Of a stretch of DNA of 64,000 nucleotides, positions 1 to 64,000 are shown piece by piece. This stretch comes from Auricularia sp. M13 (taxonomy: Eukaryota > Basidiomycota > Agaricomycetes > Auriculariales > Auriculariaceae). The first letter of the stretch is position 1, and every line of letters begins with the position of its first letter. The position numbers were made by a program, and so were the translations under genes. Below the pieces are notes generated by a model. It made no database searches. It saw nothing but the letters and a program-made list of their open reading frames with translations, and was not told the DNA's origin. The stretch is from the NCBI GenBank assembly GCA_037042915.1, contig CM073203.1, positions 1,674,001 to 1,738,000 of the forward strand. The letters are read 5' to 3'.

Positions 1-848
1 GGCTGCAGCTGTCAAATCGGGGGAAACGTGGTAAGCAGGTGTCCTCCTCAAGCGTTGCGCGGCGCAGGCAGTATTCCCAAGCCATATTCACGCCGAGACA
101 GTGGTCAAATGCGTAGTAACTGTGCATCCAATTACCCAGACTACGCGGGACCGCAGCCAAGAACATTGAGAGGAAGCGCTGGATGGCCTGAGTAACGGGG
201 CCGAATAAGGGCATCTGTAACAGTGTAAGATCAACAGATTGGGCTGGACGTGGCAGGTCGCATGGCATGCACTCGGGCGCAGAAGACTCAATAGCGAATC
301 ATCTTCTAAAAGCGGCGACGTGTCTGCAAAGCTCTCAAGGCTTCACTTTTGGTGAGGAGAAATGAGGTATCCAGGCGTTGATGGGTATGAGTAACCAAAC
401 TCCCGAACTAGGGAGTCAGTCATTCCTTTTTTGATCTGGGCTTCGCGCGATTCTGCTGCGGAGAGACGTGAAGATCATCGCTCCGCAGCTGCTGCGGCAG
501 GCGGATTTTCGATAGGTTATCTCCGGAAAATCGCAGGTGCGAGCGCTTCCGCAAAGTCTCAGCCACGCAACGCGAGACCTCTGGTTTTCACTACATGTGC
601 ATGGGTATGCATGATCATTCGCCCAGAAATGGACATGATTCTTAGGATGATCGAGCACGTAAATCACCCAAATCAAGTGTACGCTTTCGGAAGGAGGATG
701 CAATTTTTGATCCTGCCTCATCGGTCAATGATATGTTTGCCGAGGATCCCCGCTCCGGACGGTCCCACGCTCAGTATCAGCCGCCTTGGCCATATAAAGG
801 TTCGGTTATCGACCGTACGAAGCCTATCCCTCTCCTCCTCCATCCAAC
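1..848. other. left-edge stretch without a supported gene
   Basis: Short overlapping open frames on both strands show no recognisable domain and no convincing intron-exon pattern. Only the last 60 bases are interpretable, as the promoter of the zinc-finger gene that follows. Confidence 0.5.
793..799 (+). promoter_or_regulatory. TATA box of the C2H2 gene
   Basis: TATAAAG lies 50-56 bp upstream of the ATG at 849. TATA boxes at similar spacing occur before other genes in this window. Confidence 0.6.
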
Positions 849-1654
849 ATGGAAAGAAACGGCCGAATGCGGCTCCCGTCCTTCCGCGAAGGCTTTGGCT
901 GTGCGTCGCCATTAATGCGCTGCCTGGAAGTCTCACGCCCATGTCTTTTAGCCCTTGTCGATGCCGAAGACGACAGCGTGCCGCCGTTTGCGGCTCCCTC
1001 TGCCGGTCCTGTCTGCGTGAGTATGACTTCCGTTCGCTGTAGTCTTAGCTCATGATGCCCACTTGCGCGATTGCAGCATAGAACACCCTTCGTCCCCTTA
1101 CAATGCCCTTTACCGTCGCACGCCTTGGCCATCCCAGCAGACAGGGATCCGCTTACGATTCAGCAATCTAGAAAGCGATCCTACTCTACGAGCTCTTCTT
1201 CCTCTTCGCTGGCGTCCTCGTCGCAGATGTCCTCGCCGCCGTCCACGCTCCAATCTTGCCCTGACTCGCCGCGGGCCAAACGCGCCCGAGAATCAAACCC
1301 TACGCCCCCGCCGCGCTCGCAACGAGGCTTCATCATCCTCCGGCCAAGCGCAGACGGCAGCGCGCTCCGGGTAGCCGCGACGTCCGCGCATTCATTCGGG
1401 GACGCGCTGGACGCCCTCCGCCACCGCACAACACCAGTCGAAGCCGACGCGGCCGATGGCGACTGCTACGCACCGGCGGCCCCGCGAACACGTGAGTCCA
1501 TTTTGCCGTCTGGTCTCACAGTGTGTCATCCATGTTCCTGACCGTGCCGCCTGCAGTGTTTGAGTGTCCGTCTGAGGACTGCGGCCGAAAATACACATTC
1601 ATGTCCAACCTGCGGCGTCACATGCGAAAGTCGCATCATCGCCATGACCATTGA
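849..1654 (+). CDS. single C2H2 zinc-finger protein
   Basis: Three exons (849-1016, 1077-1491, 1557-1654) join with GTGAGT...CAG introns of 60 and 65 nt to give about 226 aa. The N-terminal 190 residues are low complexity: a serine run, a basic KRARE patch that could be a nuclear signal, and several SP/TP sites. The last exon encodes one classical finger, C-x4-C-x12-H-x4-H, beginning FECPSEDCGRKYTFMSNLRR, then a short His-rich tail. One-finger C2H2 proteins with a C-terminal finger and disordered N-terminus are common in basidiomycetes. Its role is probably nucleic-acid binding, but the target is unknown. The ATG was chosen because it lies about 55 bp after a TATA box and keeps frame through both introns; the finger spans no intron. 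Confidence 0.75.
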
Positions 1655-3040
1655 TTCTTGTCCTTTATCAGTTCTCCTTGGTGTAACATTCCAGTATAAT
1701 ATGTAAAGGCGTTCTATGCGTAATTGGTTGCTATCAGAGCGGTCTGAGCGTCAATGTTACTGACTTGGAAATAGTCCCGCGGTGCGACTCGCATCATCTT
1801 TCCCCATCGGTCGATTGGCGGCTCATTTCTTGATTTGGTAATACCCCGGGCGAGGCGCCCAGGGCATCCGCAGCTCGCAGCCGCAGTGAAAACGTTTGGA
1901 GGAATTTGGTCGCACGGCCAGAATGGGAGACGGATCAGCCACTGTCAATGACCTCAAATGGTACTTGACAAGAAATTGCATACTTCAGTACGCATCGGAG
2001 TCTATTCATAACACGGAACCCCAAGCGTGAGTACCGTGCCGCACCGGGAAGTGCCTACTTTGTGCACTTCCTGGGGGTTTCGACATTTTCGACCGCCAGA
2101 AAGCTTGGAGGGCTCTACACCGCAGCTCGAGGCGGCACGTCGCTGCGATGTTGCCAGCGGATCTGCGCAACGGTTGGCGCGGGACCATTGCCGCAAGGTT
2201 TCGAAAATGATCGCTCCACCGAGATATTCTGCCATGTGTCCTTATGCTTTCGGAAAGCCCTTGCAGGCGGATTCATAGCCCGGCGTTGCGGCAACGGCCA
2301 GTGAAATGCTGCTGCCGTGGAAACACAAGAGCCTTGCAGCAATAATACTTGATGTCTCGCCGCAAGACGTACCAGGTGCTTGTAGTATGAGTTCTGCGAG
2401 GCCACCGGTGGGTTGTAATAGCCGTCGATTGCTGGGTTTCCTTTCCGGTTTGGCTGGCTTTTATTAGGATTTGAGCGGCAGACGACGGAAAAAATGGGGC
2501 ACAAAAAATGGCATTGGCAAAGCTAATATACACGTGTCTAGGTGATCCAGGCAGCACAACATACCATGCGATTCTTCGGCTAGCACAGGCGGAAGAGGCG
2601 CGGCTCGCGCGCATGCAGTGGGCAGCAACGAGAATATCCTGGGACATGCACACTGCACAGTCCGCATGCACACTCCCAACTGAAACTAAACGCATGAGCG
2701 CGCGAGTATACGCGATGGCAAGCAACTCGGCACGAGAGAATTCAAACGAGTGAGCTTGATGATGTTCAGACCTGTTATAATGGTGAGCATGGGATTGAAA
2801 ATGAAGTGGACGGGAGAGCAACGCACAAAACTCTGCCCACCAAATATGTGGTGCGGGGCCCGGGAACTGAACAAATGTTATGCACACATACAGATGATGA
2901 CTGAGGCTATGGTGAGTCAGATGCGGCCTGCAGCACACAGCGAGCACGCAGCACGTACGGAGCAAAAGCACCACAGGCTGCCCGTATATGGGCCTCTAAG
3001 GTGCATATCTCCGAATGATGTGATGGACCTAAGGGGCCTC
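1655..3040. other. intergenic stretch, nothing recognised
   Basis: The longest open frame (2273-2974, minus) lacks domains, introns and coding-like composition. I see no repeat or transposon end here. Confidence 0.5.
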
Positions 3041-3044
3041 CTAT

Positions 3045-5585
3045 AACGTGGCGCGCCATGGCACACCAACAACCCAACGGGATTGCCCATAATCCCTTAC
3101 ATCAATCGTCCATGCGGTCCATCAACTCTCTGGCGTGCCAACGCAGCTTTGGCAAGCCAGTCCGTTCCTTTTGGCGCGCCAACCGATGCACCAAACGCAG
3201 CGAGTGGCGCGCCATAAAAGCCCACGCCAAGTCTACGAGCCACAGCCAAGCTGACTAGAAACTGTGATATACTTCCACCCTGTACCTTGCGCTCCTCACG
3301 TCGAATACACCCTGGCTTGCCCCAATGCCGCACGCTACCGCAGCGGGGCGGTCCAGCATTCGGCAGGCCTAGCAGCAGCAGCCGCTGCAGCGTCTTGCAA
3401 ACGAAAAACTCTAAGGTAGCACGATAGGCCGCGATACTAGACTGTCCGAGCATGCAGCAGCAAGTCCAAGCCATGTCTGTACAAGGTTTGAGATGGCACG
3501 CCAACGCTTGTTCCGTATTAAGCGCCCATCTCCGCAGGGCCGTCAGCAGCGCGCAGCTGATCGCGGGCTAAGTAAATGTTTCCTTCCCTGCCCATCTCTG
3601 TCCCATTACTTACTCAAACCTCGCACTCAATCTCTCAGCGCAGGACAATACAACCATTTATATTTTACTCATTCTCACTGTCGCGGACCGCCAAAACGGC
3701 TCAAAGGAGATCAGCGATGATTTCGGACCAATTGGCAATACTGGCTGACACATCTACACTTTATGGCATGCCATCTCGTCTGTGGGCGTGCCACCCGAAC
3801 CTTTGCACTACTGTGTACCTAGTCCTCACGCATCATCGCATGCTTCGCACACTGGTGGCCGTATTTCTCTTCTGCCCTGCTTTCTCTCGAACACTCGCCG
3901 ATGGGTCGCAGGATTTGCGCCGTCGGGCTTCCATGGCGTGCCATCATCGCTTGATGGCGACTGCTCTCTGGCATGCCACGCATTCTCGGGCTGTTCAGCA
4001 TGGCGCACCATCATCCTCGGACTGCCATCTGACTCGGACTTGTGGCACGCCAACAAACTCGGACCTGTGGCACGCCATCGGACGCGGACAGTTCAGCATG
4101 GCGCGCCATCATCCTTGGACTCGTGCGCGCCATCGCGGACGCGTGCGCGCCATCGGACTTGGACTGGTGGCTAAGGCTGCAACTAATTTAAATATAAGTA
4201 CACCTCGCCGTACTTTATTTAAATTCAGTATGTAATTAGTATTAATTAATTATAACTAGTTATATCTATATCAGATCAAGTACCATTGATGACAAGTTAT
4301 ACTCAGTGTATATAACTGATGACTACATTACACATGCTTTTGTAACAATATATCCTGGTCACACAAGGTCCTAGACCTGTTGACATGCATGCAAAGTGGG
4401 GGTAAGCAAGAGACCTTTTTTGGTGAGAGTATTACCAAATTGGGAAGGAGGATCCAAGATGCAGCATGACTGATGACTGGGATACCATACATGCTCCTCA
4501 AGTGTATTATTGGCCACTAGGAGCCCCTATAGCTTGATTTTGGATGCAGTACTATGCCAGTATACTGCAGAAACTGAGTATGGCAACTTATGAGAAGCTT
4601 GGCGGTCTTACATATCCTCATGGACCTTCACAAGCATGGCTGGAAGGTCTCATTGAGGTGCCTTAGCTGTAGAGTACCTCTCCCTAGCTGCATCTCAGGT
4701 GATCTGAGCCCTCATCAAGTCAGCATACAGTTATAACTAATTACTCGAAAATACAGATGTCTGTACTTTAATTATATTTATATAGGCCGTTAATTAATTA
4801 TACTTAGTAAGTAATTAATTTAGTTGCAGCCTTACTGGTGGCACGCCAACGCCATCGGACGCGGACAGTTCAGCATCATCCTTGGACTCGTGCGCGCCAT
4901 CGCGGACGCGTGCGCACCATCGGACTTGGTCTGGTGGCAGGCCAACGCCATCGAACTTGGACCTGTGGCACGCCATCATCCTCGGATTGATCGCATTCCA
5001 TCGGACGAGGACTGCTGGCACGCCATTGTCTCCGCACTCGTGAATCGCACGCCACGTGCTCCCGATCTAGCTGTATTATGCATGGCACGCCACCCCGCAT
5101 CGATAAGTAATCCTTCCTGGCGCGCCATCAACTACTACGTAGTTGATGTTGGTGACAAGATGGCGCGCCATCAAGCTTTAAGCGGCGAACATGGCATGCC
5201 ATCAAGTAGACCGCATCTTGAGATGGTGCGCCACAGCCGCTGCGCCAAGTCCGCAATTCCCCGCATCACGTCATCGTCATGCGCCATCCTCCGATTGCCT
5301 ATAAACTGGCATATGCTTATCTCATCTAGCCGAGGGCGATGGCGCGCCATCTCGCTCCAGCGTTCTGCACTCAGTCGCCGTCCGCGAGCCTAGTCTCAGT
5401 TTCTAGTGGTATATCGCCTTCGCAGTTCTCTCGGCGCATGTTCTCATGGTGTAACGTCAGTAAGACACACTCTCCGGGCGATTTTGTGCTTGTGACGATC
5501 TTTCGATGGCGCACCATCTCTGCCTGTTCGTGCTCACATGGTGTGCTATCCCATCAGTTTCCATATTGTGGCGCGCCATCTATGC
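3045..5585. repeat. array of dispersed GGCRYGCC-centred palindromes
   Basis: Roughly thirty copies of a 12-14 bp palindrome (best form GATGGCGCGCCATC; variants GGCACGCC, GGCATGCC, GGCGTGCC) are scattered here, often followed by ATC or AAC. Clear copies lie near 3051, 3172, 3205, 3763, 3934, 4098, 5119, 5160, 5190, 5339 and 5569. Longer units are locally duplicated: about 100 bp at 4068-4171 recurs at about 4850-4938. No gene is credible inside the array. It ends just before the promoter of the gene at 5714. The same motif recurs at 45.7-46.2 kb. Confidence 0.8.
4172..4834. mobile_element. hAT-like non-autonomous element (MITE)
   Basis: An AT-rich 663-bp island in GC-rich surroundings. It starts TAAGGCTGCAACTAA and ends with the exact reverse complement (15-bp terminal inverted repeats). 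It is flanked by an 8-bp direct repeat CTGGTGGC at 4164-4171 and 4835-4842. Eight-base target duplications and a YARNG terminus are typical of the hAT superfamily. There is no long open frame, so it would depend on a transposase elsewhere. It sits between two copies of a duplicated palindrome-rich unit. Confidence 0.85.
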
Positions 5586-5630
5586 CTTGGTCTCACCGTT
5601 TGTGTGCCTGCCACGTCGCCGGCTCAACCC

Positions 5631-5637
5631 TTAAATA
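5631..5637 (+). promoter_or_regulatory. TATA-like element
   Basis: TTAAATA lies about 77 bp upstream of the ATG at 5714, the normal spacing for genes in this window. Confidence 0.4.
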
Positions 5638-5713
5638 CAGCGAGCACGGTCCTTGTTCCGCCGCCGCCAAGACTGAACTCTCTCCCCCCGCAGTCCCTCT
5701 ACTCGCCTCCTCC

Positions 5714-6207
5714 ATGGTACAGCTCTCTTCGGTCGCGGTGCAACGACAGCCCAACTTGTTCAACCTTTTCCGCATGCATTGGCACGTCTTGAACCAAAAG
5801 GAGCCCGAAGGTAAGCTCCCCGAATTATATTCTCAACGCTTCACTAATGGACGACATGCAGAGACCCTACGCGAATACCACGCTCGCGTAGCGACTGCCT
5901 ATGATGACATGACGCTGGACATGTCGACCCAGGAGAGGCAGGAATACCGCGAGCGCCTTCAGCTTGTCCGGTTCGAGTCGTTGTATAATCTCTTCTCCGT
6001 CGTGTGGGTTCGGTCGCATGTCAAGCGCGATGACGGTGCGTTTCCCGGATTGCTCGCAATGCTGGTCACCTCTGATTCCATCTAGAAACCTTTGCCGAAT
6101 ACAACGCACGCAGGAGACATGACTACTACCGCGCGACGAACGGCAAGAGTCGCGCCGACCGCCTTGAGCTCAAGTACTACCTGGCCGCCATTGCTGTCGT
6201 TGCCTGA
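5714..6207 (+). CDS. small three-exon protein of unknown function
   Basis: Exons 5714-5810, 5862-6035 and 6086-6207 join through introns of 51 and 50 nt with standard ends and keep one frame, giving about 130 aa. The product is polar and helical, rich in Arg, Glu and Tyr, with heptad-like leucines in the middle exon. It has no signal peptide, membrane segment or recognised motif. The start follows a TATA-like box. The palindrome array lies immediately upstream and may be part of its promoter region. Function unknown; I trust it as a gene from the intron/exon pattern rather than from homology. Confidence 0.6.
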
Positions 6208-6344
6208 CTTGTTTCCCCCGCGCTTGTGTCTTTCATGTATCCGTCTCACGCGTGAACGCTTGAATGGCAATGTGACTGCGCTGGTATCCTGTTCGCCGTA
6301 CTGTCGTGCATGACAAACTTCTAAAGAAACGCCTGGCCGATTCA

Positions 6345-6500
6345 TAATGTCAAGAGCAGCAAGATAATTGGATGTTGAGCCGGCAGCCGAATCACGCCGA
6401 TCCAAGAGCAGTACTTACGGTAAATTGGATGTTGAGCCGGGAGCCGAACCGCGCCGATTCAAGAGCAGCAAGATAAATTGGATGTTAAGCCGCGTGCCGT
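6345..6500. repeat. short tandem repeat, about 55-60 bp unit
   Basis: About two and a half copies of a unit containing TTGGATGTTGAGCCG and CAAGAGCAGCAAGATA. It lies just beyond the stop codon of the minus-strand Ulp1-like gene. Confidence 0.6.
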
Positions 6501-7317
6501 TCCATCATGCATGTCATTTATTCCTCATCGCTGTCCTTTATCTCTATGACTGCCAAAACGTTTCCCAGGCCCGTATTAACCTCTTCAACAACTCTCAGCG
6601 CTCGAACCTTCTGTTCCATCACCTTTCTCCATTGGGCCATCTCCTTCTCCTGCGCTGCGTTCGGAGAATCTGACGTGAGGAGGTTCACGGCGTCGGCCGC
6701 AACAAACGGACCGCAATCGTATCCATTCCGTTGCCGCCGACTGCGCTGTCATCAAACCACACCAGTCAGCCGTCTAGGCATCATCTCCTGGTGCAGCTCA
6801 CCTGTTCTCGATGCCACGTGAAGGTTTCCACGTCCAAATCCGGCGCCAGATTATCCTCATATAGTTGTAGAAGCAGGCGAGTCCGCTTCTGCAGTTCATC
6901 TGCGTAGCCGTCGTTCTTCATAGTAGTGAATTCCGCGCGTCGGCCACCGAACTTCAATAAGCGTCCAATGCTGTTCCCGTTCGACATGACCGAAGATTAG
7001 CCATTTACGGCAATTGTGGCCGTTCAGTAGCTTGTAGACAAGTCAGAGAGATCGACGCGCTACGACAGACGCACCTTCCCCAACTTCCCGAGAATTATGG
7101 ATTTGTTGTTCTTCTCCGCATCCGCGTTACCTTCAGATCTAGCGCGGTCGTAGTTGCCGACCTCCCATAGCAGAGCCGAGTGCACAATACTAACGTCGTC
7201 CACGCCGAGTCGCAGTCGTTCGCTCTCGGCCAGAACAGCAAGTCCGTCACCGCTCAGCCACGCCGTTCGTTGCGCGAAACGAGCGAGGTCCTCGTCTTTG
7301 CAGGTGAATCGTCCCGC

Positions 7318-8040
7318 TGTTACGCCCGTGCCCCGGTCCGCGGACCTCACGTGCTCTCGGCATCACTCGGCGTCATTCTACGTCACCCGGCCAACTCGGT
7401 CAACTCGGTCAAGCTCCCGAATACCCGGCTTATTTCCCCTCGTGTTCATATGCTCGGGATATGTTCTCCTCATCGTCCTCTACCTCTAGACCTCTCCCTC
7501 ACTTCTCTAGCTTCTCTCCTTACTCGCATACATCCACCTAACTCGCCTTGTCCCTACTGTATCGATAGTGTTCATATCCGGTTCGCTCCACTCGTCTTAG
7601 TCATTCGCCTCTCGTCATTCGCCCGATCCTCCGATACCTTACCCACTCGCTCTTACTCATCCTATCGGCCGATGACGACGATCTCTATTGATCTGAGGCC
7701 CCTCTCCTTCGTCTCTAGGATACACTCCGAGTACATCGGATCACCTCCCCAGGTATAAAAGACCCTCGACTTTGTATCTAGCTCCCCAGTTACGAAATCG
7801 ACATAGTCGTGCCCCTCGCACACTCTATCTCTCTCTCTCGACTTCGCCTCTGGGTTCTCCCCTCGCCCGACTTACTCGTCTGAGTCCTCTGCTGCTCGCG
7901 GTCCCTTCGGTCGTGCTACTCGACGTAGCCGGTGTGCTCAATAACGCACCGAAGGCTCTAGTTGTTCGTTCGAGTGTTCTCTACGCCCGGACGTTCGACT
8001 ATCCTTGCAACCAAACCCCCAAGGCACAGCAGGCTTAACA
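7318..8040 (+). repeat. 5' LTR of the chromovirus
   Basis: 723 bp, TGTTACGCCC...CTTAACA, matching 15214-15936 throughout as read. A TATA box (TATAAAAG, 7754-7761) marks the probable U3/R promoter. Confidence 0.93.
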
Positions 8041-8049
8041 GTATTTCGT

Positions 8050-8070
8050 AACTCGAGCTCCGCTCGAGTT
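8050..8070 (+). other. perfect hairpin just inside the 5' LTR
   Basis: AACTCGAGC, a TCC loop, then GCTCGAGTT: a 9-bp perfect stem nine bases after the LTR end, where the primer-binding site of an LTR element is expected. I could not match this region to a tRNA 3' end. Confidence 0.55.
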
Positions 8071-8072
8071 GT

Positions 8073-9545
8073 ATGGCCTTTGGGACTCAACAGAATCTCA
8101 GAAGAAACCAGGAAGAACCCCATCCTCTACTCGACTCCCCCGACGCTATCCTTCGCGAAGCTCGTCGTCAGGCTCGTCTTCGCGACCAACAACCTCCTCA
8201 GCCGGCTACGCCTTCGCCATCAGTCTCGATGTCGGGCACTAGCCGCTTCGGATCATCTCGGCACTCGCAACCGCCGAACGATGATGACGAAATCCTCTCG
8301 CAACACACTCTCTCTGGCTCGCTTCACACCTCGCGTTTCTCGCCGGCCCAGTCCACACTACGCGCGGACCCGAGCGGTTCCTACCCTCCCTCAAGTCACA
8401 CGACGCGATCGCCTTCGCATCCCTCGACTCACTCGCTCGGCTCTCGACACCCTCTCGCGCTCGTTCCGTACACAGGCTCTCGCTCGACTCCTCGTCTTTC
8501 GCAGCACTCCTCGTCGTTCTGCGGCTTCTTCCCATCCGGCACCCCTAACACGCCTCGGCGTGGCGGCGGGGGTGGCGGAGGAGGCGGCGGAGGTGGCGGC
8601 GGTGGAGGCGGAGGCGGCGGAGGCGGCGGTGGCGGTGGTGGTCATCGAGGTGCTCCCTCGCCCTCGTCGCACCACTCGCACCACTCGCACCACTCGCACG
8701 GCTCGCATCCTCCGAACCCTCCTTCCGGAGGTGGCGGCGGTGGGGGCGGTGGTGGCGGTAACGGTCCTCCTGGTCCCCCGGGACCTCCCTTCGACCCTCC
8801 GTCGGACGGCTACGACTCGGACGTCGATCGCGAACGACAATTCCACGATCAACACGACAACATCCCTCGTGTCTACTTTGTCGACCGCGATAGCGGCTCT
8901 CGCATCGACGCCGCCAAACCCGACAAATTCGACGGCGAAAACGCCAACAAACTTCGCGGATTCCTCATCGACTGCGAAACCTACTTCCTTGCCAACCCTC
9001 GGAAGTACCAGACGTCCCGCGAGAAGATTCTCTTCACCGCGACCTATCTCTCGGGTCGGGCGAAGGAATGGTGGGGCGGCTACGTTCCTCTCGTCCCGAA
9101 TCCGCCTCCCGGTTACGAGTTCCTCGAAGACTGGAACGAATTCAAGAACGAACTCACGATCACCTTCGGCGTCACGAACGAACGCGAACGCGCCGAAGTC
9201 AAGATTCGACGACTGCAAATGGCCGACAACGGCAAGGTCGCCCGCTACAAGCTCCAGTTCGACGAATACGCCAAACTGCTCGGCTGGGACGACGCTGCAC
9301 TCGCCTCGCAATTCTATCGCGGACTCCCTCGCCGCATCAAATCAGTCTTCGCCGCTCAAGTAGCTCAACGCCCGGCTTCTCTGACGCCACTCGCTGCGCT
9401 CGCTCTTAGCATCGACGCCAACTACTGGATCGATAAGGACGAGCAAGCTCTTGAGCACGCGAACGAACCCCGCAAAGCGCAGAAGACCACCTCGACCGCG
9501 ACGCCTCAATCGGGCTCCCGATCGAACACCAAGTCCAACGCGCTC

Positions 9546-9576
<31 letters not shown>

Positions 9577-9800
9577 TCGAACAACCACTCGAACTCGAGG
9601 GGTCAGTCCTCGACCTCGGCCCGCTCGTCTTCGAAGACCACGACCAAGTCGAAGGACGACGTCGCGAAGAACCTCAACTCGAACGGCAAGCTCAACGACG
9701 CCGAACGACGCCGTCGCCTCGACAACAACCTCTGCCTCTACTGTGGCCACGCCGGCCACACCGCGTCCGAGTGCCGCAAGGCCGCTCACAATCGCGAGTC
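8073..9800 (+). mobile_element. Gag region of the chromovirus
   Basis: Capsid-like sequence with a Pro/Ser-rich N-terminus, a long glycine run encoded by GGN repeats (about 8560-8760), His-Ser repeats, a conserved retrotransposon-gag middle (around 8880-9420) and a Gln/Asn-rich stretch. A CCHC zinc knuckle, CLYCGHAGHTASEC, lies near 9730-9780. Gag packages element RNA into virus-like particles. Confidence 0.85.
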
Positions 9801-9899
9801 GAAGGGTCGCGCCGCTAAGGCTCAACCCGCGACTTCCTCGACGCCGGCTCCCGCTCCCTCGGGCGCCGCCGCTTCTGCCCGGCGGAAGCGAAAACTAAC

Positions 9900-12800
9900 G
9901 GGCAGTTCCCCACGGGCATCTAGGGCCAACTGCGTCAAGCCCAAGATGCCTTACACTCGGTTGAACGCTGCCGTGCTCACCGATCAAGACGCTCTCATCG
10001 TCGTCCTTTCCTCCGACGCTGTCCCATCCTTTCGCACACTCGTCGACTCCGGCTCCGAAGATCAGTTCCTCGATACTCAGTTCGCCGAGAGTCTTCGACT
10101 CCCTCAAAAGTCTCTCGATCAACCGCTACGCCTTCGGCTCTTCGACGGCTCCTATCGCGGTGTTATCTCCAAATACGTGTCGCTTCCCGTCCGCTTCCCT
10201 TGCGGAACTTCGATGATCATCAACTTCCTCCTCACCACTCTAGATCCGACTTGCTCTGCAGTGTTGGGATACCGCTGGTTGGCCCGCTACAATCCTAGGA
10301 TTGACTGGTTCCATCACCGCATTTCTTTCCCCACTCGTGTCTCGCCCTCGGATCCCTCGGGTTTCGTCCCTGGGTTCTCGCTCGACTCGGATCCTCCGAC
10401 TCCGTCGTCACCTCCTCCCGCGTCACGTACTCTGCCTCCCGAACCGCCGATGGACGAAACCGCCCTTCGCGCGGCCGCTGCTCGCGTCGACATCAAGATC
10501 ATCGGCGCCGCAGCCTTCGACACCTCTCGTCGACTTCGCGGCTCGATGGTCTCGGCCATCTACATTCGAGATCCATCGGTGCCCGCTCGCTCTGCGTCTG
10601 CCAACCCGGCCTCGGAAACCGGCGAAGGCATCCCCGAGTGTTATCACGAGTTCCTCGACGTCTTCTCAAAGGAGGCCTCGAATCGACTCCCTGAACATCG
10701 GCCGTACGATCTCAAGATCGACATGGAAGAAGGCAAGCCTCTCCCATCCGGTCCGATCTACTCGCTCTCCGAGCCCGAGCAACTCGCGCTTCGGGAGTAC
10801 ATTCAGGATAACCTCAGCAAAGGACACATTCGCTCGTCGTCGTCCCCGGGTGGCGCCCCGGTTCTCTTCGTCAAGAAGGCCGACGGTTCTCTTCGCCTAT
10901 GCGTCGACTATCGTGGGCTCAACAAGATCACTCGGAAGGACAAGTACCCGCTTCCGCTCATCTCGTCCACGCTCGACCGCCTGCGCACCGCCAAGAAGTT
11001 CACCAAGCTCGATCTTCGTGTCGGATACAGCAACGTTCGCATCGCGGCCGGTGACGAGTGGAAGACTGCCTTTCGAACGCGCTACGGCACCTACGAGTAT
11101 CTCGTCATGCCTTTCGGTCTCACGAACGCTCCAGCCGCTTTCCAGCGCTTCATGAACGACATCTTCTCCGACCTCCTCGACGTCACGGTCACCGTCTACC
11201 TCGACGACATCCTCATCTACTCGGACGATCCCTCGAAGCATGAGGAACACGTTCGAGAGGTCCTTCGACGGCTGCGGGAGAATGACCTCTTCTGTAAGCC
11301 CGAGAAGTGCGAGTTCCATGCCGACACCATCGAGTACCTCGGGTACATCATCAGCCCCGAGGGCATCAGCATGGACCCGAAGAAGATTGCCACCCTCCTC
11401 GAGTGGCCCGTTCCTCGCAACGTTCGCGACATCCAGTCGTTCCTCGGCTTCGCGAACTTCTATCGACGATTCATCTACGACTACTCCGATATCGTCGTCC
11501 CGCTCACTCGTCTCACTCGAAAGACCGCAACGTGGAACTTCACTCCGCAATGCCTCGCTGCGTTCAACGAGCTCAAGAAGGCGTTCACTTGCGCCCCGTC
11601 CTTCACCACTTCGATCCCGCTCTCCCTCGCGTCGTCGAGACTGACGCTTCCGACCACGCGATCGCGGCGATCTTCTCGCACGTCCTCCCGGACGGCTCTG
11701 TTCACCCCGTCGCTTTCCATTCGCGCACGCTCACTCCCACCGAGCTCAACTACGACACGCACGACAAGGAGCTACTCGCGATATTCGAGGCGTTCGAACA
11801 TGGCGACACTACCTCGAAGGGGCCGAGACCCCACAGACGTCGTCACGGACCACAAGAACCTCGAGTATTTCTCCACCACGAAGATGCTCACTCGTCGGCA
11901 AGCTCGCTGGTCCGAGTACCTTTCTACCTTCAACCTCCTCATTCGCTTTCGACCCGGTCGACTCGGCGGCAAACCCGATGCTCTCACTCGCCGCCACGAC
12001 GTCTATCTCAAAAGGGGGATGGTGGCTACGCCAGCGCAAACCCGCAGAACTTCCGACCCGTTTTTACTCGGAACAGTTCGCCGCTTCCCTTCGCGCGACG
12101 TATGCTGAAGAGACTTTCCTTCGCGCAGCCACGATCATGGACACTCAGTCCATTCGGGATGACATTCGCGCCTCGTACGACTCGGACGAACTCGCTCTCG
12201 ACATTCGCTCGAAACTCGGCACCGATGACGCGATCAACTGGTCGGCCTCGGACGATGGATTCTTGCTGTTCAAGGGCAGGATCTACGTACCGAACGCTCT
12301 CGATTGTCGCCTTCGTATCCTTCGCGAAAAGCACGACCACCCGCTCGCTGGCCATCCGGGTCAGAACAAGACACTCAAGATGGTCGCCCGCGAGTACTAC
12401 TGGCCCGACCTGCGCGACTCGATTCGTACCTACGTCCAGGCCTGCGTCACCTGTGGGCGCAGCAAACCTCGGAGACACAAGCCGTACGGTCGACTTCAAC
12501 CCCTCCCGATTCCGCTTCGCAACTGGGACTCGATCTCGATGGACTTCATCGAACAACTCCCTGAGTCCAACGGTTACACCGCGATCCTCGTCATTATTGA
12601 TCGCCTCTCGAAGCAGGGTATCTTCGTCCCGACCAAGGGCAAGATCACCTCCGAAGAACTCGCGCGCCTCTTCCTCATCCACGTCTTCGCCAAACATGGC
12701 GCTCCCTCGCACGTCTCTACCGACCGCGGTTCCGAATTCGTCTCCCGCTTCTTTCGCGCACTCGGCTCGCTCCTCAACATGACCATGCACTTCACCTCGG

Positions 12801-13654
12801 GTCACCACCCGGAGGCGAACGGTCAAGTCGAACGCACGAACCAGACGCTCGAGCAGTACCTCCGTCTCTACTGCAACTACGAGCAGGACAACTGGTCCGA
12901 GCTACTCCCTCTCGCCGAATTCACGTACAACAACACCCCGAACGACTCGACTGGTGTCTCGCCTTTCTTCGCCAACAAGGGTTTTCATCCGAACATCTCC
13001 GTCTACCCCGAGCGCGACGTTGCCTCTGCTCGCGCCCGCGACTTCGCTGTCGACATCCACGAACTGCAGGACGTCCTGAAGGAGCAGATCGCTGCCGCTC
13101 AGAAACGTTACACTGCATCTGCGAATGCTCGACGCACTCCCCCGCCTGACTTCAAGGTCGGCGACATGGCCTACGTCCTCTCGGAACACATCAAGACGAC
13201 GCAGCCCACTCGCAAACTCGCCGATCGCTACCTAGGCCCGTTCCCGATCGTCGATCAACCTAGCTCGCAATCGTTCACCCTCAGCCTACCCGACTACCTC
13301 GCTTGCGTACACCCGGTCTTTCACGTCTCGCAACTCGAACCCCACCCTCGAGAAGCGTTCCCCGGTCAATGTCAAGAACCTCCTCCGCCCGTCGTCGTCG
13401 ACGGCGAGCAAGAGTACGAGCTCGAAGTACTCAGCGTACGCATCGACAATCGCCATCGTCACTCGCGCCTTCGTTTTCGCATTCGCTGGATCGGTCACAT
13501 CGGCACTCCCGACGACCCCGAGACCACCGAGATGGGTTCCGAAAATCTCGAACACGCGCAAGAAGCAGTTCAAGACTTCTATGCTGCAAATCCCAGCGCT
13601 CCCGGCAGTTATCAAGAATTCCAGCAGATCCTCAAAAAATTCGAAAACATCTAA
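9900..13654 (+). mobile_element. Pol region: protease, RT, RNase H, integrase, chromodomain
   Basis: Landmarks in order: aspartic protease (LVDSGSEDQFLD, about 10030), reverse transcriptase (about 10700-11480, with YLDDILIYS), RNase H (about 11600-12000), integrase with an HHCC zinc region and a DDE core (ending near HPEANGQVERTNQ, about 12330-13180), and a chromodomain-like C-terminus (about 13410-13600). A chromodomain after the integrase defines chromoviruses and is known to steer integration towards particular chromatin. The family commonly makes Gag-Pol by frameshift or read-through. Confidence 0.9.
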
Positions 13655-13774
13655 GCACTCGCTTTTTCACTCGCTATCTCTTCGCTCACTCGCTTTTCAC
13701 TCGATTCCAAGAAACAGCCATTTATTACATTTTGGGCGACTTTGGTCGCACCCACTACTACTCTATCCTATCGC

Positions 13775-15015
13775 CTACTCGTCCGCGTCCTCGGTCGCTT
13801 CCTCGACCGCTTCCTCGTCCTCCTCCTCGGACTCCTCCTCGACCTCCTCCTCGGCCTCCTCTTCCTCCTCGCTCGAAAACGGATTGTCGATCGAATCATC
13901 GATCGACTGACCGAACTGCTGCGCTTGCCACTGCAGCATCCGGTACAACATCCTCTCGATGTTGTGCACCGAGTTGTTCGTCCACAGGGCGTGGTTCTCC
14001 ACGACCCTGCGGTGCTCGGCCGTCTTCGCGCGGTCCTCGGCCGCCCTCGTCCCCAGCGTCGTCCCCTCGACGATGCGCACCTTCTTGGGGCGCTCGGGCG
14101 ACGCACTCGGCGACGCCGCCCTCTTCTCGCCGCGCGGCACGAATGGCTTGCCCGAGTGCGTACACTTGCCCCGGGTCTGATGACACGCGGTGCAGGTGTT
14201 CGACCGGTGCTGCCGAACGCACTGGCCGCCGCGCTTGGCGCAGGCCTCGCACTGCTCGATGTCAGCCCTGGCGAGCAAAACACGAACAACCGAAAACTCA
14301 CCTGACTCGGGAACCGCGTCCCGTACGGCACCTCCGGCCACCTGTCCGTGAACTTGCCGCCGGCGCGCGGCTTGGGCTTGGGCTTGGGCTTCGCGGCCGG
14401 CGCCACCGGGCTCGCGAGCTCCTCGACCTCGTCGTCGTCCTCGAGCGTCTCGCCCGCCCCGAGCGACGGCGAGCGAGCGACCACGACCGGCGCGGGCTTC
14501 GGCGCGACCTTGCGCGGCGCCTGAGTCGTCTTCGCGACATCAACCTAAAACAAAAAGCGCACCTTAGCCAAATCGCGCAGTCGAGGTAACTCGACCCATA
14601 CCTCCATGGCCTTCCGCCTCTTCGGCGGCGACTCGGTCTCCCTCGCATCCTTCGCCGGCGCCTTCGTGCTCGTGGTCGGCGCTTTCGCCGGCGACGCCTG
14701 GCTCTTCGTCGCCTTGGCGCCCGCGTCCGCCGCGATCTTGGCCACGCGCTCGGCCAGCATCCCGAAGCGTCGCTGCGCCGCCAGGCGCAGCTCGGCCTTC
14801 GCCTGGCGCCTGCGCGCGCTGAACGCCTCGATCGCGTCGAGGTCCTCCTCATCGACGGCCTCTTGCTGCAGGCCGCCGAGCGTCCGCTTCGCGTCCTCGT
14901 GCGCCGCGATCAGCGCCTCCATCGTCGGGTCGTCCTCGAGCGACCTCATGACGGCGCCGACGGTCTTGCGGTCGTACGCGGCGGCGACGTCCTCGAGCGA
15001 TTCGTATCGCGGCAT
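13775..15015 (-). CDS. antisense Zn2Cys6-like gene carried by the chromovirus
   Basis: On the strand opposite to gag-pol, between the chromodomain and the 3' LTR, three exons join through two phase-0 introns of about 57 and 50 nt (GT-AG, branch-like CTAAG and CTGAC) to give about 377 aa with no internal stop. Residues 1-110 are helical and acidic/basic, 110-215 are a Ser/Pro/Lys-rich linker with KPKPKPK and an RKAME patch, about 220-250 hold a Cys block C-x2-C-x6-C-x8-C-x2-C-x6-C, the spacing of Gal4-type Zn2Cys6 clusters, and the tail is Glu-rich. The second intron ends directly before the first Cys pair. Introns mean that the gene cannot have been carried through its own spliced mRNA; it travels in the sense genomic RNA, where the introns read backwards. 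A regulator or DNA-binding role is an inference from the Cys spacing only. Confidence 0.65.
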
Positions 15016-15200
15016 GGTGGGCGGCGGGCAGAAGACAAGAGTGGTTCGACGATTCAACTCCCGACCCAACCACTTTTAATCTGCGCCCGACCCGTTCCGA
15101 CCCGACCCGATCTTTTGGCCCCATTCGGACTCAAGTGCGTGCTATCTCACTTTCTCGTATTCACCTTGCGTTGCTGCAGTCCTTCGTGGGCTCAGGACGT

Positions 15201-15210
15201 AAAGGGGGGA
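15201..15210 (+). other. polypurine tract
   Basis: AAAGGGGGGA ends three bases before the 3' LTR, the site that primes plus-strand DNA synthesis in LTR elements. A similar AAAAGGGGGA occurs inside pol at about 12010. Confidence 0.8.
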
Positions 15211-15213
15211 TAC

Positions 15214-15936
15214 TGTTACGCCCGTGCCCCGGTCCGCGGACCTCACGTGCTCTCGGCATCACTCGGCGTCATTCTACGTCACCCGGCCAACTCGGTCAAC
15301 TCGGTCAAGCTCCCGAATACCCGGCTTATTTCCCCTCGTGTTCATATGCTCGGGATATGTTCTCCTCATCGTCCTCTACCTCTAGACCTCTCCCTCACTT
15401 CTCTAGCTTCTCTCCTTACTCGCATACATCCACCTAACTCGCCTTGTCCCTACTGTATCGATAGTGTTCATATCCGGTTCGCTCCACTCGTCTTAGTCAT
15501 TCGCCTCTCGTCATTCGCCCGATCCTCCGATACCTTACCCACTCGCTCTTACTCATCCTATCGGCCGATGACGACGATCTCTATTGATCTGAGGCCCCTC
15601 TCCTTCGTCTCTAGGATACACTCCGAGTACATCGGATCACCTCCCCAGGTATAAAAGACCCTCGACTTTGTATCTAGCTCCCCAGTTACGAAATCGACAT
15701 AGTCGTGCCCCTCGCACACTCTATCTCTCTCTCTCGACTTCGCCTCTGGGTTCTCCCCTCGCCCGACTTACTCGTCTGAGTCCTCTGCTGCTCGCGGTCC
15801 CTTCGGTCGTGCTACTCGACGTAGCCGGTGTGCTCAATAACGCACCGAAGGCTCTAGTTGTTCGTTCGAGTGTTCTCTACGCCCGGACGTTCGACTATCC
15901 TTGCAACCAAACCCCCAAGGCACAGCAGGCTTAACA
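15214..15936 (+). repeat. 3' LTR of the chromovirus
   Basis: 723 bp, equal in length to the 5' LTR and apparently identical to it. It is followed by target-duplication copy CCCGC at 15937-15941. Confidence 0.93.
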
Positions 15937-16540
15937 CCCGCTCTGTACACGACGCGCATGACGGGCTTCTTCCTCGGTGCGTTCGATGCCGACGGTTCCA
16001 GTGCGATAGCGATAGCCATATCATCTCGCGCGGCGTCCTGTATGAGATAACATGACTACGTTAGAAACAGCCGCATGATCTTAAAAACACACTAAATACA
16101 CTCACGGCGTGCTGCGTGTTATCGCGCGGTGCGATCGAAGTTCGCGAGGCGACTGACACAACTTCATCAGCGTCCTGAACGAGGATTACGTTATTCTCAC
16201 AATGAACTGTCTCCTTACGAGGGATTCGCGTACCTTGGTATCACCCCCGAGTTCTGGGTCAATTGCTAACGGCGTGGTCCCCGCCGTGTCCAGCTCAGCG
16301 GCTGGATCATCGTCCGCGTCAGAGCCAAATAGGCTGTGCTCGTCCAACCAGTCCACTACGGGGTCGTCCTCGTCATCGCCGTCGGAATACGCATCTGACG
16401 CGTCGTCTGAGGCCATATCTTCCGCGTCATCTGCCTCACGCGCGTCGGGTGCAGGAGGAGCGTCGCGGACGAGTTCTGGCGCGTCAGACACGTCGCGCAG
16501 CGCGTCGTTGCCCAGCTTGTTGAGAAACCGCTCGTAGAGC

Positions 16541-16640
16541 CGGATATCCGAAGCGGTCTCTTTCTGGGATAATTGCCCCGCATATGGGGTGCCCCGCATA
16601 TAGGGCCGGGGGCGGGGTGCCCCATATTGTGGGCTACATG
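16541..16640. repeat. inverted repeat with TGCCCC motifs (left copy)
   Basis: TGGGATAATTGCCCC (16565-16579) is the exact reverse complement of bases 34194-34208. Similarity continues about 20 bases outward through the AAGAGACCG block. Several TGCCCC/GGGGCA motifs follow inward up to 16640. The outer part overlaps the 5' coding end of the Ulp1-like gene. It may be a transposon end or a paralogous gene start. Confidence 0.5.
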
Positions 16641-16676
16641 CCCCATCTTTAATATATACATAGTGTTGGTGTGTCT

Positions 16677-16735
16677 GCTGAGACTGCCTTGACTGACTGG
16701 CGCTGAAACCACCGGTCAGTCGAGGCGGTCTCAGC
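16677..16735 (+). ncRNA. 24-bp hairpin, candidate structured RNA
   Basis: The arms 16677-16700 and 16712-16735 pair over 24 positions around an 11-nt loop. The three departures from perfect complementarity are all T opposite G, which are G-U wobbles in the plus-strand RNA, so the plus transcript would pair fully. It could also be a small inverted-repeat element. No known RNA family recognised. Confidence 0.35.
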
Positions 16736-16929
16736 TGCTAAGTCATTAGTGAACGATGCAAAGTCAGTGGGCATTACCGAATGATGCAACGTGCACAAAT
16801 CAGTCAGGCTGCAAGTCATGTTCACTTTTATTTAATTCACAGCATGAGATCGGGCGTGAAACAAGCAACAGAGTATGAAAACATGGGATGGATTATACGT
16901 GTCGGAAGTACAGTCATGTCAGGCAGAAG

Positions 16930-18780
16930 AGCGGGCGGGGGGTAGCGGGATGGGACGGCGGCAACGGCGGGCAGACTGCCTTTGCGGGTCTGCGTGTCAG
17001 CGCGTGCGCAAGACGGCGACAAGGCCGGCACACGAGCGGGCGAGCGCGCGGGAGGATGGGCAGGTGCGCGCGGCGAGGAGGAGAGTGGCGGCCGGGCGCG
17101 GCGGATAGACGAGGGCACGCGGACCGACTGCGGGCGGCGAGAAGAGACGTCGGCGACGGCGCGCAGATGAGCGGCCGCACTGCGCGTCTGAGGCCTCCAT
17201 ACGAGCGGCCGCGCGGGAAGATGGGCAGGGGGACTGCGGGCGCGGCGGGCAGGTGAGCGGCGGTTGGGCGCGGCGGGTAGACGAGCGCGGAGCCGACGAC
17301 TGCGGGCGGGCGCGGGCGGCGGCACGAGACGTCGGCGACGAGCTGTCGTCGGCTCCGCGCGTCTGCGCGTGCGGGCGACACGTGAAGGTCGGCATACGAG
17401 TGGGCGCGCGGGAAGACGGGCAGGCGGGCGGCGAGAGAACAAGCGGGACAGGGCTGCGCCGACGGCGGGCAGGTGAACGGGCGCGCGGGCGTCTCGATGG
17501 GCGCCTTTGCGCGTGGGCGCGTGGGCGCGTACGGGCCACGGCGAGCCCGACGGCGAGCAGGAGCGCGCGGTGGGCAGGAGCGCGCGGTGGGCAGGCGCGG
17601 TGGGCAGGCGAGCGCGGTGGGTAGACGAGCGCGGCGCGCGCGCGACTGGATGGGCGCCTTTGCGCGTCAGCGCGTCGGCGCGTACGGGGCCACGGCGAGC
17701 ACGACGGCGAGCAGGAGGGCGCGGTGGGCAGGCGGGCGACGGCGAGCAGGCCGGCGCGGTGGATAGACGAGCGGGCGGACGGGCTCCGCGTTTGCGCATC
17801 TGCGCGGGGCGCAGGCGGCACGGCGAGCGCGAGGGCTGGCCGTACGGCGCGGGACGGTCTGTGGGTGGCGGATCGTCTGCGCGGGCGCCTTTGCGCGTCG
17901 GCGCGTCGGCGCGTACGGGGCCACGGCGAGCACGACGGCGAGCAGGAGGGCGCGGTGGGCAGGCGGGCGCGGGCGCGGTGGGCAGGCGGGCGCGGGCGCG
18001 GTGGGCAGACGAGCGCCGCGGGCAGACGAGCGCAGTGGGGGGATAGGAAGGAGCGCGCGGGCGTCTGCGTCTGCGCCTGTGCGCGTACGTGCGTTGTCTG
18101 CGCGTCACGGCGAGCAGGCGGGCGCGGTGGGCAGGCGGGGCGCGGGCGCGGTGGGCAGACGAGCGCCGCGCGCCTCTGCGCGTAAATGACCAGGCGGGCC
18201 GCGGGCAGGCGAGTGAGCGGCGAGAGACGAGCGCGGCGCGCGGGCGCCCAGATGCTGCGCGTCTGCGCGTACGGAGCGAGGGCGAGCAGGGGGCGTGGGA
18301 CGGAGCTCGGAGATGGGACAGAGCGCGAGGGCGGCCGACTCTGCGCCTCTGCGCGTACGAGCGTCGTGTCTGCGCATCACGGCGAGCAGGCTGGCGGTGT
18401 GGGCAGACGAGCGCCGCGCGCCTCTGCGCGTAAATGACCAGGCGGGCCGCGGGCAGGCGAGTGGGCGGCGAGAGACGAGCGCGGCGCGCGGGCGTCCAGA
18501 TGGGCGACTTTGCGCATCTGCGCGTCTGCGCGCACGGGGCGAGGGCGAGCAGGCGCGCGCGGTGGCCAGACGAGCGGGGGGATGGGACGGAGCCCGGGGA
18601 TGGAACAGAGCGCGAGGGCGGCCGGCTCTGCGCCTCTGCTGTGCGCGTTTGACGACACACATACGCGCAGAGGCGCAGAGGCGATGGATGAGGATGACGA
18701 GGCGGGCAGCGGGCAAGCGAGTGGGCGGCGGGCAAGCAAACGAGGGGCACAGTCGAGCGGGCAAGGGCGTAACGGCCGCT
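16930..18780. repeat. GC-rich satellite with 230-245 bp higher-order units
   Basis: Very GC-rich DNA built from GCGCGTCTGCGCGTA, GGCGAGCAGG and GGTGGGCAGGCGG modules. A block around 18167-18410 recurs 244 bp later from 18411, and another near 17655 recurs near 17885. The repeats keep long frames open on both strands (including one of 666 codons on the minus strand), but these have repeat-driven Arg/Ala/Pro composition and are not credible genes. Confidence 0.75.
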
Positions 18781-18787
18781 GTCAAGC

Positions 18788-19892
18788 ATGACAGCTCGTC
18801 GGCCGGCTCCCGCTGCTCTCTCCATGTCCAGCAGCAACCAGATGCCGACGAACGAGACGAGCGCTGACGACGCGCACGTCGCGTCGCTGCTCGATCATAC
18901 TCCACAGCACGGACATGCGGAACTGGGCGCCGTTGCGCACGGCGGGCCTCTGCGCGTGCCCGAACATACCCGCCGTGCTAACGTCGCGCTGTGGCTCAAG
19001 GACGGGCTCGACGACGACGCCGACGCGCAACAACCAGCCGACTGTCCGGTTGATTTCGGCGCGCAGGGCTTCGGCGTCGGCGTAGGCGCGTCCGACGACG
19101 CTCCTAGCGATGACCCGCAGAGTGTCGACGTGGCGCCGCCGACTCACGCGTCTGACGCTCAGCGCGACGGCTTGCCTATAGCTGCTATGGCAGCTATGCT
19201 GTTCCCCTCGGCCTCCCAGCAACGCGCAGACCGCGCTTCTGCGCAATACCGTCTGCAAGGTGTAAACGCCGGGCTTGCTGTGGACTTCGTCGCTCTGCCC
19301 ATGGACGCTCAGAGCATAGCCGATGGCGACAATGGTCAACCGCTGGGAGCGCTCCAAGCAGTCAACGACGATCTCGCAGCAAGCGAGGATAATCGTACTC
19401 ACGCGAATCAAGCTGCCGCGTTGCCTGCTGCGAGCAATTCTCAGGTCAGTCAGAATTCTCGCCATTGTTGATTTTACTTTACTCACGGTTGATGACGCCG
19501 TCCAGAGCGTCGTCCACCATACGGACAGGCGTCGCATTGTGACGCTGCCTTCTGGCCTTGGACATCTTGAGGTACGTTACGTGTGCGCGTATTCACCTAT
19601 AACTTCACTCACATCGTGATTACAGGCACTAGGAACTGTGTTTGCGATGTTCCGGCAGGCTGTCGACGATGGTCAATTCGCCTTCCCACCGTTTTGCCTT
19701 GCGACCGTTCTTTCATTTGCTTGTTTTCCTGCCATCCTCGTGACTGCTTCCTGCCTCATCGTTAGATTCCCCGACCTCGAGTCAGCGGTCAAGACTGTCT
19801 CCGGCCCCGCGGGCGCCTTCGCGTACCTCTTGTCTGTTGCGTTTGCGTACGCTTGCTTGAAGTCAGACTCCACTCACCCGAGCACAGCCTGA
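18788..19892 (+). CDS. tail-anchored-like membrane protein, function unknown
   Basis: Exons 18788-19444, 19506-19571 and 19626-19892 join in phase 0 through 61- and 54-nt introns, giving about 329 aa. The N-terminal 220 residues are polar, rich in Asp, Ala and His, without a signal peptide. The last exon carries two hydrophobic stretches, the first FCLATVLSFACFPAILVTAS and the second around GAFAYLLSVAFAYACL, separated by a short loop. A cytosolic head anchored by a C-terminal membrane hairpin is the simplest reading. A second possible start is the Met 13 codons downstream. The gene begins directly after the GC-rich satellite. No family recognised; the clean splice pattern supports it being real. 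Confidence 0.7.
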
Positions 19893-20219
19893 AGCTTACA
19901 CACCCTCTCGTTTTCCACCATGTTTCTTGATCAAATGCTCGTTGAGCAGCTCTCTCTTGTAGTCAGCTTTATCCTGTACATCCTTCAATAGATTGGTGCT
20001 TTCTTGATGCAAAACAGCTTCGACCGTACTGTAAACAATGATTAGCTGTACTGTGCGCCAAAGTGCACGGGTACGCGCCTTAATCAAGTCAACGATGATG
20101 CAGGTCGCATCGAGAAGAATTAATTCAAGTCGATACCCACCAACCATATTGTAACTGAGAGACGTAATTGTGTTCGAGCAGACGATACGTACAATGCAAG
20201 ATGATATTGAGGCAGGTTT
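19893..20219. other. convergent 3' intergenic gap
   Basis: AT-richer sequence between the ends of the plus gene (19892) and the minus gene (20220). I see no repeat, RNA or open frame worth naming. Confidence 0.5.
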
Positions 20220-23200
20220 TTACGCGGACCACGGGACAACAGTCGGGTACAGCATCGGAACTGGCGGCTCGCGCAAGAAGTAATCCGAATAGGTCTGGGT
20301 ATATGCGCCCCAGACCTTTTGCTCGCAAGACACGAAATGCGACTCGTCGTCGAATGCGTCGGGCATGGCGGGCAGAGCTGCGCGCGGCCAAGTAGACGCG
20401 ACGCGGTGGAATGCCCGTATCGAAGCTTGCCGCTGGCGCCAGTCCGCAGCGGTCAGAGGACTCGGCCCTTTCGGCACGAACGTTGTGTCGCCCCAGATCT
20501 CTGTTATCATGCGCGTACGCTCGAGCACCGACTCCGTGTTCAGCGCCTCGCACGACGGGTACGCGCGACGCAGATGGTCATCGAGCTGGAATAGCGCAGT
20601 GCGAAACGTGAGCTCGGCCATGTCCCAGATAATCATCGTCCTCCATTCCGCGGACGGCCAGACGTATTTCAAGTCGCCCGGGGCACATGCGAACGCAGGC
20701 AGCATATGATTGTTGTAGAACAACGGGCCTTCCTCGGGCTGCAGCACATCGTGCAGGCGCTGACGCGGCATCGGGCCGACGAAGGGACGCGTTTCTGAGG
20801 GCACGACTGACGTCGAGGATGTTGCGGTGGGCTGCGGCGCCGACGACGCGACGGCAGAGGTGGAGGCGACTGCGGCTTGCAGCGCCGACGACGTCAGTGA
20901 TGTTGCCGTGGGTTGCGGCGCCAACGATGTGAGCGAGGATGAAGGTCGCGGCGCGGACGACGCGGAAGATGTTGAGGTGGAGGCAGCTTGCGGCCCGGAA
21001 GAGAGATGCTCGAGTGCAGGTGCGGCTGGAGCTGCAGGTGCGGCTGGAGGAAGGCTTCCTGGCGGCGGTGCGTTCGGGTAGAGCTTGGCGTACTCGCTGT
21101 CTGCCAATGCGAATCTCCGGCTGCGCGTGCGCGAGCCGACCGCCCCGAGCGCGTCCATGGGAACCTGCAAGCTAGTAGCGCAGGTTGTAATTAGTGAACT
21201 TGGTCCTCACAGCGATGACGCGCACTCACGGAGCGTCGAAGGACTGCGCCGGCCAGAGGCGCAGCTGAACGGGCTTATCCTTCGTCCCATACAGGTACTT
21301 GGGCGTGTTCCCGCTGTACAACCGCAGCGGCTTTGTCAAGCGCTCTCCTGCCAGAGCGCCGCCTTCGCAGATCCCGTCGTCCATGAGGTAGTACAGCACC
21401 CTGCCGTTCTCGTAATCCCACCACTGGAAACAGTCCTCGTAATCGGCCCGATTGTTGCCCTTGAGACCGAAGAGCTTGAACTCCAGAAAGCCATCGTCAC
21501 CTTCACCTTCCTCGCCAAAGTGCTCGAAGTCCTTGAGCGCTCGTTTGTTCCCCTTCTTTGTCGAGCGCCAACCCGACGGTTCGTGGAGGTAACGATCGTC
21601 CCGCGCGCCAAAAGTCGTCCGTCCGAAGTGCGCTGCCCACCCACTGCATTCTCGAAGTACCGGCTCTCAACCTCGATGCGAGTGCCGTCGGGGTTGACGC
21701 GCGTCATGTCGACGTCGTCGTCCGAGTCGTAACCCTGCCCGCCTTCGCCCTCGACGGGGCTCGGCGCTCGCGTAGTGGGCGCTGTCGATGGAGGCTCGGA
21801 AGCGTAAGTCGATGCGGCAGACGACGAGGACGAGATCGAGGATGACGCCTCGAAAGACGGTATGTGCAGCTGCACCGGTGCGACATCCAGCTCGACCTGG
21901 ATCGCTTCTGGCTCGGGCTCGACGTATAATCCGAGTGTCTTCGTCCATTCAACATCGCGAGTTGCAGGGATGACGGCGCGCAGGATGGCGCGCCAATCCT
22001 CCCGGTCGAACTTGGAAACTTCTCGGATAGGCTGCGTCGCCAGGCTGCGCATCCGTTGCGGTCGGATCCTCATCCACGCGGCCAGCATGAGCGAACGCTT
22101 CGTCTCCTTGTCCTCGCCGCGAAAGCCCACGAGATGCTCCATGACAGGTACCAGCAGCAGGCGCCCGGGATTTGCTTTTTCATCGACCGGAAAGTCGGGC
22201 GCAACAGACAGCATCTTGACGCGCTCTTCGGATCGCCCCAAAGTCTTTGCGACGGCGTCTTCTGCCACCTGCCAGTCCTGCGGCCACCAGGCGGGATACG
22301 GAGGCTTGTCGGCGCGACGCTTGCTGTACGGCCATCGCACCTTGTCCGCGGCCTTCGTCTCGCGCTCGCGCTTCTTCGCGCCACGCGCCTGCTCTTCCTT
22401 GCGGGGTTTCTTTTGCTGCCCGAGCTGGCCTGATGCATCTCGTGAACCCTCACGGCGCAAGGAGGTCATACGCAGCATACCTTTGGCTTTCCGCTTCTGA
22501 CCGCGGACTGCGTGCTGATTATCCACCTCCATCGCATCCTCGACGCCGCCGCGCACGTCGTTGAGACCGGGGTGGTCATCGTAGGGAAGAACTACATAGC
22601 CAATATTAGTCGCTGCGTCGCAGTATCGAACGCCGGTACGCACCTGTCAGCGTCGAACTGCTAGCCCATCTTCCTCCCGGTGCCGACGGCGAAGTTCGTG
22701 GATGTTGCCTTGGCGGTGCCGTCGCTGGAACGGGCGGCGCGGTCGGCGTTGGCAGCACTTGCGGCGCGGAGACTGGCGGCGCGGAGACTTCGGGCGCGGA
22801 GACTGGCGGCGCGGAGACTGGCGGCGCGGAGACTGGCAGCGCGGAGACTTCGGGCGCGGAGACTGGCGGCGCGGAGACTGGCGGCGCGGAGACTGGCGGC
22901 GCGGAGACTGGCGGCGCGGAGACTGGCGGCGGTGGCGGCGGTCCGTCGTCGTTCATAACGATGTCGTCGTCTTGCCGGAATTCGTCGGTCGCAGGCGGGG
23001 GAGGTTGGCCCCATTGCAGATGCCGATCCTCCTGATACGCTCCGGTGTGCGACACAGCGCGCGAGTCGTTCCAGGCCTTTCGCGTGATGCAGCTGCAGCA
23101 GGTCGTTGATGAAGACCATGCTGCCCGGCGCGTACTCGTCCTTGTTCGGCACAAAATCCCTGGTCACTACTTCGACCATGAACACGGGGATGCCATACTG

Positions 23201-24397
23201 CCCGTAGCGCTCCGCGATCTCATGATCGTGAGTGAAGACGCCGCGCGTCCAGCGTCGCGTCCGTCCATCCATTGCGTTCGCGGTTGGAAGCATCGGCGCG
23301 CCTGGATGGCGGTTCGACAACTGGCGAAGCCAGACTCGACAGCGCACATATTCGTTCCAGCCGCGCATCTCGAGCAGAGCCCGCTGGAAGCTCGCGATGG
23401 ATTCCACTGCCTCGCGCTTCGTCACTTGGTGGTGGGTGAGCAGGTCAAGCGCGAGAAGACCGCTGTTGACCATCGAATAGGGCTGGCCGACGAGGCGGGG
23501 GTGGCGTTGCATGTTGTCCAGCAGCTTCTCGTAGTCCATCCTCCAATACAAGTTCATCTTCCGCCTGAGTTGCTCGCCGCACATGTACATGTTCCGGCCA
23601 CACGATGTGAAATGCCCAGGAAAGTCGGGCACGTACCACGCGATGTCTTGGTCGAGAGCTTGATGCTCGTTGCGGTGCGGCCGGCCATCTGAGCGCGCCT
23701 GGGGAATGAAAGCGCGATACCACATGCCGATCTCATGCCATTGCGCGTATCGCGACAACTCGCCCGCGCCGTAACGGCCGTCCGTACGCCGGACGGGTAG
23801 CGATGTAGGGGGCAGTGGCGGAATATAGTCGACGTTGGTGCGAATGTACACAAGATTTCCGTGTTGATTAGGCTCGGGAGCGGGGAAGAGCGTATACGAG
23901 TTGTAGAAGAAATCTCGCAATTTCGGCAGCGCGAGCGGATCGCGTCGATACGCTTCGCGCGGGAGGACGTGCCACAGTACGGCATGTTCACTGCTGAGCG
24001 GCGTCTCGCACGGCTTCATGAACACAATGCGGTCTTGGGCGCTGCGCCGTAGCTTTTCTTCTCGGTCCCGAACTCGCATTTGCTCCGCGTTGACCTCGCC
24101 TTTCTTGACGACAACGCTCGCTTTCTTCAGCCAGGCCGTTGAGTCCGGTAGCCAAGTCTTCTCCAAATACTCGGCGAGGTCAAATTCGTCTTTGAACGGC
24201 CTGGTGCGCGGCCCCCACGGCTTTGGCAAAGGCATCGGACCGAGGGAGAAGAAGCCGTATTGCTGCGTACCCTCGGGAGGCGGTTGCAGCAGCCAACGGT
24301 GCCATGCTTCATCGTTGATAGGAAAGGGAGGGGGTCTCGCCACGGCAGTATGAGTCGATTCAGCGCCGCGTCGACGCCGGGCGTGTGACGCCGACAA
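20220..24397 (-). CDS. large lineage-specific protein, function unknown
   Basis: A multi-exon minus-strand gene of about 1,300 residues. The N-terminal 430 residues are well ordered (for example YGFFSLGPMPLPKPWGPRTR and a block around RGVFTHDHEIAERYGQYGIP), resembling basidiomycete proteins of unknown function. A run of 15-bp repeats then encodes PVSAP repeats (about 22755-22930). A basic KRKAKG region, an acidic/Ser linker, a block around YLHEPSGWRSTKKG, a compact QWWDYENGRVLYYL segment and a final ordered domain (about 20220-20790) follow. Probable introns lie near 22590-22640 and 21180-21235. Single-base frame changes near 23075 and 21612 interrupt the model; they may be assembly indels. 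The bipartite order/linker/order layout suggests a nuclear protein, but no function can be assigned. Confidence 0.6.
22755..22930. repeat. 15-bp coding minisatellite
   Basis: About eleven copies of GACTGGCGGCGCGGA (variant GACTTCGGGCGCGGA), reading PVSAP/EVSAP in the minus-strand gene. The repeat keeps all frames open and can change copy number without a frame change because the unit is five codons long. Confidence 0.85.
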
Positions 24398-24879
24398 GCT
24401 CGTGTATCTCGTGCACGTTCTCCATGCAGCGCAGAAATACGAGCATCTCGACGCTGATGTACCTGCCGACCTCGCCCGTCAATCGCCGTGTTGGATACCG
24501 AATTGCGGTGAAGTCGGCGGTGCGAGCGCGGTTTCGGTCGTCTCCTCCTCTCCTTTGTGAATTCAGCAGGAATTGCAGCGGCTGCCTCTCTGCGGAAGAC
24601 ATCAATCCCATAGGTGACAGATTGGGCAGGCCAGACTTACGGGTCCAGCGGTGGAGTGACAGCGCGAGCCTGATCGTCGCCGTGCTCGACAGCCGCGAAA
24701 TCCCCCAACATCTGAGGCGCGCTGCGCGTCAGTAACCTGCGTCTGGCATCGCACGACGGCTGGGCGCTGTGACACGCAGTACCAGCGCTGCACTCACCGT
24801 TGCAGATTACGCTTCGTTTGCGACCTCGAGTGGGATCCCCGGAAGGGTCTTGTTGCCTATGCTGCGTGCAGCTACTCAA
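24360..24879 (-). CDS. possible upstream small gene or 5' exons
   Basis: Two exons joined by a GTAAGT...CAG intron (about 24590-24640) give about 150 aa containing a Cys-rich N-terminus and a conserved-looking end (RYISVEMLVFLRCMENVHEI, then HELVG). It ends just where the large minus-strand gene starts, so it may be that gene's own 5' part rather than a separate gene. No family recognised. Confidence 0.35.
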
Positions 24880-25338
24880 CGACGCAAAACGTGGCGTAGC
24901 GACGATGCACCGCTGCAGTCACTGACCTGGCTGCCGCGGCGCGTTGAAGTGAGTGGGCTTGTCCGTGGGCTGCCGACCTCCGCGCTCTGAGTGGTACACT
25001 GTAGTACTAGACTCGTTGCACGAAGCTCTCGGGGCAACACACGCGGCACACTGTAGTGCAGGGCGCGCGGTGACCGCGAGAGCCGTCCCTCGGTGAAGAC
25101 GGTAAAGATGCGGAACGTGCCGATGCGGGCGAATATACCCCGAAGCTCCGCTCGAACTGAGCACAGCCACATCGGAAGCGCCAAGTCTTTGGTTCGGCTG
25201 GCGTCAAAATGCCAGAGTCTGCCGATCGCGGGTCTCAGACATGTGCGCACGCAAGTCTGAGCATAATGCAAATCATATATTGCGGGCAGCATGGATCAAA
25301 AGAAAACACAACTGGGAAGACAGTAAAAAAATCGCTAT
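24880..25338. other. intergenic, nothing recognised
   Basis: No credible open frame or repeat. An A-rich tract near 25320-25360 may belong to the 3' end of the next minus-strand gene. Confidence 0.4.
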
Positions 25339-27181
25339 CTAAGGATCAAAAAAACCAAAGGGATCATTTCCGGCATTCTCGCGCTCGTCGTCGCCGCTGT
25401 CACCACCGCCACGACGCTTCTTGTGCAGACGCTCCTTGTCCTTTCCTGAGCTGCTGCGCTTCTTGCCCTTTGCCTTGCCTTTGCCCTTGAGGTCGGGCGC
25501 GGGCTCTGACTCCTCGTCGCTCGAGGTGATCTCGATGACCTGGGTGATCGACAGCGCCGGCGTGTTGACCATGCGGCCGATGACAACATTTTGATGGGCA
25601 TGCACGCGGAGCTCACTGTATCGGCCGTAGCGCGACCACTCGCGCAAGAGGACGTCGAAGAACTCGAGGGCGACGAGCTTGCCGGGGTCGGCCAGCATGC
25701 TGAAGCAGCTCGCGAGCGCAGGAAACTTGAGCTCGTTGTTTACGATGGCGACGGTGTGCTCCTCGAAATTGTGGTTCTAAACCCGATGTAAGCGGAGCGC
25801 AACACGACAGCAGCGAGGCAGACTCACAAGCAGCTCAATGCGGACGGTGATGTTGCGGCTGATGTTGAGGCCTGCGCGACTCAGCGGAAACGGCGCAACC
25901 GCCCGGGGTGCCGAGTCGGAAGCGGCGGTGCTGATGGACGACGAAGACGCGGGCCCCGGGTTTGCGTTTGCCTTGTCGTCGTCGTCCGCGTCCGAAATGG
26001 TGGATGGCGCGGCGGACGCCTCACGCGCCCGCGACGAAGTGTTGTTGCGCGAAGTCCCGGACCCGCTGGCTTGCTGCGCGGTCGGCGAGCGCTTAGTCGG
26101 CGTGGCGCCGGCGTTCTTGCTGGGCGTGCCCGTCGTTGCGAACTCGGCCTCGTGCTCGGCTTTTGCAGACAGATACGCCTTGAGGAAGATCTTCATGTTC
26201 GCCTGGGTAAACGGGACCTTGCTCGCCGGAGCCCCACTCGCGAGCAACGCAGCAGCCAGTGCGTTAGCGGCAGGGGCGCCGCTAGCAACGACTGCGTCCA
26301 CATCGACGGGGCTGTCGGCACTGCCGGCAGCGGATTTCGACGAGGGCGATCCCGACGCGACGACGGCAGCGGTGTTGGCGTGGGCGTTGGCGTCTTCGGA
26401 TTTTATGGGAGGAGCATCCGGCGCCGCGAGCGTTCCGCCGCCGCCTTCGTGCGCGTCGGAGACCGTGTCGGGAATCGCTGAAGTTGACGCCGTCGCGTTA
26501 TCGCTGCCTGCTTTGTTTTTGGCTACTTTCTTTCGCAGAACTAGCAGCGACATCAGTGTATGAACGAATCGCGCACACTGCAACGACGCACGATCTTGAA
26601 GATGTTTGGCTGGGAATGCGGCGAACTCGACGTGCGACAGGTCGTATACAGCGCATGGGCCGGTGCGACCTTTCGGTGTGCCCGGGACAGGGTCAGGCTT
26701 GCACAGAAGGCACTGCGCGCGTTCTAAGTTGGCGAATGAACGACGGAGAAAAAACACGAACCCTGATGAATATGCGTTGTTCGTATGCCTTCGTGCGAAA
26801 GGTGGACAGATCGGGCCAGGTCGCGCCGCACGTAGTACACATGATGTCCTCCAGCCGCGGCGGTCGAACGTTAGTGAGCCGGACTTTGGGATCGTGCGGG
26901 CCGCAGATGTACACGTGCCCGTCGGGCACGGCGTCGGGCAGGATGTTCTTGAATTCGCGATACGCGTCCTGGCAGGAGCGCGTGTCCCGTCCGTACACGT
27001 CCAGCAGCTCACCGGGACTGACGAGCGCGGGAGCTTGCCGAGACTGAGTTGCAGACGGGGCGCGGAACGCGGGCGGCTGGTCGCCGGGCTTCTTGTTTTT
27101 CTTGCCATCGTCGGACTTGGCTGCTTGACTGGCGGCGAGCGCGAGTCTTTTGAGCGGGTTGGGGCGGTCGAAGGGCAGCAT
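25339..27181 (-). CDS. CxxC-containing nuclear-type protein, unknown
   Basis: Three exons on the minus strand give about 530 aa. Exon 1 (27181 to about 26755) starts MLPFDRPNPLKRLALAASQA and ends after a first Cys pair, CTTC. Exon 2 (to about 25828) opens with a second Cys pair, CLLC, so the split pairs could form one zinc ribbon or treble clef. It continues with PAYDLSHVEF-like ordered sequence and a long Ser/Ala/Asp-rich linker. Exon 3 (about 25775-25339) ends with an ordered 45-residue block and a basic, acidic tail (KGKGKAKGKKRSS; GGGDSGDDE). The last intron is 51 nt with GTGAGT...TTTAG. A TATA box lies 85 bp upstream. Nuclear localisation is inferred from the basic tail; no function is known to me. 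Confidence 0.65.
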
Positions 27182-27265
27182 GGCGAGAACTAGAGGCGAG
27201 AGTGCGCGCAGTGAAGGGGACCAGTGAGGGGATGGTGGGATGGTGAAGTCGACGGATGGGTCGCG

Positions 27266-27273
27266 CTTTTATA
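27266..27273 (-). promoter_or_regulatory. TATA box of the CxxC gene
   Basis: TATAAAAG on the minus strand, about 85 bp upstream of the ATG at 27181. Confidence 0.6.
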
Positions 27274-28046
27274 GAGGTTGAACGAGAACCTGCGCCTTTG
27301 CGAGAAAACGCACAAGTCGGTTGTCCGAGCCTGACACGAGAAGAATGACGAGAGATTCCAACAGAATTCCACGATATGCAATCCGAAGTACCAAGGCATG
27401 ATTTAGAAGCACACTGCGGCCACGACGAGATGTATCGTGAAACACGGAGGTTGATGCAGGATTATCGACCGCGAAAGCAAAAAGACAGTGCCTCCAGCGC
27501 GACTCCCGCTCCAGCTTCGCAGAGGCAGAAAACTCGAAGAGATGCTTGCGCGCGAGGTACACACAGACGCAGACAGACGGGCGACGCGCGCGGGCAAGCA
27601 GCAATCGTTGGACCCAAGCGACGGCCTTAGGAACGAACAGAGCCCGGAAATCAATGTTCCCGTAAATGAGGTCTGCCGACGAGATCTGCACCCACGCGGG
27701 CAGCTTCACAGCATGGTCACGACCCAGTCAGCAGGCAACAGCGACGAGCAGCGCGCGAGCAAAACCCGCATGAGGCGAACACCAAGCTCCAGCGAGTCGA
27801 TGTTACATGCTAATAGTCTATCTGTGAGAAGTACACCTCGTTAGTCACTGATTGGCACTGGCAAGCTTGAATGTTAACTGATGTTTCAACAGCTGACAAA
27901 CCGACGCACACTATATCTGATCAACTTGATCATCGCGAAGACTGCGCGTGAGAATGCCAACGCGGATGAACTTAGTAGCGTCGCAACTCGTACGAGGCCA
28001 TGCCATGGCGGCGACTTTGACTTGTGGCCGAATCTTGGGGCAGACG
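27274..28046. other. divergent intergenic region
   Basis: Lies between a minus-strand and a plus-strand promoter. Overlapping open frames have no domain or splice support. No palindromes of the 3-5 kb type are seen here. Confidence 0.5.
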
Positions 28047-28054
28047 TATATAAG
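28047..28054 (+). promoter_or_regulatory. TATA box
   Basis: TATATAAG, 82-89 bp upstream of the ATG at 28136. Confidence 0.6.
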
Positions 28055-28135
28055 CCCACATGCCCCGGGATATCGCTCTCATTAACCCACCTTGAGTCCT
28101 TCGCCGACGCTCACAAACGACACTCATCTTGACAG

Positions 28136-29522
28136 ATGCCGCGCACCAGGAACCGTATGTCGCACCCGTTACTCCCCCAAAACATGCTTCACACTGACTT
28201 TCACTGGCGCAGTCCCGAAGCCCAAGAAGACGGGCAAGAAGGGCAAGACGGCGGTGGCCAAGAAGGGTGCCAAGGCCGTTGCTAGCGTCACGCTCCCAGG
28301 GCCGACAACTCGCGCTCGCGCCGGCGGCAGAGCTCCCGTCGCGGTCGCCAGCGATGGCTCCAACAGGAAGGCGCCGAAGTGCACTCACTGCGGCAAGCCT
28401 AGGGCGGGACACGGGAAGAAATGTCTCGTGAGTCACAGAGTTCAGTGCGATCGCTGTCGAGCTCACCGGGTTCAGGACGGATATTCGAAGGCCAAGGAAC
28501 TCGAGACGCTGACCGACAGAGCTGAAGCGCTCGCCAAAGGCGTTGCCGAGGCCGAGGCCAAGATGCTCGAGATGCGCATCGACGAGGAGGTCGCCAAGGT
28601 GCTCGAGGACGCGGGCGGTGAGGTAAGCATGGAGGACGCCGTGCGCGCCTTGGCGCCCGAGCTCGCGGCCGTCGCGGGTGGCGGGTTGTCCATGCAAGAG
28701 CTCGTCGCGGCGCTGCCGATGATGTCCGAGACGCCCGAGACCGCGCAGGGTACCATCGACCCCGCTGTCCTCACCATTGCCAAGCGTACCATCGATCCGG
28801 CCGACCTCGGTGAGGACGAGATGGTCGTCGAGGACGATGAAGACGCGCCACCGTCGACCACCACCGCGGATGTCGCCATGGGTACCCCGGGGCCACCACC
28901 ACCGCTCGTGACGGCGACGAGGCGACCACGACGCTGCAGAACGGGTGGAAGTCCACTCCCGCTGGCGATAGTCCGTTGGGTTCGTCGCTTCATAACTTGG
29001 GTCGCGCCAGAAACTGATCTGGGATTCGTTCAGAGCTCGAGCGCAACGGCTGCAAGAAACTGCCTTACGGTACGCAGATCGAACGCAGCAAGAGGATCCC
29101 TCGCCTGTTCCAGGCCATGGCGCAGAAGGTGAGCAACGCGATGCACGTTCTGCGAGCCGAGCGCTGATATCATCTCAGGGAGACGTGTTGGCCAGTCGCG
29201 CTGACGGCTGGGCGTTCTGCATGTTCGTGCCCAAGAACGGGCGCGGCGAGATGAGGACGTGGCACTCGGACCAGGTCCAAGCTGAGGTACCGGCGCTACC
29301 TGGCGCCATTCGCGAGCTCGTGTTCGAGACCCTCGAGCCCATCCGCCGCCAGCGCCTAGCGGAGATCGCCAAGATCGACGAGGCCCGTCGCAGGGAGCTG
29401 AGGCGCTGGCAGAAGGAAGCCGCCGCCGCGAAGAAGCAGGCGGAGCGCTGCGCGCGCAGCTGGACCAGGCGGTGAAGTCGCTCAAGCTCGAGAAGGCGAT
29501 GAAGAAGGTCGTCCAGGCCTAG
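28136..29522 (+). CDS. basic CxxC-GH-C protein with coiled coils
   Basis: Exon 1 encodes only MPRTRN plus one base; a 59-nt intron leads to a Lys-rich stretch and the motif CTHCGKPRAGHGKKC, a C-x2-C...H...C knuckle I associate with short basidiomycete proteins of unknown function. A second intron (about 28429-28476) follows the last Cys. Next come an Ala/Glu-rich coiled coil, two TIDPA repeats, and a final exon (from about 29180) with DGWAFCMFVPKNG and a long C-terminal helix. Two probable single-base frame slips, near 28890 and 29450, and one less certain intron (about 28970-29035) make the exact protein uncertain. Without the slips the C-terminus would be a regular coiled coil ending at TAG 29520-29522. 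DNA or RNA binding is plausible from the basic N-terminus and knuckle, but unproven. Confidence 0.55.
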
Positions 29523-30808
29523 GCAGCGTCGTTGCTGTCGGGGAGAGAACGCGAATATGCATGCCTCGCCTGTCTATGAAATCTATGTCAATCTGCTAGT
29601 CTCGTCTGCCAATATCACCCCCGCTCACAGTGCTTACGAATTTGACCCTGCCGGATTCCCGTGGCTGAGCACGTGTGCACCTTGTTCCGGCTCAGCTTGA
29701 ATGATTATCGACAGTGACTGCAGCTTCGGATCACCTCAGTTGTGGCGCCGATGGCGATAGGGGTAGATACATGCATCGACCCGACGACAGAGCAAACGCG
29801 ATGATTACGGCGATGGCAATGAGGAATATAGAGCAGAAGCTACGAGGGTCAGCAGGGAACAGCACGCGAGAAGAGTGTCATAGCAGAGAAGTTAGGAGCG
29901 GTGGCGACAGAGCAGAGCGCGTTGCAGGAGAGCAAGGGGATAGGATAGCAAAGGACAGGGAGGAATAGGATTGCGAAGGAGAGCGAGGGAATAGGACAGC
30001 AAAAAAAACGGATGGTCAACGGATACAGCAGGCGACGACGGGTATCGTGGGTAAGGCAGCGTTAGTATGGGACGTGATGAGTGAACGGCGACGAGTACAT
30101 CGACATGCTAAGCAATAATTAAGGATATGCACGGACTCGCGCAACGGGCACAACGAGCAGTCACACTGTAGTGAGGGTGCTCTGGCCCTTCGTCGCTGGG
30201 CGGCGGTCACACGGTAGTGAAGACGCCGACGCAGGAGAGGAATGTGGGGCATTTGAAAGTCAGATGCCCCGCTCTGGTAACCGGAGACGCAATGGTCCGC
30301 CGGTCCGCGAAAAGCTCCGTCGGTGCCGACCATGCTGACCAAGTCGAGGACTTGACCACGTGACGCGAGCGCGCCGCGGGCCGGATCTCGAGCGCGTCGC
30401 GTCGCGTCAGCATCCGCTGAGATCTGTGTCCGCGCGGAGTTGCAAACGGACTTCGACTCTTTCCGCTCGCCGACCACCCGCTCAGGCCCCCGCCGCCCGT
30501 CGACTCGCACGCGGGCCCCCACTGGACCCGCGTCATCGCTGGCGCGGCTTCCACTGTAGCTCGCACACGCCGCGGGCACGGGCGAGTTTTTTTATTTTGT
30601 TTTGATGCCTTACTGCAACGACTCATGTCGTTGCAGGACTTGCCTCGCCGAGCTGCCGCAGACCCAATCGCTGGCGCCCGCGACCGCATTCACTACCGTG
30701 TGACCGGTCGAAGGCGTCAGTAAGGAGGGAATCCACCGCTTTGACTACTGTGTCACCGGTTGGGGAACCTCTTGTGATTTCTGCTCGTCGCCGCACTCAC
30801 TTGGGACT
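29523..30808. other. intergenic, possible upstream region of the KDZ gene
   Basis: Contains purine-rich AGCAAGGGATAGGA-like repeats (about 29900-30010) and two occurrences of CACACTGTAGT/CACACGGTAGT (about 30160-30215) with related CACTACCGTGTGACCGG and ACTACTGTGTCACCGG on the other side (about 30690-30760). These form an imperfect inverted repeat about 550 bp apart. No gene supported. Confidence 0.45.
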
Positions 30809-33800
30809 ATGGCACCGACAACCTCTACCTATGAACCACCCCGCAAAGGCCGCGGCAAGAACAAGCTCAAGCGACCGGCATCGTCGTCTGGGACGCCGTC
30901 ACCATCAAAAAAAGGTTGCACATCTATCACCGGTGAGATCAGCTCGTCTTCGCGGCGGGCGGTGCGACTGACGCAGTATCTGAAACAGCATCAAGCACGG
31001 CGGTCGAGGCGTCAGGACAGACGACACCGACACTGAGTAAGTGTTCGTGATGCATTTGCGCATGAGTGTTTCATGATGTGGTTTACAGTCAGCGTACCGA
31101 CGACCCCGCGACGAGCGTCCAAAATGTCTGTACCGCGCACACCGTCTCTGTGGCGAGCGCGACCCCGGCTTCGAAGCTTCATCCTACCCAGGCTTATGCT
31201 CAATATCGGGAACTGGTCGACTATCGAGCAGCCCAGGTCTTCCGCCTCGACGAGCGCACCTGGGTCGCCGAACTCCACGACGTCGCTACAGGCGAACGGC
31301 ACGTCGGTGTAAATGCGTGGACGGTCCTCCAGCGGCATGTTCACCTGGCGGGCCCTGCGACGCATACTTGCTCACCATGTCCAGATTTCCAAAAATACGA
31401 TACCTGTGTTCATGTTCAACTTCTCGAGAGTACGGACCGCCGAGAATTTAAAGAATTGTCTGCAATGGGTGAGATCTGATTCCAAAGTAATGGCTGCCGG
31501 AGCGCTCAAGTGAGAACTCAGACAATCCCGAGTGCCTGCCCATCGGCTACGACCCCCGTGCGGGAGACGAGGACGCGCTGTATACGTTTGTCTGCATGTC
31601 GCCCTCCGAAAGCCCGTCTTCGTATGCCATAGCCGTTCGAGCGACAAGACGAGCTCGTGGGCATGCAGCAAGGATCGCGCGGGCGGCTGCATCCATATCT
31701 CGCGCGCCCGCAAGGCTCTGAAGATGACCGAGGGGGGCGAAGCCGCGCAAGCGGACGAGGAGGAAGCGGGAGAAGACCCTGCTGATGAAGAAGATGCCAT
31801 GGCGGCGAAGCGTCGTAAAGGTCGGTCGGAACGTTGTCGCCTTCGCCACGGGGTACTCAGCTGTTGTAGTCAACGAACGCAGCCTCAAGATGCTCGCGGA
31901 CGAGCAGAGCGTGTCGTACGAGAGGGTCGGCCCGCCTGCCTGGAGCCGTCTGGCGAGCGACACGGCTCCTTGGTTCCCGTTCGTCTCTCCGCTGCCCGCG
32001 TTGCTGCCACTCGGCTCAGCGCCCGCTGCCGCTGCGGCAGCGGTCCGAAACCAGGCAGCACAGTCCAGCGTATGGAGTGCACGGTCTACAGCTCGACGCG
32101 TGCGGAAAAGATTCAGATCGAGGTCCAGCCTTGCGCAAAGGAAGAGAGGGTCTTCGCTGGGCCCGACTTGCGCGAGCTCGGTCTCTTTAACTACAACAAC
32201 CACCGCGTCTATACGCACGAGCTCATCAACAAGTTCACCAGCTCGTACTGCGCGCACGAGCTGCCATTCCATGCGTACCAGAGTGTGATTCAGAGGACGT
32301 ACGTAGAGAACCGCAGTCCGATCGACTTCGTCAACGACGACACCTTCCGCCTCGTGTGGTACTCGTTCTCCCGCATACAGGACCTTGGCGACAGCTTCCA
32401 ATGCGAGAAATGCGGTCCCAACCCAGCCGTCGTCATCTTCGACGGTGTGACCGCGGGTTTCAACTCCAAGCACCGAACAGCAACGCTCACGCCCCCAACG
32501 ACGATATTACCCGGAGCGCCAACGCGATCGTCTGTCGGCGGTCCTCCGGAAAGCACCGCCGCAGTGTGGGGTCAGTTACGACAACGTGCGCAGCGGGCAG
32601 TGCGCTGGCGCCTCGGGTTGACGAGTTCCAACAAGTCCAAGTTGGACGGCATCAGCACCGAGGATAACGAGTCCAACACGCGCGCCGTGCCCGACGCCGA
32701 CGCCGAGTCACAAAAGGCAACCCGCGATACCGACGCCCGAGTCTCGAAGCGCGACGCAGCTGACGAGGCGATGCGGGCGAGCCTTCCGGGTATCGCGAAA
32801 GAGCTGAGCGGTGTCGATCCGAGTCTCGGCGCCATGTTCGAAGCGATGGTGCGCACCGACTACGACGCGAAGGAGCTGCAGAGACGGCCCTATCTTGAAT
32901 TATTGAATCATGTGAGCGCTGCGACGTTGAACCTCGGGCCCGTCACTTATTGTAGCCCGCAGGTTCTTGCTTACGAGTCGGTTCTGATGTTCACCCCGGG
33001 TTCGACTTGGCTCGCGCTGAAACGCTTGTGTGCGGACGACAAGCGCGCAGCCGATGTACTGCTGCGCGAAGTCCCTGCTATTGGGATCGTGGCCCGTCAG
33101 GAGCTACAAGCAGACGGTCAATACTCGCGTGTCTTGAAGGGCCTCGTCGCGTTCGTGCTGGCGCGTGCCATGCGCGTTCTGAGCTCGTTGGGGGAGCATG
33201 ACTTTGAGCCTGCAAACCCGACCGGCGACGACGCCGATTGGCGCGAGGTGAGTGCATAATCAGCATCGCCGTTGCTGTCGCTGATCGATATGGTAGACCG
33301 GTACCTTCTATGGGCGCCCTCGCGTGCGTCTGCGCCCGGAATACCCTCACCTGCCTGGCGACAAGAAGGTCGACCGCCGACCGTGACTCAGAGTGGCGCG
33401 GGCGGCATCGGCTGCTCGGTACTACGAAACCTACGGTCTCAGCGGTCAGACGGGCGGCCTGATGGCCGCATGGTGCCCCCATTGTGTATGCCTCGGTTTT
33501 CATATTATTCCGACTGGCGAGGGGCGAAACGACGTGTTCTCAGCTGTATTCACACGTTGGGAGAAGGCACCGGACATCATCATCTACGACTTCGCGTGTG
33601 CGCTGGGACCCTACTGCATGCTCCGCGAGCCCAAGTTCTTCGCTCACACGCGCTTCCTCATCGACGGCTTTCACGAGAAGGGGCACAGCCGCTGCTCGAA
33701 TGCGTGCAAGATCAGCACGTTCAAGAAGAACTCCCCCGAGCTGCTCTCTGTGAACTCCAGTGCTGCCGAGTGCGGCAACAGCGGCTTGCGCAAAATCCGT

Positions 33801-33911
33801 CGTCCGATGAGCTATATGACGCAACGACACGCCATCGTCTTTGCATATACTTATCTCGCGGCCTGGAATCGCGTTCGCCGTGTCATGCCCGGCCGGCGCG
33901 GCCGGAACTGA
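30809..33911 (+). CDS. KDZ-family transposase with SWIM finger (probably degenerate)
   Basis: A multi-exon DNA transposase. After a basic N-terminus (from MAPTTSTYEPPRKG) comes a SWIM-type zinc motif C-x2-CPDFQKYDTCVHV (about 31375-31420) and an acidic linker. A Cys cluster FQCEKCGPNP precedes the first acidic residue, VIFDGVTAGFN (about 32430-32460). The second lies in IIYDFACALGPYC (about 33580-33620), with REP...FLIDGFH...GHSRCS after it. The Glu lies in SSAAECGNSGL (about 33760-33790). These blocks match the DDE core of fungal KDZ elements with CxC clusters. A 49-nt intron runs 33248-33296. Between about 33360 and 33425 the frame changes twice, without a convincing intron, so the copy may be inactive or contain sequence errors. 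No coding insertion is present. Confidence 0.75.
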
Positions 33912-33954
33912 CTGACTTGTGCGGTGTAGTTAGTTTTAGACCGTAGTTACTTCT

Positions 33955-34230
33955 TTGCCTCTACGGGGCACGTCTTGCGGACTTGTTTCCGGGGGCAGCT
34001 TACTTACCTTTGTTTGTGGGGTATGTCACCAGCGCGCATTTTGTGGGGTACGGTACTTAGATTAGATTTGTGGGGCAGGGACTTGGTACTATTGCTCGGG
34101 TTATCCTAGTTGTATGTAATTTCTGGGTCATGTACATAGTTCTCCGATGTGGGGTGTTTCGGGCCAAAACCCGGGGCATTCCACTCGCAACATGGGGCAA
34201 TTATCCCAAGAAGAGACCGATCTGGATACT
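33955..34230. repeat. inverted repeat with TGGGGYA motifs (right copy)
   Basis: GGGGCAATTATCCCA (34194-34208) is the exact inverse of 16565-16579, and similarity continues outward to about 34228. Inward, six GTGGGGTA/TGGGGCA motifs are spread from about 34015 to 34208. The stretch follows the KDZ gene stop by only 50-300 bp. Confidence 0.5.
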
Positions 34231-34387
34231 CCCGTAGAGCTCAAAGCTGACACGGAGATCATGCGTCCAGCTATCACGCAGACACATGTGGATGCCAAGT
34301 CGGCGAGCTACCGCGAGACGCACACTTTCGTGCACTACAGTGCGTGAGCAATGCCGATATCGAACTCGAAGTTGCTGCGCACCAGAT

Positions 34388-34865
34388 TGTTGCGGTCTTC
34401 GTCGGGTCCCTCCTCCCCCGCTGTTTCATTTCGCCGTCCCGTGGCCCTCGCACCTCGTCCGGGCGCCCAAACTCCTTGCGCCCGGCCCCGTGGCCCTTTC
34501 GTCGGCGCGTCCAAGCGGTCTCTCCGCTCGGCGAGTACCTCGGTCTCTTCCCAGGAGAAGGGTAATACGACGGGATGTTTCTGGTTTGGTTGGGCTCTAT
34601 TTATCCCGGGTTTCCTGTCTCGCCGACGACGCCCGGCGGTCTCTTTCGGCCTGATCTGTGGCGCCCGCGTGGCAACCGGTCGGTGGCGCAATTGGTCCGC
34701 GGGTCCCTCGGCCTTGCTTCCGTAGTATATATATCTGGGCCGTCGCCCCTCTTGTACCTTAGGTTTGGTCTGGTCTATCATACCGCTTATCCGCGCCTCC
34801 CTCTCCCCACTCATCCCTTCCCCTCGGGCGTCGTCTCGGAGAGTGATATAGCAGTCACCGTGACA
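34388..34865 (+). repeat. 5' LTR of the shortened element
   Basis: 478 bp; contains TATATATA about 340 bp in, a likely promoter. Confidence 0.9.
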
Positions 34866-35527
34866 TAAGACCAAACCCCTCCCTCCCGACGCTCGAGATC
34901 CCCATACCCCTTACTCACCACCCTTCCAATCCGGGCGAACCGTTCGGTCGGCGTTGCTCGGTCCTGGAAGGAATCCGACCCCTCGGACCGGCTAGGAGAC
35001 CCCTCGCGTCGACGAGGACCCGTCGCGACCGCCGCGCCCACTCATCGGCCCACCAGGACCCTGCAGGACCCACCCTCCGGACGCCGAGCCTTGCCCACTG
35101 GCCTTCTGGTCAGGCACTCAGCCAACGAGGACCCCTCCAGACCCATACGGTCGTCAAATCCGAAAGCTCATTCCATCACCGGCTCCTGATCTCTCCCCTT
35201 CATCAGAGCCCGGTCATCCGCGGCGAGACCACCCCCACAAGCCCTACTCGCCGAACGCGCCGCTGCGTCCCCACCCCTCGGTCAACCTCTAAACCTCCCA
35301 CGGCCGACCCCTCTCTCCAGAACCTCACCCTCCGCGCATCCCGAGAGCAAGTTCCCCCCGTGGTGCGCGCGGCGCATCCACATCATCTTCCTCGGATCGT
35401 GACCCCCATCATCCCCACGCATCAACGCTACGACACATACACCATATAATCCGGATCGGCCGCCAGACCGACGCCTCTTTCCCCTTTTCCCCGACACGCC
35501 CCTTTGTTCGGACCGAACGCTCACAAA

Positions 35528-35880
35528 ATGTCCCAGTACGACGAGACCATAGTTAACCCTCAATACATACCGGCGGCAGTCCTGGATCACCGCGTACACC
35601 GAGGAGTTCCCCAGTATCTCGTCCAATGGATGGGCTTTCCCCGAGGACGCTAGCTGGCAACTGGCCGCCGACCTGGACGGAACCGGACTCGTGGAGGAGT
35701 ACCACGCCGAACCACCGGAGCCAAATGAGGACCAAGGCGCCGCACAGGACCTGGACCAGGATGCGGACATGGACCTCGGCGAGGACTTTGGCGACGGATC
35801 CCAAGAGCTGTTCGGCGAATCACCCATCAGCACCGGCGAGTCACCCTCGCCGCCGACGAGTCGCCCGAACTTGAGGACGC
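35528..35880 (+). mobile_element. chromodomain remnant of the shortened element
   Basis: Begins MSQYDETIVNPQYIPAAVLD and reaches YLVQWMGFP, the usual chromodomain core, then acidic sequence (EDQGAAQDLDQDADMDLGED). In full chromoviruses this domain follows the integrase. The stretch is broken. What lies between here and 36300 I cannot identify. Confidence 0.6.
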
Positions 35881-36599
35881 GCGCCCGGCCACACCCCGCT
35901 GGAGCTCATGCCCCTTCGCGCTCGTATCCGGTCGCCGGACCCGGGAGACACCCAGCTCAACATCTCCATGCTCGTGGCCCCTCCCCAACCGTTCTTCTGG
36001 ATGCTAGACCGCTTCACTCACTACGGCCGCTTCGCTGCCCCGAGACATCTCCCGCTCGATATCTCGCGTTACTGGGTACTCCCGACCGTCGTGCGCAATG
36101 ACCGAGGTCGACGGGCTCGCACCGAGCTAGTGGTCTTCTCGTTCCCACCTCGCCTCGGCCCTCATCTCCTCACGTCGCCTACGACGGAGCGAGCCCTCCA
36201 GGTTGTTCGGCTTACGGCGTGCCTTGTCTGGGACGTCCGCGAATATCGTTCCACGTACGCCGACGACGCCCTGGTCCTGCGGATCGCGTCCCCCGACCCG
36301 GCCCACCGTCTTTGAACGCTCCGGACGGTCGCCCCTGCCTTGTACAGCAGCACGCTTTGCGAAGCTGAAACCGCCCTTCTTTGTCGATATCTATTGGCGT
36401 ACAGGTGACGCCACCCGTTGTTCCCTCCCCCTCGGCGACCGTGCCCAAAATCGGACCCTACCTCGGTCGGACGCTGCTTCGGTCGGATGCTCTCCACAGT
36501 CACAGTCCCGGTCGTTTCTCATACCCCGTATTTATGCTCGTCTTTCCGCCTCTCTATTTACATATTTTACGAGCCTCCACACCACTACCCAAATCGTAC

Positions 36600-37870
36600 C
36601 CGGACACGGTCTTACTCCTCCATGGGTTGGCCCGCATCGACCGACTTCTCCCCTATCACGGACGCATCCCGACCCTCGGACCGTTGGACGCGTGGCAGGA
36701 ATCCGGACCCGGACCCAGACGCCTCCATCGACGCAAAGCTGGGTGTCGGACGCACATCCCCCGGTACTACCACGCCAAGAAGGGCCAGGTCGGCGCCGAA
36801 GTCAGCAAGCACGCCGACAGGACCAGCCGGCGCCTCCGCCTCCACGCCCGCGGCGCCAGGGGAAGTCGGCGCGTCGGTGAACGACCTCCCCGCCTCGTCC
36901 TCCACCGCTCGGCCGTCATTGGAGTCGGTATCGCGCTCGCTCCCGCCCGGCGACACGAGGCGCACCGTCTTATGGGCATGCCGGTCATCGACGAGCTCTT
37001 GCGTCCACTTGCGAAGGTCGCGCCTCAACGCCGAGACGGACAGCTGGAACCCCTGGACGATGCGGTCGCCCAGGACCTCGAGGTCGGCCATGGTGGCTGT
37101 CCCCGGCGACCGAAGCCTTCGGCGTGTGCGCGACCGCGCCACGGACGCGCCGACGGTGTCCACCACGTCGTCCTGGTCCGGATCGTCCCCGTCGTCGCCG
37201 TCTACGTCAGCGTCTTGTCGCGCCCTCTTGCGCGATGTGCCCGACCGGCCGACACTGTGAGAACACCCCACGCGGGTCCGGTGGCAGCGAGCACAGGCAG
37301 TCGCCGACCCGGACACTTGTCGAAACACGGCTGGCCGGAGCGCTCGCACTGCTCACAAGGCTGGACCCGGACGAAGGATGTCAGCGCAGGATACACCCCG
37401 GAGCAAGAGGACCTTTGGCCAGGACGTACCGTGTTAAAGGAGGCCCGACCGCGTCCTTCTCCTCGTCGCCGGTCCCTCGCGCGCCGACGTCCGAAGGCCG
37501 CCGACCCAGACGCTACCGCTCCCGATGGGCCCTTGCCCTTCGCGGTCGAGGAGGTCGTTCTCGTGCGGCGAACCCCTTCCACCTTCGGCACGACGGGGAG
37601 CGAGGCTGCTGTCATGCCGAGGAGAGACGCCGCCGTCTCCAGATTGCGGGTCGCGGCGTTGCGTCGGCGCACCTCGGCGTCAATGGCCTCCAACCGCTGG
37701 CCCGCAGACGCAAGCACCGTCCGCGCCTTCTCCTCCTCCGCGTCCGCGGCGTAGTGCCCGAAGTTCAGTTGGCGCTGGATGGAGGCATGCAGCGTGAACA
37801 CCCGCTCCCTGAGGTCCCGAAGTTCGCCGAGAGGCTTCGCAGTCAGTCCGTCGGCGGCGGTGGGCGTCAT
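36600..37870 (-). pseudogene. antisense Zn2Cys6-like gene relic in the shortened element
   Basis: Minus strand, in the same place as the antisense gene of the 7318 element: after the chromodomain remnant and before the polypurine tract. It starts MTPTAADGLTAKPLGELRDL with a helical N-terminus, then a Ser/Lys linker (TTSSTAKGKGPSG). The Cys pairs CEQC-x6-C and CARCHRTRVGCSH correspond to CEAC-x6-C and CTACHQTRGKCTH of the other copy. The helical and acidic C-terminal part resembles the other copy in layout. A candidate 69-nt intron ends next to the first Cys pair, the same position as in the other copy. The gene is broken (at least one break). Confidence 0.6.
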
Positions 37871-38083
37871 GGGATATCGGACGGTGACGGGAAGCGGGGA
37901 GACGAAGAGCGAGAAGTACCGCGGTTCGTGTACGGCGACGGCCGAGCCTTTTGCGGCATCTGACGCTTAGAGTTTGATCCCGCGGCGGATGGAGCTCGGC
38001 CCGGTCACGCTATGGTCCGTCTCCCCACGCCCGATCTAACCCGCACCTCCCCTGGCTATTCCCACCTCGGCCACTGGACGGCT

Positions 38084-38093
38084 AGAAGGGGGG
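38084..38093 (+). other. polypurine tract of the shortened element
   Basis: AGAAGGGGGG, three bases before the 3' LTR. Confidence 0.7.
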
Positions 38094-38096
38094 TTA

Positions 38097-38575
38097 TGTT
38101 GCGGTCTTCGTCGGGTCCCTCCTCCCCGCTGTTTCATTTCGCCGTCCCGTGGCCCTCGCACCTCGTCCGGGCGCCCAAACTCCTTGCGCCCGGCCCCGTG
38201 GCCCTTTCGTCGGCGCGTCCAAGCGGTCTCTCCGCTCGGCGAGTACCTCGGTCTCTTCCCAGGAGAAGGGTAATACGACGGGATGTTTCTGGTTTGGTTG
38301 GGCTCTATTTATCCCGGGTTTCCTGTCTCGCCGACGACGCCCCGGCGGTCTCTTTCGGCCTGATCTGTGGCGCCCGCGTGGCAACCGGTCGGTGGCGCAA
38401 TTGGTCCGCGGGTCCCCTCGGCCTTGCTTCCGTAGTATATATATCTGGGCCGTTGCCCCTCTTGTACCTTAGGTTTGGTCTGGTCTATCATACCGCTTAT
38501 CCGCGCCTCCCTCTCCCCACTCATCCCTTCCCCTCGGGCGTCGTCTCGGAGAGTGATATAGCAGTCACCGTGACA
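38097..38575 (+). repeat. 3' LTR of the shortened element
   Basis: 479 bp, about 99% identical to the 5' copy. The differences are mostly one-base length changes in C runs. Confidence 0.9.
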
Positions 38576-41500
38576 CAGATGCATCCTCTGAGACCCCGCG
38601 CAGAGTCGCGGCTTCCTCGCACCACCACTGGCCAAGAGACCCCACCTCTGCCTCCACACGCTCAATCTCCTCTGTACAGCGCCATTTCTCGAGCAAAGCG
38701 GCTATCCCGCGTTGCACATTCTCGTCCGTCACATACCGTGGCAAATCCGCCTCGTCTTGTGGTCCCAGGCCGGGATCCTCCTGCCAAATGTCGTCGTCGA
38801 CGTCCAATTTAAACAGTTTCTTGGCGACGAGCTTGCGCGGGAGCCGAATGCGGCCCGGAGGTCTCTTGCCCTGGCGCGCGAGAAGGTTCATGCGGTCGAC
38901 CATCTTGTTGAAATGCAACACCTGCGCGCTGATGGTTTTCTCGCGTTTGTGGACATGGTCCTTCGTCTGCGAGTGGTCCTTCGCCTCTGCTGCAAGGTTA
39001 CGCCAAGCGACGACGAGATCAGTGAACCTGGCGTACCTAGGATCTGGTGACGGTAAGCCCGCTCCAATTTACGACGGTCAAACTTGTGCGCGATCAAGGT
39101 CTTGCGAATCTTGACGCGCTGTGCGCGCGCATTGACGCGCAAACGGAGGTACTCGTTGCCGCGCATCTCCTCCAGCCGCCTGCACTGCTCCGTGCCCAAC
39201 GACGCCTGCAAGCTCTCGACCTTGGCCTGGATAGAAGAGATCTCCGAAAGGGCCTCTTCAATACGCACTGTGGTCTTGTGAGTCTCAGAGACCGACAGTT
39301 TGTGCGATTTTCGTAGCTCGGCGCGATCGTCCTTGATCTGCTGCTTGAGACTGTCGATCGCACCGAGAGACAATAGAATTTTGTCGATAATCTTGTCTGC
39401 AGCGTTTTGCAGTTGACCTGCACATGAAATGATAAATAGCGCGAATCACACAAGGCCAGACATTGTTCAAACTTACGAGGGCTTTTTTCGAGCTGATCCG
39501 ACGCCTGCGCGTCCCACTGCTTTCCCAGCTCCTCCTCGGACTCCCCGCTCGCCTTGATGATGTCGTTTGCTTCGTTGCAGCGCCGCCTCGCGGTCATGAA
39601 GCGCTTGCGCAACCAGGCAGCAAGCTTCCACATGCCGCCGTAATCGAATGCTTGCATCTGTCGATCGAGAACGAAGAGACGACGGTGAAACTGTTTTACA
39701 CAGGTTCAGGTTTTCGCGATCGTTTCGCGTACAGGACTCACCCCTGATACTCGGAGTCCAGCAATGAGATGCCGAATGCTGCTCCAAAATCGTTTGCAGC
39801 CTTCACCATCGCTCAAGCCGAAACCGTTCCGTTTTGCTGGTGGAATACGACCTGACAGGCCCATTGATGACCGTACGCGTGAAACACTGAGACGCCGAAT
39901 GTCAAACGATCTGCTATCTCGGGAAGAAGTCCCCACTAAATTTTTCCTCATTAGCGTCGGTCAATATCTCGTGCAATGATTGGGATACATACCTTCTCGA
40001 TGCTCCTTGAGATTTGGCAGGCAATATCGTAGAGAAGGCCAATTCTCCACTCGTGGGGCAGTTCCTTCGTCAACTCCTGAATCAGGGCCAGCGCGTAGTG
40101 CTGGCGCTCTCCTGGGCTAGTCATGTTGGTGACCAGCAGCACGCGGTCGTGTCGACACAGGAGGGCCATGAGCCCCGTATCGGCGTAATAGTTCTTCGAC
40201 GCCTTTGTGACTTTTTCCTGCGCTGCTATGAAAGACTTTTCGCACTCATCGAGCACGTCGTCGCCAACCCGCGCCGATGTACCGCGCGTGCGCCGCCGTG
40301 CTGGACGCTTGCGCGACTGGGCGACCTCGGCCTCCATGGCGTCCACTGTCGCGCGCGAGAGGAAACGACCGCCCAGGAATTCGATTGGAGCGTCCACCTT
40401 GTCCGACTTGCGCCGTTTCTGGGCAAAATTTGCGTCGATGCATACCACAACGTCAGCACTGCATCCATGCCGTCAGCTTCCAATGCAATGCGCGGGATTG
40501 CGGCAACACGTACGTGCTATGCTCCAGCACAGGTCGTTCTCCGCCAAAACACAGCGGGCATAATTGCCGTAGACGAGGCAATGGTCTCGTTAGACGCTCG
40601 GGTTGTTCCTCTGTGTTCTCGCGGTCGTGCCCGATCTCACCAGACACGTCTCCGCTTGACTGTTACCATTGTTAGCTTTGTAGCGAAGACTGGAATCCGT
40701 GTGTCCCACCTCCTCTGCGAGGCGTGATTCCGCGCGCTCGTCGCCAGTAGGATCTTGCGCGCCGCGCTACGGACCAGCGTCAAAATCAAGAAGATCGTCC
40801 AAAATGTGCGTACCTCTGTATCTTGCGTAATCGCACCCCGCGGTTCCACGCGGTCCGACGCGTCGTTGCTGCCGTCCGAGACCACATCCACGCGCGCGCG
40901 CTTTCGCGGGCGCGCATTGATGTCGGGTCCGGTGCCATGTTTCCTCGCGCTGCTTACTGCGGGTCTCTCAGACTCGCCTCGCTCCCAATCGTCAGTTAGC
41001 AGAGCACACCTTGTAATTCCTCGCTCGCGAAATATTCCGCACGGTTGTCCAATATTTGGTACCAAGTCATAGCCATGCCCAAGCGTTTCCTCAGGTTTCC
41101 CTGAGATAGCATCGTCATCCACTGCCTTATTCGCTCACTGCAACGCGGGGAGAGCTTACAGTAGACCTCCGAAAACGGCCGCGTCGAGCCCAGAAAGTTT
41201 CCAGCGTGTCCGCCCATGCGGTGGTGTTGGGCGCGACGTTAAGTTTAATGTATCGAAATGAGATCCAATAGCGTAGTGCTGAACACCATAGATGGGCACT
41301 TCGGGGCGCATGGGAAGTACCCAATTGACAAGAGACGCTCTGCCGGCGAACTGCACGAGCAGATATCAATGAGAGCATCCTTCGTGCCTGTCAAGAGCTC
41401 AGAAATCGCTCATAAATTTAATGAGATACGCTCACCGAGTATGTCCACCAGTGCTATGCGAGTTGCACGCTTGAGCGCACGTGCAGTCCGCCAGCTGCTG

Positions 41501-42175
41501 AGGGTTCGCGTCGAGACCGTGCTTCTGTCCCAGGTAAATGCGATACAGGCGGGACGATTGCATTACAGTGCTCCAGTTATTATGCTGCGCCATCCGCCGC
41601 CGATGATGCCGCGATACAGCTGGGTCCGGGAGCTCAAACCCGAGGACATGAGACTCATCCCAGTCGCCCATTGTCACAAGGTCGATCATCTCGGCGGTAA
41701 GACCATGGACTCGTGTAGCAAAGAAGGTCTGGAGAGCAGATTTCCCCGGGGTGCCGGAGGGCGGGAGATTCGGACGTTGCGAGTAGTCTTCGCCGCCAGG
41801 AAGTCTCAGAACCACACTATTCCCGACAGCTGCTGGAAACTTGGGCTGCCCAGGTTTCCTCCGATGCTTTGGAAGCTCTGAGGACGGCAGAATCTCGAAG
41901 CGCGAGTCATCGCGGGTACCGAGCGAGCCATCGGCAGTGGTGCTAGAGGGTAGACCCGCGGCCCGTAGTGCTGCGTTTCGATTTTTCCTATGGCGATGAG
42001 CCACGCCTGTGTTCAGTCCAAAGCTCATGGAAAGCCAGCGCGAAGTAGAACAGAAGTTCGAGAGCACCCGGCGCGTGCGTATTGACGCGAGAAGTACGAA
42101 GCCAAGAGCCGATGGCGGAGTTTTAATGCGCGTCTCGCCGCTATCGTAGGCGCGCCGACGCGTAGGAATGCCCAT

Positions 42176-42912
42176 AACAATGCGTTAACCTCTGATTTGA
42201 GTGCTCACAGGGCACATATTAAAGTTAATGCTTTAATTCTCTCAGATAGACTAACACATAGTCACGGTTAGACGTCCCACACCCTGAGAGAGCACGATCC
42301 TTCGCGCACCACGTCTCTACTCATCTGGTGCCCTCGTCTCAATGGTTAAAAGTATGTCGATTCTTTTGAATAGCTCTCTATATGTCTTCAAGTTTTAATT
42401 TCTCTGGTTCTAGCACCTTCTCAGCACATTCCAGGATATCAGGTTTTGGTCCATAAGTCACCGATTACCGCAGAGCAACGTGAACTCTCAATAATACTAT
42501 ATGAAAACTATGGTATCGTCTACTGGAAGCTATCCAAGACCGTGCCATGTCCTTGGATTGAGACCACAACCTCATGTCTCGTTGGCAGGGGCCGTGACGT
42601 ACGGCGGTGTCACTGGCGTTTCTATCCATAAGTGATACGATCCCGTCGTTTGCGACCGTGAGAGTCTCTAAATTCTCCAAACGACATCCAAATGCTGTTA
42701 AACGAGCACCTCTATGGTACCAGCCCAGGCCTCACTTCAAACAGTTCCTTGCACAGAATTAAAGTCTGTTTTCTGGTTTCTCTGCCACAAACGCCGCGAA
42801 ACCGGGATTGAGCGGCAGTCGCAACTTGCCTCTCACCTCTCACATTCGTTGCGCATATTTCTTGTAGCGTCCTTTCGCGCGCCATCGTTACCGCGTTTTG
42901 GTACGCCTCAAT
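42176..42912. other. divergent intergenic region
   Basis: Between the start of a minus-strand KDZ gene and a plus-strand gene. No domain-bearing frame or repeat seen. Confidence 0.5.
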
Positions 42913-44126
42913 ATGGGACGCCCCGCAAAGTACAAGACAGAAGCAGAGCGAGACGAGGCTAAAAGGAAATCGCGCCGTGACTACTACCAGTGGTGTGTTC
43001 GCCTCTCGTACGCTCTCTGCACTGTTATTAACATTGTTCCAGCAACAAGGAACGGGAGTGCGCACGCTCGCTCAAGATCTATCATGAAAACAAGCAGGCT
43101 GCTCGCCAGGCTCGCGCTGCAAAGACCAGGGAGCGCTCGCCGCAACCGATTCTCCCAGCCACCAGCGCCGTGCGTTCATTTCTCTCTCTTTCTCGCGATC
43201 ATTTACATATTTATTTAGCTCATGGGCATTCACTATAAAGTATCAGATGTCCCAGACCTTAAGGCCTTTGCAAAATCGTTGCAGAGTGACCTCGAGACCT
43301 GGCTCGGTGCTGTAAGTGACTGTCCCCCACTATTCCACGTGTAATTCCACCTCAAAAATAAAAGTTGTCAGAAATGAAGTGTAACATCTAAATATGAAAA
43401 GTTTCTCAGGTGGAATAGGTGGATTTCCACGTGGAGATTCCAGCACTTTATTCCACCTAGTTCCACCTATTCCACGTGGAGTAAACACAAATAGTGCCAT
43501 GGCATGCGCATCGAGGTTAGGTTAGGTTAGGTTAGGGGTTAGGTTAGGTGTTAGGTTAGGTTAGGTTAGGTTAGGTTAGGTTAGGTTAGGTTGGGGAACG
43601 TTTTCTTCCCAAATTCCACGTGGAATGTGGACTGATTGAGTTATAACACAGGCATCAGTGTTCGGTTAGGTTAGGTTAGTGTGGGGATGGGTTAGGGGTT
43701 AGGTTAGGTTAATTTAGGTTAGGTCAAATTTTCTTAATTTGGAGGTCACTCCACCTGGAATTCCACCTGGAAACGTGGGGGAGAGTAAGGTTCTCGCTCG
43801 GTGGCATACCCGAGCGAGACCTCTGGGACGACCTGACTACGCGACTCATCGCGGCGCAAGGGACTCACAGAGCCTCCAAACCCATCGTCAATCTCATTCG
43901 CAACAAGAAATACGTTGTCGATAAGGTGCAGGACGAAGCGGAAAACGGTTCGCGTGAGGCGTGGTACAGAAACGAGCGTCGTAACCAATCGGCCTTGTCC
44001 AAGGTTGCCCATCGCGCTACACAAATCGCAACCGGTCTTACAGAGTTGCTCATGATGTTTGAGAGCGGCGACAATGTGTTGCACGCGTCGTACGAGGAGG
44101 GCAGTCTATTCTGGCAGTCTGTGTAG
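42913..44126 (+). CDS. small basic protein with MITE-bearing intron
   Basis: Exons 42913-42992, 43043-43169 and 43219-43311 join through 50- and 49-nt introns. The N-terminus MGRPAKYKTEAERDEAKRKS, followed by RRDYY and NKERECARSLKIYHENKQAA, is a short basic helix type frequent in basidiomycete hypothetical proteins. After a GTAAGT donor at 43312 comes a 470-bp MITE-like insertion, and coding sequence resumes near 43790 with GIPERDLWDDLTTRLIAAQG and continues to TAG at 44124-44126. The acceptor of this long intron is not clear, so the insertion may have damaged splicing. In total about 215 aa. DNA binding is possible from the basic N-terminus; no function known. Confidence 0.6.
43318..43786. 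mobile_element. MITE-like element with TTCCAC palindromes and TTAGG repeats
   Basis: The ends are imperfect inverted repeats starting CTSTCCCCCAC and continuing with TTCCASGTG/AATTCCA. Inside are many TTCCACGTGGAA-like palindromes and two arrays of the pentamer TTAGG (43514-43594, 43663-43725). No open frame. No unambiguous target duplication was found. It occupies an intron of the surrounding gene. Confidence 0.5.
43514..43725 (+). repeat. two interstitial telomere-like (TTAGG)n arrays
   Basis: 43514-43594 and 43663-43725 are mostly GGTTA pentamers with a few TTAGGGG and GTG variants. Most fungi use hexameric TTAGGG telomeres, so this is an interstitial, variant repeat and not a chromosome end; genes continue on both sides. 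Confidence 0.85.
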
Positions 44127-44240
44127 CAGCTCATACATATACTTGACAATGTAACAGCCTATTCTATGCCATTCCACGAACCTGCTCGCGCGAATGAATA
44201 TTGAGACAATTATAGAGAATCTGACAAAACTTACCGTGCC

Positions 44241-45565
44241 TCACGCCGACCCAGCAGGATCGTCACCGCGTTCGGAAGGCTCCGGCGACGAGTCCGTCAC
44301 GTCTGCGAGCTCTGGCAAGTCCTCGTCATCCCCGGAGGAATCGCCGGCCGCGTTGTTGCCGTTGACGACGATGCCATTGGGGCGGCGGAGGGTGAGGCCG
44401 GCGGTCGCGAACAAAACGCTCGCGTTCGGCGCCGTGTAGAACCCGCGCGCGTAATCCTCCATCTCCTGGTTGAAGACGCTGATGACGGCGTGGATCCTCG
44501 CCGTCTGGTCAGGAGACAAAGCGGGGGAGTACTCCGGGCGCGGCGTAGTCGCGGGAGGGAGGGGGCCGCCCGCGGCGGGGACGTTGCCCGAGGGGATCGG
44601 CTCGTCAGGCCACTGGCCGACGAGATCGCCGTCATGCATGACGCGGGCCGTAATGTCGCGCCAAGTCGCGACGTTCGCGCGGACGTCGGCGTCGTTAAGC
44701 GAGGTCGGCATCGCCGACGAATCCTGCGTGGTCGGCGCGGGCCCGACAAGCTGCGAGTCGCCGCCGGAGGGTGCTGACGGGGGCGCAGGCAGTGAATCCG
44801 GTGCAACGGGAGGGACGGGCTGCGAGCTGACGGCGGCAGCGGGTGGACCGAAACGCAGGACAGGGGGGTCCCAGTGGTCCGGAAGGGAGTTGCGGTAGGG
44901 AGGAAGACGGTCGCGAACTCGAAGATATTGAGCGAGATGACGCTCGATCCTGTCGTCGCCGAGGAAGTGCCAAAACCCCGACGGCATGAACGAGCCGTCC
45001 CATCGCTGACAGCCGCTGCAAGGATGCAGCCTGGAGCAATCCGCGACGGTGCAGGCCTTCAGGCGAAGGATGTACTCCATGTAGCTCTGCGCGCCGAGCA
45101 TCTCCTTCGAAAGGCTGTCGCTGGAGACGAGGCTGCCCGACCCATCGGACGAAGTGTCATCGCCTGCCGCCACGCGCGCGCGAAGGCGCTCCACCTCTAC
45201 GACGAGATTGTCGTACATCTTCGCGAGGTCTGCGCGGTCGTTCTCCTCGTCGATCGCGTTGCGGGACCAGTCGCCAACGAATGGGCTCGGCGGACGGACG
45301 AGCCCCTCGTGCTCGCCCCAGCCCGAGGCGATTTGATTGGGATCGACCGTCGGCCAAGGCACCCAGGCCGACTCTGAAGCGGGCGGTGAGGTCGCCCCCT
45401 CCTGCCTAAGGATGGAAACGTTAGTGCACGACGCGCATGCGACGTGAATGGCGTACTGGGTATCACGCGCGTTCGCGGTGTCTGACTCGCTAAACACAGG
45501 ACGTCAGACAGCATACAGCGAGGCAAAGATGCCACGTACTTTCCGTTCGGTGCGGGAGCAGCCAT
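44241..45565 (-). CDS. lineage-specific protein with a Cys-rich centre
   Basis: Exon 1 (45565-45540) encodes MAAPAPNG plus two bases; a 50-nt intron (45539-45490) leads to exon 2 (45489-44241), giving about 424 aa. The N-terminal third is helical (DRADLAKMYDNLVVEVERLR, coiled-coil like). The centre has Cys and His residues CTVADCSRLHPCSGCQRWDG that could bind zinc. The C-terminal half is Pro/Ala-rich, then has a compact block (RIHAVISVFNQEMEDYARGF) and an acidic Asp/Glu tail. Function unknown. It is transcribed divergently from the gene at 46271; the shared 700-bp promoter carries GGCRYGCC palindromes. Confidence 0.7.
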
Positions 45566-45712
45566 GGCGAGGAGTTCGATGGCAGTCCGAGTCTGGGGGT
45601 TTAAGTGACAAAGACAGAAGACCGCGCCCGGTGGGCACGCTCGCGGTAACGTGGCAGGCACACGGAGAACCCCATGGAAATTTGCTGAGAAGGTGGCCCA
45701 GATGCGAGATGG

Positions 45713-46170
45713 CACACCACCACCGGAAAACTGATGGAAAGTCGTCATGTGCGCGGGAGGCGGGGAGATGGCGCGCCATCGCCCGAGCAGTATAAGCGAT
45801 AAAGAGCCATTGCTGCGCGATTTTAAGCATGCAGAGCGCCGTCGTGAGACAACCAGAGTCTGGAGAGAGCGGCGAACAAAATTCAGAGCAGCAGGAGGCC
45901 CGGAGCGGCGGCAGCAGCGACCAGGACGCGGTAAGGACTGTGGAGCGATGGCATGCCATCGCGCTCGGCTAGATCAGATATGCATATGGGTGCTTCTGTT
46001 TATTGAGGCAATCGCATGCCCGAGGATGCGGCGCCCATGATGAGGGTGTGATTAGAGAGTTGATGCGGGGAATCCCGAACGCGTTTTCACCCCGACCATG
46101 CCGGCACCCGCCCTGGCGCAACGGCCGTGGCGCGCCATCTCATTAGGACGCGCAGCGGATGGCACGCCAC
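45713..46170. repeat. second cluster of GGCRYGCC palindromes in a divergent promoter
   Basis: Copies near 45713, 45767 (GATGGCGCGCCATC), 45950 (GATGGCATGCCATC), 46127 and 46157. They sit between genes starting at 45565 (minus) and 46271 (plus). Confidence 0.7.
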
Positions 46171-46209
46171 CTGGACGCGCCCTCAAATCTGCGCGGGCGT
46201 TGGTCTGCC

Positions 46210-46216
46210 ATAAATA
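46210..46216 (+). promoter_or_regulatory. TATA-like element
   Basis: ATAAATA, about 55-60 bp upstream of the ATG at 46271. Confidence 0.45.
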
Positions 46217-46270
46217 CACCGCTGCCTGATGTTGGCGCACCAAGTAAATCCCCTCCCGCTCGCACAACAC

Positions 46271-49200
46271 ATGGTGGCCACGACTCGCAAGCAGGCCAAA
46301 GCCCAGCCCCAGCCTACTCCCGATCCCCAGCAGCAACCAGGGTCGACGCAGAGTGCTGTTGCCGCGGCTGTCGTCGACACAGCCGCTCTCGCCGGCACCA
46401 CCGACGGCAGCGGTCAAGGCGGCGCGGCTGCCTCTGGGAGCAGCGCTCCTTCCAACAGCTTGGTCATTCCCGCCGGCACCCCAGGCCCACCCATTGCGTC
46501 ATTTTCCGGCGATGCCGCGAGTGATAACGGCAATGCGCTCGTGAGTAAATTCACTCATTTCATGCTACCAAGACACTGATCGTCCGCAGAAGCAGAAGGC
46601 AGCGGGTGGAAAGAGGAAGAAAAATGCGGACGGCGACAGCACGGTGAGTACTTATCTCAACGCCTGCGGCTCGCGCTCATTACTCATTACACAAATAGGA
46701 CACAGGCCCACAGGCCAAACGTACGCGCGGAAAGCCAGCGGCGCGCGCGTCCTGGACCACCTCGCGCGCGAGGCGGTCGCGGTGGACGCGGCGGTCATGG
46801 CGGTGGCCAAGCCGCGGCTTCCGTGAACGTTATGCTCGCCGGCGATCACGAAAAGGGTCAGTTATACGCTGCTTTTTCGAGTCATAGTCTAATTACTTAC
46901 CGTCTCTCAGATGACAGCATGGCAAGCGACTCAGAGGCAGCCGCTCCCGGTCCAGCTTCTGCGGAACATGGCGCTGACGGTATGTCAATCGTTGCGAGGA
47001 TTTACGCCAACTCACAGTCCTGACAGGCAGCGCCGCTGCGCGCAATGGGGGCGCCGGGCTTCGTGCCTGCGGGTACTGTCTGGTACTCGTCGCCTGACCA
47101 GGTCGTGCCCGCAATGCCCGCGCCGAAGGTTCACCATACAGGCATCATCACTGCGTCTGGACCGTCCTTGAGCGCGCCCACCACCCTCGCTCAGCAGCCG
47201 CTCAACGCCCCTGTTGAGCAACCCGCGGCCACGACCACTGCGCAGCGCGAGCCTCCTCCGCCCAACCCGCACCCCGTCGCGCCGCACCCCGTCGCGCCGC
47301 ACCTCGTCGCGCCGCACCCCGTCACGCCCGTGCCCGCCATCAACGTGACGCCCGCGGACGCCGTGCCGCCGTCGGTCCCCCAGGCGCGTGCGCTCACGAG
47401 CGTGGCAGCCGCTGCGCAGCCGTCGGTGACTCTGACGGACGGCGCGGCGCCGCCGTGTCTCATGCGGCCACGCTCGCGGGCGGGCCAAACCCGCCGCTCT
47501 CCGCGACGGCCGCCGCTGCCCTCGCTGGTGGTGGCGCGCGCACTTCGCGGCGCCGCTCGCCCACGGCGGTCAACAGGCCGTCAGCCCCAGCTCGCTGCCT
47601 GGGGCGGCGACCGCGGCGCGTCTCGAGACTCCGATATCGACGGCGCCAGCGAAGTCTCTCAAAGCCACCGTCGAGGACGCGAGCGACGACGACTCCGTAG
47701 CCGACGACGAACGTGCATTGCCGCCGAAACGCAAGGCAAAGCCGAAGGCGTCGCGCAAGGCCAAGGTCGAGGAGGTCAGCGACAGCGAGCCCGACGCTCC
47801 TACCGCACCGCGGGCGAATAAGAAAGGACGGGCACGAAGCGCGAAGAAGCCGGTCACGCCAGCGCCCGAGGACGCGACCGACGACAACGACGACGACATC
47901 GAGGAGCTCGAGCGCATTACGAAAGAGACGAAACCGGGTCCTCTGACAGCGGAGGAGATGGAGACGTTGAACGCCAAGGTCGCCGAGTTCGAGAAGTTCA
48001 TTATGGACTTCGCGGCCGCGACGGGCAAGTCCCCGAAGTACCTCTGGGAACGCACGCGCATCAAGTTGAAGCTCCAGCGCGACCGGTCAACGTGGAATTT
48101 ATTTCAGGAGTATTGGAGCTACATTAACAAGCGCGACATCGACGGAGGTACGTTCGCGTCGCGTCGCCTCACTATTGGCAGCCTGTTGACGTTCATGTAG
48201 GCGAGACGCCGATCAGTATCGCGAGCGCCGGTCGCGCACGTATGACGAGGAGTATAGCAGCAAGGACAAGGAGGGAAAGCGTAAGCAACGGGAGTTTCTG
48301 TTGGACTGGGCGGAGAAGTTTCAGGAGGAAGTCGCGAAGGACGTTCTGGAGGCCGGCGAGACTTTCAAAGTCATGGCGCGACTCGGGCACGAAATCGAGG
48401 GCATGGTGATTAGTTAGCTTACCTCAATGCACGCATATAACTGACTCTTCCTCTTTGCTAGACCCGGCCGTACTTCACGAATTACAAGATTGCCGTGTTC
48501 GGTTTCATGGTCTGCGTTAACACCGGCGACGCAGCAGGCTGCGCGATGAATGGATGCTTCTCGAACACGGAAATGGCGCGCACGTTCATGCGCACGATGA
48601 AGCTCAGTATACGAAACCTCACAGGCGACTTCGCGAGCTTGTTCAAGTGAGTTGCAGGCGCATGCGGATTTACCTGGCTGACAGGGGCGCAGCGTTCACC
48701 TCATGAACGAGGCCGACAAGAAAGATTGGAGCCGCGCCGCATTTGATAAATATAAGAATGTGAAGAACCCTACCGCGCGCCGCGGCATACTCAAGGACGC
48801 GTTTCTTTACTGGCAGGGTATGTACGCGCGCTGGACTCAACTGGACGCGTGGCTCATGCGAACCGTTTACAGACTGCGTCGGTGGTCAGAACCAGGCCTT
48901 GACCGAGGTCCAATGGACCGAGTTCGAGATCATGGTGCTGAAGCAGAGGAAATGCATCGTCAATTGGCCGGACGGCCTTGCGCTTGAGCTTCAATGGCGC
49001 GCGGCCGCTGGCATACCGCGGAGATGGCGAGGCTCGTACGCGCTATATTCCAGTCGCACCGCCTGTACACGGATTCACTCGAGGACGAGGAAGACGTCGA
49101 TATGTGGTCAGCACCGGTTCCTGGCCGAAACCCGAACGCTAGGGACTCCAAGGCAGTACCGATCAGCCAGTTCGACAGGTCGACGGTTCTGCAGGTGCAG

Positions 49201-50117
49201 AGTCTGAAAGACGGTATGTGTATTCCATCGATACCGATTTCGGTCCGCTGACGGCGGCGCAGAGGAGCTTGCGCGTATGGGCAACAACTGGGACGAATGG
49301 TACCAGACGCCGGTCGTAACGACAAACCGCGGCGTCGTCGTCCTGCGTGTTGGTGACCTCGCAAAGCGCACGAACCAACACGGCAGGAGCAAGTTGCCCC
49401 GGGATATGCTCAAGCCGGCGCACAGGAAGGTCGAAGGCTTCTCCGACGTCAGTGAGGACGAAACCAAGGCGAAGATCGAATCGGGCTCGCGCAAGCCGGC
49501 TGCCGCCTCACGCAAGCAGGAGCGTGCGAAGTCCGCACGCGCGACACCTTCGGAGGGAGGTGATGACATGAACGCTGTCGGTGGCGGCGTGATCGTTGAG
49601 TCTGAGGACGAGGTACGCAGCATTACACACGCATTGACATATTCTAACGCGCGTCGTCGAAGGATCCACCCCAAGGCGGTCTGGTATCCATGGTGCCACA
49701 TAGAGACGAGCCCATGAAGGTGGAAGTGAGTGTCCTAGATGCTACGTGTGGCGCTTGACTGACGGAACGAACCAGGGACCGGTCGTTGCGGGGTGCCCCG
49801 ACAGCAGCGCGCCTGATAACGGCTCCGTGTCGCACGCGCTCAACTCGCACCAGGGGACGATCACAGTGTCGCAGGACATGCAGGACATGCAGTTGACGCC
49901 GGCTGCGGCAATGCACGGAGTGCAGGGCGGGCAACAGCAGCAACACGAGCTGGTCCACGCTGTGCAGCGACTGTCGCCGCCTCGCGAAGTAGATGGTGGC
50001 GCGCCTCAGCGTTTCGCCCAGCATGGACCCGCCGCCGACTACGGGCCGCAGGACGCCGGCGAGCAGACGATAGTGCACGACGTAGCGCATGACGGCGCGA
50101 CAGAGCACCTCAGGTAG
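46271..50117 (+). CDS. large multi-exon lineage-specific nuclear-type protein
   Basis: At least ten exons with 45-60 nt introns. The N-terminus MVATTRKQAKAQPQPTPDPQ is low complexity; exons 2-3 are basic (KQKAAGGKRKKNADGDST, KRTRGKPAA). A Pro-rich section with HPVAP repeats follows. A basic/acidic linker (KRKAKPKASRKAKVEEVSDS) precedes a helical domain (LERITKETKPGPLTAEEMET, then WNLFQEYWSYINKRD) and a second ordered domain with GEIEGM-like sequence, RPYFTNYKIAVFGFMVCVN and conserved Trp positions. After further exons the C-terminus is Gln-rich and ends at TAG 50115-50117. The frame seems to change twice between about 47450 and 47560 in GC-rich sequence, possibly from sequence errors. The domain mix suggests a DNA-associated protein, but I recognise no family. 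Confidence 0.6.
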
Positions 50118-50194
50118 CTGCAACCGGGTGACGCTAACCCTATTTTACCCCCTCGGAAAATAGGCTAGCGTCAGGCCCGCGCCCGCGCCCGCGT

Positions 50195-50710
50195 CCGTTG
50201 CAGGTGGGTCAGTGGGACAGCAGGTGGTGGTGCGGGTTTCGTTGCGGGTCCCTGTATAGTAGTGCGGTTCCCATTGCGGGTGCGTGAATGCCAGTGCGGT
50301 TCCCGTTGCGGGTCCCTGAATAGTAGTGCGGTTCCCATTGCGGGTGCGTGAATGCCAGTGCGGTTCCCATTGCGGGTGCGTGAATGCCAGTGCGGGTCCC
50401 GTTGCGGGTCCCTGGGTGCGCCTGCGGGTCCCGTTGCGGGTCCCTGGGTGCACCTGCGGGGCGCCCTGCGGGTCCCTGGGTGCACCCGCGGGTGGCCCTG
50501 CGGGTCCCTGGGTGCTCCTGCGGGTTGCTCTGCGGGACCCATTGCGGATCACTGGGTACGCCTGCGGGTCCCGTTGCGGGTCCCTGGGTGCGCCCGCGGG
50601 TGGCCCTGCGGGTCCCTGGGTGGCTCCTGCGGGTTGCTCTGCGGGACCCATTGCGGATCCCTGGGTACGCCCGCGGGTGGCCCTGCGGGCACTGCTGCGT
50701 GCGGCTTATC
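50195..50710. repeat. GC-rich minisatellite
   Basis: Imperfect repeats of modules such as GCGGGTCCCTGGGTGC, GTGAATGCCAGTGCGG and TTGCTCTGCGGGACCC. Long frames on both strands are a by-product of the repeat. Confidence 0.75.
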
Positions 50711-51675
50711 CCGGTGGGCCCCCGCCGTCGCCGGCATCGGCCGCCGCCGCGCCCACCACCGTCGGCATCGGCCGCCACCGCTGCCGCCGCTGCCGGTCGC
50801 CGCCGGCGCTTAAATCTCAAAAACATTTTCTTTCCCAAACTACAAAACAAATCGAGGCAACACTTAATCTGTACATTAGTTCCATTTAAAAGCGGCGACA
50901 CAAAAACTGCATGAAACAAAAATGTCAATCATGAATCCCACATATGTAACCGCAGCTGAAACCTCAACTCAAATCACTCAAGTACATTCATATCAGCTAA
51001 CGAATTTATATTTCAAGTCACCTCTGTTACATCTACGCGCCCGGCCCAGTGCGCGGGTGCAACTGCGGATGCGGCTGCGGCTGCGGCTGCGGCTGCGGGT
51101 GCGGGTGCGGCAGAGGGCATTCGAGAGCAGACATAAGAAACTCAGCGCCAATCCGGTGACAGCCTCTGCCATTACAAAACGTATTTAAGATATGCCAGAC
51201 GCCTGATTATGCAATTTCAGCCATCGGTGCTATGTGCCCGTTGTTGTACATGAACAAAATAACTGGGGACAAATTTCAAATCGGAGAAGCAGTGAATGCT
51301 TGGAGGGTCTCTCAGTACGTGTGAATGTGTTTATGTGAATGTGGATATGTTGATTTGACTATGGATGTTGATGTTTCAAGAAAATGTGCATTGTGAGAAG
51401 TACTTGTCACATTCTTTTCATCAGATGCTGGATAATCACCAAAACCCCAGATAAAGATTTACATTCAGATGCATAAGAGCACATGAGCCTATGTCTGAAT
51501 TCCAATTTCCCATTGGGACTCAAGTTGCACACCAACTCCTGCATCCGCATCCGCAACCGCGCCCGCGCCCGCAGCCGCAGCCGCAGCCGCGCCCGCGCCG
51601 CTCCGCTTGTACTTGGTTCACACGGAAATTTAGCGCAACAAATCAAAGCTCCAATTTCAAGGAAACCGGCACACG
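50711..51675. other. gap between the 3' ends of convergent genes
   Basis: Beyond the minisatellite there are GCCGCC-type repeats, two hexamer arrays (51043-51115 and 51540-51600, in opposite orientation) and ordinary AT-richer sequence. No gene supported. Confidence 0.5.
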
Positions 51676-54600
51676 CTACATGACGAGCTCAAGGAACATT
51701 TCCATCATCTCGGGCGACTTCTTGACATCCGCCGGCCAGCTCTTGAAGCAGTGCCGGATGAGCACCTTCTCCACCTCGGTCAGGGCAACGCGATTGAGCG
51801 CGCGCAGAATCGCGGTCGTGTACGCGGTCTGGTCCTCGAACCCTGCCGGCACCTGCATACCGGCCGGCCACGACTTCTGAGGCTTGAGGAGGCCGTCCAT
51901 CTGCTTGTTTGACTTGGACATCTTCTTGGCCTTTGCGATCGTGAGGGTGACCGCGGGGAGCTTGCTGATGGCCTTCTCCTGCACTCGGGACGACTTGCGC
52001 GGCTGCGCGTCCTCCTCGCCTGTGTCTGCAGCATCGCGCTTGCGTTTGTTGGACGGCGTAGTAGACGGGCCTGCCTCAGCCGTATTGGCGACGACGCGCT
52101 GGCGATTGCGGGAGGGTGTGACGGGAGGGGCGGGAGGGGATGAGGGTGCGGGGAGGCTTTGCGCTTGCCCTTGACCTTGCTGGACTCGGGCGGTATCGCC
52201 CTCGGACGCGGGCACGTCAGGCTGGACGTTGCGCTTGCCCTGCTTTCCAGCCCTGGATTTGGGCGTGGGCTTGGGCTCGGGCGTGGGCTCGGGCGTGGGG
52301 TCAGCCTCGGGCTCGGGCTCGGGCTCGGGCTCCGGCGCCGGCTCGGGTGCGGGTGCGGCCGCGGGCGCGGTTGCGGGTGCGGATGCGCCCGCAATCTTGC
52401 GCTTCTTGGCCGCCTGTGAATGGTCAGTGTGATGGACACCAAAATCAGCAAAAAAAAAACTTACCGGTGCATCCTTATCCTCCGCAAACACGACCGACCT
52501 CTTGGACTTCCTGCGCTTGGGAGCCTCCACACGCGTTGGGTCGACGGGCGGGTCGACTTCCTCCTCCTCGTACTCGACCTCCTCGACGTCCTCCTCGTTG
52601 GCTTCCTTCTCCTTTTCCTGCTCCTGTGTCTTGTTGCGGCCCGTTGTCTTCTTCGCGTCCTTTGCAGCCGGTTTGGAGGTCGCAGCCTCGGTGACAGCTG
52701 TGGTGTCGTCAATCTCGACGTACCGATCCACCATTTCCTTCTTACGCTGCTGCTGTTGCTTGTGCAGCTCTTTCTCAGCTGCGAGCTGCTCCTTGGACTT
52801 GACAGACGCGGATACGCCCTTGGGCGGCTTCGACGGCTTCTTGGTCTTGTTGCTGACAACCTCGGTGACGGGCGCGAGAGCCGCCTCGTCGCCCGAGTTG
52901 ACCGTGTCGCGCGCCTTGCGCTTGGACTTCTTGGCGGTGGGAGCGGGCGCGGGTGCGGGTGCGGGTGCGGGTGCGGGTGCGGGCACGGGCGCGGGTGCGG
53001 GCGTGGGTGCGGATGGTGCGGGCGTTGCGGCTTGCTGCCCATCTGATGCACATTGCGCGGCGAGCGCAGCCGAAGGCTCAGGGCCCACTCGAAGAACGCG
53101 CGGAGCGGGCGCCTTTACTCCCTTGTAAGGGCAGTTGGGCGGCGGGACTTTGACTGCGGTGGGAACATAGTCGATGAGCTCTTTATGCGGGCAGCCAAGG
53201 ACTGTCTTGTCGTTGAGCATAGCACGATACGTGCCAGCCCACTGCGGCTTGCCAACGCCGACGGGGTACTCCTCACTGAGCACCATGACGAAGACGTTGT
53301 TGAGGTGGGGCTTGCCCGTGGCTGTGCGGACCTGCTCGAGCATGTCGCCCTCGAGTTCAAGCGCGGGCCGCGTCCATAGCTTGCCGCAGAGTGCAGCAAA
53401 CAAGATCAGCCGTTGCATCGCACCGCTGAACGACGAGAAGTTGGTGCGGCCCGACAAATCGGCCGGGAAATATGCGAATGGCGGCCAGCCACCCATCATC
53501 ATCCGGTAATTGTTGAGCGCGGTCATCATGGCCGCCAGAGGTATCCCGTCATTTTGTGGCAAAGGGATCTTGACGTGAGTAACTGCAAGACATCAGCACG
53601 GTGTCAAGCGCGGGCACGGGCGCGGGCGCGGATGTGGTTTGTACTTACATTCGAAGAGCTCGACGAGCCTATCGCGCGCCAATTTCCTATCCTCCTCCGA
53701 GAGCTGCAGCGTGAAACCGATGTAGTCGGTGTACAGCGGCGTGTAGTCGAGCAGAACTTTCATCCGCTGCGTCGTGTTGCCCCTGCGAGTCCAGATGGCG
53801 ATCTTGCCCGCTGGCACCGGCTCGTCGACGTCCGGATAGTACAGGACGGGCTCCTTGCCCTTCTCTGGCGTCTTGGACGTTCCCTCGACCTGCTCCTCGT
53901 CGTTGCCCTCGTGTTCCGCTGTCTCGCCACGGGCCGACATTGGTGCAGGTGTAGCGGCACCCGCGCCCGTACTCGCGCCCGCGCCGCACTCGCGCCCGCG
54001 CCCGCACCCGAGCCCGAGCCCGATGCGCGAGCTGCCTGTAGCCCGTATCCAACCGCCCCAGGGCGAGGGCGTGTTGCTATGTAGAATTGGTCGGGCGTCG
54101 GCTGGGGCGGGGGGACGGTGCCCGTGATGCTGACGCGCTGGGCGGGTGGCTGCTGACCGCGGGCGATTGCGGTCATGTCCGTCACCATGTTGAGGTGGCT
54201 GTTCCTACGAGCCAATATCAATGTCAGCGAGAGGGAAAGAGTTGACAAACTCTTTCAGGCACTCACGTCACGTGGCCCTGGAACTTGGCCAAGGCTCCAC
54301 GGGGCTCCTCCAACAGCTTGTGTTGGACGAAGTCGCGCGCATTGTGGGTCGCATGGAACCGCGACATCGAGGGGTCGCGGTCGAAGTCGATGCGCGAGCC
54401 GGCAATAAAGAGCGTCGAGTCGAAATGGTAGAACGCGGCCAGGTAATCGAGCTGCAAGGTAAAAAGCGTCAGCACTGCATGTATAGGTAGGCGCAGGCGC
54501 AGCCGCACCCGCGCCCGCGCCTGCGACCGCAATAGTGACTTACCAGCCGGATGACGTTGTCCACCTCGACTTGAAAGAGGTTGTGGCGGTCGGTGGGCGT

Positions 54601-57171
54601 GCCATTGTCCGGGCCGTACGGGTACACAATTTCGTGACGGATGAGCAGATTGTCGATCTGCTCGTCCGTCAACTTGGCCGACCACTTGGTGTACAGCGTC
54701 TTGCACTCCTCGGCGCTGTACTTGCCGCGGTTGCCGAGGATATCGTCGAAATTGCGACGCTCTGTACATTCTGCAATCACATCAGCATACGAGACAAGAG
54801 AAAGAAGGAAAAAAAGGTACCCTCGTGCGTGTTGCGGCAGAACTTCTTGAACAGCTCGAGCCGGGTGACTTGACGCGGCTTCTGCAGAAGCCCAATGAGG
54901 GCGCGCAGGCGCTCCGAGCTAACCCCGAGGCTGGCTGAGCCGAGGGTGACCATCTTGGAAAAAAACGTCGCCATAAGGTCCATGGCCTGGCCCTGGCGCG
55001 CTGTGGGACGCCCGGGTCCCAGTTCGTGCTGCAGCTTGGCCTCACGCAGCAAAGTCTTCATGAGGAGCTTGTAGAGGTCGTGGACCTCCTCCTGAGTCGT
55101 GTCCCGGCCAGCAGGCCTGAAGACCTTGTCAAACTCTCTGGCCTCCTGTTCGAGGCGTTCCTCCTCGTCCTGTGGGTCTTCGTCGAACATCAGCACGTCG
55201 GGGATGTCGAATGGCTCGGCGGCGCCGGCGGCGGCGGCGGCGGCAGGATCCAGAGGCGGTGGAGATGGAGGCGCGGGGGTTGACGCGGGCGCGGGTGCGG
55301 GTGCGGGTGCGGCTGCGGCCACGGGCGCAGCGGCAGCACCTCTGCTCTTGCCTTTGCCTTTGCTGGGCTCGGCCATGACCTCGGAGGTCGCGGGGACGGG
55401 CGTGGGCGCGGGCGCAGCTGCGAGCGCAGCGGACGCACTTTTGCTCTTGCTTTTGGCTTTGCTGGCTGCGGGCACGGGCGCGGGCGCGGGCACGGCTGCG
55501 GCTGCAGGCGCAGCGGACGCACTTTTGCTCTTGCTTTTGCGCTTGCTGGCCTCGGGCGAGATCTCTAAGGGCGCGGGAAGGTCGGGCTCGACGTTGCGCT
55601 GCTTGCGCTGCTTGGGCTTGGGCGCGGGCTCTGGAGCAGGCGGAGGAGCGGACGCAGTGGTAGCGTCGGCACTTGCGGGTGCGCCTGCAGGTGCTGCTGC
55701 AGGTGTCGCAGCGGGCACGGCGGTCGGTGTCTCGTCGCCGTCGTCGCTACTGTACTCGCCCAGCAACTCGCCGAGCGTCCGTTTTATGATGGGCTTTGCC
55801 CGCGCCGCGACCGGTGCACCAACGGAGGCAGGCGGCCGTGCTGAGATGGCCGCGGCCAGGGTGGCCTGCTCGGGGGCCGACGCGCGACGGCCGCCCGTTG
55901 CCTTGGCCTTCGACTTCGTAGGCGCTGGTGATGGCGATGCCTGCACCCCAGGAGTTGCGGGTGCGGGTGCGGGTGCGGGCGAAGACGAGGGCGCGGGCGT
56001 GGGCGCGGGTTCGAATGCGACGTGCGGGGAGTCGGGGAACTCGACCTGCTTCTCGCCGACCACGTCGTATGTGTCCTTGGCGTCTGCCTGCATCCGCCGC
56101 AGCCGTTCCCTCACCATATCCGGCGTCATATCGACGAGATCCTCCTTCCGCACCGCCTTGAGGTCGTTCAAGATTATTGACCGGAGTCTGACCCGGTTCG
56201 CTTCTTCCTGCTCTCTCTCCTCTGAATCGCACGGCAGGAAGCTTGCTGTGTAGAGCATTTCCAAGGCTCCCAGGCTGTTGAACGGTTCGAGTTTGAGGCA
56301 CAACTGCCTGTACTCCGGGAAGGTCAGAATAGGCTGCAGAGCTCGTTAGTGCTGATGACTCGCGACAAAAAGACTGTACATACTAAATCCTCAAACAGAT
56401 CATCTTCATCGACCGTTTGCGCGTCGTCGTCGTCCGACTGAGCCACATATTAGAAAAATAAAACACTGGAGATGAAAACCTCACCTGTTCCGACGGAGTC
56501 GGGGTTCGCGCAGGCGGGCTGACGGGCGAGTACGTCGAGTCGACCTCGCTCGTGTCATCGTCGACGGCGCTCATGTTCTTGTCGCCGTCTTTGTCGCCGT
56601 CGTCCTCAGCCGCGATCTTGTCAGCGGCACCCGCGCCCTCGCCCGCAAGCGCGCCCTCGCCCGCGTCGCCGGTGGGTGCGCCGTCAGCGGGGCCCTCGGC
56701 GGCGATCTCCTCGCCGGCCGCGCTCTTGTCGTCGGCGGCGCCCTCGTCGTCCTTGTCGCCCTCGGCGGCGCTCTTGTCGGCGGCGCCCTCGTCGTCCTTG
56801 TCGCCCTCGGCGGCGCTCTCGTCGGCCGCAGCGTCGCCGCGGCCTCGTACTCTGACTCTTCTGCGGCGCTGGACGTGGCGGACTCCTCGGCCGTTTTTCG
56901 CGTCTTCGCCGTCGTCGTCGTTTTTGTCGTCGTCGCCTCTGTCGCTGCTGCTGTCGCGGTGTAGGCTCCTCGCTATGCAAGGCTGTCAGCAAGGCAAAGT
57001 CGTGCGAGAACAAAGGGCGCACCTTCGCAACGGGGCCTTGGTGGCCCTGGTGGCCTTCGTGGCCGTCGTGGCCTTTGCGGTGGGCTTTGCAGCCCGTTTT
57101 GCGGGCGACGCTGCTGGCGCGCTTGCGGCTGCGGCTGCCTTCTTGCGCAGGCTAGCGCGGCGCGGTAGCAT
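51676..57171 (-). CDS. very long Pro/Ala-rich lineage-specific protein
   Basis: About 1,600-1,700 aa from nine or so exons, start MLPRRASLRKKAAAAA at 57171, stop at 51676. In order: a basic Ala/Lys N-terminus; an acidic repeat region with two copies of AADKSAAEGDKDDEG (about 56690-56830); a conserved-looking block starting PILTFPEYRQLCLKLEPFNS; long PAPAPA/SKSKSAS linkers; a helical block LYKLLMKTLLREAKLQHELG; a block ERRNFDDILGNRGKYSAEEC; DYLAAFYHFDSTLFIAGSRI; an MSARGETAEHEGN exon with VLYYPDVDEPVPAGKIAIWT; an ordered domain beginning THVKIPLPQNDGIPLAAMMT; and a basic, Pro-rich C-terminal half. A 51-nt intron (GTAAGT...CACAG, about 52414-52464) splits the last part. Introns contain hexamer arrays. 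Nuclear scaffold-like composition; no family recognised. Confidence 0.65.
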
Positions 57172-58550
57172 CCTGCGCTGCCTGTCAGCACTGCAAGCAG
57201 GGCGGTAAACGCCCAGGCGCACCTGGGGAGGTAGGGGCGGGCGCGGGGTGAGCGGGGGCGAGGTTGGGATTACGGATCAAGAGACGGAATCGGAGTTCCA
57301 TTTCGCGTGCCCCCGGTGTACCAGTGGGTCCTCAAACGCCCCCAGAGGCATGAGAAATAGTAGACAACGCCATAAACACGTGTCTAATACAGTTGGAGAT
57401 AGTGGGGCAAAGAAATTCGGTCACAATATCGGCTCAATTGATCCCTACAAGGTTTATTATCCCGGAGGTGACCCTGAACGAACTCTCTCGGTTGCAATAA
57501 GGCTGAACTAACTCTAATGTAGCCTTGAATCAGTCCTTGATAAGGACAGCAAGTCCTCTTGCACTTGCGGCTGCGCTTGCGTCGCGGTTCTGACTGCGTG
57601 CGCAACTGCGTGTGTCTATGGAGCGTTCTCACTCGTGCCTCAGTCAACTATGCAGCAGTGACGGATTCTGCAACCTGAGACTTATGTCTGCAATACATAT
57701 CAATGTCCTCACTGTCAAATATAGCACGGTGTAAGTGTTGGGAGGTTGAAGTGTGTTCTGGTCAGTGCATTCATGCATGGCACTCGAAGCACCAGTGAGT
57801 TATACAGCGTCTCCCACCTGTTTCCAGGCGTGCTTTTGCTGGAAGGACACTGCTGTCAGTGAGAATGAGTAGGCTCAGCTGTGTCTAGGATGTGAGGCGC
57901 ACCATTCATAGCCTGCACAGTCTGCAGTGCGATGCTCAGTGACTTGCTGCAGGGAACAGCTCGAGTGAGCACTACGCTGCAGCTGCATGCGCAGTCCTGA
58001 CTGCCTTGGTGTGCGGGATTTCACGCTGTATTTCCCTGGCGCACCTCAGTACAATACATATGTAGTTTCATCGAATAAAGGCTCATGAGACAGTGCTGTG
58101 GACATTGAGGTACTGGGTGTAAGCTGTTTGAACAAGAATACCACAGCTGCTGCATACACAACCATCCCACGCGTTTTCCTTGACCCCTTGCACAGGATGG
58201 ACAGTAGATGATCTTAGGACACTGGAATAAGACTGGATGTGCGTACGGTGGGCTGGTTGTTCGACGACTCGATCTGCTTTGCATGAATCTGTATCCTTAA
58301 CCCAACTGAACAAAACCATCACAAAGTCTTCCACTACTTGCCTCTCAAAGCTCTCTCACCACCTCAAGAGACTCTGACTTGCATCTAAACTGTACTCGTA
58401 TGAGGGGTCAAGACTTGCATGCATCGTTGGGGCGATAATCGCCATTACAGACCGCGAAGAGCAGGGTATTAGTGCTCAGTGTAATGCTCAGTGTAATCAA
58501 ACTTCACTGATTAGAACACTTTCGACCCTAATGCAAAGCAAATCAAATAC
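57172..58550. other. intergenic, nothing recognised
   Basis: Lower GC than its surroundings, with many CAGTGAG/CACTGTC-like motifs but no domain-bearing frame, clear terminal repeat or tandem array. It may hold decayed transposon sequence. Confidence 0.45.
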
Positions 58551-58752
58551 AATGCGCGCGCGCGCATTACCTTGCGCTTTCTAATGCGTTTGCGCGCGCA
58601 TTAGACTTGCGCTTTCTAATGCGTTTGCGCGCGCATTAGACTTGCGCTTTCTAATGCGTTTGCGAGCGCATTAGACTTGCGGTTTCTAATGCGTTTGCGA
58701 GCGCATTAGACTTGCGGTTTCTAATGCGTTTGCGAGCGCATTAGACTTGCCT
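58551..58752. repeat. 35-bp tandem repeat made of a palindrome
   Basis: About five copies of a 35-bp unit containing CTAATGCGTTTGCG, then CGCATTAG, then ACTTGCG. The 8-bp arms CTAATGCG/CGCATTAG are inverted, so each unit can form a hairpin. Unit variants (TTGCGCGCG, TTGCGAGCG) are ordered along the array, as in stepwise amplification. Confidence 0.85.
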
Positions 58753-59223
58753 TTGCTGTGGGGTTTGCTAATGCATTTGGCCTTGAATCCTGGTGCTATT
58801 CTAATGCGGTTTTCTCCGGATTACTTTCTGGATTGCCTCTTGTTTTGCAACCGCGTTTTGCCGCGGGTTTCGCCGTGCTACTGTCTGACCTGTAATACGG
58901 TTTCTCCCGCTTGACTTTGTGCGTTTCTTGAGTCCGGCCTCTTCCGAAATCGATTTCTTCGCCACACATTTTCCCCTCAACACATTTATGACTTGTAATA
59001 TGATATGGCACCGCCTTAAATAGGACATCAAAAATATTTTTCATACATATTTTTGAAATGGTACATGTGGCAGCAAGCTGCTTCAACACACTTAAAAAAA
59101 TGTCGAGGGTCACGCAAGTGCGTGTTGCGGGTGCGGGCGCGGGCGCGGGTGTGGCCGCGGGTACAGCCGCGCGCTCCACGGCATTTGCCGTTGCAGAAGG
59201 AACCAAGCTTTCTGCCAGCCAAA

Positions 59224-62200
59224 TTACAAAGGATCAACATTATTATCTACTACAGGAACATGCCTACAAATGAGATCATACAAATAAACCCGAAACACAG
59301 GAATTAGATCCTCGGACAACCCAGTTGAGCGCCACTGGCGGACTACAGCTGCCATTGTAGCCAGCGCCCAAAGCCCACTGTCCACAAGGCCGTGGACCTG
59401 ATGGGGCTCTGTGGGAGACACCAGTCTTCGCACGTCCCAACGCATAGGCGGTGTTGTTGCGTTCCTTGATGGGACGGACTTGGCGAACCCAAGGAGCGCA
59501 GTGATGAATTGACCAACGCACTAAGAGCAAGTTAGCACTCTGTCTCAGCGGACATCACAGAGACACACCTCCGCATGAATTTCCGCGCGATCCTTGTTGC
59601 CGAAGCAATCATAGAAGTCGATCTTGTTGCAGAGAGGGTACACCACAGCCAGCATCCAGTCGTAGTTCTTCAAGATCGGCACCGCGATGACGTCCTTCCT
59701 CCAAAACTCGGTGCATTCGACCTGCTTGAACACGCGGGTTCGCTCACTTGTGTCGAGCCAGAGTGCGTAGTCGCGAGGGTGAAACACAGCAACGCGGTCT
59801 GAAGCCCCACCGGCGAACTCAGAAATGAGAGCCCTCGTACACGCATATATGGCATCGCCTGAGAGAACGCCAGGAGTGCGCAGCGAGGTGAGAGCTGCAC
59901 AAGTCAGATCCACCCGCGCAAAACCGGACCCGGGCCGCTGCGAGCGCGGCTGCGGCTGCGGCTGCGGGTGCGCTGGAACATAGGCTTGGAGCATGGGGCC
60001 GAGCTCCGAGTCGATATGCGCAGACTTGATCTGTTGAAGGCGGTTTGTGTAAGTATTATGCCGCAAAATCTATATCAAGGATGACTCACCGGCTTGTGGG
60101 CAGCAAAGTCAACAGTTGGTGCAATACCAAGCTCATAGTCGGCCACGCGAACAGAATTGTCCAGAAACGGGTCGTCTTCATCGCTTGAATCGCCGTCGTC
60201 GTCGTCGTCCGAGTCCTCATCAGAGTCAGAGTCCTCGTTCTCCACGCCGTGATGGTGTCGGTGCTGTGGAGTCGGCGGCGGCGTTGAGAGACCCAGTGTG
60301 CGCGGTTGTGTACCGTTCGGCAATGCCAAATTGAACCGAATTGGACCGTGAGATGTCGTTCCAATGTTGGGGCGCGGAGCCTGCCCGACATGGGCCGACA
60401 CTGGTGTTCCAAGCACGGGCCCGGGCGCGGTTGCGGCTGCGGCTGCGGCTGCGGCTGCGGTGGCCTCGACCGCTGCGATGGGCGTTTGCACCGCTTCCTC
60501 CCACCTAGCGAGCGGGATATTGAGCTTCTTGCAGCCCTGAGCAAGGTCTTCCAGACGAGCATACTCCCGCCGCAATAGGGTCACGTAAAGAGCGTCTTAT
60601 GGTGGGTCAATGTTGGCTGCGATAAATTGATAGCTTGACGTACTGCTAGGGTTCATGATCGCCGAGGCAATGGCCTTTGCCTCCAGTGTTAGCCAGTTAA
60701 ACAGTTGCTTCTCCTCGCGAAGTAGGCGCTCCCTCTCAGCAGTGCAACGATCGAGAGCAAGCTGCGCCCGAATCGCAACACGGACAGTCGAGTCTGTCAG
60801 CCACAGACCGTTTCCAGAAGGTAGCCTTGACACCCAGACATCCTCCAGCAGCATCGAGTTGTCGCTCTTGAGCTTCGAAATGTCGGTTGGCAGCTCCTGC
60901 GGAAGGGGGAACGTGCTGCCTGCGGGTAGGAGCTGTCGCACACGCGTGCGCAAAGGTCGTTATAGCGGACGATGGCGCTGTGAACTGCAGGAGTACGGCG
61001 ATTAATCGAAGACCGGACCTTCTGATGCTGCTTGGTGCCTGCAAAGATCGTAGGACGTTAGAACATATAATCCAAGCAACTCACGAACTCACCCAGCGGC
61101 TCGCCAGCACCACCGGCAGCCTGATCGAGGGTCGTACTCGAAAAAACGTCCGGTAATCTTGCGGCGCGCAATGCACTTCGCATCGTAGCACATGATCAAG
61201 GCACGCACAAAGTCCACACCAAGTTCCTGAATGTCGGGAAACTCCTGCTCCACGTTGAGCGAGGCGTACAGCGCATCTGCCTGCCGTGTCAGGTTCGCCA
61301 ATGATTCCCGAAGCTCGTCCAGGTGCGCATTGGGAGATGCAGACGGCACACTGCTGCCGTCGACGGCGGCCTGTGCAACTGCGATGGCTTCCTCGACCGT
61401 GTCGATCTGGTCTTGAAGCGCCATTACAGCCTCCAGCTCCTTGCGCAACCGGGGTGTCCGAGCTGCAAGTCCGTTAGCTTAATCGAACAAGCAGACGTAC
61501 ACGCGCCCGTGCCCGCGCCGCGCCGTAGCAGCGCCCGTAGGCGCGCGCCCGCAGACGTAACAAAACTTACTGCGTCGTACCGCCAATTGAGCTTCGCGTT
61601 GCTCGCGCCACTGCGCCCTCAGGAGTTCCGATGAGCGTCCGGACGCCTCAATGTCCTTCTTTGCCTCCACTTCGCGGTCCTTGACTGCTTTCCACTTTCG
61701 TTGCAGCCACTTGCCCGACTCGTCGCGTATGGCTCTGCCGACCCATTGGATATGCCGATCGAGGGTAATGAGGCGTCCCTTCCTCTGTATAATGTCAATA
61801 TAAATACCAAACAGGTGCAATTCGACTTACCCAAGCACCACGGAGGTTGGTAATCAACCCCCTGAGCCGTGACCACAGCCGTTCAACGCCTTCGCCATCA
61901 GAGAGGCCAAATCCAGGATTCATTCGCGGACTGTACACAATCTGACACTCCCACTGGTGCGCATAGGAGTGCATGGAGCTCGTGGCAAATACCACGAGGG
62001 ACTCCATCAGGGGAATCAGGACGGCATACTGAGGAGGCATTAGCTGAAGTCACGGTGGCATGTGCTGCGGCCGCGCCGCACCCGCACCCGCAGCGCGCCC
62101 GCGGCCGTATCCGCAATGGTGCTCACAGCCAGAACGGTCTTGTGCTGCACACATCCGATGTTGTACAGGTTCAGAATAGTCGCCAGAGACGGAAGGTGGA

Positions 62201-64000
62201 GTTTTGTCCAGATAAACATTGCGAGGGCGTACTTCATCTGTTCTCCCGGTGTGTCGATGTTGCAGACATAGAGTGGCACGTCATGTCGACAGACGATAGC
62301 CATCAAACCGCGGTCGTCGTGCTTCTCACCGCCGGCCTTGATCCGTGACCCGTCCGCCGCGGTATGAGAGCTTTCGCATTGCTTCACTGCGCTTGCGGGC
62401 ACCTCAGTCTTGTACTTGCGAGCAGGGCGCTTCCTGGCTTCGTCGTGTGCGGTACCAACGGCATCGACGAATTCCTTCGGTATAAAGGCCTCGGGCGTGA
62501 ACAGAATCTCTGGGCAGTCACCTGCTGTGACGTTACGTCGGTGGGAGAAGTTGCCATCGACAGCCAGGTGGTAATCACATCTGTTGAGCATAAGTCACAC
62601 CGCACGCAGCCCAGAGCAGAAAATTACATACGTCGACAGCGGAAGTCCAACGAATGCCGTAGCGAAGCACTTTGCGCAACGAGACGCAAGATATCCATCG
62701 ATGTCGGTCCGACCATCAGGAAACAGGCCAAACTTGGCCGCAACAGCAATCCAGTGACGTGCTGGCCCTGTTACCTGTGGCCCACTCGGCGCCGGTCGCG
62801 GACGGGCTGCGGGATGCGGCGGATGCCAGGGCTCTGCCCGTGGAAACCTGTCCATGTCGAACTCAGTGTCAGGGACATCTGACGACCGATCTTCGTCCAT
62901 GGCGTCTTCGTCGAGAACCTCCTCAACGGTCGGGAATGGTATCCGGTGCCGCTGATGCTCGTGGGTGGGCGTTGGAGGCGGGGTCGCAAGTTCGACCGCG
63001 CCTGCGCCCGCGCCCGTGCACGTACCCGTACCCGCGACCGTGACCGCGCTCGCCAGCGATGGATACAGCACGTCTTGCCGGCCTCGAAGAATGCACTTGG
63101 CAGTCCCGGCCTCCTGTCTGGCACGAACGAGGTCGTACCACAGGAGTGCGTCCGTGAGGGCCTTCTTGAATCCCTCCTTGATCGGTTTTCCCTGAAACGG
63201 AAAGAAATTAGCGACTGGGCTGTACTTCACGCACTATTGTTACCTTCTTCGTCCGCAAAATGTAACCATTGCTTCGATGCTGATCTCTGAGCGATGCGGC
63301 GAGAGACTGAACGGAATTGGAAGCATTCCGGATGAGGTCTAGAAATAGATTCAGCAAGTCGATACTAAATGCGTAATGGGGATTGCAAGGAGATGAGGGA
63401 AACAGGCCGCGCTCAGCTAAATAGACTGCATAGCTCATGTGGCTACACGTCCTAACTTCCCGGGTTTCACAGTCTGATATTGTGTGTGAGTAACATCCAA
63501 GCATGGCAAGAAAATTCGCACGCTTCAGGTACACCAGATTAACGCGATGCAGGCGCACTCCACTTGTGCATGCGTCGCCAGGGCATTCTGATAATGTACA
63601 CACTCAGGAAACATCTTCTGTTGTAACTGCGACATACCTTCAGAGCGCGAGAAGACATCGCAGCTGCCGCTACCGGTCCCGCTGCGGGTCCCGCTACCGC
63701 TGCTGCCCATCGCGTCGCCGTAGCTGGATGCGAGATAATGGAGGATCGGGTCGACCAGCTTCGGTAGCAGCTCGTTCCAATGAAAGAACTTGCGCTCCGT
63801 CTTCAGCGTCGGTGGACCTGCGACCCGCTTGCGTTTCGGGGCCGGCGTATAGTCGTAGTCATCTGCTGGGCCAAACGGAATAAAGTCATCCTGCACCTCC
63901 GGAGCAGCGGCGGCCTGTGGAACGGGTGACTCGCGATGAACAGCAGTGCGGGCGCGAACGACACCTGACGCGGGGATTTTGGGGACGACAAACAGCGGCG
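59224..64000 (-). CDS. KDZ transposase fused to Ulp1-like domain, catalytic residues replaced
   Basis: Minus strand, running off the right edge; stop at 59224-59226. N-terminal part (63.9-63.2 kb) has RKFFHWNELLPKLVDPILHY and a GLFPSSPCNPHYAFSIDLLN block typical of KDZ proteins. First Asp is in AVDGNFSHRR (about 62550). The second-Asp block reads LYNIGCV, with AAC at 62162-62160 where KDZ enzymes have Asp. The Glu is kept in GFGLSDGEGVERLWS (about 61910). A helical C-terminal part (61.8-60.6 kb), a polar linker with an Asp/Glu run, and an Ulp1-like domain (60.0-59.2 kb) follow. There the His position reads NYDWMLAVVY (GAC, 59661-59659) and the Cys position VDSGLWAL (AGT, 59377-59379), so two triad residues are gone. 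Frames stay open across many short introns. Fusion of KDZ and Ulp1 is known in fungi; loss of both activities is not typical. Confidence 0.75.

Follow-up and report, generated by a model that had tools for sequence, protein, structure and literature searches.

Most of the antisense genes described so far in LTR elements come from plants. Whether a fungal element can carry such a gene as a working part of itself is the question raised by a stretch of 64,000 nucleotides from Auricularia sp. M13 (hereafter the window), in which a spliced reading frame containing a block of six cysteines lies opposite to gag-pol, just ahead of a 3' LTR.

A young Ty3-type element

The element concerned (element 1, the window's member of family 1) occupies positions 7318-15936 and is a young LTR element of Ty3 type. 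Its two LTRs, of 723 bp each, are identical, and the features by which Ty3/Gypsy elements are recognized were found in it: gag, a reverse transcriptase placed before the integrase, the LTR pair, a polypurine tract and a TSD.

7313-7317 and 15937-15941: TSD CCCGC, from the flanking sequence
7318..8040, + strand: 5' LTR (TGTTACG...TTAACA), 100% identical to 15214-15936
7788..7798 in the LTR against 8043-8053 just past the 5' LTR, + strand: self-priming-like signature, 11 nt of exact complementarity
8073..9818, + strand: gag (Pfam Retrotrans_gag, E 3e-14)
9818..13654, + strand: pol (protease-like, reverse transcriptase, RNase H, integrase), from Pfam domains and frames
15201..15210, + strand: polypurine tract (AAAGGGGGGA), from the sequence before the 3' LTR
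15214..15936, + strand: 3' LTR, from the LTR pair and flanks

Pfam domains recognized in pol include RVT_1 (E 1.5e-39), Integrase_H2C2 (E 2.5e-19) and rve (E 5.5e-8). Gag-pol is assigned to the + strand because the gag, reverse transcriptase and integrase domains lie there, as do the polypurine tract and the self-priming-like signature. In Tf1-type self-priming, the 5' end of the RNA is complementary to the sequence after the 5' LTR. This mechanism is described in the available part of a survey of LTR elements (PMC2864245). Complementarity of this kind occurs in both LTR elements of the window, over 11 nt in element 1 (7788-7798/8043-8053) and 10 nt in element 2 (34762-34771/34868-34877), and may point to self-priming. 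The first-pass annotation called element 1 a chromovirus, a label that the pol C-terminus does not bear out: it gave no Pfam chromodomain match at E 10, and a sub-threshold match was found instead in the second family described below. Despite the identical LTRs, pol of the window copy (9451-13654) is divided between two overlapping frames, while in other full copies the frame is broken elsewhere, or longer; the split in the window copy could be real decay or an assembly error.

An intron-containing gene opposite to gag-pol

An antisense frame of 377 amino acids, divided among three exons, lies beyond the pol stop (13654) and ahead of the 3' LTR. The annotated exon structure, with introns of 57 and 50 nt, was confirmed, as was the cysteine block directly after intron 2.

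13721..13726, - strand: AATAAA, poly(A)-like signal, 49-54 nt past the antisense stop in the window copy
13775..14251, - strand: exon 3, with the cysteine block, a linker, a predicted long helix, an acidic tail and the stop
14162..14251, - strand: cysteine block C-x2-C-x6-C-x8-C-x2-C-x6-C, immediately past intron 2
14252..14301, - strand: intron 2, 50 nt (GTGAGT..GAGCAG), phase 0, directly 5' of the first cysteine codon
14302..14544, - strand: exon 2, weakly constrained taken alone
14545..14601, - strand: intron 1, 57 nt (GTATGG..TTTTAG), GT-AG in 39 of 40 copies
14602..15015, - strand: exon 1, with the ATG at 15015; frame constrained among copies
15074..15079, - strand: TTAAAA, TATA-like, about 60 nt 5' of the ATG

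Both the AATAAA and the TTAAAA are kept in all 13 of the 13 full-length copies compared. Just 5' of the ATG, at 15036-15100, a conserved inverted repeat (AAGTGGTT ... AACCACT) and a CGG-rich stretch were seen by eye and form a candidate binding site.

Copies of the gene and purifying selection

The genome to which the window belongs (52.1 Mb, 14 contigs) was searched with the antisense protein, giving 49 matches at 46 places (three copies matched twice), and with the cysteine block, giving at least 45 family-1 copies. Integrase neighbours were sought with the 92 best matches from a list of 150, for which 150 out of 263 candidates had been scored. On this basis, 40 of the 45 copies have an opposite-strand integrase 1.09-1.39 kb downstream, which in one case is a different integrase, 46% identical; three more have one at 4.7-5.3 kb, and two have none within 9 kb. 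In 39 of the 40 copies in which the gene was read, all four splice-site dinucleotides are GT-AG. The proposal that antisense introns survive in the genomic RNA thus agrees with the copies, in which the introns persist as expected if the sense RNA serves as template.

When 35 copies were compared with the window copy (the reference itself, L021, L030, L055 and L059 being excluded), differences at codon positions 1, 2 and 3 numbered 376/13112, 274/13114 and 915/13123 (2.9%, 2.1% and 7.0%), those in the introns 352/3044 (11.6%), and those in the splice dinucleotides 0/280. Distinct changes present in at least 2 of 36 copies were also counted as synonymous or replacement in all six frames; the antisense frame gave 44 synonymous to 38 replacement changes in exon 1 (p 2e-7) and 55 to 41 in exon 3 (p 1e-11). 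The signal in exon 2 is weak, at 17/23 (p 0.03) without its first 24 nt and 3/5 (p 0.37) within them. Pooled pN/pS was 0.43 in exon 1, 0.59 in exon 2 and 0.22 in exon 3. By the NG86 method, the 36 pairs formed by nine chosen copies, which include the broken-frame copies L027 and L053 and the degenerate L022, had dN/dS of 0.19-0.66 with dS no higher than 0.39; 30 of the pairs fell within 0.19-0.40, and the six above 0.4 (0.43-0.66) all include L022. Under strict rules, the spliced frame is fully open in 18 of 40 copies, among them L022 with its 23-nt intron 1.

Judged from the copies' sequences, the antisense frame of family 1 is a protein gene under purifying selection, and we conclude that it is maintained by active source elements and lost in old copies. 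This upholds the idea that a fungal LTR element harbours an intron-containing antisense gene conserved as a protein, on the grounds of codon-position bias, kept splice sites and dN/dS. Decay at the neutral rate, which the first-pass annotation had named as its refutation, was looked for among the family copies and was not found.

A codon-like stretch within intron 1

Intron 1 behaves as an intron in some respects and as coding sequence in others. Its donor, a GCTAAG and the terminal AG are kept in nearly all copies, as in an intron, and its length is 56-60 nt in most (23 nt in L022, 47 nt in L054 and L059). The frame around it is kept in open copies despite this varying length.

14601-14557, - strand: first 45 nt of intron 1, reading VWVELPRLRD[L/V]AKVR in the frame of exon 1, with codon-like variation
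14521..14562, - strand: possible alternative intron 1, 42 nt (AAG|GTGCGC ... CTCAG), frame-compatible, a hypothesis

In 30 of 34 copies (L021, L022, L030, L054, L055 and L059 excluded), these 45 nt encode VWVELPRLRDLAKVR or VWVELPRLRDVAKVR in the exon-1 frame, and at one site five different leucine codons are used. Amino-acid differences amount to 1.04, against 3.52 expected, and none of 5000 column permutations gave a value as low; among the five other frames, only one reached 3%, a sense frame whose wobble position coincides with that of the antisense frame. The same permutation gave 0 of 1000 at the start of exon 3, like the intron 1 stretch, and was unremarkable in the gene's frame at the start of intron 2 (43%), in the first 24 nt of exon 2 (11%) and in the last 45 nt of exon 1 (31%). 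The pN/pS of the stretch, 0.13, is below that of every exon.

It could be supposed that all of this constraint comes from the sense strand, through an overlapping frame, packaging or 3'-end signals, with the antisense frame a by-product. The wobble-sharing sense frame is indeed in synonymous excess, at 40/42 in exon 1 and 44/52 in exon 3 (p about 1e-4), and in single changes within the 45 nt of intron 1 it is slightly the stronger, with 9 synonymous to 5 replacement changes (p 0.007) against 8 to 6 (p 0.03) for the antisense frame. It is also open over exon 1, as are two of the three sense frames over exon 3, and an open frame alone is weak evidence because this GC-rich DNA keeps several frames open. 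The wobble-sharing sense frame, however, has three stops over exon 3 and two over exon 2, in exons 1 and 3 its excess falls short of the antisense one, and the antisense frame also wins the permutation in intron 1; we therefore regard a sense-strand origin of the constraint as very improbable.

That intron 1 is only an intron is disfavoured by this codon-like variation, and the region would appear to combine splice signals with codons. Since its first 45 nt vary like codons, the antisense gene is probably alternatively spliced. Either an mRNA that retains intron 1 would be translated, or the 42-nt alternative intron would be used; its donor (AAG|GTGCGC) lies 39 nt further on and its acceptor (CTCAG) 24 nt into exon 2, so that the frame is kept, and a branch point was looked for by reading the sequence of this 42-nt intron, with no clear one seen. 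Two other candidates were rejected. Retention of the intron with a fixed stop conflicts with the read-through tail, which is not conserved among copies because the length of intron 1 varies; a frameshift in place of splicing was rejected on the same ground.

Nature of the antisense protein

The whole antisense protein gave no Pfam match above cut-off, the C-terminal part giving weak YqzH matches, and no relatives were found among the phage records or viral contigs searched. The Zn2Cys6 cluster (PF00172) has the spacing C-x2-C-x6-C-x5-12-C-x2-C-x6-8-C, and in Gal4 the six-cysteine block is followed by a linker, a helix and an acidic tail. The antisense proteins of both families have this cysteine spacing, with a middle interval of 8 in family 1 and 10 in family 2, and the family-1 protein shares the succession of linker, helix and acidic tail with Gal4-type regulators; it is unlike them in that the half resembling R-x-K/R comes second, and in that its profile match does not rise above shuffles. 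The isolated blocks scored 13.3 and 15.7 bits against a Zn2Cys6 cut-off of 21 bits, while ten swapped-layout shuffles with fixed cysteines reached 18.8 and 19.0 bits. A genome-wide PF00172 search returned 35 matches at E 0.001, none of them at the antisense genes. Of the earlier description as Gal4-like, the cysteine spacing stands, but kinship does not follow from Pfam scores that fall within shuffled controls or from a PDB profile search without a match at E 10.

Two closer connections were tried and given up. A Zn2Cys6 cluster with swapped halves (a circular permutation) raised the scores from 13.3 to 17.3 and from 15.7 to 23.1 bits, against the 18.8 and 19.0 bits of the shuffles; the family-2 swapped block alone tops all ten shuffles and also passes the cut-off of 21, and no claim is made from it. 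Kinship with LEU3 and LAC9 (PDB profile E 0.34 and 0.46) was lost with a corrected and lengthened alignment, which gave nothing at E 10. A single-sequence PDB search gave two matches (E 0.16 and 1.1), both to unrelated proteins. The structure model from the single sequence, of poor quality (pTM 0.30), has two hairpins instead of helices at the cysteines and a long helix behind the block. Charge is unevenly distributed: residues 221-260 have 8 K/R to 1 D/E, and the last 33 residues 0 to 23.

The reading that we favour, by a modest preference, is that the antisense gene is the element's own accessory gene and encodes a putative nuclear, zinc-binding regulator not filed as Zn2Cys6, a proposal drawn from the cysteine spacing, the weak model and the charge make-up. 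A protein that does not bind DNA is less probable in our judgement and yet a serious contender: as an accessory factor it could bind RNA or Gag, assist nuclear import or suppress host silencing, which would fit coding selection on a protein that has no domain above cut-off and hairpins in place of zinc-cluster helices in the poor model. Against it, the protein taken as a whole is regulator-like, with its cysteine spacing, a basic stretch, a helix and an acidic tail, and a second family without gag-pol still keeps a related gene.

A related gene in a family without gag-pol

Element 2 (34388-38575, in the same window) is a non-autonomous LTR element of 4.2 kb that lacks gag-pol.

34383-34387 and 38576-38580: TSD CAGAT, from the flanking sequence
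34388..34865, + strand: 5' LTR, 99.2% identical to 38097-38575
35528..35641, + strand: opening part of the sense frame, covering the first half of a chromodomain (Pfam Chromo, below cut-off)
36612..37360, - strand: antisense exon 2, with the cysteine block
37361..37429, - strand: antisense intron, 69 nt, phase 0, one codon ahead of the first cysteine
37430..37870, - strand: antisense exon 1
38085..38093, + strand: polypurine tract (GAAGGGGGG)
38097..38575, + strand: 3' LTR, from the LTR pair and flanks

The sense frame matches Chromo at E 1e-4 (22.6 bits, against a cut-off of 25.1), is broken downstream in the window copy and has 25 matches in the genome. The antisense frame of the window copy is interrupted inside the cysteine block, where most other copies are unbroken; two copies of this gene were read, one of them in part, and the selection figures above cover family 1. 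The genome holds 27 copies of the family-2 cysteine block, and none of the 27 has an opposite-strand integrase within 3 kb downstream among the 150 integrase matches listed. Forty-one LTR matches were listed (40 of 195 candidates scored), forming 17 pairs 2.5-9 kb apart. Among these listed matches, the cysteine block occurs in 15 of the 17 pairs, in antisense every time and in most cases some 1.34 kb from the element's 3' end. They represent 14 distinct elements, 12 of about 4.2 kb and two of 4.9 and 5.1 kb, one element having a doubled LTR; the two pairs without the block, both on contig C3, may be separate LTRs. Two genes were thus seen in this family, the chromodomain-like sense frame and the antisense cysteine-block gene, and it seems unusual for an element without gag-pol to carry a chromodomain protein of its own.

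Compared pairwise, the cysteine blocks of the two families are 43% identical over 35 aa (E 3e-6); the genome search gave a single cysteine-block cross-match between the families (E 0.083), and the N-terminal parts are barely alike (E 0.036). A phase-0 intron precedes the block at nearly the same place in both. Taking block, intron place, strand and position together, the two antisense genes likely share descent. A further relative of the antisense N-terminus, 55% identical (E 1.6e-9), lies at G000:C8:2048888-2049040 and possibly represents another family.

The presence of the gene in two LTR families indicates long residence, which bears on the idea that it is a recently captured fragment of a host gene. 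Introns of its own and a poly(A)-like signal would suit such an origin, but in genome searches with the cysteine block and the N-terminus the strong matches, judged by sequence, were all of the types seen in the two families, next to a few weak ones, and recent capture is in our estimation the most implausible of the alternatives.

Diversity over the antisense gene

Of 20 copies retrieved in full, 13 are full-length and served to measure diversity; the other seven have no second full-length LTR match. It is 0.009 in pol and 0.011-0.013 in the LTRs and gag, and rises to 0.023-0.028 in the antisense exons and to 0.07 and 0.13 in the antisense introns; at third positions it is 0.043 in the antisense gene against 0.017-0.021 in pol. 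The resulting peak covers 13658-15015, the antisense gene and its 3' flank, and is by part roughly 2-14 times the level of pol and the LTRs. Variants over the gene fall into haplotype blocks that reassort between copies. Recombination with older lineages is the simplest reading of the peak, with selection for difference a possible alternative.

Unusually high silent diversity might also be thought to favour the antisense RNA, and not the protein, as the active agent. Such an RNA would pair with the genomic RNA over 13.7-15.2 kb and feed or titrate small-RNA silencing, the protein being secondary; the layout is convergent, with the antisense gene fully overlapping the genomic RNA, and a role of this kind has been put forward for plant elements in the available part of one account (PMC7264820). 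It leaves unexplained the codon-position bias, the frame kept around an intron of variable length and a dN/dS near 0.3, and we consider it unlikely.

A proposed mode of action

If the gene does encode a DNA-binding regulator, its promoter would lie within the 3' LTR or immediately next to it. Splicing of the transcript would give two protein forms, since intron 1 would at times be kept or be removed from the other donor. The protein would be nuclear, hold zinc by its six cysteines, pair through the long helix behind them and contact DNA, and its acidic tail would stimulate or modulate the element's transcription or help the element to evade silencing. Genomic RNA of the sense strand would run through the antisense gene unspliced, so that each new copy would inherit the gene with its introns.

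A broader reading, which we offer tentatively and think doubtful as a whole, is that an alternatively spliced antisense regulator is common to autonomous and gag-pol-less families and moves between lineages. Intron 1 would then be in dual use as splice signal and codons, one antisense transcript yielding two proteins, with and without the cysteine block or with mutually exclusive segments of 13 and 8 residues. The parasite family would retain its sense chromodomain gene and the antisense regulator while borrowing replication, and the antisense gene would pass between element lineages as exchangeable haplotype blocks.

Relation to known antisense genes

Zhao et al. (2011) are said to have described Boty-like elements of Botrytis cinerea with an antisense gene, brtn. 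An antisense gene placed between pol and the 3' LTR is in print for plant elements and for the fungal Boty (PMC7264820). In the available sections of the literature, brtn is the antisense gene of Boty-like elements (PMC7264820, PMC8365987, PMC4227169), and Boty gag-pol is described with a chromodomain (PMC4227169). Boty resembles element 1 in being of fungal origin and in the position of its antisense gene; the host of Boty, however, is an ascomycete, and brtn was compared from its published descriptions.

The plant genes of aORF-3R type include those of Grande (gene23), RIRE2 and Retand (ORF4/TRP28) (PMC7264820, PMC11963269). Like the gene of family 1, they lie antisense between pol and the 3' LTR in most copies (PMC7264820). 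The product of Grande gene23 is described as nuclear, the gene having its own promoter (PMC7264820), while the Retand antisense protein TRP28 is predicted to bind DNA and some Retand elements are non-autonomous (PMC11963269). The plant protein is a different one, and the available sections of these papers describe no introns in its gene (PMC7264820, PMC11963269); in the text of the Retand paper the term "intron" is absent altogether.

Closest in working, as far as the accessible accounts go, is HBZ of HTLV-1, in which a spliced antisense transcript from the 3' LTR encodes a nuclear protein with an effect on transcription of the virus; unlike the present case, HTLV-1 is a retrovirus and HBZ a bZIP protein without the cysteine block.

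The first-pass annotation had expected a new accessory-gene arrangement. Its position is not new, being in print for plants and Boty, but antisense introns, a cysteine block and a coding stretch within intron 1 were not found described elsewhere in the literature searched, of incomplete coverage, nor, within the same coverage, was an antisense gene in a fungal family lacking gag-pol. The gene may have been described before, since a figure legend in the available part of a survey of fungal and plant elements, basidiomycetes included, names an "additional open reading frame" (PMC2864245). What distinguishes the present case is a young fungal family of many copies whose antisense gene contains introns, resembles a regulator in its make-up and is under purifying selection, together with the retention of a related gene by elements without gag-pol. 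Regulation of the element by an antisense product thus becomes directly testable in a fungus, and the antisense introns would reveal both strand and splicing unambiguously in RNA.

Other features of the window

Parts of KDZ transposases lie at 31532-33911, 39951-40448 and 62040-62591, one of them with a CxC4 cysteine cluster; the piece at 33393-33911 is just under cut-off. Together with the style of the introns, these KDZ/CxC4 sequences point to a basidiomycete host. An Ulp1-like protease fragment is found at 59545-60066 (Peptidase_C48, E 1.4e-4), and a GC-rich tandem array with a 32-nt period occupies 50199-50699.
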